A stretch of 64,000 bases of DNA, taken from NCBI GenBank assembly GCA_029204225.1, contig CM055113.1, positions 25,583,462 to 25,647,461 of the forward strand. The letters run 5' to 3'. The notes beneath the pieces were generated by a model that was given only the letters and a program-made list of their open reading frames with translations, had not been told where the DNA came from and ran no database searches. Shown here in pieces: positions 1-64,000 of this stretch (the first letter of the stretch is position 1; the number at the start of each line of letters is the position of its first letter). The stretch comes from Diphasiastrum complanatum (Eukaryota; Streptophyta; Lycopodiopsida; Lycopodiales; Lycopodiaceae). The position numbers and the translations under genes are program-made.

Positions 1-443
1 GACACGCGTCGATATCGGATTCGCGCACGTCTCAGCCCACGGGGCCTCATAATTGGGCCATCATTGTCAGTACGGACATTCCACGTGGCCTAATAATCTA
101 ACGACACATGTCTTTGCCATCTTTTCACACGTGCAAAAATTTTGTATATATAAGTGCTCGGTTTTTATATTTTTTTCCGCAAAATTTTCGCTTCTAGCTC
201 CCGATATCGCTCTCAAGCGCGCTCTTTCACCGTTCAAGCTTCCGCCCTCTCACAGTGCACTCGAGTTCGATACCGCTAGTAGTGCAATATCGCTTTCGAG
301 CGCGCATCTCTTTTCTTCAAATAATCTGTGTAGATCTTGCGCTCGAAACCGATATTCAGTTCTGGTATTGATCTCAAGTGTCCTTTCATTGCAAATTTTT
401 TTGTTTCATCCACTTTTGTTTTGTTATTTCTTTTCTTCTGAGA
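1..443 (+). promoter_or_regulatory. Probable promoter and 5' leader of the H3-like gene, copy 1
   Basis: A TATA-like run (GTATATATAAG) lies at about 144-154. Two G-box cores lie upstream: CCACGTGG at 81-88 and CACGTG at 128-133. The interval 180-440 is pyrimidine-rich and opens into two tandem ATG codons at 444-449. The last 70 bp or so before the ATG resembles the same position in copy 2 (reverse strand, about 34610-34690), so the leader belongs to the element. The element may continue left of base 1. Activity is not shown by sequence alone. Confidence 0.4.
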
Positions 444-1214
444 ATGATGGCCAGGACCAAATCCACCACCCGTGCCATCACCACTGTACAGCCATCCCAA
501 TCTCGTGTTCCCTTTGTTACTTGTCGTAGGCATGGCAGGAAGCAGGTCTGGCTAAGGGAGATCAGAAAACTTTAGAGATCAATCGAATTGTTAATCCCTA
601 GAGTTCCTTTTGGCCGATTTGTTTGGAATGTCACTCTGTCACTTGGGCTGAATGTTTGTTTTGTCGTGACATCCATGCAGGCCTTACAGGGTGCTGTAGA
701 AGAGTTTATGTCCCAGTTTTTTGAGGATACTTGTCTTTTAGCAGTGCATGGTAAGGATGTCACCATCATGCCAAAGGATTTCGTCATTCTCAAAAGGCTT
801 CGGGACAGATATTCTGGTTTGCATGTTGATAATGCCAGCACCTCCAGAGACCTGCCTTTGGATAGAACCAACGTGCCTACTACCTCTAAGAGGAAGAGAA
901 AGCAGTCTATCCCCAAGAAGGCTGGATCTCGACGGTCAGCTGCTTCCCTTCCTCCTAGATGTATCCCGGCCAAGAGACCCCATGTCTTTCTGAGCTCCGA
1001 GTCAGATGCTGGAGAATCTGACTCAAATCAAGAATCTTCACTCCTTCATGTTAATCGTCTAGCTCCTCAGCAGGTTTCATCACCAAAAGTGTTGATTACC
1101 CAAGAGGAGCTAAACAAAATAATAGAGAAATTTGTAAATATTGTTTTTGCTCCTGTACATAATCTTTTTGTGAGAATTCCATACGACCCAGCCCAGGTTT
1201 TTTTTTTATTTTGA
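444..1214 (+). pseudogene. Histone H3-like N-terminal module of an H3/Ulp1 fusion gene, copy 1 (in-frame TAG)
   Basis: The reading frame opens MMARTKSTTRA, matching the start of histone H3 (MARTKQTARK). It continues through RRHGRKQVWLREIRK, then ELLIPRVPF, then ALQGAVEEFMSQFFEDTCLLAVHGKDVTIMPKD in separate stretches; these match H3 alpha-N, alpha-1, alpha-2 and the [20 protein letters not shown] signature. A TAG at 573-575 interrupts the frame at the glutamine of the IRKYQKSTELL segment; copy 2 has CAG there. After the fold comes a basic, NLS-like linker (SKRKRKQSIPKK, SRR) and an acidic serine run (SSESDAGESDS). Seen: H3 fold signatures and the stop. Known: H3 is a core nucleosomal histone. 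Inferred: a divergent H3 paralogue captured by a mobile element. The frame ends at 1212-1214 in a ten-T run, and a one-base slip there would join it to the protease-like frame that follows. Confidence 0.8.
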
Positions 1215-2510
1215 CCATTATAATCAATACGAGTCCTACCTAGCTAACAAAATTGATCTTCTCGGCAATTTTTTTGATTTTTTTCTTCGAGATACACGTA
1301 GAAGCTTTAGATTAGGTCCCAAATTTTGTGCCGAGCTAAAGACCTCAAAGATTTCAGATGCAATAGTAGAGGCCGGAATTTTTTTTTTGCTAAATAGTAT
1401 TAGTTTCGATTCCCATGATACATTTTTTGTACTTAGTCATGGGAGCGGTAAAGGCGAAAGAAGCCAATTTTGAGAAGGCTGTCTATTTTATCGAGTGCAG
1501 TCCTATGGAAAAATTCTATTTGATTCCATATGAAAATAAGTAAGGATTGCTCTTTTGTTTTTGTTGCTTTAATCTGGATTTTTGCATGCTTCATTGCGAA
1601 ATTTTTTCATAAATATGAATTTATCGATATTTGTGTTTGGTTCTTGCAGTCGACATTGGAGCCTTAATATTCTTTTTGTAAAGATAAATAAGGAGGGAGT
1701 ATCAAATTTTTCATGAGTAAAATTAAACTCAGCTACAAATACACATAGAGAATTTGATTCTCTACTTCATGATGTCGTTTGGAAAATACCGACAACGACA
1801 ACTTCAATTGGAGAGATAACCATTAAATCTCTCAAGGTATATTCAATGTATCTCTGATATGCATGTATTCCGTTTTTAATTCAAATGTATCTTCATAGCA
1901 TAAATAAAAAAATTTATCACTATATTACTAATTTTTGTTCTATATATGCAGTGTGTACAGCAACAAGACGCTTTTAGTTGTGCATGGTTCATCCTGTACA
2001 ATACGAAGCTATTTTTTGAATGGTATAATTTACAAACGGATGTAGATATTGAAAAGGTAATATTCTATTCATTTGTAGTTCATTTTATTCTGATTCATAT
2101 TTTATTACTATCATTGTTTGTAATTAGCTGATTCTCGTGTTTTGTGATGACAGTTCACTCTTGAGCCGTATACTCCTGATGATGTATATAGATTTCGGCA
2201 AGAGTTGATCAGAACTTATGCTCAATACGGTGTAGGCGTTGCACCTGCAATCGAGGGCCCTCAAAAGGAAGCTGCTCCTGCCTTAACAGCCTTTCAGGTT
2301 GCTCAAGATGCAGATCTTATTTTATATGATAAAAAAGGAATAAAAGTCCTTACTAATACAGAAGAAGGCAATTTTGTAGCAGATATTCCTCTTGCCTTAA
2401 AAGGCATTGAGGCCCTTCTTGAAACAAAGGAGGGCGAGATTATAGAAGGAGCTGTTGCCTTATTAGTTCCTAATACTAATATAGAGAATATAAAAAAATT
2501 GATTGAATAG
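1201..2510 (+). pseudogene. Ulp1-like C48 cysteine protease module of the H3/Ulp1 gene, copy 1
   Basis: Several exons can be read. An open frame at about 1205-1475 and a shifted frame ending YLIPYEN lead to a GT donor at 1540. After the acceptor ending 1649, an exon carries RHWSLNILFV (catalytic His codon 1654-1656). Next comes EFDSLLHD (Asp codon 1756-1758), then a donor at 1837. Exon 1952-2056 encodes CVQQQDAFSCAWFILY, with the oxyanion Gln and nucleophile Cys (codon 1979-1981). Exon 2154-2510 is a C-terminal tail of 118 residues with no recognised domain. The order His, Asp, Gln, Cys is that of Ulp1/SENP SUMO proteases. The usual Gly after the Cys is Ala here. Two frame problems, near 1201-1210 and 1475, argue for decay, although unseen introns could account for one. 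This lies downstream of the H3-like frame on the same strand with no second promoter visible. Confidence 0.75.
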
Positions 2511-2577
2511 AGATCTATTTGTAAATAAAGAGACATAAAAAAAAAAGAAACAATCATTTTACTTGTAAACAACCTGT

Positions 2578-3585
2578 TTATGGGTTTTTTTTATTGATAT
2601 CACAATAGATTCTTACAATCAGCTTGTGTCCATAGTTTAACAATGGAATGCAATTTTTATATAATGATAAAAAGACATTGGCATGTATTTGCTGATAGTG
2701 AATCTCAATGTTCTTCCATAAGTTGGATTGTTTCGCCAATATCTCTGCATTTGATCTTGAGCTCTCATGTCTTTTACGTACATGCATAAAACTAATACAA
2801 AGTTAGTTAGAATTAGTACAGAGTTTGTATTAGAGAGTTTTGATTGAAACTATTCATAAAAAATCGAGTGTTTACAGTTACTTACGAGTTTACCATTGAA
2901 AATGAATCTAAAGTCTGAAAGTACATCATCTTGTAGGAGCAATAGTTTTCGTCGGATGTAGTTTAGACTCCAATCTTCTTCCAATTCAACACATGTCAAA
3001 ACGACATCATTGTATATAATTTCAATATTTTTTTGTTTTGAATGTCCACTGGCTTCCAAGTCTTGATCGAGTGGCACCCATTTATCTTTATTTTTTTCCA
3101 TCTTTGATAATGGAAGCATAAGCTCAACATTTGTTTTTCAATTTGATAACGGAAGCACATGGAAGACATTTTAATTCTGCATTCTATTTCTCCATCTGAT
3201 CTTTTGTCCCAGCCTTTATCCATAAGTTCAGATAATAAACTATTTGATAAATTTTTGCATACAAACATCGTTGGGATTTTGTGTACATTGACACTTGAAA
3301 AGAAATCCACAAATATATTCAAGGAAATAAACCAACTCAATCTGACTGTTTTTTATCTAGTGCTCATTTTTAATGAATTTTTTACATCATTATATATCTT
3401 GCAACAAAATGATTCTGAAAAACTGTAGCATCTGGTGTAATCCATTCATCACTTTCAAAACTAGGTAATGGAATTGGTACTATTTGTCCAAAATTTCCTT
3501 TTGTATCAGGAATGTACATTGATTCATAAAAAGAGATCCCACTATCAGCGAGATCTTTTGCAGTTCTACCTCGATATTGCACACA
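2578..3585 (-). pseudogene. Gene 2 of the H3/Ulp1 element, copy 1: unknown protein with a ubiquitin-like stretch
   Basis: This gene is convergent with the H3/Ulp1 gene; the two stop codons are 67 bp apart. Coding segments on the minus strand run from YRGRTAKDLADSGISFYES at about 3575 (with FGQIVPIPLPSFESDEW after it), through a segment at 3119-2880 containing IEIIYNDVVLTCVELEED and FRFIFNGKL, to a terminal basic segment at 2770-2578. A GTAAGT donor directly follows the NGKL codons. The middle segment has the beta-beta-alpha spacing of a ubiquitin-like fold, with FRFIFNGKL resembling the LIFAGK strand of ubiquitin; this is weak similarity only. The 5' end is cut off at about 3585, where copy 2 continues into another coding exon. 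I do not recognise the family. Confidence 0.5.
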
Positions 3586-3926
3586 AGGGCAAAAATTATA
3601 CTAGAAAAGGTGACATTTTGACTTTTTAGGAATAAAAAATGTTAAATGAAATAAATAGTGGCTTATAATTGGCCTTTAATTATAATTTACGGCTTTTTTC
3701 AATAACGTCGAGTTTTATGCCATTCTACAATGTACTCTTTACACGTTAATGAATAACGCCTGGGTACTTTTAGGAGCTATCTTAAAATTTAAGGGGGTAT
3801 CCTAAAATTAAGAGTCATGAAGATGAAAACAAAGTAAGTTGCACTTGTTGATGGTCAATGAGAGTTTAATGACTTTACGATAACATGGAATAACGGCTTG
3901 TTCTTATACACAAGGGCAAAAATTAT
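3581..3926. repeat. 19-bp direct repeats bounding a 327-bp segment at the end of element copy 1
   Basis: ACACAAGGGCAAAAATTAT occurs at 3581-3599 and again, identically, at 3908-3926. The first copy sits exactly where homology between element copies 1 and 2 stops. The pair may be a target duplication around an inserted segment or a junction left by repair. Confidence 0.55.
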
Positions 3927-4879
3927 GTTCACCCTAAAAGAATGCAAAGCACAAAGTTAAGGTGTCAATTGAGTTGACAAATTCTAGCTAGAAGGTTATA
4001 GAATTGATAGTACAATGGCAAGAGATTATAGAATCTACAGTATAGATGAAGGACGAGAAATGCCAATGGGAAGTATAAAGGGAAAATCCGTTTACAAGGC
4101 CTAAAAGATTTGTGGGTTCATTTATTCATTACGAAATACTAGATAGGAGACCGTTCAAGAAAGACTGTCTAAAGAGATAAAGTTTTAGTTATGAAGGAAA
4201 CAAGATTTGGAGTTTACGGAAATGATACTTCTGAGTGCTTATGAGGCTCAAAATTAATACTCAAAAATTTGAACTTGTGAGAAGAACGGTTGTTGTGATG
4301 GACATTAATGTATCCTTAATGTTGAAAGGAATTTTCTGATTTCATTACTGGATTTATCATTGATTGATATCATTCCATTCACTGTGGCAAATCTAAATGG
4401 AGTAGGGTCGCGGTTCTGCCTGATGTCCGTGTATACCTTGGCTACATATAAGAGTGAGGATTCTGTAATCAGGGGAGGCGTTTTCGTATACTAATTGTTG
4501 TTTGAATGCCCACATCTGATTTGAATGACTAGCAATAAATACATGTGGAGATCATACAAATCCGTGAACAATACGGTCACAGTTCTGCCTATAGTTGTTG
4601 CGTACTTCTATGAAACTTTGAAGCAGATTATAGAGTGTTAGAGAATGGATGCATTGATCTGATTGATCTCCAATGGAGTCAACGGACAGTATGTTAGTGA
4701 GACTGAAGCGGCGGCCGTGAGTGCGATTAGCCATTCATATAATAATCTACTATGAAAAGAACAAGGAGGTTGAAGTTTTGGAGGAGAAGGCCAATGTGTC
4801 AAAAAGATTAGAGTGACGGTCTTTCTTGTTGTACCATATTATGATCCCTATAAGAATGTGGGATGGCGTCAAGTGAAGT
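3600..4879. other. Unassigned AT-rich region
   Basis: I see no frame with family similarity and no clear LTR or terminal inverted repeat here, apart from the 19-bp repeat at its left end. The short minus-strand frame at 4552-4734 has no recognisable features. Confidence 0.5.
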
Positions 4880-5344
4880 TTGATAGTTGATCTTATGGAT
4901 GTAGAAAAACAGATACAAAGAAACAATACTAAACAAAATCTATATAGAGCAAAAGATCATACAAAAGTTCACATGAGCACAACAATTTATTCTCATAAAA
5001 CCTTTTGGAGAAAAGGCAGCCACAAACAACCTAAAATAGTTGATGATTTTATTGATGAGGTCACTAGTGACTACACACCAAGTAATGTGGAGGTCATGCA
5101 TATTCCTATGTCTCATATATCCACTCACTCCACCAGTCTTGACATTGATCCTACTTGCATGGATTTTGATCATCCCATAGTGTCATCACACCTAGATTGT
5201 ATCCAATCCACAACACCTTGTGAAAATCCTATCAAAAGCTCTATCCATCTCATGACATCACCACATACAGATATTGTGCATCCCATCACATTCAACGTAA
5301 ATCATATAGATTTTTCTATCTTAGCTACTCCATTAAAAAAATAA
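4880..5344 (+). CDS. Hypothetical ORF upstream of the SET-domain gene
   Basis: This is an open frame of 154 codons. The N-terminal third is basic and Asn/Lys-rich. The rest is rich in His, Ser, Thr and Pro with repeated HPI/HPxS-type segments, which reads as low complexity. It has the same frame phase as the SET-domain segment that starts at 5456, about 110 bp further on, and only a short stop-containing gap separates them. It could be the N-terminal region of that same gene, now interrupted or spliced. I recognise no domain. Confidence 0.3.
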   Translation: MIVDLMDVEKQIQRNNTKQNLYRAKDHTKVHMSTTIYSHKTFWRKGSHKQPKIVDDFIDEVTSDYTPSNVEVMHIPMSHISTHSTSLDIDPTCMDFDHPIVSSHLDCIQSTTPCENPIKSSIHLMTSPHTDIVHPITFNVNHIDFSILATPLKK

Positions 5345-5455
5345 CGCGACGCATTTTGACAAGATTTGAAAATAAACAAAGGTTTTTACGTACTATCGAC
5401 TTGTCCAAAAATGTTTTAAATTCGTTGACCGAATCTCCCCTTCCTCCTCATCTAC

Positions 5456-6045
5456 ATGCAATTATTTAAGTCGTTTGATAGAAAGAAATATTCATGTTGG
5501 CCTGATACGGTACCACTGCCATTATGTGGGACATCATTTTCATATTGGGTTCATATGTATATAAGTAAGCCTAGTGAGCGGTTTCCTAATGTCGGATTAG
5601 GTTTACTTTCTTTGACTAGCATTGATGTCCCTTTGAATAGTGTTGTCACATTAATGCCATATGCAGGACCTCAATACAATTGGGGTGATTGGCATGCTCT
5701 ATGTTGCCACCAATGGAGAATGCAAATATATGGTTTAAATTCCAATGCTTGTTCTTTGGAAGAGAGGCGCATGCAAGGAAAAAGTGTTTCAAAATCACAT
5801 CGTATGTACATCAATGGGCATCCAGAAATACATGGAAACATTGCTGCATATATATATATAGTTCTATTTGTCACCCTTCATCAACTAATTGTGACTTTGA
5901 AGAACGCATCAATGGAAAAGAAGATTATTTTTCTAGATATGTGAAAGCTACATATGTAATGGCTTGTGCGATCAAACCTATTAAATGTGGTGAAGAACTA
6001 TTCATCAACTATAGCTTCAGTCGTCCTCTACCAAGATGTGTATAA
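5456..6045 (+). pseudogene. SET-domain protein fragment, frameshifted in a TA repeat
   Basis: The first frame (from 5456) contains NVGLGLLSLTSIDVPLNSVV followed by PYAGPQY, which fits the opening strands of a SET domain (GLGLFA, I..G, Y.G). It continues to INGHPEIHGNIAAYI. A second frame (to 6045) picks up at SSICHPSSTNCDFEERING and ends VKATYVMACAIKPIKCGEEL plus FINY, the typical SET C-terminal I..GEEL..Y motif. The two halves meet at a short TATATATATA run near 5848-5860, where replication slippage would shift the frame. SET proteins are protein-lysine methyltransferases. The pre-SET and post-SET cysteine clusters are not visible, so the subfamily is uncertain. The likeliest reading is a decayed gene or mobile-element cargo. 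Confidence 0.6.
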
Positions 6046-6099
6046 AAAGTTTTGACCAAGCACAACCATGTGCGTTGTAGATACCAAAAGTACATCCTT

Positions 6100-6812
6100 T
6101 TCATTCGAGTTCAATTTGGATGTCTTATTTGACTTTCAATTTGTATATGATGTTTCTTTTGGATGTCTTATTTAAGTCACATTTGATATATGCTTGATGT
6201 TAAGTTTTTAAAAATAATGCCCAATTTTCAATGTCTTGTTTCAGTTTCAATTATAATATAATGTTCGATGATGTCTTATATAAGTTTCAAATTGGATATG
6301 ATGTTTGATGTTTAGGTTTTAGAAATAATATTCAATTTGCATGCCTTGTTTAAATTTAAATTTGAATATGATGTTCGATTTTGATGTCATATTTAAGTTT
6401 CAATTTGAATGATGCTTAGTGTTTAGGTTTTAACACAAAATATTCAACTATATTGAAACTGTATACAATGTTTTAAATCTAATTAGTTATCATACTTGAT
6501 ATTTGATACTTGAACTATAAGGTGATATCTTTTATTTGAGAACATGAATAGTCTTAATAGTTGTATTTGTGTTTTTTTAAAATAATATTCAATTTTGATA
6601 TCTTGATTTAAGTTCCAATTTGTATATATTGTTGTTCAGTTTTGATGTCTTATTTTTTTTTTTAATTATAAGGTGACATCTTTTATTTGAGAGCGTGAAT
6701 AGTCTTAGTAGTTGTGTTTGTATTTTTTTCAAAATAATGTTCAATTTTCATATCTTGATTTAAGTTCCAATTTGTATATATTGTTGTTCGGTGTTGATGT
6801 CTTTTTTTTCCA
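6100..6812. repeat. AT-rich degenerate repeat tract with a 151-bp tandem duplication
   Basis: From 6100 to 6480 a phrase like TTCAATTTG...GATGTCTTATTTAAG recurs several times with drift. At about 6515-6665 and 6666-6812 a longer unit beginning TATAAGGTGA is tandemly duplicated with a period of 151 bp. There is no coding potential. Confidence 0.6.
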
Positions 6813-7114
6813 TGTTTGAAAAAATACGAATTGTCATCTAGTTCTAATAATGATGATCACATACATTCCGTATCCACCACAAGATTGGGATACAATGGGC
6901 CACATATAGATCAACTATCTCGTCATGAGTGGATGAGATTATGAGCCATGATGAGAATAGATGAACAACAACGTTGCAAGACAAATCGGTCTCGACCTAA
7001 CTCTTCTTCTTACTCAAAATCAAGTTCAAGTGAACATGATTGTTCTATGCAAGATAAAGTCGAATTTATGAACAACTTGATAAATTATGTCTATGAGCAT
7101 CATGACAATATAAA

Positions 7115-8075
7115 AGATTGAAAGAGCCCCTTGGATTCTTACCAAGGAAGAGTACAAGTATGTACGGTCAGTCATTTGCGAGATGAGAACTGGTTTTGCT
7201 CATTCACTACGAACATCAATCACAACAGAAGAAAAACTTCATGGTCTTAAATCTCGTGATTGGGCTTGAGTACATATTTCCAATGTGTGTTCGTGGTTGT
7301 CTAACCGATCAACTTCGCGATACCATTTACATATGATGATCATATACTACAAATATGATGTAGATGAATGTGTGACAACGTGAGATAGATGTGAAAAAAA
7401 AACATGAAAATATAGTGGAGGCTATATGTATGCTTGAGATATATTTTCCATCCTCCATCTTGGACAATCTGCTTGTGCACTTAGTCCAAGAAATTGGTAT
7501 TGTTGGTCCTGTGCACTCAAGGTACAAAATATATGATTTTGGTTTTTGTGGCTTCAATATATTGTGCATCATTTTTTTGTCTGTCATTGATCATTGCTCT
7601 CATCATGCAATAAATGTTTATAGGTGGATGTTTTTTCTGGAGGGATTCATGAAAGTTTTGAAAGATTTTGTGCGTCAAAAGGCAAGACCAGAGGGAAATA
7701 TGGCCATGTTGGAACCATTTTTTAGCTTAACATTGTTAAATGTGCAAGTATTGTTTCAACCGGATCAACTAAACAACAAGTGGTGGTAGGTTGTTTAAGT
7801 AAATCCACGCGCAAGACATGTATTTGAAAATGCATACATCGAGAAAGAAATGGAGGACTTGAATATTGACAACACAAACATGGTTGATGAGGATATAGAA
7901 ATATCTCCAAGCTCCCTAAATATTATAGAAAATATCATAAATGAATCGAATGATTCTAACACAAACAACAATATTGAGAGAGGATCTGATTACTTTAGTG
8001 ATGATGAAAATCATCTAAGCGGAGATGAGTTGCAAGATGTATTGGCTGATGAATTTGAATCTTGTGATGGTGAAT

Positions 8076-8077
<2 letters not shown>
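7115..8077 (+). pseudogene. CACTA (En/Spm) transposon remnant with a DUF4218-type region
   Basis: A frame at about 7120-7270 reads ILTKEEYKYVRSVICEM and ends KLHGLKSRDW. It shifts to YIFPMCVRGCLTDQLRDTI (about 7272-7330) and then to MLEIYFPSSILDNLLVHLVQ at 7430-7495. After a probable intron (GT at 7521 to AG at about 7623) it continues RWMFFLEGFMKVLKDFVRQ and KARPEGNMA. These are the signature blocks of the DUF4218 region next to TNP2-type CACTA transposases (GLKSHD, LP..LR, P.SFFD.M.HL..HL, R.MYP.ER.....K..V.N.A.PEGS.A). The acidic stretch 7850-8077 may be the C-terminal tail. Stops and frameshifts show that it is dead. Confidence 0.75.
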
Positions 8078-8450
<373 letters not shown>

Positions 8451-8479
8451 CTACTTGTAGACAACCAATTTATTTGAAG

Positions 8480-9450
8480 AACATCTACAATGGGCCTCCG
8501 GCTGATCTCCGGCAAAGGGTAACCAATCCTATCATAATTTCAAGTTCAAATGTTAAGTTCAATAATTTGAAGTCATTGAAGACTTGGCCATCTTCAAGGA
8601 CTTCCATGAAATTAGCATTTAGAACAAGTCTGCTACATTACTTTTGCGACAGTCTGCAAAAATACTCTAAGTGTCGTGACAGTCTGTAGAAATGAACTAT
8701 GTTCGTCACAATGTCAGCTTTTTCGATATATATATATATATATATATATTTCACAATCTTTTTTGGGATAATATGATAGTTTACATAATTATTGCATCTT
8801 TAGTATAACATTCTTGCATTTTTCAAGTTAATCTTGAGTTCTATCCAGCAATCACTTCTGATTTATTTTAAATCAAATCCTTTTGATGCAATCTATATCT
8901 TATTAAAGATCTAGCAAAAATTGATTAACCAAAGAAAACAATTAGTCAACATACGTTGATCATTTATATATGCTTCAAAAACATTTCCCAAACATCCTTC
9001 CTATATTGAAAGACTATTGAATAAATATCTTCATATCTGTACTCTGGTCGAAATAACTTTTCTTTGGAAAAAAAAAAAAAGTTGTAGATATACACCTGTT
9101 GGTTGCTATATTTTTTCTTCGCTCGTTTGCTCAATCCAAAATGTTGACAATGGTCCAAATTTAACCTTATCATCTTGCTTAAGTTTTTAAAAATAGTAAA
9201 TCCACTATTCTTAGGCCTTATCAACTTTGTAAAGTCTATCTCTAAGTTGAAAATACATATTGGCCTCAAAATTGCCAAATAAACTCAACTTGACTAAACT
9301 AAACTAGTTGATATGTTTCAGACTTATCTAGCATTGATTGGTGGATCTAAAGATGATGTGGCATTCTCAAACATGCTTGGCCTGATGAGTCAGCATATCA
9401 GGTCAAAATGTACTTGATCTATATATAGATCATCTTTGTAAAAAACAAGT
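8480..9450. other. Unassigned region
   Basis: I see no domain-bearing frame. The TA run near 8727-8749 is the only structure noted. The last 100 bp leads directly into the copia fragment. Confidence 0.4.
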
Positions 9451-9843
9451 TTGATGAGTGATCTTGATTTTGAGACAAATCCATGTTGTTTTCCACCAAT
9501 CGGTCCCCCAGTTGTCAAACATGCTTCAATCCACCTACTCCTCTCCTTTGCAGCGGCAGCAGATCTTGAATTCCACCAGATGGATGTCCAGACCATCTTT
9601 CTCAATGGAACCATCGAAGAGGAAGTCTATATGACGCAGCCAGAAGGATACGAACTCAACGGCAAGCAACAACACCTTGTATGCAAAATCCACAAGGCAC
9701 TCTATGGGCTGAAACAGTCACCCAGAGCCTGGTTCCAAAAAATCAACGTATTTTTTATCGAGAATGATTTTATCTTAAACTCGACAGACTCAAATGTCTA
9801 CATCAAGTCTGTATCAGATTACTTCATCATCATCACTCATTAG
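9451..9843 (+). pseudogene. Ty1/copia reverse transcriptase fragment
   Basis: This open frame carries the copia RT blocks LEFHQMDVQTIFLNGTIEEE, VYMTQPEGY and KALYGLKQSPRAWF. It lacks the YVDDML catalytic block, because the frame is cut at about 9840, exactly where an oppositely oriented copia gag begins. It is a truncated fragment without LTRs. Confidence 0.9.
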
Positions 9844-10631
9844 TAGTAAAGTTGATTTGCTTGCTACCTTCATCTCTTTGCTTCTTCAAACATTCATTTG
9901 CAAAATGCCCTTTGATTCCACAATTAAAGCATTTCAACTTAGACTTATCTTTCTTTTTTCCAAAAGAGGAAGTCTCACCTTGATCTTGCCCTTTAGACCA
10001 CTTGCCTTTGCCTTTGCCCTTGAACTTGCCTTTGATGAACATAGCCTCCTCTTCATAATGAGATGTCGATGTAGATCCACCTCCTCTTGATTGAAGTCTA
10101 TACTCCTCATTCACCAAGATCTCTTGCAAATCCATAATACTTGGCAAAGTCTTTTGAATAGCAAAACTTTGAACAAGATTAGCATGATCATCCAACAAAC
10201 CATTAAGTATAGCTTGAACAAGTTCTATTTCCTTAATGCTTTCATCCCTCAAAACAAAAGCATGAGTACTCTCTTCCTTCTTTTGTAAACTTTGAAAGAT
10301 TTGTCTTCTTAGAGTCAACATTCTAGATGTAGACTTGGATTCATAAAGCTTCTTCAAAGCTTCCCAAGCCTCCAAAGATGATGTGTGCTTACCAACTTCC
10401 TTGAGAAGTTCATTGGTAACATTCATCTTAATCATGTGTAGAGCTCTTTTAGCTCTCTTGTCATACCTCACTTGATCTTGAGGTGCTCGAGGCCTCTCCT
10501 CCACACCTACAACAATATCTATCAACTCATTCATCTCCAATAAAAACTCCATCCTCACCTTCCAAGTAGAATAGTTGATTGAGGTAAGCCTATCATTGCC
10601 TTCCAACATGAATCCACCACTTGTAGCCATG
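9838..10631 (-). CDS. Ty1/copia gag (CCHC zinc knuckle)
   Basis: Starting at MATSGGFMLEGNDRL (about 10631), this frame runs without a stop through the copia gag UBN2/DUF4219-like region (YSTWKVRMEFLL, EAWEALKKLYESKS, LRRQIFQSL) to a Lys/Gly-rich linker and the zinc knuckle CFNCGIKGHFANEC. The gag binds element RNA and forms the particle. A longer frame extends upstream of that Met to 10705, but MATSGG matches the gag start seen near 63512, so I prefer it. The PBS at 11221-11232 and the LTR beyond identify the 5' side. The element is cut just after the knuckle; pol is missing. Confidence 0.85.
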
Positions 10632-11220
10632 TTGCAATGATCTGATCTTTTTCTTTCAACTTGTTTCAATGCATAAAGCACTCTCTTTAATGTCAACAAA
10701 TGCACTCAAGAAGAAATCACAAAGACATGAAACCTCTCAAATCTCTTCTAGCACTTCTAACTAGAAAATCAACACATAGAATAGTGAAATTTTGATCACC
10801 CTATGATCTATCCTCAATCTAATGATTATTGCCACTTTCTAAGATTAAAACACACTCAAATGAAGTTTAGTAACCTCACAAAATAGAGATCCAATCAAAA
10901 TTAGGGTTTTGACAAAATCACAAAAAATTGAATATCTCAAATTCTACATGCAATTTCTAAAAACTTGATATATCTTCTTGTAGACTCCAATGTGACCTTC
11001 CTAATGCACCAAAAATCATCTAAATCTAGTAAGACAAGTGTGAGATTGGAATTGATCAATTATATAACCCTAGATTGAGTTTTGACCTACAAAAGATCCA
11101 ATCTACATATGCAAAAATGCTGATTTTTGAGTAGAAATCAATCTAGCATGCTCTAGCATTGGTAACTCCTCCAAGTACTTGCTAAAGATGGCTGATCATT
11201 CCATAACCTGAAACACAATA

Positions 11221-11232
11221 GCTCTGATACCA
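11221..11232 (-). other. Primer-binding site, initiator tRNA-Met type
   Basis: The minus strand reads TGGTATCAGAGC immediately beside the LTR edge. This is the standard plant copia PBS, complementary to the 3' end of initiator tRNA-Met. Confidence 0.85.
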
Positions 11233-11885
11233 TGTGAAGGATTTTAGATCATTCAAGATCCAATCCATGTCCCTAATCTATGGTTACAATAAGGAGCAAA
11301 CCAACAATGCTGCCAATGTAGAAAAAACAGCATCTACATACAAAATGAGATGCAAACTCTAAGAGATACTGATCAAACACGAACCAGAACCTATAACATG
11401 TTTGTTGTTTGTACCATTGCAATACCCTACTGTATTTCACACGTGTGGAACTGAAAATAACAAAATATGAGCATTCTACACACAAGATTACAAGATATCA
11501 TCATGAGAGTGCACCAATGAGTAGTAGAACCCAAAGAGGACCATGTATAATGATGAAATGAGAGAGAGAAGAGAGAAGATGTGTCTCTCCACAAGTTACA
11601 TCCTTTCATAGAGTGTCCAAACCCTATTTGGCAACTTGGCTTTCCCTCCAAAATGTAAACCCTACTATTTTTGGGTCTAGATTCAATGTACCCAAAGTTC
11701 AATTTTGAATCTCTCTCAAACTCAACTACCAACTTTCCCACACTCTCAAAAGGTGTTTATTGAATGTATTTTAAACCAATATAACTTCAAAAAGTTTATC
11801 TCTAAGTCTAAAATGAGTTTTAGCCTCATATTGACAATTTATCAAAATATGAATAAACTAGACCAAACTAGTTGGAATTCTCACA
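11233..11885 (-). mobile_element. 5' LTR of the copia element whose gag lies at 9838-10631
   Basis: The plus strand shows TGTGAAGGAT at the left edge (right beside the PBS) and ATTCTCACA at the right edge, giving the TG...CA ends and short TGTGA/TCACA inverted repeats of a 653-bp LTR. It encloses a GAGAGA-rich tract at about 11558-11580. The partner LTR is absent, so no target duplication can be tested. Confidence 0.7.
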
Positions 11886-12179
11886 TGTAGCGTGCTGCTA
11901 TAGAGAAGGATCCGATGCCACAGTAGTCATGTTTAGCTCAGCCCTTATCTGAGGTAAAGAATTTGCTATCGAGGTTTTTACTAATTTAATTCTTTTGCCA
12001 CTGTTGAATTTCTCATAATTTTCCTAATGTTACATGAACGTGACGTAGCAAGCTCAAGCAGAGGTGGACGTTATGATGCCAGATCCTTTGTCCTCAATGC
12101 AACTAAAATCTATAGTTGATGAGACTTGACCTCATTGCTTCTAGAAGTGTACTTGTGTTTTATACTTCACATGTACATT

Positions 12180-12335
12180 TATATGATTCATACAAAAGTA
12201 GCCAAAAAAATTGCGGACCAAAATTGCGGATTTGCCAAAAAAATTGCGGGAACCGTTTCCACAATTTTTTTGGCAAAAAATGACAAAAATTGTGAAAATT
12301 TTCGCAATTTTTGCCATTTTTTCTTTCTTGTAGTG
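12180..12335 (-). mobile_element. Terminus of a CACTA transposon with subterminal repeats
   Basis: The right edge on the minus strand begins CACTACAAGAAAG (12323-12335), the canonical CACTA terminal inverted repeat. Inside it, a short motif (AAATTGCG or its complement) recurs in both orientations, as is usual for transposase-binding subterminal repeats, and a perfect 13-bp hairpin arm pair (GCCAAAAAAATTG / CAATTTTTTTGGC) is present at about 12234-12275. I found no partner terminus nearby, so this is an orphan end or a decayed MITE. Confidence 0.65.
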
Positions 12336-12595
12336 CACTACTGTATTGTTCATTTGTGCACTTTGTATGAATGAATCATCTTCAATATTTCTGCTGCTAA
12401 CTGTTGCATTTTTTATCCTACACGCCTACGCTCAAAGCTTCGAACTTCCACTGAAAGTCATCCCCACGTTTTATGACATATCCATGAGTTGTCCAACACT
12501 CAACAATTTTTTTGTGATGGATAGTACATAAAGAACATTATCAAGATCTAATATTTTTTAAGATCAAAGACATAATGGAATAGATCCTATGCCAT

Positions 12596-13400
12596 TTATC
12601 TTACACTCTTGGTCACTTGCAATGAATATGAACTTTTTAGAGTCATTATATGAGAGTAAGATAGAAAAATATACTTTTGGATGAGCCATGTGGGAGCTAA
12701 AGACCCATTATCAATCCACCATATATCCTTGGAGTTGTCCTTGCTTGATGTTGATATTGTAGATTCCACCAAGGATGAGTTGCATTCATCCTCCTCCTCC
12801 TCAAGCACTAAGTTGTCTTGCTTGTCCCTCTCTTGGACATTCCTTTTCTTGCAATACTCAAAGCAAACTGTCCCTTTTTTCCAAAAAATAAATATTTGAG
12901 CTTTGACTTGTCCTTCTTGCTCTTGCCTTTGGAACTTGAAACTCCATCCTTGTCCGTGGCCTCCTTGCCTTGGTTCTTCTTGGATGGATTAGTCTTCTTC
13001 TTGCCTTTGAATGATAAGTTGTCCTTCTCACATCCATCTTGCAAGGACAAAGATCTCATCCTTGCCTTGAAATTTTGCATCCTACTCTCCTCGGCCACAA
13101 GTAGACTATGGAGCTTTTCAATAGGAGGTATATGAGTTTTGATGGCAAAAATTTGGACTAGATTAGTGTACTCATCATCTAGTCCATTGAGACTGACTTT
13201 CAGAAGTTCATGATCTTGGATTCTATCTCCAATGAAAGCCAATTCTTTGTTCAAAGATTTGATTCTAAGCACATACTCTTATGCACTCTCACCACTTTCC
13301 TTCATGCTTTGAAGTACTTGATTTCTAAGCATGAAAATTCGAAGTGTTGTTGGATTCATAGATTCCTTTTAATGAATCCCAAGCTGTTGATTTCACACGT
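12596..13400 (-). pseudogene. Ty1/copia gag-protease fragment
   Basis: The minus-strand frame 13272-12808 is gag: LLKVSLNGLDDEYTNLVQ, then KLHSLLVAEESRMQN and a Lys-rich tail with a degenerate knuckle (YLFFGKKGQFALSIARKG). The frame 12808-12596 continues into the protease, with DIWWIDNGS in place of the usual W..DSGAS. N-terminal gag can be traced with frameshifts to about 13400. Its left end adjoins unrelated sequence, and its right end adjoins the LTR at 13439. Confidence 0.7.
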
Positions 13401-13438
13401 GTGGACTGTCCACAACATGTACTTGTGATCTCTTAAGG

Positions 13439-14210
13439 TGTGTTGATGCACCAAGATCAAGACTAGATTGAGATTCAAGATCTATCTTTGATTCTATGGC
13501 AAAAACACACTAGTACATGCATTCAATCACTTCCAACTCTCACTCACATGTGTGGGAAGTGTTCCAAAAGTAATCTAAGTAAAAACAAGATGCTCTCCTT
13601 AGGTAGAGAGAGAAAATCATCAATAGCTCTCGGGTAGAGAGAGAAAGCTAGAAAATCACTTACACTCAAAATCCACCCAATCTCAAAATCAATTAGATCC
13701 AAATGAGGAGTACAATGATACTAGTAGATCCACGAGCTACCACTATACTTAACTATGATTGGACCACACTTTGCCACCTCTTAATCCTATTGGACCATTG
13801 ATCCATGCACCTCTAAATTCTATTGGACCATTTTCAAGCAAACCTTAAATTCTTTTGGACCACTCATGGTTCCACCTCTAAATCCTATTGGACCTCTTAA
13901 ACTTCATCAAACAAAAGCATTACACTTGTCTACACTCTAATTGGCACAAGTTTGGCCTCCTACTCTATTTTGGCTCAATAGTGGCATTACAAGTGGAAAT
14001 GGATAATCTGCCATCTATGCCAAATTTGACCCTATCAACATCCTACACCTAAATGCTTGACTACGAAATTCTATGAGACCCCTATATCAAACATTTTTAT
14101 TTACTTTAAAATTCTCCACACTTGGGAACATCCTCCACACATGTGAGATTCACTTACAAACTTCTATCATAAAAAATACCAAGCTAGATTTTTGCCAATT
14201 TCTCACACTC
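13439..14210 (-). mobile_element. Probable 3' LTR of copia copy A
   Basis: The edges are TGTGTTGATG on the left and TTTCTCACA on the right. Next to the right edge, the minus strand carries a purine-rich run (GAGGAGGAGTGTGAG) of the kind that serves as the polypurine tract, and the coding remnant of copy A lies just beyond. The length is about 770 bp. No target duplication can be tested because the other LTR is missing. Confidence 0.55.
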
Positions 14211-14319
14211 CTCCTCAAAAAATAGCTTGGAAAGGGACTAGATCACTTGAGAAGTTTGTAAATCTTTTTGAGTAGTTCCTTTGGTATGCATAAGAAGTGA
14301 AGATCAGCCAAGGGATCCA

Positions 14320-15609
14320 TCATAGCAGCACTCTCACCATATCCATGATAAGATCTCTTTGGTAGAGATCTTGTGCCAATGCCTTTGAAAAGTGCTCCAC
14401 CAATATGCCACTATGATCATGGGCTTCCTCCATGCTTGATGATGATTTTTGCTTTGAAAGTTCCACTTGCATGATGGATGCACCATAAATAGAGAAATCT
14501 GAGGCTTCCAAGCCTCATAAGGATCATGGAGATCAAGATCATAAGATGTGAAACAATGATGATTATCAAGATTATGCTTTCTAGCTTGACTAGTCCACAT
14601 ACAATGAACTATATCCATGATGGATCTAATCTTGATATCAAAGACTATCTTGATCTTTTTTAGGCTAGTTACTTTCTCAAGGATGTAAGTGTCCACTTTG
14701 GATGCTTCACTTAATCTCAAGAGGAGTTTACAATTTGCCTCAAAACATGTGAAAACATGATTTTCAAAAAAGTGAGTACCAAGCTCAATCTTGTTCTTAC
14801 TAGAATCAAGAGCATACTTTTGACAATACAATATCTTGCTTTCAAAAAGTATTGGAAACACATCTACGTCAATAATGACAAGAAACATGTCCATAACATA
14901 AGCATAATACAAAACTAGTATAGCTTTTCTTGAATTTTGAGATCCAAAAAACTCAATGAAGCAAGATAGCATTTCAAGCAAAGGAAGAGAGGCATATATG
15001 AATGTGTTGTAGTAGATACAACATGAAAGATGCCCCTCTTTGCCATGTAAGGTGAGCCATAAATACTCGGCCATGCATCTTGAAGATCTTCTTGAAATCA
15101 TATGAAGAAGAAACTCCTCCTCACACTTTGGCCCCATCATAAATTGAATACCTTCAAAAAAGATAACTTGTGATGCTTCTTGAGAAGCCTTGATCTCGGC
15201 CACTTCCAAGATTGAATCTTCATGCAATATGACATGTCTATTCACAATCACTTTTGAAATAGAGTGTAAAGACACTAAGGGCCTCCTTGATGGATGAGTA
15301 TCCAATCATGATCCATGAGCTTGGATCATCCTTCCTTCCTTGTTTCCAAGGGAATATGTGCAAAGCAAGCTTAGGCTTCATCTTGAATAAAACTTCATAT
15401 GGTGCTATTCCTTCAAGAGCTCCAATACTCCTCAAAGCTTTGATCTTCAATGAGAATTTCTTCTCAACATATGCTTTGAATAATAAGGAATAATCATACA
15501 CCATAATACTTGAAGAGAGAAGATATGTGCATCTTGTGTGATCATCCTCCTTTGAAATATTGGACATATAAGAAACATCAAGAGAGTTTGCACTCTCACT
15601 TGGATCCAA
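14320..15609 (-). mobile_element. Internally deleted Ty1/copia element, copy A (no reverse transcriptase)
   Basis: The minus strand reads from 15609. SNISKEDDHTRCT joins pre-integrase sequence directly to the middle of the integrase core. KIKALRSIGALEGIAPYEVLF then jumps from the core to its C-terminal part, so the HHCC zinc finger and two of the three catalytic acidic residues are gone while the frame stays open. A +1 shift near 15290 leads to VIVNRHVILHED, the usual integrase-end block. The 14334-15200 frame is not recognisable as RT, but the end (ILVEHFSKALAQDLYQRDL) is the RNase H tail motif (D.FTKAL). Copy B at 44190-46619 shares both deletions. Confidence 0.75.
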
Positions 15610-15732
15610 TTTGAAGTGTCATTGTCTCATCTTTTGCCAATAAGGTTCTTGTTGTCTAGAATGACCTGGGTAGGGCTCGAAGAAAATAACTAAGCTGTTT
15701 TTCTTTAGAAATTGTATTTTTGCACCAGAATT

Positions 15733-16089
15733 CTACAAGTAAACAAACAGATCTTTTATCTTTAGCACGAATATGTTCAGGTCTTTGTCGTCCCACTGTA
15801 GGTAAGTTAATTGGTCTTCCAAGACCATGATCTGATTACGAGATCGAGTCTCATTCTTGATTTTCAAATCTTCCCATAAATCTTTTGCGTTCGAAATTGA
15901 TGTAATAATTGCTATAACTTTGTCATTTTTTAAACTCCATTCTCGAAGTTCTTTGCCAGGATTAGCTACTGGCTTCTCCTCTATTGGTTCTACCCATTGC
16001 CATAGACCTTCGCCCTTCAACAAGAGTGAAGTCTCTAATTTCCAAATCAAGTAATTTGAACCTTCTGGACCCAAGATCATGGTGATCAT
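15733..16089 (-). pseudogene. Ty1/copia gag N-terminus (second lineage)
   Basis: This frame reads NYLIWKLETSLLLKGEGLWQ and later IAIITSISNAKDLWEDLK, typical of copia gag N-termini (W...M...L....LW). It ends at a stop near 15733. PBS-like sequence and LTR sequence follow on its 5' side. A damaged relative lies at 54080-54655. Confidence 0.7.
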
Positions 16090-16189
16090 ATTTTCTGAAT
16101 CACTCCAAATAGCGGCTTGCTAATGGATGTATGAAGAATGCTGAGAGGGATGCGAAGATACCACTATATCGACTATGATTCGTTCTGAT

Positions 16190-16850
16190 ATCAATGTATC
16201 AGCTTTGAACCTGTATACTCTGATACCACTATATCAAATTTAATTCTGTAAGCTTTGATACCACTATAGAAAAAATAGAAATTATTCTTCCACAAAGGAC
16301 ACGATGAAAGTTTGAATAAATCAAATTAATATCCGTGTCTTCAATCGGGTCTGTATCTGATCTATGTACTAATAGAACAATGTTTGCCTTGATTGAATAT
16401 GCGTGCGGAAATAATATGCGGAAGTAAGAGACAACTTAAAACATTTTAGAAAATAAGAAACTATTGATCAAAAACGAATTTTTATAACTCTGAATCTGAA
16501 TCATCAATATACATCTCTTGCTGTCTTATCTCGTTGTTGTGTCTCTGATTGAGTGAGTGAGTTACGAGTAGTGCACATGTATTTATATTGCTACAAGACA
16601 AGTCTTTTGGCCTTTTATTTACAGGTCTTTGGTCTTTTAATTCTGTAACAGTAGATATCTAACTGTTTACGATGGTTGATATCCAAATAGATGCTTTGTT
16701 TCTAGGGTCGAATAAATTATGTTCGTGAATTATTCGCGACAGGCCATCTTTTTGTCTCAACTTCGTGTTTCGCGAATTGTTCGCGACACTCGTCTCTTCA
16801 CGACATTTTTGTCTTTCGCAAATTATTCGCGACAGATGACAACTTTGAGA
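16190..16850 (-). mobile_element. PBS cluster and 5' LTR fragment of the copia at 15733
   Basis: Three PBS-like phrases (CTGATATCA, CTCTGATACCA, CTTTGATACCA) occur within 16175-16266. The sequence from about 16268 matches the LTR-like sequence at 54391 onward (ATTATTCTTCCACA, TTTGAATAAATCAAA). The far end contains several palindromic ATTCGCGA words at about 16730-16835. The LTR start is TA here where the 54-kb copy has TG. The outer boundary is not clear. Confidence 0.5.
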
Positions 16851-17255
16851 GTGAATCTATTTAGGAAGGCACTTATTATTGACTTTTCATGATTTAGATG
16901 TTTTCATGTGTCATCTTAAGTTCTTGCTATTTTAGCCCTTTTTAGCATATGTGTTTAATCTTGTGTGGTTCTAATTTAGGTAAGCTTTTAGAGAGGGTTT
17001 GGAAGAGTGCATGTGAGTGAATAGATAGGGAAAAGAGTGTGTGTGTGTGGAAGTGTGTGTGAGAGTTAGGAGAAAAGTAGAGTTAATGTTATTTGGTTTT
17101 GGTTATGTTCTCATGGCATTTTGTTTGTAAATAGAAGTAGTGTTTAACCCTTTTTATTATGCAAGCATCTCCAAGGCTCTTAGGTTCGAGCCCATTCCCC
17201 GTGCTACAAACGACTTAGAAAGAGGAGGTAGAAGCCCTCTTCTTCTTGACAACAT

Positions 17256-17273
17256 TGGCGCCGTTGCTGGGGA
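17256..17273 (+). other. Primer-binding site of an Athila/Tat-type Ty3/gypsy element
   Basis: TGGCGCCGTTGCTGGGGA differs by one base from the classic TGGCGCCGTTGCCGGGGA PBS of Athila-type elements, complementary to the tRNA-Asp 3' end. The bases just before it (TTGACAACAT) would be the LTR end. An LTR should therefore lie to the left, but I could not fix its start. Confidence 0.75.
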
Positions 17274-18400
17274 GCCAAATGTTTGCTAAACTTTTGTTGT
17301 TTTTCACTTTTTCTACTTGCTTTGTTATAGGGACTGGTCACTCATTTTTAGTGGCTACTTTGTAAAAAAAAAAATTATGCGTGTTATGCTTGTGGTTTGG
17401 ATGTGTTGAGCATATGTGTGTGTGGGCCTATTATTGATCTAACATCTCTCCACAAAATGGTGCCAAAAACAGCCTTCAATCTATTTTTTAAGCTATCATG
17501 AATCTGCCTTCCTAGAACTGACTGTGAGAACTTGTCACAAAACTGCCAAATAGGATTCACAATCCCCAATACCATATATCAGAGGGGTGAACCAGAATTG
17601 TAAGATTTGAAGATTTTATTGAGAAAAGACACTCTGAACCTGTTTGCTATTCCCAGAGCTCCAAATCTGCCCATCTAGACTCACCTAGCTCAGATTAGAG
17701 ACTTCATTACCTATTGAAACCATTATCCAGAGAGGGCGAACCTAGACCATGCACCATTTCCAAGAAATCTGATCTCAAAGTTCTAGACATTCTTGCCTCT
17801 ACAGTCTCAGTAGTAACCCATTTTGGCTCGCCTCCTTCATCATTGACAGATCTCACTGAGGCCAGTACACTGCCTAGTGGGCAAGCTCAGATCCCAAGGA
17901 TCAATCCTTGCAGATTGGAAAGTGTGAAAGTCTTGATTTTTGCACTTTTTGGCCTCCCAAGAGTACTTTTGAGCTCCCCCACCTACAAGTGAAAAAGTGC
18001 TTAATTTCACTTGAGTTTTACCTACTATACTCAAGGGGATTACAAAATCCATCAGATCATTCCCCAAATGCAAGTCCAAGTCCAAATGCTAGCAATTATG
18101 GATCCCAAAAACAGAAGGGAGTGGCACCATCACCTCCCTCCTCAGTATCAATGGCAGATGATCAACCCTTAGCCGTAGGACCATATCCTAATGCCAAGGA
18201 AGAAGGACACCACTACCAGTAAATACGCCATTGGATACAGGAGGCACGGGTAGAGAAAGTTGAACAAGCCAAGGAAAAACTTGCAGAATCTCTAGCCACT
18301 AAAGTTCCAGCACCACCAGCAGGCTCACAGTTAAGAACAAATTTTAACGACTATTTGCACCATCACGAATTATCGTTCCAGATGGGAGAGCCTGAGGTTC
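17274..18400 (+). other. Leader and decayed internal region after the Athila-type PBS
   Basis: The region has several short frames (for example 17714-17992 and 17908-18222) but no motif that I can assign. The Pro/Ser/Glu-rich composition at 18050-18400 would fit a decayed gag, but this is weak. Confidence 0.25.
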
Positions 18401-20200
18401 CACAAACATAATTGCTCACAAGTTTATTGACTAGCCAAATTGAGTTCTTATAAACTCTCACACATTCAAACATGAGCAAATAACTCACATATGAGATGGT
18501 GGGAGCTGTTTCTCCTGTTTATTAATTTTCCAGTGATGGTCACTCCACAAATATCATCGTGCACAATAAGTACATTAATATCCCAAGTAGGCCTTGCCCA
18601 AATGTCAAAGATGAAATAACTATGACTTGAGTCTACACCTTCGAGGCACAAATTTTTCTCTTATCCAGCTTAACCAACTGCAAAAGACAAATTTCCCCAT
18701 GCACATAGCGACATGCATTCCCCTATAAGACTTATATAATATATGTTTGCAAGATAACAAATTTGCATGTAAGAATCAATGTGCTCTCCCACAACCTCTC
18801 ATGCATGCAATTTATGAAAGTTGAGCTTAGATTAGTAATGTGGAGCATCTTCTTTCGCTTATTTGTTTTAACCTCTTTAAAATAGTACATCACAAAAGAT
18901 AATTGATGATTGATCATTTGGGTGGGAGTGGGATGCTCATGACCCTACACATACATTAAAGATATGTGGATTGCTCATTTGGTGTAGCACGTGGGAGGAG
19001 TCTATGTTTCTCTTGGATGGTTATGTTCTTTAACTTCTTGAGGTCGTTATTTCAAACTTTATCTCAAATGACTAAGTCGAACAAGTCAACTTGGGTAGGA
19101 GCACTATTATGGCATCCCCTATGGCGTAGGCTCAAATCCTGCTTGTTGCGAACTCAACATATTGGAGTATTGAGCCTGCGTCTAAGCTTGGTCTACTAAT
19201 CTTTGTATACTTCATATATGTACATAGAATCTATGTACAAGTAACTACCTTGCAGTGTAACAACAAGAAGAATCTATGTACAAGTAACTACCTTGCGGTG
19301 TAACAACAAGAAGAAAAGGAAAACATGTAAGCCAAAAAACATTGGGAGTGGCAAAAGATGAAAAGGCCTTTGGTCAAGGGACACATGGGCATTAATCATG
19401 GAGACTTGGCAACTAGGGTGCTTGTGGCTTGCATATATCCCCCACTATGGATGAAATGTGTGTAGACTCTTAGGTGCCTGACTAGTATCGAAGGTATCAA
19501 CTTGAGTATCAAGGAACCGACAAGTCTTGTATATGATATTAAGATGTTGGGGTTGATAGGTAACAAGTCGATAATCATATTGATACTTGGACTAGAGGCA
19601 AAAATATGGATTTTGCCTTGGTATCAAAGATAGTTTCAAATTTTTATTTATATCCAAAATTTACAAATGTAATGCATTTGATTCATGGTGCACCAAATAC
19701 ATTGGTGGGCACCAACAACGTATTGGCTTGTCAAGTCATGTTCGTATTGATGATTGCATGCTACCTTTCAAAAATGCGTGACTTTAAAGAAATTAAATAT
19801 ATTTATAGCTGGGTTGAAAATTTGATGATATCACCATTGCAATGCCAGTCCAAAAGATATGAGTCATCAGCTCTTAGAACATACTTATATTAATATCGGC
19901 CTGGCATGAAAAATCTTAAAAAAGTGTAATATCGGGACCCGGCTGGTATGAAAAATTTCAATACCCACCGAAATCCCTTGCAAGGGGTGGGAAGAAAGGA
20001 GGTTGGCATATAAACTAGGTGATGCCACATTGAGACAGCACCAAAATGGCTTAGACATAGAGATGCTCAAGCCTCAAGGTCCGAGGTCCATTGACCCAAG
20101 TTCCAAGGTCCAACTTCCAAGCCTAAACTTAGAGTAGCCTCCTCCGCCTAAATAAGGCCTGCGCTTTGGGGCACGATAAGGCCCTAAAAGTCTTCAGTCC
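18400..20200. other. Unassigned region with a 43-bp tandem duplication
   Basis: No gene is recognised. A unit beginning GAATCTATGTACAAGTAAC is present at 19227-19269 and again at 19270-19312 with one difference. Short related phrases ending TGAAAAAT recur near 19900 and 19950. Confidence 0.4.
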
Positions 20201-21593
20201 TCCATCGACGACGCAGTGGCAGCAAGCAGCACATAATAGACCCTCTCTCTTTCTCTTTCTCTCTTTCTCTCTCAAAAAATGTTCAGTACTGATACTTCCA
20301 CTCCTGTCCCTCTGTACTATCTAAGACTGTATACAGTCTAGCAGCTACTTTTATTTTTTTCTCTTCTTCTTCTGCAGCAGTGGCAGCCGCCTCTTAATGA
20401 TCTCAGCATGGATGATGTCCGTCCCTTTTCTCTTTTCTCGTCTTCTCCTCTCTTTGATGTTCGTGGCTGGTACACAAGCGAGAGACACAGAGAGCGAGAG
20501 AGAGAAACTTACTTACTGCTGGTTTTTATCAGAGATTAGAATGATCGTGAGTAGATGAGTGTAGGCTGATGGGTTTGTCAGCCGCCATAATTTTGTCGCA
20601 TGGAGTGTTCGTCTCTCAGAGCGGAGGCCGGTGTGTGCCGAGGGGGGCTGCCCACGTTGGATGCCATGAAATTTTGCCTATTTTTGTATGTGAGAAGAAA
20701 GTTAGAATTACCTTGAGATGAGCTTGAAAAGTTTCTAAATTTGCTTTTGGGTTTAGCCCTGTGATGCTTGAGCAACCTGATCCGATCCGTCTTAAATCGG
20801 GTGCTTTGATGATTTTGCGAGCTGCAACCTAGGAGCTGTTGGCAAGCTTCGGGGCTCCCATGTTCTGACTTGTATGAAGAGAAAGTCTTTTGCACCGCAG
20901 GCTTTGCCAGGGTGGATCTAAGAAATTCACGTGTTAATAACTCCATCGAAGTTGTGTCACTGATTCCTTACCCTTTCAACTTTCGACCACCTTTAGCAGA
21001 AGTCTATTTGGTATGAAGGTACACACATATACACAGATGGGGACTAAACACCCAGCGATTTTTGTTCACCTCCCTCGCTACAGTGGATGAAATCCAGTGA
21101 GTGTTATATGCAGATTTCGCTATTTTCTGTTTCCTCTACTTTTCAGCTCTCCCTGTAGCACTAGCTTAATGAATACGATACAAGGAGTTCGAGCAGTATG
21201 GTTTCGGTTGGACAGCAGATGCTAAGTAGATTGCCGTTTGACTTCATACTTAGTTTTCGAAGCCATGCTAGCTGTCTTGCTTCTAATATTTTGAAATTAG
21301 CTGTGTCTCCGTCCTCATTGCAAATACCATGGCAAACAAATTTCTTTCTCTATAGATCTGTGTATACCGACCAGACAACGAATGTAATCTCATGTTGCTT
21401 ATTGAATAGATCCTGTAAAGCTCCCTACTTTCCGAGATTGTTGTTCTCATGAACTCAACCATGTCATGACAAGTTTCAGTAGCAAAGATAGATTTTTCCC
21501 CAGATCTTTGCGTCTATCTATATTCTAGACATTCAGGCCAAACCGAAATGGAATATCAAAAGAGATGATCAGTTATCTAAAACAGCTGCAAGA
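20200..21593 (+). promoter_or_regulatory. Upstream region and probable 5' UTR of the HD-Zip IV gene
   Basis: CT-rich tracts lie at 20240-20275 and 20355-20375, and a GA-rich tract at 20490-20510, as is common in plant promoters and leaders. No coding frame with similarity is seen. The transcription start cannot be placed. A leader intron is possible, because more than 1 kb separates these tracts from the ATG. Confidence 0.35.
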
Positions 21594-24500
21594 ATGAGCG
21601 AAGGACCGAGACCCGGAGGTAGTTTGGTCAATCAGCAGCCTGCGATTGGGACCGACGTTCGAGCTTCGACCAGCACATCCAACATTCCTGTTCGAGCACT
21701 GACACCTACTCGAGTGATCGCCCAGCTGGAATTACCGCAGCTGCTAGAAAATGTTTATGGATCTTCAAGCTTATCTCTTGCTCTGGTAAGTTAGTTCTTA
21801 CAAAATTTATTATGTACACTTTTCTGATCTAGCATAATCCGCAGCTTTAAGAAGAATCACATTCAACCACCCCATGTACTGATTATGGTTAGAACCCAAC
21901 AAGACAACATGTGGACCTGCAACTGGATCATAAGTGGTGTGTTGGCCGCAAGGAGTTCCTTTCCTCTCCTTCGGTCAGAAGTTCTATTGCAATAAGCTGC
22001 ACAAAACGAGGACATACTGAGGAGAAAAAAAAACATAAGGGTTTCAGTTGAGCTGCATATTTTACCCTTCCAGTTGAACAGGTGCTACTGCAAACTAGAA
22101 GCAAGAAGCTACTAATTCTTGATCCTATAAGGAAGAGACTTTTTGATCCAATAATGTCTGTCCTGATTGCTGTGAGTTGTAATCTATGTTAAATTCATGT
22201 AAATGCACGTAGCTCGCGTTTTCGCTGTCGTCCCTATTAGGTAAGACTTTCAAACTCCTGCGTCTACTAAGATCTGTGACTCGCACGCAAATATATCATG
22301 GTTTGTTCCTGGAGTAAACAGGCGCGACCTAATCATGACCCTGAGGACACGCAGCTATCGAAGTTGTAAAAGTCGGTACGAATGCAAGAATCATGTAGCA
22401 GAAGATTCATTGTGAATATTTTGACAGTATTCGTTATATTATGCAGCCGAGCGGACAGAGGGAATTCGGCCAGTATTCAGAAGGTGGGCAATTGAGGAAC
22501 AAGGACGACGAATATGAAAGCAAATCTGGTAGTGAAAATATGGATGGAGGTTCGGGTGAAGAGCAGGATCCGGATCAGCCGCCTCGCAAGAAAAGATATC
22601 ACCGTCATACTCCGAGGCAAATTCAGGAAATGGAAATGTAAGCTAAATTTCCAGGAAAAGATCCAATGAGATTGTTGAAAAGACTCGCATTGGAAGAGAT
22701 AAATAACATTTCCGCTTATCACAGAAATCGTGCTTCTCTAGAAATTAGCTGGTTTTTGCATGTCGTTACTTATACTTAATTACGTAGAATCTGACATGAT
22801 GCAAGAGTGACTGATTGTCAGAAGGCATTACAGATCATCTTCAATTTGGTAGATCAGCGAGCCTCATGAATGAGATGGATATGAATTTGTAGGGTGTTCA
22901 AGGAATGCCCTCATCCGGATGACAAGCAAAGACAGGAGCTGAGCAAGGAGCTTGGGCTTGATCCTCGGCAAGTGAAATTTTGGTTCCAGAACAGACGGAC
23001 ACAAATGAAGGTTCGTTGCTGCCTGCTTACAATAGCGTTTCGTGATGAGAAACACAACTCTCTTAAAATAATACCTCATTATCAAAATATGGAGCTCCAT
23101 AGTCCTGATTTTTCACATTTGCAAGTGTGATATTCCAGGCTCAACAAGAGCGTGCAGAAAACTCCATGTTGCGAGCCCAGAATGAGAAGCTTCGTGCAGA
23201 AAATATTGCTATGAGGGAAGCCCTAAAGAATGCTTCATGCCCAAACTGTGGAGGACCTGCCGCACTTGGAGAGATGAGTTTAGAGGAGCAGCAGTTACGC
23301 ATCGAAAATTCTCAGCTTAGAGACGAGGTAAGCAAGAACGTGCTTCAAGATCGGCCATAAAATAGTGCTCAATTTTGCCGCGTAGATCCATTTGCTCATG
23401 TTTCACTAAATTCATAATAATAGGTTCTGGAAGCTGCTTAATCTGCTAATTAACTTCTACACGAATAAATCTTCGATGCAGCTGGATCGTGTGTCTACGT
23501 TGGCAGCAAAACATCTCGGGAGACCTATTTTTCCCTTAACATCCGTAGGACCTCATCATCAGACGCCTAGATCAACGTCTTTGGATCTTGGTGTTGGCGG
23601 AAGCTTCGCTGTGCATACAGTTAGCCCTTCAGTTTCAGATATAACAACCCGACTCGGAGGTCTCAGTGATGAGGAAAAACCTCTCGTTGTGGAATTGGCC
23701 ATGCTAGCGATGGAAGAACTCCTTGCTCTGGCTCAAGCTGCAAAGCCATTGTGGACTCCTGATGCTCACAACGAAATTTTAAACCACGATGAGTATATGC
23801 GGAAGTTTCCTAGAGTTATGGGTGTTCGTCCATTGAGTCTGAAGACCGAAGCAACACGAGAAACAGGTCTAGTCATGATCAATGGAGTTAGTCTGGCCCA
23901 TACTCTCATGGACGCTGTAAGTGACTTCATCATCATATGTTTCAGTTTTCTGGTTCTAGCAAAAGGCATCTACAAGGCTCTATGAATCACCCATGCCCTC
24001 CGTTTGACAGAATGTAGTGCTTGTTTCTGCAATAGGAAATATGGATGAACACATTCTCCTGCATTGTCTCGAGAGCTTCAACGCTGGAAATTCTCTCCAC
24101 AGGCGCTGCGGGAACATGCGATGGTGCATTGCAACTGGTTTGTCTTGATCCTTTTACAGTGTTTCTATTTTTTGCTTCAATCTTTCAGAAAATCCATCTA
24201 TTATGTTCTGAACTTTGAACTCCGAAGGATACCTGAATAGTTGATCGGATCGGTCAATGTTTTCATGGGTGGTTTAAGGTCTACGCAGAACTGCAGGTTC
24301 TATCGCCTCTCGTTCCCACCCGAGAAGTGATGTTCTTAAGGTATTGCAAACAGCATGGAGATGGGGTTTGGGCAATAGTAGATGTTTCATTAGACAGCTT
24401 CCGAGATAAGAACCCTTCCTTGCTAAGATGCCGCAGGCGCCCTTCTGGGTTCATCATCCAGGATATGGCCAACGGTTTCTGTAAGGTATTTCTTCCAGCC

Positions 24501-26368
24501 TCTAGTGCAGCTACAGTCTTATTCACGAAACACCTCCCAAATCAGTACATTACACCACCTTGCTTTAACCATAAATTTCAATATTCTGACACTTGACCTC
24601 CTCAACCTAGCATACTGTCCAAATTGTTTGTAGAGAATAGTTCTGAAGGTGATGAGTGTGTACTTCGAGTTGTGGAAGTCAGCTGTAGATCTAGTGGAAA
24701 TGAATGTCTTCGTGATTGTTACAGGTAACTGTTCTGGAGCACATGGAGTATGACGATCGTCAAGTACATCGCATGTACAAAGCTTTTGTGAACAGTGGAA
24801 TGGCGTTCGGAGCTCAACGGTGGCTGGCAACTTTGCAGCGAGAATGTGAGGGCATGGCTAGCTTGTTAGCCAATAACATATCGCCCAGAGATCTCGGTGG
24901 TATGTATGTACGTTCGTGTGAACCTTTGGTTTGATTCAGCTTGCTGATCAAATCTACCTTTGTTGTTATCAGAGATTAGGCCGCTCCCTACCGTGCCCTT
25001 GAGCCTTTGTTAATTATTTTGAATGATTTAATTGTTACCCTCAGAGATTGAATACAGGTGTGCATCTTCTCAAAATTTTCTGATTTTTTCAACCGATCTC
25101 AGAAATGGAGCTCAGCAGCTAATCTGTTACTCGTACGCTGTTGTTTTCTCTGCAGTGATACCAAGCGCCAATGGACGTCGAAGCATGTTGAAGCTGGCTC
25201 AGCGCATGACGAACAACTTCTGTGCGGGCGTTAGTGCATCCACCATTCACACATGGACCACACTCTCAGGGACTGGAGAGGAGGATGTGAGGGTGATGAC
25301 ACGCAAGAGCGTGGACAATCCAGGTGAGCCTCATGGTATCGTTCTGAGTGCTGCTACTTCATTGTGGTTACCAGTTCTACCACATCGGGTGTTCGATTTT
25401 CTACGAGATGAACGTCTGCGCAGTGAGGTAAGCAGTTTTCTTTCTCTAAATTGCAAATAAATGTTTTGTTTTTTGTACTTGTGCGTCTTAGCTGCTGCGT
25501 CTATGAACATCTTCCCTATTTTTGAATATGAACATGATCATTGGAAAATCAGTCTGAACTGATCTTAAGATAGAGAGAGATGAAGAGCAACTACATTAAG
25601 GTCGACTCAGGTTACTGTTTGTGAGTAAAATCGTCGACGCAGGTTAGTGTTAGTTACTCGATGGTATCAATATTATAGATCAAGCTACATGTTACTGTAC
25701 AAGTTTCGTAGAGAGATTAAGCGTTGATCTTATTGTTTCGGAATTTGATAAAGGAGCTATGACTACTGCAGTGGGATATTCTATCAAACGGTGGCTTGGT
25801 GCAGGAGATGGCTCACATTGCCAAAGGACAAGACCCTGGAAATAGCGTATCACTTCTTCGTGTAAATGTAAGTGGCAGGCTGTGAAGATTTAGGTGATGC
25901 CTCTTACAATTTCGCCATGATGCTTCTTAACATTCTGCTAGTCTGTTGACCTCGATTTTGCTTGTCACCCAGGCCTTAAATTCTTCGCATAGCAATATGC
26001 TGATTTTGCAAGAGAGCTGTACAGACGTGTCTGGTTCGCTCGTTGTGTATGCGCCTGTAGATATCCCAGCAATGAATCTCGTAATGCAAGGTGGTGATCC
26101 TACCTACGTTGCACTATTACCCTCAGGGTTTGCCATTTTCCCGGATGGGCCACCGCATCATGCTGGCAGAAGTGAGAATGATGAAACTGGAGTGGCTCCC
26201 GATAGCTCTACACCTAAGGCGGGTTCTCTACTCACTGTAGCTTTCCAAATTTTGGTTAGTAACACCCCGTCAGCTAAGTTGAGCCTGGAATCAGTGGCAA
26301 CTGTCAATAATCTCATTTCATGCACTGTACAGCGGATCAAAGCTGCCCTACAATGTGAAACTACTTAA
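21594..26368 (+). CDS. Class IV homeodomain-leucine zipper (HD-Zip IV, START-domain) transcription factor
   Basis: There are eleven coding exons: 21594-21785, 22447-22637, 22893-23010, 23139-23327, 23482-23916, 24036-24137, 24279-24485, 24725-24899, 25156-25427, 25772-25867 and 25973-26368. They join with consistent phases into 790 codons plus a stop; all introns are GT-AG. The homeodomain (about residues 112-167) has [16 protein letters not shown] and [13 protein letters not shown]. The zipper-loop-zipper follows (168-232), with the [13 protein letters not shown] loop of class IV. START (about 297-525) contains [20 protein letters not shown]. The C-terminal HD-SAD region contains [19 protein letters not shown] and [12 protein letters not shown]. 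This is the family of ATML1, PDF2 and GL2, nuclear regulators of epidermal identity that bind L1-box DNA. The first 64 residues are not conserved and are encoded by a separate exon. No lesion was found, so it is probably functional. Confidence 0.95.
22200..22207 (+). promoter_or_regulatory. L1-box match in intron 1 of the HD-Zip IV gene
   Basis: TAAATGCA matches the L1-box consensus TAAATGYA bound by HD-Zip IV proteins. It lies within intron 1 of an HD-Zip IV gene, where autoregulation would be plausible. An 8-bp match of this kind is also expected by chance about once in 16 kb. Confidence 0.25.
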
Positions 26369-27000
26369 TTGGGAGGTACCCTGTGAGGTTTATACGCATA
26401 AACAGAAACAAGCAAAGAGCATTTTTAAGAATCATGGAGTCAAGCAATTATGGGAATATGTGTGCAATCACGAAAGGATCAATTCATTTGATTCTCAGCC
26501 TGGAAGGAGCTTCTATCACGATGAGAAGCTGTCCTGGAATATCGTCATTCAATGCAGTTTGATTTTAACAAACCTGTGGATTTCTCACAAGTATGCTATG
26601 AGTGGGTACACTCAGTGAAATAGTTTGCTGGAACAAGTCAAGAACGCACCATAGATGATCCTTGCCTCGTGGTAAAGAAAGAACAGCAAGTTATAGCTTA
26701 TCGAGGCTAGACATGACAAAGGAACATCATCGGCATCATCGACGATGAATGTTCTTCACCACTCGGCAAGGCTAGTGGTTCGGGTATTGACTTCATTCCA
26801 TCCTTTCAAACATTGATGAAAATTTTGGAAAATAGTTTGTGGCATCAGGTATAGCACTGGAGCTGACGAGTATGCAAGTTCCTTAGGAAAGGTATTTTCC
26901 AAACATAATTACTAGATACTACGTTTTGTTGCTTTGGAATCTGTAAAATAATGTGAGCTCAAATGGCTTCATCTTAAGTAAATGGCAGCTATTCATTCCT
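26369..27000 (+). other. Probable 3' UTR of the HD-Zip IV gene
   Basis: This is non-coding sequence following the TAA at 26366-26368. The frame 26355-26618 overlaps the end of the last exon in another phase and shows no similarity. No single polyadenylation site stands out; an AATAAA-like AAAATAATG lies near 26945. Confidence 0.3.
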
Positions 27001-30000
27001 GCTCTGCACCATATAGGGTAAGCACTGAGCAGTTCATCCTCACTCGTCGCTCTACAGTTGGGTTGTCTACTTCTTGATGTGATTACTTCTATTTGATAAA
27101 ATAGTTGTATATTGCATGCTTGAGCTCTAGCTCTCAGCTCAGATGCAGATGGAGAACAGTAACCGATGCGTTAACTATTGCCATCCAGATTGAATTTTCT
27201 GCTATTGAGGTATTGCATCTAAGTAGGGCCGTTTGATTGCCATGCATATGTCCAGCAGCCTAATAAAGAACTGCAAAATCTCAAAAGAGTACAGTGACTT
27301 CAGCTTGTGATCAGCTTCCTATCTGTCATTTGTCCTTTTCTTACCCTTGGAAGTTCAGGTCAGCTATATGTTGATCTGTTTTCAGTGATGCCTTTTCTTG
27401 ACGTTGAAGTGATGAAGCTAGAGCATTTTGTACTTGAATCAGATCAGAGCCCACTCATTGAGGAGCATAGCATCTGTTGACCATGGCCAAAAAATTCTGA
27501 AAAACACCAACAAACATAGAAAACAAGTCTTGATTCTTCTAATTACCCAGCTACTTCAGTAATGTGGAATTGATGTTGGAATTTTGCAACACTTTTACCA
27601 CGAGTCCCTTCCAGCCTCTTTCCATACCACCTATTCACCTGGGCATGGTGACGTTTTCAACAGCATGGGTCGCTGAACTGGTGAGTGCATTTGTAGATTT
27701 CTTTGAAATTAGGTGCTGGAGAGAACGGGTGAGCTGTTCAGCCAGGTGAAAGCATGACGGAGCGCCCGGGTGAACGGGCCACATGGAAAGAGGCCCTTCG
27801 AGCACGTCTACATATAATGTGTTTATTCCTTGAAGATCATCTCAACAAGGGGTGAGGGGATCAACATTGGCCTTTAGATGCAACCTGTTGATGATGATCT
27901 CAAGCCCCTAGGGGGTGAACATGTATGCAGCTTCTAAGGAGAAATTAGCTCAACCAGTTTGGGGATAATATCTCCACCAATCAGAGTGCAAGATAATCAT
28001 CAATGATGACATTTGATGACATCCTTCCATTTCTCCTCACCTCTATAGGATTGGAGTTTTCCCTAACGGTCAGATCATTCTACTCCACATTGCAAGGATC
28101 GTTCACCTTCACTTATGTATCAAGGGGCACAAGATATATGTGTATATGTCATTCTTGGGCGAACTGGTAAGATGTAAAGAGCTCCTAAGGGATATGGGGC
28201 CAACACAAGTGCTTTTAAATTGTTACTTTAGCATGGATGAAGCTTGTTGAATATATATTCTTGATCTGCAACCCTAATTGGATGTCAACATGGGGTGAAT
28301 GAAGTTAGCCTTATTTGGGCCTTTAGATGAGATTTCTTTTGACTTTTGAAAAGGAGAAAAAAGGAGCTCAATATAAAAGGAAATAATTTTGTGGAGTGAG
28401 ATAATTTGAAAATCTGGAAGTGTCAAGTTTGGTAGAAAATGTTAGTACTAATTAAAGAATGGGAAAAAGGCTACTAGCCTTCCTCAAACAATGTGTAGCC
28501 CCCTTGTCGTTTTTCAAAGCTTGTCGAGACTAGTTTCACAAAGCATACCATTATGCTTGCCCTTTTTTAAGAGTTCTGCCTAGCTCAAGAGAGTACGTTG
28601 TTATGAAATTTGTGGTTGGGTGGTGAATGTCTTATTCATTCAAGAGTAAGGTCAATTGCTATGGGGAGCCAAATGTGTAAGAGCCTTCTTGTGAGAGGCG
28701 TAACATCTTCATACTTACGTATCATGTTATTTTAAGTTGGATTCAATACATTACTTGTACATATTACTCAATCAGAGGCAACAGATTTCATGAGCATAAA
28801 TCACGATGAATATTATAGTAAAAGTAACTTCATGTGGATTAAGCACATGAGACCTAGCCAAGATGGTTATGTCCTATTTGACCAGGTTATGCTAGGGTGG
28901 GTTGATAGCAATTGATACTGAACATAGGTTCTAGAGAGACTCTTGGTGGTAAGGCAATGACTTTAAGCCTAGGACTAGGGACTAGCCATAGAATTCTAGA
29001 ACGGATATGCACAAAGAGTTGTTAATCTCGCAAGCACCTTGGGGAGCATGGCTTTAGTTGTACCTATATAGGGGTGGCCTTGGAAATTTTGTAGACATCC
29101 ATTTCTAAGTGTGAGGCTTGGACTATGGAAGGAGCATGTGAATCTTCCAACATTCAGGTGAGGCATATTTGGGAGAGAGTTATGGTGGTATTGTTACATC
29201 CCTAACTTTTACTAGGGTTATGTTGGGATTGATTTGGCACTACCTTGCTTTGTGACCTCATTTTGTAGCATGGCCACCATTGTCTTCAATTGAGTTTTTC
29301 CAACTCAAATTGCTTGGCAAGTTAATGGATATGCAACTTCCATCTATGCTCATTTCTCCTTTGCCTATTGTTCAATAGTTGCCATCTACCGAATCTTGTT
29401 CAAATAAGCATTGTGTGCTCTCACTGCATTTAGTCCATAATGATTCGCCACCTTGTTATAAATTTAGTTTTTTGGACTTCATGATCTATCGTTGCTTCAA
29501 AATCTTTGGCGTCCAAGAGTTGAGAAAGGTAGTTGAGTCTTGGCTACAAGCCACAACCCAAGAAATCAGATGTCATTAATTAATGAATCGTTTGGAAAAA
29601 TCAGTCATTCAAAAGAAATGTCAGAGCAAAAATGCAATGGACATTTCATTATTGATATAGAAAATAGTGAGGACACCTTTTCTTACATCAATTTTCATAT
29701 CAAGATGAAAATATAACATGAAAGAAGTACATAGAATATCAATAGATAGGTTTCTCCATACTTTGACCTTTGATATCTTTGTAAAATAGCAACAAACATG
29801 ATTGAAATAAGAAGACCATGCTATGTTGTAGCAAAAGAAAAATGAGACTTCATTAGTGCTATTCTTTTGGAGAATGTATTTATGATAGTACTATATTGGA
29901 TCTTTAGAGTTGGAGTGGACAATTCAATCATACTAATGTGCTAAGTATGCTTCATTGTCTTGTTGGACTGAGCCTATACCTAGCAATCTATTTACAATGT

Positions 30001-30020
30001 TTTATTGATTGAATTTGGAG
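27000..30020. other. Unassigned region downstream of the HD-Zip IV gene
   Basis: I found only short frames without domain similarity and no diagnostic LTR, PBS or terminal inverted repeat. It may be diverged repeat DNA. Confidence 0.4.
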
Positions 30021-30023
30021 CTA

Positions 30024-30223
30024 CGAGTCACAATATTTGGAAAAAATAGTGTAATGGCAATAAGCTATTACTTGTTGGGATCGAGCTTGTCTGTCCTAGA
30101 TACATACTTGTTCTTTGTTGTATCGAGTTACAATATTTGAAAAAAATAGTGTAATGGCAATAAGTTATTACTTGTTGGGATCGAACTTGTCTGTCCTAGA
30201 TACATACTTGTTCTTTGTTGTAT
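30024..30223. repeat. 100-bp tandem duplication
   Basis: A unit beginning CGAGTCACAATATTTGG at 30024 is repeated from 30124 with only a few substitutions, ending TTTGTTGTAT both times. The period is exactly 100 bp. Confidence 0.9.
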
Positions 30224-30870
30224 CACATGTTCCAAAACAGTAAACACTCTTGATAAATGAAGTTTCTCTTCAACACTCTTATATTTTGTGAAGATTACTT
30301 GTGATTTTTTTCTTTATATCTATTTGAATTTAGTAAAGCTATATTTTATAGCCAGAATATAAAGCAAACCATAAAGTTTGCACCTTGGTGGCCAACTATG
30401 GGTTTGGTAGAACTACAAATTACTATCTAATCTATCAACAGTTCCTAAAGAGAGAAATAAACCCGTGAATCGTGCTCCTCTTTTACTAGTAATTTGGAGA
30501 CTAATCAGAAATGTGGTGAAGCATTAGAGAAACTTAGAGCCCAAAGAGGGCCTTTGAAAAATATGTTTTTTTATTTTTTTTCTTATTTTCGTTGCCATGT
30601 GGACCAATGGAAACCTTGAAATCAGGGTTCGGACTGCCACGTGGCATTTTGGGATCGGATAACATAAATTCAAGTGCCCATTAGAGTTCATAAAGGTCGT
30701 CTGCCTCGGGTTATTGGTTGATAAGGCCTGCCCTTCCAGCTCATCACTGTCCGAAGAGACCCAAAAATATTGAAAATGAATATGACAGATAGTTGAGATG
30801 AGAAATTGAAGTACCATTAATGTATATGCATTGTCAAACAATGGTTAATAGGGTTAACCAGAGTTAATTC

Positions 30871-31230
30871 GTGGCGCCAAATAGATCAGTGTTTCAAATT
30901 TACCCCAACATATTTTCTCATATTCATGGCTTTTTGTCTACGCAAATTTTCAGATTTATAGTTCAGTGTTTCAGATTTTTACATGCACATTACGAATGGT
31001 GCCATCAAGGAAGCCGTGCTCCTCAATCGACTATGTGCTTCTATTCAACGAGAAAGATGATAATGGATTATGGGTGCCAAGAAAATATTCAAAAAAATCT
31101 TGGGTTTTGATACATCCATCGCCAAGAGGAGCATTTTGAAAAAGCAAAAGGTCAAAACTATCATTTCGATCTTATTGGAAGGCCAGAATATTGGATTTCA
31201 GAACATCATCAAGAGGAAAATCTATTTCTA
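30871..31230 (+). other. Possible upstream exon of gene 2, element copy 2
   Basis: Mixed-frame stretches look coding-like (NGAIKEAVLLNRLCASIQRE, then KKIFKKILGFDTSIAKRSIL and ISILLEGQNIGFQNIIKRK). They are on the same strand as, and just upstream of, the clear gene 2 exon at 31404. No family is recognised, and at least one stop or frameshift is present. Confidence 0.3.
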
Positions 31231-31403
31231 AAATTCTAGTCCAACATGTATATATGCATTCAGAGATAAATGTGCAAGGATTCAATCGTCAGGATCACAC
31301 AAAAAAAAACAACTATGAGTATTGATATTTTTGATACTTAGATTTTTGTCATTCATAAATATCCAATATTAAACTTGCCAATCTGATCATTTTTCTCTTG
31401 CAG

Positions 31404-32455
31404 ATTTATATCCATCCAACATAAATGAATGGGAGCCAAGTGGATTTTTAGCAGGTGTGTTAGATATTACTCACACTGATATTGGACAGCTGCAATATCA
31501 AGGTAGAACTGCAAAAGATCTAGCTAATAGTAAAATCTTTTTTTATGAATCAATGTACATTCCTGATACAAAAGAAAATTTTGGACAAATAGTATCAATT
31601 CCATTATCTAGTTTTGAAAGTGATGAATAATATATAATGATGTAAAAAATTCATTAAAAATGAGCACGAGATCAAAAATAGTCACATTGAGTTGGTATAT
31701 TTCCTTGAATATATTTGTGGATTTCTTTTTAAGTGTCAATGCACACAAAATCCCAACGATGTTTGTATGAAAAAATTTATCAGATAGTCTATTATCTGAA
31801 CTCATGGATGAAGGCTGAGACAAAAGATCAGATGGAAAAATAGAATGTAGAATTAAAATGTCTTCCATGTGCTTCCGTTATCAAATTGAAAAACAAATGT
31901 TGAGCTTATGCTTTCATTATCAAAGATGAAAAATAAATAAAGGTAAATGGGTGCCACTCGATCAAGACTTGGAAGCTAGTGGACATTCAAAATAAAAACT
32001 TATTGAAATTATATACAATGATGCCATTTTGATGTGTGTTGAGGTGGAAGAAGATCGGAGTCTAAATTACATAAGGTGGGAACTATTGCTCCTACAAGAT
32101 GAGATGTACTTTCAAACTTCAGATTTATTTTCAATGGTAAACTCGTAAGTAACTGTAAACACTCGATCTTTTATGAATAGTTTCAATCAAAACATTCTAA
32201 TACAATCTCTGTACTAATTGTAACTCGCTTTGTATTAGTTTTATGCAGGTACGTAAAACACATGAGCTCGAGATCAAATACAGAGATATTGGCAAAACAA
32301 TCCAACTTATAGAAGAACATTGAGATTCACTATTAGCATATACATGCCAATCATCATGTCTTTTTATCAATATAGAAAATTGCATTCCAGTATTACACTA
32401 TGGACACAAACTGATTGTAAGAATCTATATTGATATCAATAAAAAAAACCCATAA
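31404..32455 (+). pseudogene. Gene 2 of the H3/Ulp1 element, copy 2
   Basis: After an acceptor (CTCTTGCAG ending 31403), an exon reads DLYPSNINEWEPSGFLAGVL and then YQGRTAKDLANSKIFFYES, FGQIVSIPLSSFESDE. It therefore carries coding sequence upstream of the point where copy 1 is broken. Relative to copy 1 it lacks about 44 bp after FESDE, which truncates the frame. The ubiquitin-like segment is present (IEIIYNDAILMCVEVEED ... FRFIFNGKL, followed by GTAAGT) but has a frameshift within it. The terminal exon ends at the TAA at 32453-32455, 68 bp from the convergent stop of the H3/Ulp1 gene. Confidence 0.5.
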
Positions 32456-32523
32456 ACGGGTTGTTTACATGCAAAATGATTGTATCTTTTTTTTTTTATG
32501 TATCTCTATTTACAAATAGATCT

Positions 32524-32901
32524 CTATTCAGTCAATTTTTCTATATTTTCTTTATCAGTATTAGAAACTGATAAGGGAACAGCTCCTTCTATAATCCCAT
32601 CTTCCTCTGTTTCGGGAAAGGCCTCAATGCCTTTTAAGACAAGATTACTCTCTGTTATAATATCGTCTTCCTCTGTATTAGGAAGGACTTCAATTTCTTT
32701 TTTGTCATATATTATAAGATCTACATCCTGAGCAACCTTAAGGCTGTTAAGACAAGAGCAGCTTGTTTTTGAGGGCCCTCGATCTCAGGTGCAACACTTA
32801 CACCGTTCTGAGCATAGTTTTTCATCAACTCTTGCTGAAATCTATATACATCGTCAGGAGTATACGGCTCAAGAGTGAACTGTCATCACAAAACACGAGA
32901 A
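32524..32901 (-). pseudogene. C-terminal tail exon of the H3/Ulp1 gene, copy 2
   Basis: The minus strand matches copy 1 exon 2154-2510: FTLEPYTPDDVYRF, then APEIEGPQKQAA. The acceptor (TTTTGTGATGACAG) and about 20 bp of the intron before it are preserved. Homology stops at about 32901, where a plus-strand copia fragment begins. Internal frameshifts are present. Confidence 0.65.
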
Positions 32902-33924
32902 GTAGTTATTATGGTGGCATACATTAGTAATTGGTGTCCGACAAAAGCCTTGAAGATTTTGACTCCTTATGAAGTTTGGTATCATTTGGTATCACCATCT
33001 AATGTTGAAGAGGAGGGACTACCATCATCCTCTAATGGATAGCCCACTGGTTCTTCAAGCGAACAGCCCATAATTCATCAAGAGGAGCAGATTTATGAAG
33101 AGGAACGACTTGTTGAAAACTTTGGATAGCATAGTCCAATTTTAGAGCACTTTGGACAGCAAAGTGTTGACAGTTCAGATCACTTTGGACAGCAAAGCGT
33201 TGATCAAAGTAAGGCTGTTGGACAGCCTAAACCAGTCCCTAAATGGCTGTTGCAGACTTTGCAGGACAGCAAAGTGAACCGCTTCTATGAAGGGAAGACT
33301 CGTGTCTCATCTAAATCAGTAGAATTTGCTGATTTTTTTTATTTTGCTCTTACATCTATTGAGGATAGTGCAATAGAACCTGTTTTTTATGAGCAGGCCA
33401 GAGGAGTAAAATGTTGGGAGGACGCGATAAAAGAGGAGTATGACTCACTCATAAAGAACCAAACATGGGTTTTTGTTGATCTTCCACATGGAAAGAAAGC
33501 AATTGGCTGTAATCAAGTACAAGTTCGATGGTACTGTTGTAAGGTGCAAGGCAAGACTTGTTGCCAAAGGTCATGCGCAAAAGGAGGACATTGATTATGA
33601 GGAAACTTTTGCACCTACCGCACGAATAACTACCGTACGGATAGTCACTACTTTGGCTGCCCATCATGGTTGGCGTATGCACCAACTTGACATAAAGACA
33701 ACCTTCCTCAATGGTGATCTTAATGAGGAAGTTTACCTTCAGCAACCTGCTGGTTTTTTGGTTGCAGGTCAAGAAGACAAAGTGTGTCTTCTCAAGAAGG
33801 CTCTCTATGGACTAAAACAAGCCCCAAGGATGTGGTATCAAAAGATACACACATACTTTTGTGATCGTGGGTTTTCTAGTAGTCATAGTGAATCTACGCT
33901 TTATGTCATGCATACATCTCTTGG
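32902..33924 (+). mobile_element. Ty1/copia fragment lying in place of the Ulp1 core
   Basis: Order on the plus strand: a remnant of the integrase end (CPTKALKILTPYEVWYH), a linker with a duplicated HFGQQSVD unit, and the start of RT (WEDAIKEEYDSLIKNQTWVF; a frame change near 33500; KYKFDGTVVRCKARLVAKG, RMHQLDIKTTFLNGDLNEEV, KKALYGLKQAPRMWY). It ends before the YVDDML block. Neither LTR, PBS nor RNase H is present, so it was not deposited here as a complete element. Confidence 0.85.
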
Positions 33925-34608
33925 GTAATCAACATTTTTGGTGACGAAACCTGCTGAGGAGCTGGACAAATAACAGGAGGAGGAAGGGGTGATGATTCTT
34001 GATCTGAATCAGATTCTCCAGCATCTGACTCAGAGCTCAGGACGATCCGAGGTCTCTTGGTTGGGATAACTCCAGGAGGAAGGGAAGCAGTTGGCCTTCG
34101 AGATCCAGTCTTCTTGGGGACAAGCTGCTTCCTCTTCCTCCTAGAGGTAGTCGGCAAGTTGGTTCTATCCAGAGGCAGGTCTCTGGAGGTGTTGGCATTA
34201 TCAACATGGAGAGCATAAAAATGGTCCCGAAGTCTTCTAAGAATGATGAAATCTTTTGGCATGATGGTGACACACTTACCATGCACTACCAAAAGATAGG
34301 TATCCTCAAAAAAACTGGGACAAAAAATCTTCTGCAGTACCCTGTAAGTCCTGCATGGCCGTCATGGCAAAATGAACATCTAGCCCAAGTGACAGAGTGA
34401 CATTCCTTACAGATCGGCTGAAAGGAGCTCTAGGGATCAACAGTTCAGTTAATCTCTGGAGTTTTCTAGTCTCCCTCATCCAGACCTGCTTCCTACCACG
34501 TCTACGGCCAATATCAGGGAGAACACGGGCATGGGATGGTTGTACAGTGGTTATGGCACAGTGGTTATGGTTGTATAGTGGTTATGGTGATTTGGTCCTG
34601 GCCATCAT
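33925..34608 (-). pseudogene. Histone H3-like module, element copy 2
   Basis: The minus strand starts MMARTKS at 34608 but meets a stop almost at once, because a CCATAACCACT-like repeat has expanded in the tail. It resumes as RRRGRKQVWMRETRKLQRL, LTELLIPRAPF and SQFF, then an extra T shifts the frame, and VVHGKCVTIMPKDFIILRRL and the linker follow in the open frame 34292-33925. Copy 2 keeps CAG where copy 1 has the in-frame TAG. The acidic motif is RIVLSSESDAGESDSDQESS. Homology ends at CCAAGAG near 33925, at the copia junction. Confidence 0.75.
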
Positions 34609-34678
34609 TCTAAAAAAAAAAAAATTTAAAAAAAAAAGTCTGAACAAACGCGCATAGAGTGAAAACAAACAAATTTGC

Positions 34679-35824
34679 GATAAGAGGGCGCTTGAGATCG
34701 ATTGGGAAGCTATCTCTTCCACTTATGAAGCTGCTTTTTCTAGTGGTACAAAGTCTGAAAAGTCAAAGATTGTAGATATAGATACTTTTTTTTTATATGA
34801 GCGTTAACTTAGATGATTGTTTAGATTTTGATCCTGCTCGAAATAGGGCATCGTTTATAGGCCCTAAAACATCCACTACCCTTTCTCCTTCTGATAAATC
34901 TTTCATCACTTTGTCTACTTATATTATAGATAATAATTTTTTTTTGACAATATTCGATATATCAGATCTTTTCTATTTCACTGAAGCTGAGATTCTTTAC
35001 ATTTTGAGCAAAGAGCTTGATGAATTTTCGGATATAATTGATTTTGATGCTGATGATCTTCTCCCTTGTGTTGACAATGTACATAATGATAAGTTTTATT
35101 CAGGAAAAGATTGCTTGAAAATGGTTGTGGAGAAAATGCGCAACGAAGTAGATGATCTACCTTCTGAGGAGGAATTTCTCAGAATCCAAAGTCAACTTGG
35201 TTTTCCACAACCAATTGTCTATTCACCAACAATATTGACATCAAAAGGTGGATATAATATTGATGGAGAGACAGTAATCAGGGAAGACAAAGGTAAATGC
35301 GTAAGTTTTTGTATCTTATCATGTACTAGTAGATTTGTTATGTCAGATTATATACTAGAGCTTACTTTGTTTTTTATCATTTTAGGAAACAATTTTCCTT
35401 GATGATTTCGTAATTCGTCGAGGGGGGCAGAGATCTTCTATTGGAGAATGTTCAAGAGATCATGCACTTGGGGCACTATCTGAAGTTCTTCAAGAATAAT
35501 GAGATAAGTGTTTCCCATTCAAAGTTTCATCAACATGGTGAGACTATGATTATGGCAATCAAGGCACTGTCTCATTTTCTTGGAGGACATAATTTCAATA
35601 AGGTGCATAAAATAATTTTTGTAAAGAAAACCATTGCGGTTGAAATTTTTAGCATATGGACAGTGAATTCCATGCTCAAATCATCTCATTTTGCATTATA
35701 TACTGCTTACGTCGATCTGAGTAAGCATGAAAACTATGAGCTGTTGGATCCATACGAAAGAAGAAAATTGTTGCATGATTCTAAGTTGCAACTTTCATTG
35801 GAGAAAGTATCGGAAGCAGAGTAG
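34679..35824 (+). pseudogene. Gene 3 of the H3/Ulp1 element: unknown acidic protein
   Basis: This gene is divergent from the H3-like gene; about 70 bp separate the two starts. A short frame (RALEIDWEAISSTYEAAFSS) shifts at a T-run near 34785 into the main frame, with LDDCLDFDPARNRASFIGPK, ILYILSKELDEFSDIIDFDA and LRIQSQLGFPQPIVYSPTIL. A donor GTAAGT at 35301 and an acceptor ending 35385 join it to ETIFLDDFVIRRGGQRSSIG. A frame change near 35450-35490 then leads to HQHGETMIMAIKALSHFLGG and a basic tail ending at 35824. I do not recognise the family. The spliced, acidic N-terminal half and basic C-terminal half are what can be seen. Confidence 0.45.
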
Positions 35825-35884
35825 ATACTACTGAATTGTACTTTGTAAATATTTTTATTTAATATACAAAATTTTACTGTGTGT

Positions 35885-36690
35885 CTATTGCCTATTGGCT
35901 TGTATAGATTTGCATGCTTTTTGAAATTTTTTATAATCTGTCAATTTTGTATTATGACGAATTTGGATTCTTCTGTAAAACCATTCAAAAAGTTGCAGTA
36001 TATTGCTGTTTTTTGTGCTAGTCCCGCCATGTTGTGTACTTTTATGAAATGTCACTCTTGCTTGCCAATGAGATTTTTCCATTCCTTGCGATGACCATAT
36101 GCTAAGACTTCCACTATTTCTTGCAAAGAATGTCGAATGATGTTGTAGTATGTGCTGCATGTCATGAAAACATAATCTAAATCAGTACCAAAAGTATCTA
36201 ATTTAATTGCACATATTTGTCTATCGTAGTGTAACATTGAAATCTTACCATATAATGTGTTATATGATAAACACCCCATGCACTTTGAACTACATCCAAA
36301 AATTCACTGGTTGTTTTCTGTATCATTTGTACATCAGTATTTGAAAATTTATTTTTTCTCAAATATTTCACCATGTTGTCTAATTTTTTTTAAACTTCTA
36401 CTTTGTGTATACGAGTAGGACTAATGCTTTTTCTTTTGATTAGATCTTTTAATTTAATCAGATCCCTGGTTTGATCACATAAAAGAATCAACGAAGGATA
36501 CATAAAGATATACAGAGATAGATAGAACTGTAAGTTTTTGACATAGCGATCAATAGTAGCTAGTCGCATTACTCGTGAGAGAGAACATCTCTCTTGTGCC
36601 AACGTGCTGATCTGGAAAACAGATAGTGCTCAAGAAAATGTTGTATATTCGGTTCTTATAATAGAAGCAATTTTTGCAATACTCTCTTCT
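35885..36690 (-). pseudogene. Gene 4 of the H3/Ulp1 element: unknown, spliced
   Basis: This gene is convergent with gene 3; the stops are 60 bp apart. Minus-strand coding-like segments are AQERCSLSRVMRLATIDRYV with LILLCDQTRDLIKLKDLIKR (36602-36395), then KKLDNMVKYLRKNKFSNTDV with EFLDVVQSAWGVYHITHYM ending at a GTAAGA donor near 36245. After an acceptor near 36158 comes HILQHHSTFFARNSGSLSIW, EKSHWQARVTFHKSTQHGG and SNILQLFEWFYRRIQIRHN, with the stop at 35885. The last exon has the feel of a transposase C-terminus (E..H, TQHGG, L..FEWFYRRI), but I cannot assign a superfamily. One frameshift, at an A-run near 36390, is evident. Confidence 0.4.
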
Positions 36691-36947
36691 GTAATGTGTA
36701 AATGTTTGAATGCATGTTAGTAGTAGCTATCTTTCTGTTGTTGTTTTACTCAACATTATCTACTGTGTACAAGTTTAATTTTTACAATAGATCTGCAGTA
36801 GCGATCTGAGGCCTGGAAGAGAATCAGACCGCAGTTAGTAGCAATAGCTACTCCTGTCAAGTCGGCTCTATTCGGCCTTCATCCTTTGGGAATTTCTTTA
36901 TTAGTGCTATCAAAGCGTTCTGACGTTGATAAAAAAATTTTTATCAG

Positions 36948-36960
36948 TGGTATCAGAGCG
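36948..36960 (+). other. Primer-binding site of a plus-strand copia remnant
   Basis: TGGTATCAGAGCG follows TTTTTATCAG, the expected LTR end. A second, degenerate PBS-like phrase (GCTATCAAAGCG) lies 43 bp upstream. No gag follows. Confidence 0.65.
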
Positions 36961-37204
36961 TCTTGACATTTTCGAGATTCCATCAAGTTGGTCGAGGCAC
37001 TAGTAGTGCACTATGACACCTTAGTGGACACCTCAGCAGTCTATCTGGGCCATGTCATCTAGTTTCCCAATGGTAGACTCATACAAATCCACCATCATGA
37101 GTTTAGGCGTACAACCATGAAATATGACCTTATGCACATTAAGGCCCCAATTCCCTTATAGTCACAATCAACTACCCGAGACCAGTCGTGGGCATGACAT
37201 TCTT

Positions 37205-37822
37205 CCTCTCTTATTCAAGTTTTGTCCTCAGAACTTAAAACTGGGAAGTTTCTTCTTAAGCTCCCTTCTTGTTCCTAGGAATCATCACCGTCTATGTGTC
37301 CCTTCCATCGAACCAGATGCTCGATAGCTATACGATTTCTCAATCGTTTAGTTCTTGTACCCAAGATCTTTTCGGGTTCAAGTCAAGACACACCCGATGA
37401 TTCATCCAACAGATCCAATTGGTCTCCAGAACCAAGATGCTCACCTTCATGTAGACTCTTCTTGAGTCGGCTTACGTGAAAAATTGGGTGCACTTGAGTT
37501 CCTTCCGGGAGGATATGATCTTTTTCAAGATCTGATACGGTCCTCTATACCTAGGGGACAATTTATAATGCTTGTCGGTACTCATTACACTAGAATCCTT
37601 CGAGATTCTCAAATACACCCAATCCCCCACTTGAAAGTCTCGTAGTGATCTTTTCATATTTGCATAATGTCGGTCCAGCCTATCTTGGGCACACTGGACA
37701 TTTTCATGTGCAATGCGTAGCATTTTGTGCATATCATATAGGAAATCTGCTACCTTTTGAAACTTGATCGTCAGAGTCTCTACTGCAATGGGTGACCTAG
37801 GCTCAAAACCATACATAAGCAT
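37205..37822 (-). pseudogene. Chromovirus integrase C-terminus with chromodomain
   Basis: The minus strand has the integrase C-terminal blocks RLDRHYANMKRSLRDFQVGD and LSPRYRGPYQILKKI. A frame change then leads to HPIFHVSRLKKSL and a chromodomain-like segment (PEKILGTRTKRLRNR, EHLVRWKGH, FPVLSSEDKT). The aromatic Trp expected in its DDSWE block is a TAG stop. The chromodomain is used by Ty3/gypsy chromoviruses to guide insertion to marked chromatin. The purine-rich tract and TGTCATGCCC at about 37199 look like the polypurine tract and the start of the 3' LTR. Confidence 0.75.
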
Positions 37823-38093
37823 AAACGGGCTATAACCGGTAGCCGAATGCTTACTATTATTATAGGAAAGCTCGATTCAATGGAAGATACTTCTCCCAAT
37901 CAGATTGTCATTGGAAAACATATGCTCATAGCATTTGTTCCATCGCCTAATTTGTTCTTTCCATCTGTCCATCCATCTTAGGATGATCAAACGAACTTAA
38001 GCTCAAAGTCGTCTCTAGTTTAGCAAACATGGCCGACCAAAAGTGACCTGTGAACTTCGGATCGCGATCACGATCGCTCACAATATCACTCAA

Positions 38094-38765
38094 TTATCCA
38101 TAAAGTGTAAATAGATGCTCTACAAATGTCTGAGCTAAATCAAAAGCCTTCACGGTGGTCTTTACTAGAATAAATGTAGCCAATTTGGTAAGACGGTCGA
38201 CCACAAGCCAAATTACATCATGCTGTTTATTTGTCCACGGTAACCCAACCACGAAATCCATGGAAATACTATCCCATCTCTTATCGGGGATATCCAGTGA
38301 ATGCAACAATCCACCAGCCTTAAGGCGTTCAACCTTATTCAACTGGCATTGATCACACTTGACCACATAAGATTCTACAAAGGGCTTGAGTTTTGGCCAA
38401 TAAAAGTCCTTTCGTACCAAATCTAATGTACGATGTATGTCGGGATGTCCTACGCATAGTGAGTCATGACATTCATAAAGAATTTTATTTTTAACAACAT
38501 CCACATCAGGCATACAAACCTTCCTTTTCGTGAACAAAAGTCCATTACAGATAGAGAAGTCATCAGCACCCTTTTTATTATCCCCCCCAGATTGATCACC
38601 ATGAACATCAGTCTCGCTTGATGAAACTGTCAGAGCCCTATTCCAGATTGGTCTAAAATGTGGGTCTTTCTCATACAGACCTCTCAGAGAGAGATAAAAT
38701 CCTGTATTGATCTCAATGAAGGAAAGTTCGCTTACTTCACAAATTTCACTAAGTGCATCAACCAC
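38094..38765 (-). pseudogene. Ty3/gypsy (chromovirus) integrase N-terminus and core
   Basis: This open frame of 223 codons has an HHCC zinc finger (H..H...C..C: ECHDSLCVGHPDIHRTLDLV ... VKCDQCQLNK). The core start follows (RWDSISMDFVVGLPWT, VVDRLTKLATFI) with the first catalytic Asp in SMDF. The frame ends before the second and third acidic residues, where a break separates it from the C-terminal part at 37822. Confidence 0.9.
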
Positions 38766-39001
38766 CTGATTATAGGTGCCTTTGATATATCACACTTATT
38801 ATCATACAGGTAATGTCTCCATGATTTCAATGCATGGATCACCACAAACAGTTCTTTTTCTTGCGTGGTATATTTGACCTGCGCATGGATTAGTTTTTTG
38901 CTTTCAAAGGCAACGGGTTGGCCCTCTTGTAAGAGAACAACTCTAATAGCCGTATCACTCATGTCAATGTTAGTGACGACAAATCTGGATCTGCTATCCT
39001 C
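38766..39001 (-). pseudogene. Chromovirus RNase H fragment
   Basis: The segments MSDTAIRVVLLQEGQPVAFE, SKKLIHAQVKYTTQEKELFV and VIHALKSWRHYL are the gypsy RNase H_3 blocks. The upstream edge is cut by the solo LTR at 39007-39734, and the frame overlaps the integrase frame at its end. Confidence 0.85.
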
Positions 39002-39006
39002 AAGAC

Positions 39007-39734
39007 TGTTGGAGGGTTTGTGGATCCCAAGGCAATCCTAACCCTAGTTAATAAGTGAGAGGGATTTGGCACCCTGCGTGTGTAAGTCCAACCCAATGAT
39101 CACATAGAGATTTGATTAATTAGAAAGTTAATAAAAGGACTTTAGGTCTTTTTGCGAGACTTTTAATGTCGCAGGGCCTAAATGTCAAGTTAGTGAATAA
39201 AGTTGGGTTCGTTCCAATTTAGATAGTTCCCACTGTTTTTTAAATTTGAATAGTTAGGGAGTCAAAAATGGACCAATAGGATTCAGAGGCCAGGGTCCTC
39301 CTCTCTACTATAAAAAGGGACCAACTCGAGTCTTCATCTCAATAAAGCAGATTGGTTCTCTTGTGAAATGGATTTATGAATGTCCTTGCTCTCTATCACT
39401 TTTCTTTCATCTCTCATGCTTTTATTGTGTTTTGCTAATTGTTGAATTTGATTGTTATTGGGATTGCATGTTTTTATACTTTTTATGAGAGAGAAAGGGA
39501 GAGAGAGAAAGTGTAAGTTATCTTCATTGTGGATCTAGTGTTAATGGATGTAGTGTTAATGCTTAGGGTTAGTGGATGGTAGAGTTAGATGTGAGTCTTC
39601 CATTCATGCTGAAATCTGAACTATGCTATCGCTCTCATGGAAACGAATCTACGCGTGACAACTAAATTCATCTCCTCGATGCTAGATTGATTAGATCTTG
39701 GGTTGAGGATAGGCAAGGAAAGAAACCCACTACA
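39007..39734 (+). mobile_element. Solo LTR with target-site duplication AAGAC, inserted in the chromovirus
   Basis: The 728-bp insert begins TGTTGGAGGGTTTG and ends CCCACTACA (TG...CA). It is flanked by AAGAC at 39002-39006 and 39735-39739. Removing it would rejoin the RT/RNase H coding sequence. A TATA box (CTACTATAAAAAGG, about 39305) and AATAAA (about 39341) place it on the plus strand, opposite to its host element. A solo LTR is the usual product of recombination between the two LTRs of a full element. Confidence 0.9.
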
Positions 39735-40570
39735 AAGACTAGAGTTGAGACAATTAGAAGCTTGAGTTTTCGAAAACTCTCATCTAACTTCTCATTCCAC
39801 CTTATAGGAGGACTTGGCCTACCTTTGCAGCTTTTCACTCCTTTCAACATATTGTTGAGAGGCATAGAAATCTTTGAGTACTCCTCTACAAATCTACAAA
39901 AAAACGTAGTGAAACCTAAAAATGACTTAAGTTCACAAACCGTTTGAGGAACTGACCATTCCACTACCGTCTTCACATTTTCCTCATCAATCTTGATCCC
40001 GACAGAGGTGATCTTATGACCAAGGTAAAGTTCTTTTTTAATTTGCACTTTGATTCCTTTGCATAAAGCTTCTCTTGACTTCAGGTACCTAATACAGTAC
40101 AGAGATGCTTAGCATGCTCTTTGAGTGTTCTACTATAGATCAAAATATCGTCCATAAACACTACCACAAACTACAAAATAAATCGTTCATTTGTTGGAAA
40201 GTTGTCGGAGCATTGGTTAAACCAAAGGGCAAAACTAAAAACTCGTAGTGGCCAAACCTGGTCTTAAAACTGGTCTTAGATACATCTATGGATGTATTCT
40301 GATCTGATGATATCTCGTACGTAGATCAATTTTCATGAAGTATTTAGTTCCATTTAACCGATCTATGAGATCATCCATCTTGGGCAACAGGTATTTATTT
40401 TTTTATAGTAAAGACCCTTGTAATCTACACATAATCGAAAACCCCCCATCTTTCTTACTCTTAAGAAGGATAGGTGCTCCCCATGGAGACTTACTTGGTC
40501 TGATGTGCCCCATCTTAAGATATTCCTCGATTTGCCTAGCCACTTCATCCTCTTCCTTTTGACTAAACCT
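39735..40570 (-). pseudogene. Chromovirus reverse transcriptase
   Basis: Minus-strand order: WGAPILLKSKKDGGF-like sequence at about 40500 followed by LCVDYKGL, a damaged middle, the catalytic [13 protein letters not shown] block at about 40175-40135, and then YLGHKITSVGIKIDEENVKT and ELKSFLGFTTFFCRFVEEYS of the thumb/connection. Frameshifts break the frame at least twice. The end is interrupted by the solo LTR. Confidence 0.85.
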
Positions 40571-40619
40571 ATAAGGTTGTCTGAAGATAGGACGACTATC
40601 GGGTGTCTTTTTCTATGAC

Positions 40620-41212
40620 CTCCTTTGGATGATAGATCACATATATCCTTGGTTACCAGTCTTTTCCTCTTGTTGCTCCGGACCATTCTGTTGAGCACAT
40701 CCATGTCTTTAACAAGAGACAAATATGAGATACACATGGACTGAAATGCAGTTTTTATCTCATCATTACTAGTTGCATAATGATGCAAAGAAGATTTCAA
40801 CCTTGTGATCTCTTTCTTGAGCATCTCATTTTCATCCAACCAAGTTTTCAACTTTGTAGATTTTTCTTCGCACTCCCTTGATATTTTTCTTGATTTCTCT
40901 TCCAAATAATGTATCCTTTGCATTGAATGTGCATTCCCATAGAGCATCAAAATCTCACAGTAACCCAAAAGGCCATTTTTGCCATGACACATAGATTATT
41001 AACTGACTTACCGAATGAAAATCTAGATGTTGCAATGAACATGGATCAATAGGATACAATGTTCCCGATGACCACAAATCTACATGTTTTAGCTTTTCCT
41101 CCTTGTATCGGACCATATCAGACGTTGACAATTTGGGTTGCTTTGAATTTCTCGTCCTGAGCGGTGCATATTCTGGTGACAGATCCACATGAAGATGATA
41201 AAGCTTTGTCAT
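40620..41212 (-). other. Coiled-coil ORF of unknown origin next to the chromovirus RT
   Basis: The minus strand has LEEKSRKISRECEEKSTKLK and ENEMLKKEITRLKSSL (heptad-like), then VKDMDVLNRMVRSNKRKRLV. It is fused in frame to RT sequence at about 40600. Upstream, 41212-40990 holds another coding-like piece (LRTRNSKQPKLSTSDMVRYK). It does not look like gypsy gag or protease. It may be a captured host gene fragment. Confidence 0.35.
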
Positions 41213-41568
41213 CAGTATAGTAGTATAGTAACAAACAACACAATGACAATAACAAAGCTGGAATGGCGCTAACCCTGCTGGAGATAGAGATGGCGCTAAA
41301 CACTTGTTTGACCCTAGAGATAGAGATGGCGTAGACTTTGTTTCAGAGATGTCACTCCTAATTCAAATGCAGCGGAAGTTGGAGCGATCAGTGGTTGAGG
41401 ATTGGAAGCACATCATTCACCAACAAATTACTAAAAAGAAGAATTCATTACAAATGCACAAATAAACGAAACAATAGTGTAGACAGAATTTGCACTCTGA
41501 TTGATTGAACAAAAATTTGCACTCTATACTTCATACAATTCATCCACAAACAGTTTTATATATGGACA

Positions 41569-41583
41569 TGTGTGTGTGTGTGT

Positions 41584-41635
<52 letters not shown>
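41569..41635. repeat. (TG)n(CA)n microsatellite
   Basis: A short GTGTGTGTGTG run followed by about 24 CA units, ending before CCCTCACCCC. Frames across it are repetitive only. Confidence 0.95.
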
Positions 41636-42039
41636 CCCTCACCCCATCCCCCTCCTTTTTTTTCACCTGTGCTTTTTTTGGCCCATGGATAAAAGCTTGT
41701 GGATAATGATTTAGGAGTTAAAGCTAGTGAGTTTGGGCTTGTGGTTAAACATTCCTGAAAACGAGCCAAGATAGAAATTTGAAGGATTGAAAAAAAAAAA
41801 AAGCAGTTTAAGGTAGTCAAGAAAAAAAATTTGGTTCATGGTTTATGGGTAAAACTTTGGTAATTTAAAATAATAAGAAAGCCATGTAATAAAGATTATT
41901 GGCTAAAGTTTAAAGCACATTGAAGTGTGTGAAGAAAATAAAACCTTAACTTCAAGCTTCAAATATTTGAATTTAGAGGAAGATATTTGAAATTAGTGGG
42001 TGGGAGGGAGGGTGGAGAATCTTTTTGGGGCCCACCCCT

Positions 42040-42197
42040 CAATGCACATAATGTGCAAATGTATGGGGATATGCACTTTCCCCATACATGCATCCTCCTC
42101 CCTTCACTTTTTGGTTAGAAAAGGTGTATGCATGGGTGGGGGAGAGGAGGATGCATGTGCGTCCATACACATGCGCACCACATGTGCACAAATAGTT

Positions 42198-42233
<36 letters not shown>
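42040..42233. repeat. Nested short inverted repeats and a (CA)n run
   Basis: ATGTATGGGGA at about 42059 pairs with TCCCCATACAT at about 42079. Further out, GCATCCTCCTCCC pairs imperfectly with GGGGGAGAGGAGGATGC. A 34-bp CA run follows at about 42200-42233. Confidence 0.6.
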
Positions 42234-42239
<6 letters not shown>

Positions 42240-42329
42240 TTGTTTATGCTTTCTCTCTCTAATCATTCTCTCACTAACTTTGGATTTCTTATACGGCCCT
42301 TTTTGACTTGAGATTTCCCCTAATGTTAT

Positions 42330-42770
42330 TGCTACACTGAGGGAGATGCATTGGAAGGTTGTGAAGCGGATTCTTCACTATGTTAGAGGTACAACTACTT
42401 ATGGTTTGTTGGATGATGGGCAATATGCTTTGCCAGTATTATGAGATATGTTGGTTTAGATTGGGCAGGTTGTATTTTTTACAGAGGATCCACCACAAGT
42501 TATATTTCCAACTTTGGTGCATTTTCTTGGTCACGTAAGAAACAGGAAACAGTTCCACCACAAAGCACTATGCTCAGCCACCAAGGAGGCAAACTAGTTG
42601 AGGATAATGTTGGAAGATATTGCATTTTGCAATGTAAGCCCACCATGATCATGTGTAATAGTCATAACACCATTCAACTAGCTAAAAATCTTATATTTCA
42701 TACATGTATGAAGCACATAGAAATTAAGTATCATTTCATTAGAGAAAAGTTGCTCTCTAAGGGATAGCAA
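42330..42770 (+). pseudogene. Ty1/copia RNase H fragment
   Basis: LREMHWKVVKRILHYVRGTT is the copia block at the RT/RNase H boundary. After a frame change comes VGLDWAGC, and the end reads CNSHNTIQLAKNLIFHTCMK and HIEIKYHFIREKL, the last copia RNase H block before the polypurine tract. The usual S..A catalytic environment is degraded. Confidence 0.8.
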
Positions 42771-43149
42771 GGAAGTGTGTTTCTATTCTACCTTACTTAT
42801 CTTACTTCATGTTTGGGCAATTTCATGTTACTGTGTAAAAATTGCCAAGTTTTGGTGAAACTAGATTTATTGCTCTACATCCTCAGGATCTTCAAGATGG
42901 ACAAGTATTCTTTGCTAGACTTTAGATGGAAATGAATTAGAAAAAGCATCATTATGGCATGTATTCACTCATAGGTTTCAAATGTTTGAAGAACTCTTAT
43001 GGCAAGATGGCAATGGAGGCTCATTAATGGGAATTCATGTTGCAATAATCTCAAATCAAGAGCAATATGGAGAAAGCAAGCAAACACTCATTCACATTTG
43101 GTTCACCATGAAGGCTTCCTACTCTTCGTCGTCTGTGACATTCTGCTTC

Positions 43150-43990
43150 GTGTTGACTACATGGGCTTGCTGATTTGGCTGTTTCTTCTTATCGTTGTTG
43201 AACTTGAAGATTCGACAGTCCTAGATTTTGTGGTTTGCCCTCTTGCAGTACTTGTAGAATAATCTCTTCTTGCTCTGAGCAGGTTGTTTATTCTGGATTT
43301 TCTATGACTGCTTCTGATTGTTGTCGAATTATCAGACAACTTTTTTCTTCTGTTCCTTCTTTGTGTTCTTCTTTAGAATAATGTTTGTTAGCCGGGAGGA
43401 CGAGGATGCTCCATTTCTTCTTGACTCCTCCTGAAGAAGCATAATTATGACTCTGGACAATGTTATATTTGTGTGTGTGGTAATCATCATCACCCAGTTT
43501 TCATATGAGGACGACAAACTTGACAGCAAGGTCATTACAACATCCGAGGTTTCGATCACTGAACCTTTTGCCACCATCTGCTCCATCAAACTCTTAAATT
43601 GATTAATGTGATTTTGAACAGAATCACCTTCTAACATTCAGAGAGAGAAGTCTTAGAACTTTCTCTTCAGATGCAGCTTCGAAGTGACATCTCTCACTTT
43701 GTCACAGTGTAATCAATATATCCCAAGCTTCTTTCGAGGATGTGACTTGTTTGATATGGCCAGTCTGTGTGTCAGAGTTGTTAAGGGTGATCAAGACAAA
43801 AGCCTTGCCATCCATGAGCTTCCACTTGGAAATGTCTTGCTCATCGACACTAGGAATTAGTTCGGTTCCATCGACTATTTACCAAAGTTCTTTGGCCATC
43901 AGTACTACTCTCATCTTGAATTTCCACAAGTGGTAATTCAAACCATCAAGTTTGTCTACCATTAGAGCAGACTGTGATTGCAAATCCATC
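43150..43990 (-). pseudogene. Ty1/copia gag fragment (third lineage)
   Basis: The minus strand from about 43990 reads KLDGLNYHLWKFKMRVVLMA. It continues with stops to SSKEAWDIL, then the open frame 43637-43332 (VQNHINQFKSLMEQMVAKGS, LSSSYENWVMM, LLQEESRRN), and a degraded knuckle region follows. The sequence differs from the MATSGG/MASMGF gags elsewhere in the window. Confidence 0.75.
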
Positions 43991-44189
43991 TGCAATTTTA
44001 GGATGAGTGTATGCAGATAGTGTGTCACAAGTGTGGGAATGCCCTAATGTGTGAAATTGATCTCCTAAGCAATGCTTTTGAAATTAGATTGACTATGGAT
44101 TGAAATCCAAGATCAATGTCAAATTTTTAGGCAAAGAGACAAATCTACATGCATACATTCATTCATGAAGATGGTTGCACCATGATGAA

Positions 44190-46619
44190 AATCAGAGGCT
44201 TCCATGCCTCATAAAGATCACAAAGATCATAGAGATCAAGATCAAAAGATGAGCAAAAGTGTTGATTATCTAGATTAAGCATACTAGCTTGACTAGTCCA
44301 CATACTATGAACTTTATCCATGATGGATCTAATGTTGAAATCAAATGAGATCTTGATTTTCTTGAGGCTAAATAATTCTCAAGGATGTAAGTGTCCTTAA
44401 AGGATTATTCACTTAATCTCAAGAGAAGTTTACAAGTTGCCTCAAACCATGTAAAAGCATGAATTTTTCAAACATCAAACTCATTCTTGCTCTTACAAGA
44501 TCCAAGAGCATACTTTTGATGACACAATATCTTGCTTTCAAAATGTTTTGGAAACATATCTAAGCCATAAATTACAAGAAATATGTCCATACAATAGGCA
44601 TCATCCAAAACTAGAACTGTCTTACTTGAAGTTTGAGATGCATAAATCCCAATAAGGCAAGATAGTACATCAAGTAATGAAAGAGAAGCATAAGTGAGAA
44701 TGTTGGAGTGGATACCACCTAAAACTTGCCTCTCTTTACCATAAAAAATGAGCCATAAAGACTCGGCCTTCCATCTTGAAGATCCCCTTGAATACATATT
44801 TTGAGGAGGCTCCCCCTCAAACCTCGACCCCATCACATCTTGATAGTCTTCAATAGATATGATTTGTGATGCGTCTTGAGATGCCTTGATCTTGGCCCCT
44901 TCCAAAGTTTAATGTTGATCTTCATAAAATATGACACCTTTATTCTAGATCATTTTTGAAATAAAGAGTATAAAGTTTTAAAAGCCTCCTTGGTTGATAA
45001 GCATATCCAACCATGATCCATGAGCTTGGATCATCCTTCCTCCTTGTTTCCAAGGGAATATGTGCAAAGCAAAATCTTTCAAGGACACTAAGGTGAACAA
45101 CCTTAGGCTTATTTTTGAATAATACTTCATATGGTGTATTTACTCCAAGAGCTCCATCACTTCTTAAAGCTTTGATCTTCAATGAGAATTCCATCTCAAC
45201 ATATGCTTTGAATAATAGGAAATAATCATGCACCATAAATCTTGAAGAAAGAAGATATATCCATGTGCATCTTGTGTGATCATCCTCCTTTGAAAGGTTG
45301 GATACATAAGCAACATCAAGAGATTTTGCACTCTCTCTTAGATCCAATTTGTAGATGCCTTCATATCTAGTTCCATGTGCAAGGATCTCATCATCCTTCT
45401 TGATCACACAATTGTCACTATGGAATTGACATCAAGGCCACCATCAAGTAATTGTCCAATATTTATAAGATCTTTTGTAAGCTTGGGAACAAAAAAAAAC
45501 CTTGTGAAGAGATAGAACATTTGATGATGCAAGTTTCATGGGAATAGTCCCTACTCCTTCAATTTTGCACTCTTGGTTACTTGCAATATATATGGACTTC
45601 TTGATTCCTTCATAAGGCATAATAGATGAGAAGGAATCCTTGGAGCTACACATATGAGATGATGCTCCACTATCAATATACCAAGATTCATCCTTCTTGA
45701 AGGTGGAAGACGAGAAGCTTGATGCCATGAGTGAGCATTCTCCATCACTTGCAATTAAGTCTTCTTTGTCATGAGATATGTTGCTTTTCTTGAATCAATT
45801 TTTTTTCTTGAAGCAATTTGTGGCATAATGGCCTTTCTTGCCACAAAAGAAGCACTTAAGCTCTTTTTTCTTCTTCTTTGCAGTAGAATGTTGAGAGGAA
45901 TTCTCCTCCTCTTCATCTTGGTCTTTTGCTTTGTCCTTAGAGAAGTGTTGGTGTTGCTTTTTGCTCCTCTTTTTGTGCTTGGCAAATAGAAGTTTGCCAT
46001 CACCCTTATGATTGAGTGACAATTTGTCCATCCTTAATAGCTTGTTCTCATGCCTTGATTCTTCAACTATTAGCACTCCTTGCAAAGCCTCCAAGGTCGG
46101 TAGCTCTTCCGTGATAGCATAGGATTGGACAAGATTCTCACATTCATCCTTCAAGCCATTAGGTATGACTTGGACTAGCTCACTTTGTTTGATGGAATCT
46201 CCAATACAAGCAAGCTCCCTATGAATGCCTTGAACTCTCAAAACATAATTAGTGGCACTCTCATCATTCTTTTGACAACTTTGAAATATTTGATTTCTAA
46301 GATTGAGGATCCTAGAGGTATTTTTGGCCTCATAGATTGCTTTCAGAGTATCCCAAGCATCCTTGGCCGAAGTACAAGCACCAATCTCTCTCAAAATCTC
46401 ATTAGAGACATTAATCTTGATATAATGGAGAGCTATCCTATCTCTCTTCTTATACTTTTTTACTTCTTGAAGAACTTGAGGCTCCTCCTCAATCCCAAGT
46501 ATAATGTCCATCACATCTTGGAGTGTCAAGATTGACTCCATTCTAACATTCCAAATAGAATAGTTGGAGGTAGATAGTCTTTCACTAGATTCCAATAGGT
46601 AGAAACCCATGGATGCCAT
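44190..46619 (-). mobile_element. Internally deleted Ty1/copia element, copy B (gag-protease-IN remnant, no RT)
   Basis: Gag starts at about 46619 (MASMGFYLLESSERL), is open for some 270 codons and has an intact knuckle CFFCGKKGHYATNC. Protease follows with SWYIDSGASSHMC (about 45690). Integrase frame 45407-44940 reads SNLSKEDDHTRCTWIYLL and ALRSDGALGVNTPYEVLF, the same two in-frame junctions as copy A. Then comes the VMGSRFEGEPPQ tail and the same non-RT sequence as copy A (GLDMFPKHFESKILCHQKYA). RNase H and LTRs are not found. Gag and protease of this copy are better preserved than those around copy A. Confidence 0.8.
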
Positions 46620-47611
46620 CAAAAGTAGTAAAGACTCCTTGTAATGAGACAATAAATGTTGCTTATCTCTCACTATAGGATCCTGGAAAGGTGTACTACC
46701 AACTCCTATGCAAGATCTTGCAAGAAAATGTGGGATGGATCTCACTAGCTTTTCCAATCTCTCTTGAACTAGATCTACTTCACATCAATTGATATAGGCA
46801 AAGTTTGTGTCAAACAATCTTTGGCACATGTGAAACAATGAAAGAATCCACAAATCACTCTAATACAATGGAATTGTAAGAAAACAATGTGACTATCACC
46901 TCAAAAGATTGACTAGATCTCAAATAGATGGGATTGACAAGCCACTTCTTGAATTTTTTGGTCAAACTAGCAAGATATGGATCAAACCAAAAGTGTCCAC
47001 ACAGGTCTAGGTGTCCTACCTAACCTTCTTCAAAGCTTATAACTTTTTATCGGCTCAACCAAATGGATCGAAACAAAGTGCTACGAAAACTAAACAATTC
47101 TAGCTTTCAAGGATATGTTTTGTTGATAACCATGCCACATTCATCAAATTGATTCCATATGTGATTTATGTATTGATTTTTTCTATCTTTGAAAGTTACT
47201 ATAAATTGGCTAGGAGTTAATCTTCTTCTTCTTTCAAGGATTTATGTCCACCAATCTAGACTTGTCTGCAAGATTAGAAGTTCTTAGAAGAGGAATATGA
47301 AAATATTGCGTCTGATAGCAACTTTTGGCACTCTTTTTCTTTCTTTTGTGAAATCTTCACATTTTTGGATATTTTTTTATTTTCAAGAGATTGTTACCAT
47401 AGAGGTATTATCTCCCCTTCATTGTTCATCATTCTAGATCAATCATGAATAGAATATTCAACCAAATAAAAATAAATAAATTAAACTAACTTCTCAACCA
47501 CCATAATCTTACCCTAATCCACCACAATGCAAAAACTAGCTCTACATGCCAAGACCAAGATGCCTAAATGCAAATCAACCACCATTCTGTCATAAAAGAA
47601 AAGAGTCAATC

Positions 47612-47632
47612 AATCCCCAACAATGGAGCCAA
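47612..47632 (-). other. Degenerate Athila-type primer-binding site
   Basis: The minus strand reads TTTGGCTCCATTGTTGGGGA, a decayed form of TTGGCGCCGTTGCCGGGGA. The sequence to its right, starting TGTAGTGGCTTT at about 47636, would be the LTR. A TATA-like CTATAAATAG on the minus strand near 48075 is compatible with an LTR of at least 450 bp. Confidence 0.55.
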
Positions 47633-47635
47633 AGT

Positions 47636-48240
47636 TGTAGTGGCTTTACTCAACCTTCCTAGGATTCTACTTGGTTGATATGACAATGAGATGTAAATTA
47701 GTTTAGGAGGCTAGTTTCTCCTTTCCTATCACCATGCGGTAGTTCGTTCTCATGGGAGATATGCCTAATTTTGAGTTGATTAGCAATCTTCTATGGATTC
47801 CCAACTAGTAACCACTAACCACACAATAAATTTTTTCAACCACAATAATCATCCACACCAAAGATGCATAGGAGGTAAGTTATTTTTTCTTCTCTCTTCT
47901 CTTCTCTTAGAACTAGCAAGAATAGCAAATAACAAACAATAATACAAATGTAAAAGAACCACAAAAACCACAAGCAAAATGAGAGAGATAAGAGACAATG
48001 ATGTCCAAAATGCAAAATTGTAGAGTCTTCTCCTCTTGATTGAACATCCAAATGAAGTTAAAATGATACTCTATTTATAGTTAAGAAATGGCATTGTCCC
48101 TTCTTCCCGTCAACTAATTTTTGCCTCCCTTATCTTTCAATGTCATATATAAGATGGAAAGTACCTTGTAATATTAAATTGACTTTTAGGCCTCTAAATA
48201 ATTTTATTAATACCATGGCTCCTCCTATTCCTAAGTTATA
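47636..48240 (-). mobile_element. Probable Athila-type LTR fragment
   Basis: It is placed by the adjacent PBS-like sequence and the minus-strand TATA-like box near 48075. The outer edge is not resolved. No coding sequence is visible. Confidence 0.35.
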
Positions 48241-48245
48241 AAATT

Positions 48246-48340
48246 TGCCTAGTGTGGTTGGACTTATAGGGTGGGTCCCAAAGCCCTCACACTTAGGAGG
48301 GCTCTGGGACCCACATTATAAGTCCAACCCCACTGGGCAC
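48246..48340. repeat. Long near-perfect hairpin
   Basis: AGTGTGGTTGGACTTATA pairs with TATAAGTCCAACCCCACT. Inside it, GTGGGTCCCAAAGCCCTC pairs with GAGGGCTCTGGGACCCAC around an 8-base loop (ACACTTAG). The arms total nearly 40 bp with few mismatches. The next 40 bp repeats GTGGGTCCCA once more. It could be a small foldback element or a hairpin-RNA locus. Confidence 0.8.
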
Positions 48341-50900
48341 ATATTGGGTCCTACTAAGTGGGTCCCATGGGAAAGCTACCTCAAGTTTTTGAAGGCTAAA
48401 AAACACCACAGGCCAAGCCAATCTACAGGTCAGCCTCAAGTTCCTAAAGCCAGCACAACCACACAATGAACAAGTGCTTCCACAATTGTGAAATAATCCA
48501 ACAATATTGCACCTTTTGCACATCAAAAAATCATGATATTTCCACCTACATATATAATCTTAGGCAACATGTTGAAGTCTAAGTAGAAGTTTTAAAAGAA
48601 AATTGCAATTCTTAAGATGTTAAAAAATGAGGTGAATAAAAAGACTTTGATTGTGGAAGAGACTTAATCTTGCCATCCTTTGCACTTGGGAATGGAGTTA
48701 TGATTACCTTACATGGTGAAAAGATCAATAGAAAATCCACTTTTCAATTCTTAGCAAGTTCACCAAGTTCTAACTTAGATACAATTTATGGATTCCAAAG
48801 TCGTCCCTAACGCGACTCATGCATATCATGTGATACATGTGCAATGCAACACCACCACAAAAAGTACATTGTGTTGGCCCACATAAGTCTTTTTCTCACC
48901 AATGTCTCTAGTGATTTGTCTACTTTTGGATTGTTACCATCACCTAGACATTGTCACTCCTTGTATTATATTGTTCTTGTTGGTACTTTTATAAACATGA
49001 GTTGTCTAATTTTTTTTTTATAAATTCTTTGTTAACGACAATGGTGTGATCTTCAATAAACTCAAAACTCTACGACATATGCAACAAGAACAATTATAAG
49101 CATGTAGTCAACTCTTGTCAAGATAATGTATCATATGATGCATGACTACTTAGGAAACTTCAGGAGATTAATATACAAAATGTTTCACAACATAGCATGT
49201 GAATATTCCAGTACTTTCTACAACATGCTCATATGTATTCCTTAATCAACTATCTTATTCTTAAGGGTTTGGAGATGGAAAAGTTGAATTTTTTGAAAGA
49301 AGTTCATTATTGAGTTAAATACTCATAGCTTGAAGTGCATAGGTCTCTAATATATGAAGGATATTGCTCTAGAAATCCATAGCATGGTGGACTAGACTTG
49401 GGTAAGTGAGTTTCTCCATCCACGTTTGAGATATGATCTTGTCATGAGGATTTGTCCACTAGATTTGAGTCCACATATTTGTGTGTGAGGATATATTGTA
49501 AATGTTGGTGGATGAAGTTTGAAGGTCATCCTCTGGAGGATATTACTACTTGGACTAAAGCTAACCACTACCTATTGGGGCATGTTGATGCTTGGATGAT
49601 AGTTGAAGACCACCCTTTGTTGTTGATGCTTCAAGAAAACCTTAGTAGTCACCCTAGATGGATGTTTCTAATTGGACAAAGCTTGAATGTTTCTCTATGA
49701 GATGTTAATGCATAGATGAAGTTTGAAGGCTGCATTTAGAGTTGTTGCTTGTGTTAAAAAGAAAATGATCATTCTACATAGGCTAAATTAGTTTATATTA
49801 TTTAATCTTGACTCTTCTACTTTCTACTAAGTAACTAGTTAAGTAGTAGTAGAGTGTGAATTGGGCTATTATTAACTCGACTTGTCCAACATATCGTGGA
49901 GATCCGACTTATTGACTATCCCAACTTAATTGGCCATGGCAACGACTCGCTCGACTCCGAATAGTCAAAGCCTTCTCATGCCAACTTTCTATATTGTGCA
50001 ACGACTTGGACAAGGACAGCAGCAGCCACAATCTCTTCCAGATGGCACAACGGCTGGGCCTTCTTCTTTGCACACTCATGTGCACATATGTAAATTGTAT
50101 ATAGATGACCATTGTAATCTAATTAAGTAAGTGAGTCAATTATAGTGAATTAGGGAGATAGACATCGAAGATGCTATCATGCATCAATTTTTTCTTTCAT
50201 ACTGATTGTCAGTAATAAGCTCATAGCTTTTATAGTGCAGAGTAAGCTTCCTAAGCACGCGGTTTTGTCCACTATTGTCTTCTGCTCATACCATCCATCT
50301 GACTTGTATTTCTATACATTATTTTGAATCAATCATTGTCTTTTATTGCATTCAAAGTTCTTGTCATATTTGTATCCATTGCTACTACATCTTCATGTCT
50401 GACTTTCTTACAACTTTGTCTGATTGTTTGCTCTTCTGCTTCTGCAAACAATCGAACAATTAAACTCTAGTTTTCTTTTGTGTTCGCCTACTGTAGTAGT
50501 AGTGCACGCACTGAGGAAAACATTGACCACTACCTTCGCACAGTAGTAGGAATGTTCCTATCCGATTGCTCAATGTGTTCGAGTCTTTAGACCATTTCTC
50601 CAACAATACTTAGTGAACAAGACTTGTAGCTCCGGAAGAATCGCTCAGTGGTTACTCTTGTTGTTGGGGGTTGAATTTAGAATCGTTGTACGCAAGGGGA
50701 AGCAACATTATATGTGTCACAAATTAAAGGAAAGGAGAATGCAGCCCAACAACCCGATGATGAGCTACTAGATGTTGTCTTATTGTATGTAGACATAGTA
50801 CCGGATTGATCCACAAACATTGTTGAATATTTAATCTGGGGCCAACCAGACAATTCCTTAGCCAAGGCAGAATAGCAAAAGGCAGTACTTAAAATTTCTC
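48341..50900. other. Unassigned region
   Basis: The short frames (for example 49452-49700 and 50275-50463) have no domain similarity. No LTR, PBS or terminal inverted repeat was recognised. Confidence 0.4.
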
Positions 50901-51240
50901 CTTACAAGTTGATTATCAGGGCCAATTGTATCGCGACAAGGGCCTGACAATGTCCTCAGAAGATGTGTTCTTCCACATGAAACCACCCAAATTATATCGT
51001 TATCACATGAAGACATGGGTGGTGGTCATTTCGCATCAAACATTACTGTCGGGATGCTGGTGGCCGACAAATCACAGGGATACAAAAGAAGAAAATGTGA
51101 TTTATGACAGAAGACCTACCAGGATTAATTATGATCTATTACATCTAGTCATAGCTCAGGCATATATCATTGTGGCTATAGATTATCTAACCAAATGGGT
51201 AGAAGCCAAGGGCGTAAGAGTGGCCAATAATGACATGTAG
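50900..51240 (+). pseudogene. Ty3/gypsy integrase fragment
   Basis: Out-of-frame pieces read GGHFASNIT and GCWWPT (the zinc-finger region G.H.A...T...I...GYWWP), then a frame ending YIIVAIDYLTKWVEAKGVR and ANNDM, the integrase core start with its Asp. It is short and has no LTR. Confidence 0.75.
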
Positions 51241-53900
51241 ATAACTTACAGATAGGACTCTATACTACAAGCACTCATTACAGCAAGATCCAAGCAAAAT
51301 GCAAACCTAGATGGAAACAAGAAGGTAGGAAGACATTATTACACAACAAGTACCCAATGACAATGCAGATTAGACTTAAAAATATTAGGCGATTTAGCAA
51401 AATAAAAGAAAAAATCACTCAAAATGATGGATCAACTATCAAATCTTCCTAAGAACATTCATAGAGCTCACCATAGATAGATCTGAATCATATGAAGCTC
51501 TGCAAGAGTTACTTGTGAAGGAACAATGAAAACATGGGCTTTGCAAAAGTTCAAACTGAGGTAATCTTGAAAACCTTCATAGGCCATCAAGATCATCAAA
51601 CTAACCTTCGCAAGAAACAAATTTGTTCCTGCTCTACAAATCATTGCATGACTTTCAAAAACTTCATAGGGCATGCAAATAAACTTATGAACCTTCACCA
51701 ACTTCTTAGAGATCTTAGAAAATCATGAAGATGGTACCTACAAAATTTGGTATTGACCTGAGCTATGAAAAGTGTACTCTCCTAATACGCCTTTTAATTC
51801 TCCACTATAAAAGCAGAGAAGTCGAGTCATTTGTCACTTTTTCTAGTGAAGCTCTTGCCATTTTTACATTGAATTTTCAACTGTTTTCAAAAGCCTTTAA
51901 AATTTTCACGTACCATCCTTAACCTACAAAGACACCGCATCCAGATCTACATCTCTCCACTTCACTCCAATCACCCTGATAGCCACCATTTCTCTCATTT
52001 CACCTCCTTCGCCTTACCAAACCTTCTTTACCAACCAAACCTATCCAATCCATCTACCGTCCATCATCCTTCATCATGGCATCCTTCACCACTCTAATAA
52101 CCAACCATCTAGCCCATCCGACAAAACCGATACTACCCAAATCTCCCACCTCAACGTCTTTTTTGGGTGAAATCTATGATCTTCCTACGGACACCCAAAT
52201 CGCTCCCTAGATCCAATCAACCCAACAACTTCTTGAAGCGATGGGCATTTAGCCTCAACTTTTCACCTGCGCCCTCTATCTAGACTTCTTTATTGAGGCC
52301 TTTGGGACTTGTGATAAAGATAAGTCTAGATTCTACATCCACTACCAAGGTACTACGTACAAAGTGCGTGTGAACCGCCTTGCTGGCCGCCATCAGCATT
52401 GTGTCTGGTGATAGACCCAAGCCATCACACCACCAAGCCTCTGCTGCCATCACCTCTTTTTTGGATGCTTCAATACCCTGATGTCACACTAACGACGGGT
52501 ATCTGATCGAAGCCATCACCGACCCAGTCATCCAAGTCACCTCCTAAGCAACTTCTTAGCCATTGGAAGTTTGTGAAGGACTGCATTCCTTATCTCCTTC
52601 TACACATGATTGTAGATTCTCATAAAGGTTCTCAACAAACACAGTAGTGCCCTATGACTGGCACAATTTTGTAACTTCAGAGCTAACAAAGACCATCAAG
52701 TCCAACTCATGCTAGAAGTTCATCGTAGGTCCACTTCTGCCCACCCTCGCCATTACCCTCCTCGACCAAAAAGTTCATGGATTTCACCGCACATTTGTCC
52801 TCACCACCGCTATACCCTCCACCGGCCAATGACCTCCCATCCTTCCTTCTGACACACCCTCCACCAAAAATGCATGTGCAACTCTACTTCGTCCACCTCC
52901 CTAACTCCAACCTGCAACACCCGCTGCCATGCCACAACCATGGTTTTTGTTGGAAGAAGGAGGGTGTGTGGGTGTGAGAGACAAAAATAAATAGCTCGAA
53001 AAGAAAACAAACATGAAAAAGAAGCGAACTCGAAACTCAAATGAGAAACGAACTAGAACAGAATGTGTTTGTGTGCAGCAGAATGAGCTATATTACTTCT
53101 TCCCTAAGGATGACTACGCCTATCAGAAACGAAGTGAACAGAACGTTAGTAATAGAAATCACGGTCGTTCTGATTACACAACCAAACGTTAACAAAACGT
53201 CAGAAGAATAATTCGTCGCAAAATAGCTAGACAAATTATCTGTTGCGAATGATTCACGAAAGAGCTAGACTGAGCTCGACTGATAATCAATCGCGAATGA
53301 TTCGCAAAAGGCAAGACTAAATATTAGTCGTAAATAACTAGACTAGTAATAACTCGCTAAGAACAGATTATTAGATTGAGCAACAAGAAAAGTCAGATAG
53401 AATGAAAATCAAGCAAAGTAATATTGACACAAATATGAACGCAGAACAAAGAGCTATTATCAGATTAAGTATAGCAAAATATACATGTCAATAATGCGGT
53501 AGAGCACAAGACAATAGCGGACAAAACTACGTGCTCTACAAAGCTAATTCAATCTGTAAAGGAAACCTATTACTGACAATAAAGAATCAATGCGCAAGGT
53601 ATCTACTTTGTCTGTCTCTGATAAGCTTCTGATGTTATATCTTACACACGCAGTTGTTCTCTTGATCTCTCAATCAGTCTGAATACGCAAATGGTATTCA
53701 GTATATATACACAATGTTACAGGTGTGCAGATGAAGAAAGTACAGAGTGGATGTGCTATCTGTAGGAGATCATGGGTGGCTGATGTCGTTGTCAAAACTG
53801 ATTGCACAGTTGCATGGGATGAGCGTGAGAAGGCCACGACGTCTGCTTTTGTTGAGGTGAACGTTGGTGAAGATGCAAAAATTGCATCACTCTAACAAAA
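51241..53900. other. Unassigned region, partly C-rich
   Basis: The 51930-52950 stretch is CCA/CTC-rich with no convincing frame. At 53215-53310 several GCGAATGATTCRC-like words resemble, in the opposite sense, the ATTCGCGA words at 16730-16835, so this may be another LTR fragment of that copia family. Confidence 0.35.
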
Positions 53901-54079
53901 TGCCTTAGGATTTGATTTACAAGGTGCCTTCACTTTCTAGGGCACCTTTGGCATTTTGTAAGGCAGTGTCACCTTTTTCGTCTGTCACAAAAATGCATGT
54001 AAAAACACAGTGTCGTGTTTTTCGCCTTTTCTTCGTCATGAGAATTTACTTTTATTTATGCAGACTGTGCGACAACGTA

Positions 54080-54655
54080 GCTTTATCATTTTTTAAACTC
54101 GATTCTCAAAGTTCTTTACCAGGAGTAGCTTCCGGCTTCTCCTCAATTGGTTCTACCCATTGCTATAGACCTTCGCCCTTCAACAAGAGTGAAGTCTTTA
54201 ATTTTCAAATCAAGTAGTTTGAACCTTCTGGGTCTAAGATTGTAGTGATCTTAGCTTGAATATTGATGATCGACGACATCTTTTAATTTTAAATAACTTC
54301 CAAATAGCGGCTTACTGATGGATGTATGAAGAATGTTGAGAGAGATGCAAAGATACCACTGTATCAACTTTAATACCGTATGCTTTGACACCACTGTAGG
54401 AAAATATTAATTATTCTTCCACAGAGAACATGATGCAAGTTTGAATAAATCAAACTAATATCAGTGTCTTCAATCGGATTTGTATATGATCTATGTACTA
54501 ATAGAATAGTTTTAGTTTTGATTGAATATGCGTGCAAAAATTATATGCAAAATTAAGAGACAACTTAAGACAATATAGACAATAAAAAACTATTGATCAA
54601 ATGAATTTTATAACTCTGAATCTGAATCATCAATATACATCTCTTGTTGTTGTGA
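54080..54655 (-). mobile_element. Copia gag/PBS/LTR fragment related to 15733-16510
   Basis: The sequence parallels 15910-16520: the antisense of the gag start (about 54090-54230), a decayed PBS (CTTTGACACCA, about 54378), then an LTR beginning TGTAGGAAAATATT. It is cut near 54655. The LTR here keeps the TG start lost in the other copy. Confidence 0.65.
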
Positions 54656-57200
54656 AAAATGTGGATCTTGAATGGATCCAAACTCCCAAAATACGTGGCT
54701 AAGATCTTTGCACAACAAGCTACAAAAGCTAGAAATGGCAAAGCATCCTAACGCTACATTTGATACACATGAACTTGACAAAGCATTCAAGAGACAAAAG
54801 AAGCTAATAAAAGGTACTGATGACAATAAAAAACAACAGCATACCAGCCTTACAACAGTAGCCTACCACTTTTAGAAACCTCTTAAGACCATACACAAAA
54901 GCTTGAAGACAATACACAAAGCAATGCTCTCAATGGACATGTTTGCTAAGAAATGTTGACAATTTTCACACTCCGTCTTCAACTTAACTTGCTAGTTCTA
55001 CAACACTACTTTGCTCCAACCTAAAAATGATCTGCATCATGATAATAGATCTCTTCTCAAGTGCTCTAATATGTACAATATGAAGTAAAACATAATTGAT
55101 ATAGATAATAGTGTCCATATAGGATGCTTCACTATTTTTTACATCGATTTTACATAAATGGTGATCATGATACATGTAAAAGGACATAGAATCATAATGA
55201 AAGGATTCCTCCATGTATCCACCTTGAATTCTCTGTAAAACAGCAGCAAACAATTTGTAAGTGAAAGTAACCAACAATTGTTTGCATGCCTCCTCCACAT
55301 TCCACTATGCCCATAGTGCATGCACCATGTATCTCCATGAATGAACCTCCATCACCACCTTGCCTTTGTAGATCTCCAATCCATGAAAGCCCTTGAGTGA
55401 ATGAATGCCAAGAACTCCACTGATCATCTAGTTGTCCTATAATCACTATACAAAATTATCTCTTGTTCCCAAACACTGGAGAATCCATTTATTTGGATGA
55501 CTGGCATGCCTATCAGATGGATACCCAAAATTCACATCTGATTATGTGACTTAGACAGAAGAATTAACATGGTTCAATATTACATTCTGGTCCTTTCTAG
55601 TTCATGATAAGCTTCAAACCCCTACCGATGCATCAAACCTAGGGACAAACTTCAGTCAACTAACAGATCCAATGTAATCCACATATCAAATTCCACTTCT
55701 AGCCCTCACAATTGACATCCAAAACTACGGATAGCTCAATGGTTACTAAGATATCAGTTACGCATTAAATTGAATGAATTCTAACCAAGAAATTAATAAC
55801 CAGTATTAAGCAATTATTTACAGGGATTACCAAAATCCTAACTGTGAAATACATTTCCTAATCACACTTACTACCTCTGATGTCCACTCTTCTTCCCTCT
55901 TTAGAATTTTCAGTTTCCTGAAAATCTATTTCAGCTAAGGTACCAAGAAGACGTAACGACATTAGTAAATGTTTAAAAAACTAATTACTGTAGGAAAAAG
56001 TCCAAAACAAGTCATTTATGTCCTATATCTGGGCTGAATATCCGATATATCAAAAATCATTTACTAGTATGTGAAATCATACTAGTCTAATCTTTTGAAT
56101 ATAATTCAACATAGGAGTTTACTAGAAATGAAATCAGTTATGTAATTCCTATTATTATAATTTCTCCAATAAAATTGGACTGTTTTTTCTTTCTATTGAC
56201 TGGTTTGGCATTACTCCATTAATATTGACAAAACCTATCCAAATGTAGAATATGAAATTACATAAATGAAAATCCTACCAATAGGATTTCGGTAACTCTT
56301 AAACCGTATCCTGTCAAATTTACTGACTAGATAAAGAATACCATTGCCACTCATCCAGTCTGGTCATTTCATATTGTTTGACGATTTTAATTCAAATTTA
56401 ATGAGTATCATGCACAAACATTCACTTGGCTGATTTCTATCGATCAACATCGATTAGAAAACTATCAGACAAGTAACTAATTTCAAATTTTAACCAATTT
56501 GAAATTCAACAAAAAGAAAAAAAATCAAATTTTAACTTTCAATCTGGAAGTTCCAAACTCCAAAAATTAAAAGAAACATAGTAAAAAACTGTCGGCAATT
56601 CATTGTGGTTCCTTCCGTCAATTTTAACTTATCTATCACCGAGAAATAATTTAGACTTAGTGAAAACACCGTGATCAATTTTTAACTGATAAACTCAGTT
56701 TATTAAATTCACTAATCTAAACTGATTCCATAGATAACGAAAAAATGACCAAAATTTTGATTTTTTCCAAAAAACTCAATTTTTACTTTAGTTTACGTAA
56801 TTCAAAAATTCTGACGAAAATACTGTTAGTACAAAAGGCAATCAAAGTCGAAAAAATCGAAACGCTGTCCGATTCCTAATGTTACTAACCCAATGTCAAA
56901 CTGGCATGCAAAGCACACTACATCAATCATAAATGTCATTACGAAAATTTTTTACGTAAATTCCAGTTTTACAAAATTTGTTAGCCATTGACACTGATTT
57001 GCCAGTGACCCCATTGTCAAAGCACATGCGTATGACCACTCAAATCGATTGTAAATCCCTCGTGCATGTCAGAATTACTCTGAGAATCAGCATGCAACTA
57101 ATCCATGCTAACACAATGCTACAAATTAGGGAAATGACTGGCATGCAATCAGAACAATTCCAAATTTTGTAAATTTTACTCACAAAACTGCAAAACTTCA
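54656..57200. other. Unassigned AT-rich region
   Basis: Frames such as 54672-54875 and 55192-55446 show no similarity. There are no transposon ends or structural repeats beyond A/T-rich simple sequence. Confidence 0.4.
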
Positions 57201-57201
57201 T

Positions 57202-59200
57202 ATGATCATAACTTTGAGGCTATCTACCTCAAATTGTTCTATTTGGAAGGTTAGAATGGAGTCTATCCTTACACTCCAAGATGTGATGGACATTGTACTT
57301 GGGATTGAGGAGGATCCACAAGTCCTTCAAGGAGTACAAAAGTATAAGAAGAGAGCTAGGATGGCTCTCCATTATATCGAAATGAATGTCTCCAATGAGA
57401 TTTTGAGGAGATTGGTGCTTGCACTTCGACCAAGGATGCTTGGGATACTCTCAAAGCAATCTATGAGGCCAAGAATACCTCAAGACTCCTCACCCTTAGA
57501 AATCAAATTCTCCAAAGTTCTCAAAAGAGAGTGATGAGAATGCCACTAATTATGTGTTGAGAGTGAAAGATACTTACAGGGAGCTTGCTTGTATTGGAGA
57601 TGCCATTAATCAAAGTGAGCTAGTCCAAGTCATACTTAATGGCTTGAGAGATGGTATGAGAACCTTGTCCAGTCCTATGCTGTCAAGAAAGATCTACCTA
57701 CTTTGGAGGCTTTGCAAGGAGTGCTAATAGCTGAAGAATAAATGCATGAGAACAAGCTATTAAGGATGGAGAAATTATCTCTCAATCATAATGGTGATGG
57801 CAAAGCTCTATTTGCCAAGCACAAGGGGAGGATCAAGAAGCAACACCAACACTTATCCAAGGACAAAGCAAAAGATAAGATCCAAGATGAAGAGGAGGAT
57901 GATTCCTCTCATGCTTCTACCTCAAATAAGAAGAAGAATAGCAATGTTTCTTTTGTGGCAAGAAGGGCCACTATGCTACAAATTTCTTCAAGAAGAATAA
58001 TCAATTCAAGCAAGCCAACATATGAAATGAGAAAGAAGACTCTATTGCAAGTGATGGAGAGGGATCTCTTATGGTCTCTAGTTTTTCTTTCAAAAAGGAT
58101 GGATCTTGATACATTGATAGTGGAGCATCTTCACATCTGTGTAGCTCCATGGAGTCCTTCACATCTATCATGCGTTATGGAGGAGCTAAGAAGACTATCT
58201 ATACAGCAAACGACCAAGAATGCAATATTGAAGGCATAGTGAGTATTCCCTTGAAGACTTCATCTTCCAAAGCTCTTTCTCTCAACAAGGTTCTTTTTGT
58301 GCCTAATCTTACAAAGAACATCATAAGCGTTGGCCAACTTCTTGATGGTGGCCTTGATGTGAAATTTAATATTGATACTTGTATTATCAAGAGAAACGAT
58401 GAGATCCTTGCACATGGACCAAGATTTGGAGGCATATACATGCTTGATCCAAGAGAGAGCTGTGATATTGCTTATGTGACAAAGCTTTCCAAGGAGGAGT
58501 TATGGCATAGGAAGTTGGGACATCCCGACTACAAATCCATGCTTTCTACGATCAAAGAAGCCAAGGCTATTGGCTTGCCAAAGAATCTTTCCAAGGAGAT
58601 CAAGCCATGTGAGGCTTGTGCAATTGCAAAATCACACAAGAAAGCATCAAAGATCCTCCATCAAGAGCACACATCCTTTGGAGTTGATACACTTGGATGT
58701 GCACTTCTCATCATCTAAAAGCAAGGGAGGAGCCACTTGCTTAGTGACATTTATTGATGATTTCACAAGATATACATGGTTATATCTTCTTTCTTCTAAA
58801 TCCTTGGTGATGATCACTTACTTATCCTCAAAGCATATGTTGAGAAGAAATTTTCATTGAAGATCAAGGCTTTGAGGTGTGATGGAGGAGGAGAGTACAT
58901 CTCCAACAAATTCCATGACTATTGTGAGCAAGAAGACATAAAGAGGGAGTTTTCTTGTGCTTACTCACCATCTCAAAATGGAGTGGCTGAGAGAAAGAAT
59001 AGGTCCTTATGTGCGTGTGCAATAGCCATAAGGATTGAAGCATCTTGGCCTAAAGACTTTTGGGGAGAAGCTATAAATTGTGCAAATTATCTTTGCAATA
59101 GGCTCCCACATCTTGCTCTTGAAGGAAGGACACCATATGAGTTCTTATTCAAAAAGAAGACTTAGATCAATGATCACCTTAGAGTATTTGGCACCTCCAT
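57202..59200 (+). mobile_element. Ty1/copia element fragment, copy C (gag-protease-integrase, undeleted integrase)
   Basis: Gag begins mid-domain (LSTSNCSIWKVRMESILTL) and runs through frameshifts to a knuckle whose last Cys is Phe (CFFCGKKGHYATNF, about 57950-57990). Protease follows (GASSHLCSSMES-like, about 58125), then the pre-integrase block LWHRKLGHPDYKSMLSTIKE and CEACAIAKSH. The integrase core is complete in parts: LIHLDVHFSS, TFIDDFTRYTWLYLL, KALRCDGGGEYISNKFHDY, NGVAERKNRS and LEGRTPYEFLFKK. It stops at about 59200 before RT. It is the closest in-window relative of copies A and B and shows what they have lost. Confidence 0.85.
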
Positions 59201-59714
59201 GAATTTTGACACACCTTGATATACTGTCAAAATCCATTGTTTTCCAACCAAATCTTGGTCTTAGAATTTGTCGTCTTCACTGAGGCTAGATCTATCAAAG
59301 ATCAGTCCTCCAACAGCTCTACGAATTCTATCTCATAGATTTAGCCTGTTTTTTGTTAGAAAATCACTTTTTTCACTATTTCCCTTGTCTATCAACAAAA
59401 CCTCAGTATCAGAAATCGCCAGCCATACCACAAAATTGCCCACAGTGAGTACAATTTCTCTACACCCTCTGTGAATTTTCTCTCCAAAAAAATTCCAAAA
59501 AAACATACAAAAATCAGTATTTTGACAGAAAGCACCCCTTTTCAGAATTTGCGAGTACTGTAGTTAGATTCATTTGCCTGTCCATGATTTCTAGTATTGT
59601 CCACAAATTCTATTACAGTACAAAAGTCTAGTTTTGTCCAAAATTCTCCATTATTCAAGAAAACTATCTTTTTTAAAATTTTGGCCAAGTACAGTACTAC
59701 CCTGACCATCTGTA
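59200..59714. other. Unassigned region
   Basis: Non-coding sequence between the copia end and a gypsy gag fragment. Nothing recognised. Confidence 0.4.
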
Positions 59715-60095
59715 TTGTTACTCTACTCCTCATATTGCATCATGTCTCGAGATTGTGCTAAATCCTCCAATCCAGCTCCTCCACGACTAGAATGCAGAAT
59801 TCCACATATAGATGCACCAAAGTACGATGCAATGTTACTCTATGGAACAGCCAAAGAGTGGTATCTTAACCTTGAAGCTCCTAATCTTGCTTCTTGGACT
59901 ACCCTCAAGGATGCTCTCGTCAAGCATTTCAAACCATCCAAACTGACTCAAAGCCCATTCATCCAAATCACCCATATCAAGATGCATTGCAAAGAGTCGA
60001 TTCAAAACTACATTGAGTGTTTTAAACATCTCAAAGTAGAATGTGTTGACAAAAATATCATTGAACGTATGGCCATCAAATCAAACTCGAGGTAG
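59715..60095 (+). pseudogene. Ty3/gypsy gag fragment (Retrotrans_gag type)
   Basis: The frame contains DAMLLYGTAKEWYLNLEAPN, ASWTTLKDALVKHFKPSK and ESIQNYIECFKHL, matching the gypsy gag pattern L.G.A..WY..L.....SW..L...F...F.P. It is short, with no knuckle, PBS or LTR. Confidence 0.75.
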
Positions 60096-60099
60096 TCTA

Positions 60100-61005
60100 G
60101 ATAACTAGCTTTCTAGTTAGAGTTGAAGTTACTTTTGTCTTCTTAGTGAGGTGTAGATCTAGAACCTAGCAAGGAGAAAATGAAGCTACTTTTGTAGGTC
60201 TAAGATTCAGAAAAGAGAGATTCTCATTGTCCTACCAACTCTCTTTTGTCATCTAGTAGAGAGATAGAGGCATTTGGCACCTAGAGTACTCTCTCTCTAC
60301 TCGAGTTCTAGAAGGCCATCATGTAGTATAAACAAGGGGGCATTGTATCTAAAAAATGTACTCTTTCAAGTAAAGCTTTCCATTTCTTCCATTTGATGTG
60401 TAAAGTAATGTAGATTGTGATGAATGCTCTTTTCTTGATCTTAACTAGCTTGCCTTTGATTTCCATCTCATGGTTTTTGGATTAAGAGCTAGTTCATTCT
60501 TTTGATCCTTTGTACTTGTTGCAGCTTCTCACGTGTGAAAAGTTGTCAGTTGGATCTTGTTACAAGCTAAAAGGTATGATGGATTGCCTCTGATTTGAGC
60601 CATCATGCACCCAATTTGGTGGTGTGAGTATTAGGTGCCATTATGTTGAAGTTTTGCTTGTTGAAGGAGTCCAAAAATGCAAATTTTGCATGATCTGAAC
60701 TTATGAATGCTTGCTGGACATGTTGGAATTCTTAATGTGAAAATTTTCAACATTTGCTTGACTAGTTTTAGGCCAAATTTGGTAATTTTGGCACATACTT
60801 TTGGATCTGACAATTCACACGTGTGAAAAAAGGTCTAGATGCTTTTATTTTAGTATATATTTAATATTGGAGAAGTCTCAAACTTCAAGAACTTCAAAAT
60901 GACACCAAAATCATCTCATTTGCCAAAATTGGCTATTTTAGGCTAATGGTGCCCTAAAATTGGGTCCTAAGTTCAAGAGAGAGGAGAGAGAGTCATCTCT
61001 CTCAC
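60100..61005. other. Unassigned region
   Basis: It contains TCTCTC/GAGAGA tracts near 60290 and 60980 of the kind seen inside the LTR at 11233-11885, and CACACGTGTGAA words near 60530 and 60818. It may be LTR-derived but is not delimited. Confidence 0.35.
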
Positions 61006-61009
61006 CTAT

Positions 61010-63515
61010 TTACACAGATGGCAAACACTGATTTCCATTCGTTTTTTCAATTGAGGACACTCGTTCAATGTGTGATTTCCTGTACAAATAGAACACCAGA
61101 CATTTTCTCTGGTAGGAAAAGTCTTTGCAAACTTCTCAGGTTCCTTGTTCGCTTCTCCGTGGAAATTTTCCAATGCTTTGATCTTCTCATCATCCGAATG
61201 AAATGATACTGGATTTCTATGTGCTTGGATTTGCCATGAAATTTGGAATTCAGTGACAGTGAAATATAGCTCAAGTTGTCACACAAAATGGTGGTAGCAT
61301 TGAACTAAGTGTGATGTAAGTCATCTATGATGTACTATGCCTTTGTCAAAGAAAGCGCAATTGATTTTCACTTCCTTGAGTTTCACATAATCGGTCCCCC
61401 TGCCAGATAAAAACAGAACTTGGAGGTAGATTTTCTGGTAGAGACTGTTCTTCCCCAATCTGAGTCAAAATAGCCTCGTAGGACGAGTGGGTTGATAGAA
61501 TTTCCATCATAACATAAGATCTGATCTAAACTTTCCTGAATATATCTCATCACTCTCTTTAACGCTTTCCAATGAGAGATCCTGGGTAAAATCTTTGAAC
61601 TTAGTCGAAATATATTCCCCTCCATTACCTGATCTTAAGCATTTGATCTTTGCATTGAATTGGTTTCCCATTTCATTCTTGAATTTGAAAGATACAACAA
61701 ACACTTCATCCTTGCTTTTAAGAAATTAGACCCAAGTATACCTACTAAAGTCATCAATGAAAGTTGCATACATCTTTGCCACACCATTGCTAACAGAATG
61801 AATATCTGAATGCACAAGCTGAAAAACTTCTTTAGATCTAGAAGTAGATCTAGAATAAGCAAGTCTATGAGATTTGGACAAGGCACAGTGTTCACAAACC
61901 CTATTATTTGCAACAAGACTTTTAGGGAGACCAAGAACATGCTCTTTATTTGCCATTACCTCCAAAGATTCGAAATTGGGATGGCCCAACTCTTTTGCCA
62001 AAATTCTTGGTTTGTTAATCGTTCCCTAGCCATACATCCTTCATAATTAAAGATCACACATGCATCCAGTTTGAAAAGCTTCCCATGCCTTCTTCCTTGA
62101 GCAATCAAGGTTCCACATTTACTAATCAAACAAGCATCTCCAATGGACTCAAAATCAAGCCCCTTGTCAATCATTTGACTAACACTAAGCAAGTTCTTAG
62201 CGATTGAAGGAATGTACAATACATTTTCAAGATTAGTGCTCCTATTTGTTGAAAGAGAAATAAGAATTGTGCCTATGCTTTTGATGTCACATTGACCATT
62301 ATTTGTAGTATAGATGATGTTTCTCTCTCCCTCATAAGACAATATGGATGAAAAGTATTTGTTATGTCTTGTCATGTGAAATGAGGCTCCACTATGAATC
62401 CACCAAGGATCATTCCCATCTATATGTGCAAGCAAACTTGAAGTCATAACAAGTAATTCACAAATACTATGCTCTTCTTCATCTATTGCTCTCACCTTGC
62501 TCTTTTTCTTCTTATGACATTCATTGGCAAAATGACCTTTTATCCCACAATAAAAGCACTTGAACTTTGACTTATCTTTCTTTCAAAAAGAAGTAGATGC
62601 GGAAGAGGAAGAGTGATCATCGTGATCCGAATTACCACCTTTGGACCATTTGCCTTTTCCTTTGCCTTTGCCTTTGAACTTGCCTTTTGTGATGAAAGCC
62701 TCTTCACCTCCACCTTGCAAGGATGCACCATCAAGCTTTGATTGCAACCTATGTTCTTCAGCCAATAAGATTTCTTTCAAGTCAACCACACTTGGCAAAA
62801 CTCTTTGAATGACAAAACTTTGCACAAGGTTAACATGTTCATCTAGCAAACCATTCAACATAACTTGGACTATTTCACATCTTTTATGCTTTCATCAATG
62901 CATGCTAGATCATCACTTAAGGATATAACCCTCAAGACAAATTCATGAGCACTTTCACCCTCTCTTTGCCTACTAGAGCCTCCTTAGAGTCAATACCCTA
63001 GATGTGGACTTTGATTCAAAGAGCTTCTTGAAGGCATTCCATGCCTCACTTGCACTTTGACTCTTATCAACTTCCTTGAGAAATTCATTGGTAGCATTCA
63101 TTTTAATGATATGAAGAGCCCTTGTAGCCTTCTTATCAAACCTTGGTTGCTCTTGAAGTATGAGGGGTCTCTCTTCAATTCTTGCAACTATGTCCATGAG
63201 ATCATTCAACACCAAGATCTTCTATCCGTAGCTAAGATAGTTGATACAGGCATGTCAGTAACCTTCACGAAGAACACTTGTAAGCTGTTCGAGAAAGATT
63301 CTGATAACCTGGTTGCTAAAGGCAACAGAGAAGGAGATTTATATCACTTGAACATTCGAACAAGAATCGAACAAGTCAATCAAACTCATGAATCAACAGA
63401 TGTACTATGGCACAAGAGGCTATGTCACATGAACATGGTCACTTTCCAAGTAGAGTAGTTTGATGAACTCAACCTATCATTAGGTTCTAACATGATCCCA
63501 CCATTGGAAGCCATG
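61010..63515 (-). mobile_element. Rearranged Ty1/copia element, copy D (gag-protease-integrase joined to RNase H)
   Basis: Gag starts at about 63512 (MASNGGIMLEPNDRL), is interrupted at 63455-63213, resumes VLNDLMDIVARIEERP and runs with breaks to a knuckle region near 62550. Protease has PWWIHSGASFHMTRHNKYF (D of DSG is H). Pre-integrase and integrase follow (ELGHPNFESLEVMANKEH, CEHCALSKSHRLAYS, TFIDDFSRYTWV, GGEYISTKFKDF). The sequence then jumps directly to RNase H ([31 protein letters not shown]), so the rest of integrase and all of RT are missing. At the far end (about 61090-61040) [13 protein letters not shown] is a degenerate second knuckle. Confidence 0.8.
63213..63455 (+). mobile_element. 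Copia pre-integrase fragment embedded in the copy D gag
   Basis: The plus-strand frame reads DLLSVAKIVDTGMSVTFTKN and ESTDVLWHKRLCHMNMVTFQ, the copia protease-end and GAG_pre-integrs region of a different lineage. It lies antisense inside the copy D gag, between the YSTW codons and the VLNDLMDI block. It has no LTRs. Confidence 0.8.
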
Positions 63516-64000
63516 ATTTTTCAATGTTTAGATTCTGTCCTAATGCACCTAGCACTCACTTTTCTCTCAACAAATGATGGATAAGGAGATCAATGAAGAT
63601 CTAGGACCCCAAAAACACTTCTATCTTGAACCTAGTGGTTTCCAAACATAGAAAGGAAGATTGAAACACATGCAACACTTTGCACACACTAAGAATGGAT
63701 TACAAACTCAAACTAACTTGAACACACTCTTGCTTAAGCTCTCAAACTTTTCAGCAAGTGACCAAATCAAGTTATGGTGTGAAGAGTTACTTGCATTCTT
63801 AGAAAATACACAAAACTAGGATGCCAAGTTTACCTAGTATTGAATCAACTTGATCAACATATGATCAACACACTAAGATATTGATTCAACTTGTAAACCC
63901 ACATGTAAACCACACTTCTAAAAGTTTATAAACTCCATCAAGTGATAAATACAAGCTTTAGAGGTGAATGTATACGCACGCTTAGTGAATCACAATACTA
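63516..64000 (-). other. 5' leader of copia copy D, running off the window
   Basis: This is the region upstream of the copy D gag start. No PBS or LTR edge is visible before the window ends, so the leader is either longer than 480 bp or damaged. Confidence 0.4.

Follow-up and report, generated by a model that had tools for sequence, protein, structure and literature searches.

A histone H3-like domain joined to a Ulp1/C48-like region in a single gene of a repeated DNA transposon from the clubmoss Diphasiastrum complanatum

Ulp1-like domains are already known from DNA transposons, as an earlier note on the locus analyzed here had pointed out. CACTA-ULP transposons have been described in grapevine and rice (PMC2528002), and, in the Arabidopsis VANDAL MULEs, the KIU/Kaonashi VANC genes contain a Ulp1 domain and VANC proteins counteract silencing (PMC13317346). 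The available portion of that review describes the precise function of Ulp1 in plant transposons as unknown and contains no occurrence of the word histone (PMC13317346). Across yeast, plants, and animals, SUMO favors silent chromatin (PMC8131101). Fungal DNA transposons encoding TET/JBP carry enzymes thought to aid escape from silencing (PMC12730594), and histones are known in viruses (PMC9145170). A fusion of histone H3 with Ulp1 was not found in our protein database searches or, within limits, in the literature, in agreement with the earlier note, which knew of none.

The window, that is, the whole stretch of DNA analyzed, comprises 64,000 nucleotides of the D. complanatum genome (contig positions 25583462-25647461 in a 1.745-Gb assembly) and includes two copies of a repeated element (Table 1). 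Copy 1 carries a decayed gene of four exons, the limits of which were derived from the alignment of the two window copies with 20 further genomic copies (22 aligned copies altogether). Within exon 1, the H3-like fold continues, in the same frame, into the Ulp1/C48-like region. The HW, FDSL, and QQQDAFSC motifs that the earlier note had placed on the same strand as the H3 part were located in exons 2 and 3. With some exceptions, the aligned copies agree in the three acceptors and in donors 1 and 2; the third donor, read in the window copy only, is the GT at 2057. The transposon itself extends well past positions 444..2510.

Table 1. Features of the transposon copies in the window (window coordinates)
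Feature	Position	Strand	Description
Copy 1	1..3581	+	Cut at window edge, right side truncated; 2-3207 = E12 5039-8284
H3-Ulp1 gene, decayed copy	447-2510	+	Four exons: 447-1539, 1650-1836, 1952-2056, 2154-2510
Exon 1	447..1539	+	H3-like tail and fold ~447-812, charged spacer ~813-1071, start of Ulp1-like region ~1072-1539
Exon 2	1650..1836	+	RHWSLNILF...FDSLL, with His and Asp as catalytic candidates; single in-frame stop in window copy
Exon 3	1952..2056	+	CVQQQDAFSCAW; candidate catalytic Gln and Cys
Exon 4	2154..2510	+	C-terminal domain; stop codon 2508-2510
Gene C remains	2700..3581 (approximate)	-	Convergent; minus-strand frames seen in copies
Copy 2	30522..41368	-	Pieces 41368-40604, 36422-34696, 34702-33918, 32901-31820, 31520-30522
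Copy 2 transposase remains	35945..41200	-	41200-40606 and 36434-35945; Ty3/gypsy-type insertion between

The gene of copy 1 (hereinafter, the window copy) is interrupted by a stop codon in exon 1 (573-575), the stop in exon 2, and a poly-T frame slip between the H3 and Ulp1 parts. The slip, noticed earlier, is real (near 1198-1207) and is absent in other copies, for example, L012/E12, L016, L022, and L041; it is decay of the window copy. The claim that copy 2 preserves both ends of the gene held for the H3 part and exon 4, but the Ulp1 catalytic exons are missing from its gene remnant (34639-31491, minus strand), in which 33917-32902 has no counterpart in copy 1. Because copy 2 lacks these exons, the support for a joined gene comes from the other genomic copies.

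Searching the genome with a 422-base probe taken from the 3' portion of the gene yielded 1652 first-look candidates, 40 of which were scored and were 93-100% identical to the probe. The gene was read in 40 copies (the 22 aligned ones and 18 more), among which 31 were non-duplicates, with pairs more than 97% identical regarded as duplicates. A part was counted as present when half or more of the H3 fold, or of two Ulp1 stretches, was recovered. Both parts are present in 26 of the 40 copies, including 22 non-duplicates; in agreement with the earlier note, the fusion is not a local accident. Two copies contain the H3 part without the Ulp1 region, four contain the Ulp1 region only, and eight contain neither at this threshold; the H3 part is retained in 24 non-duplicate copies. 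The frame runs unbroken from the H3 fold to the Ulp1 region in five copies (L016, L019, L041, L043, and L049) that collapse to three non-duplicates (L016, L019/L049, and L041/L043), each with the two domains in one exon and one frame. The frame across the junction is open over 302 codons in L041, the longest observed; a single stop follows, after which exon 1 stays open to its end, as do exons 2-4, whereas the start region is missing. None of the 40 copies read contains a fully intact gene, each being broken. Of the copies with one part or neither, none of those inspected individually was read as an independent intact H3-like or Ulp1-like gene. Together, these observations support the conclusion that H3-like and Ulp1/C48-like domains are joined in a single gene of a repeated DNA transposon. 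Two adjacent genes or pseudogenes that share a strand by chance would account for the broken frame in the window copy and for the state of copy 2, in which the H3 part is kept but the catalytic exons are absent. Given, however, that one exon in one frame crosses the junction in 5/40 copies, that the splice sites are largely common and both parts recur in 22 non-duplicates, and that the L041 frame contradicts it, such a chance arrangement appears very improbable.

The histone assignment made in the earlier note was borne out by profile search: the translation of window positions 576-1211 matched the Pfam core histone family PF00125 (E = 4.3e-13), and the L016 read-through matched the same family with E = 7.6e-20. 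The majority sequence is identical to plant H3.1 in 48 of 87 residues (55%). In a profile comparison with PDB based on 11 copies, H3.1 (81 bits) and H3.3 ranked first, and no CENP-A was present among the 60 matches listed of 177. For a single copy, H3.1 and CENP-A scored nearly equally (70.6 and 69.8 bits, respectively). Proteins of the CENP-A type have a longer loop 1; no loop-1 insertion relative to H3.1 was detected in the majority sequence. Among the non-duplicate copies, H113 is retained in 21/22 and D123 in 19/22. The core histone profile, combined with H3-type residues through alpha-3, indicates a histone H3 fold. The tail begins with MARTK; position 4 is Lys in 15 of the 17 readable non-duplicates, and position 9 is Ala in 18 of 19. 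The same window segment (576-1211) also resembled the histone fold of CENP-T (PF15511), though below threshold (E = 0.0009; 19.7 bits, with the cut-off at 28.1). Separately, a gene model from the nematode Diploscapter (P0001), possibly a misprediction, joins an H3 domain with a hydrolase.

A histone profile search of the genome produced 6325 candidates, of which 150 were scored. Thirteen of these, scoring 163-165 bits, resemble ordinary H3 genes; the other listed matches, at 82-110 bits, are spread over many contigs with frequent stops, and one lies inside the element copy L052. Among the matches listed, 23 have stop-free frames of at least 300 residues and are thereby candidates for an intact fusion, although some may be other histones.

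The Ulp1 part is less readily classified. The Peptidase_C48 profile check proposed in the earlier note gave a divided result: of 10 copies, six matched PF02902 with E<=1 (best E = 9.5e-5), but the bit scores, available for five scans (13.7, 15.0, 17.1, 18.9, and 19.9), all fall below the curated cut-off of 20.7, and in a separate scan of five copies, three, including the window copy, had no match. None of the solved Ulp1 structures was matched. The motifs HW, FDSL, and QxDxxxC follow in order and contain the candidate catalytic His, Asp, Gln, and Cys; in the readable non-duplicates, His is kept in 20/21, Asp in 18/21, and Cys in 21/22. The gap between the His and the Asp of FDSL exceeds the usual Ulp1 spacing. 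Because membership in C48 is based on the catalytic motif together with a borderline profile match, we consider, with moderate confidence, that this part is likely, not proven, to be a C48-like protease. Copies of exon 4, which encodes the C-terminal domain, gave no Pfam match above the cut-off.

The order of the domains, fold, spacer, protease, and C-terminal domain, would also suit a self-cleaving precursor. The Ulp1-like domain would then be a processing protease that cuts its own precursor into separate H3-like and C-terminal proteins and removes no SUMO from chromatin, and protease relatives with a role in maturation exist. Nevertheless, the available portions of the accounts of plant transposon Ulp1 proteins describe no maturation enzymes (PMC2528002, PMC13317346), and we consider this route improbable.

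The variants shared within the main family showed no third-position enrichment (78/948 compared with 44/472 at third positions; p = 0.48; p = 0.93 with CpG); the tail and H3 part alone, one of several subsets, gave p = 0.029. A copy of a divergent subfamily, located inside L027, retains the H3 part, spacer, and exon 4. Since its Ulp1 exons are absent, the fusion is not shown in that subfamily. Compared with this copy, exon 1 (tail, fold, and spacer) differs at 60 of 404 first and second positions and at 52 of 201 third positions (p = 0.0013), and the third-position excess persists without CpG sites (p = 0.0030). Among the subsets, the spacer carries much of the signal (p = 0.0096); tail plus fold gave p = 0.064, and neither for the H3 fold by itself (p = 0.18) nor for exon 4 (p = 0.39) was the constraint against the divergent copy significant. 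These comparisons are modest evidence that the encoded protein was formerly under purifying selection. They also bear on the possibility that the H3 part is a piece of a host gene captured by transduplication and fused by chance to a Ulp1-like gene, an unused passenger in an element for which only the transposase matters. Gene capture by plant transposons is a review topic (PMC13317346), all copies read are decayed, and both the lack of codon bias among the main-family variants and the result for the H3 fold alone fit such an origin. Against it stand the retention of the H3 part in 24 non-duplicates and in the divergent copy, the third-position excess over the whole of exon 1, and the conservation of H113 and D123 at only 55% identity to H3.1. 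On balance, a captured passenger seems rather unlikely.

The host element, CATTAGAGAAA...TTTCTCTAATG, is a very abundant TIR DNA transposon with a length of about 9.3 kb, represented by a complete copy with both ends, E12 (L032 and L012; 9271 bp); the right end of copy 2, GGGCTCTAAGTTTCTCTAATG, is at 30522. The transposase matched P0007 with E = 7e-88. In copy 2, its remains matched P0007 in tblastn at 41200-40606 (E = 8e-9) and 36154-35945 (E = 4e-16), and P0003 at 36434-36246 (E = 2e-6). A Ty3/gypsy-type element occupies window positions 40604-36422 inside this transposase gene, with Integrase_H2C2 at 38097-38765. For a relative of the transposase, P0008, a Foldseek search with the predicted model gave RAG1, BbRAGL, and HzTransib within its nine highest-ranking matches (best E = 1.4e-6); the model is weak (pLDDT 54; TM 0.15-0.27; rmsd >10 Å; 12-17% identity). 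Comparison with PDB sequences recovered no transposase among the matches at E<=1. With low confidence, the transposase may thus resemble RAG1/Transib and be of the DDE type.

Assignment to CACTA/EnSpm was considered and rejected. Elements of that group have TIRs beginning with CACTA and a 3-bp target duplication. The TIR here starts with CATTAG, no 3-bp duplication is present beside the ends in the three complete copies (3/3), and no Pfam match to Transposase_21 was obtained with the transposase read-through (E<=10) or with its seven relatives (E<=1). Target-site duplication was absent at the expected ends of all three complete copies. Transib elements produce a 5-bp target-site duplication; only E16 has a 5-bp repeat, ACACA, provided that its right end is placed 2 bp farther outward.

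On its minus strand, E12 contains two further genes, B and C, for which a known family was not found, copies of gene C having no Pfam match above the cut-off. The gene C segment FRFIFNGKLV has, by eye, a ubiquitin-like strand pattern, for which profile support is absent. An annotated D. complanatum protein, P0002, is 81% identical to the element over 20% of a 592-residue read-through; it ends in the element's exon 4, joined at the start of that exon, a possible case of exonisation. Window positions 1-8214 are 99% identical to L009 1693-9882, which lies on this contig at a distance of about 18.5 Mb, and constitute a segmental duplication. Elsewhere in the window, copia-type gag and pol frames are present at 9836-10705, 45798-46757, and 58149-58715, the segments 45331-46580 and 57217-58459 are mutually inverted copies, and a 100-base unit forms two tandem copies, 96% identical, at 30024-30223.

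We propose that the fused gene is an accessory gene of a DDE, RAG/Transib-like TIR transposon and encodes a SUMO protease that is tethered to chromatin and opposes silencing, a reading to which we give an even chance. The H3 part would carry the protein to chromatin, through an H4/H3 partner or the nucleosome, where the Ulp1 part would strip SUMO from proteins that maintain silencing, allowing the element to be transcribed and to move. Such an anti-silencing factor would be akin in role, and unlike in sequence, to VANC/KIU proteins or transposon TET dioxygenases; we infer this role because SUMO supports silencing, VANC genes contain Ulp1, and transposons encode TET enzymes. With an H3 fold on a Ulp1 protein, chromatin is the suggested place of action, and SUMO-based anti-silencing can be tested directly. 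Conceivably, the transposon encodes an H3 variant of its own that is incorporated into nucleosomes, possibly those covering its own copies, with the attached SUMO protease clearing silencing factors from the same nucleosome. Its tail, in which K4 is kept and K9 is missing, could not take a main silencing mark, and the transposon itself would make an anti-silencing nucleosome; we regard this version as unlikely.

Transposons carrying Ulp1 are thus known already, and the joining to an H3-like fold, which within the limits of our searches was not found elsewhere, is the new element. The proposed tethered-protease gene has a counterpart in role, by analogy only, in the KIU/Kaonashi VANC genes, likewise transposon accessory genes with a Ulp1 domain, which however belong to MULEs, whereas the clubmoss element is predicted to be RAG/Transib-like. 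TET/JBP transposons differ in acting on DNA methylation through a dioxygenase, in fungi, and the available portion of their description contains no occurrence of Ulp1 (PMC12730594). RAG1, BbRAGL, and HzTransib may share a fold with the transposase relative P0008, according to the low-confidence model, but at 12-17% identity. CACTA-ULP and the clubmoss element are both TIR transposons of plants that encode a transposase and contain a Ulp1-like region, and the clubmoss end CATTAG resembles CACTA; the clubmoss element differs in having no Transposase_21 match and in the fusion of its Ulp1 part to an H3-like fold. Plant H3.1 and H3.3 resemble the clubmoss protein in the MARTK start of the tail and in 48 of 87 fold residues, whereas its tail is short and without K9 and it bears a long C-terminal fusion. 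If the proposed role is correct, a DNA transposon would here be making use of a histone, beside the histones of viruses.
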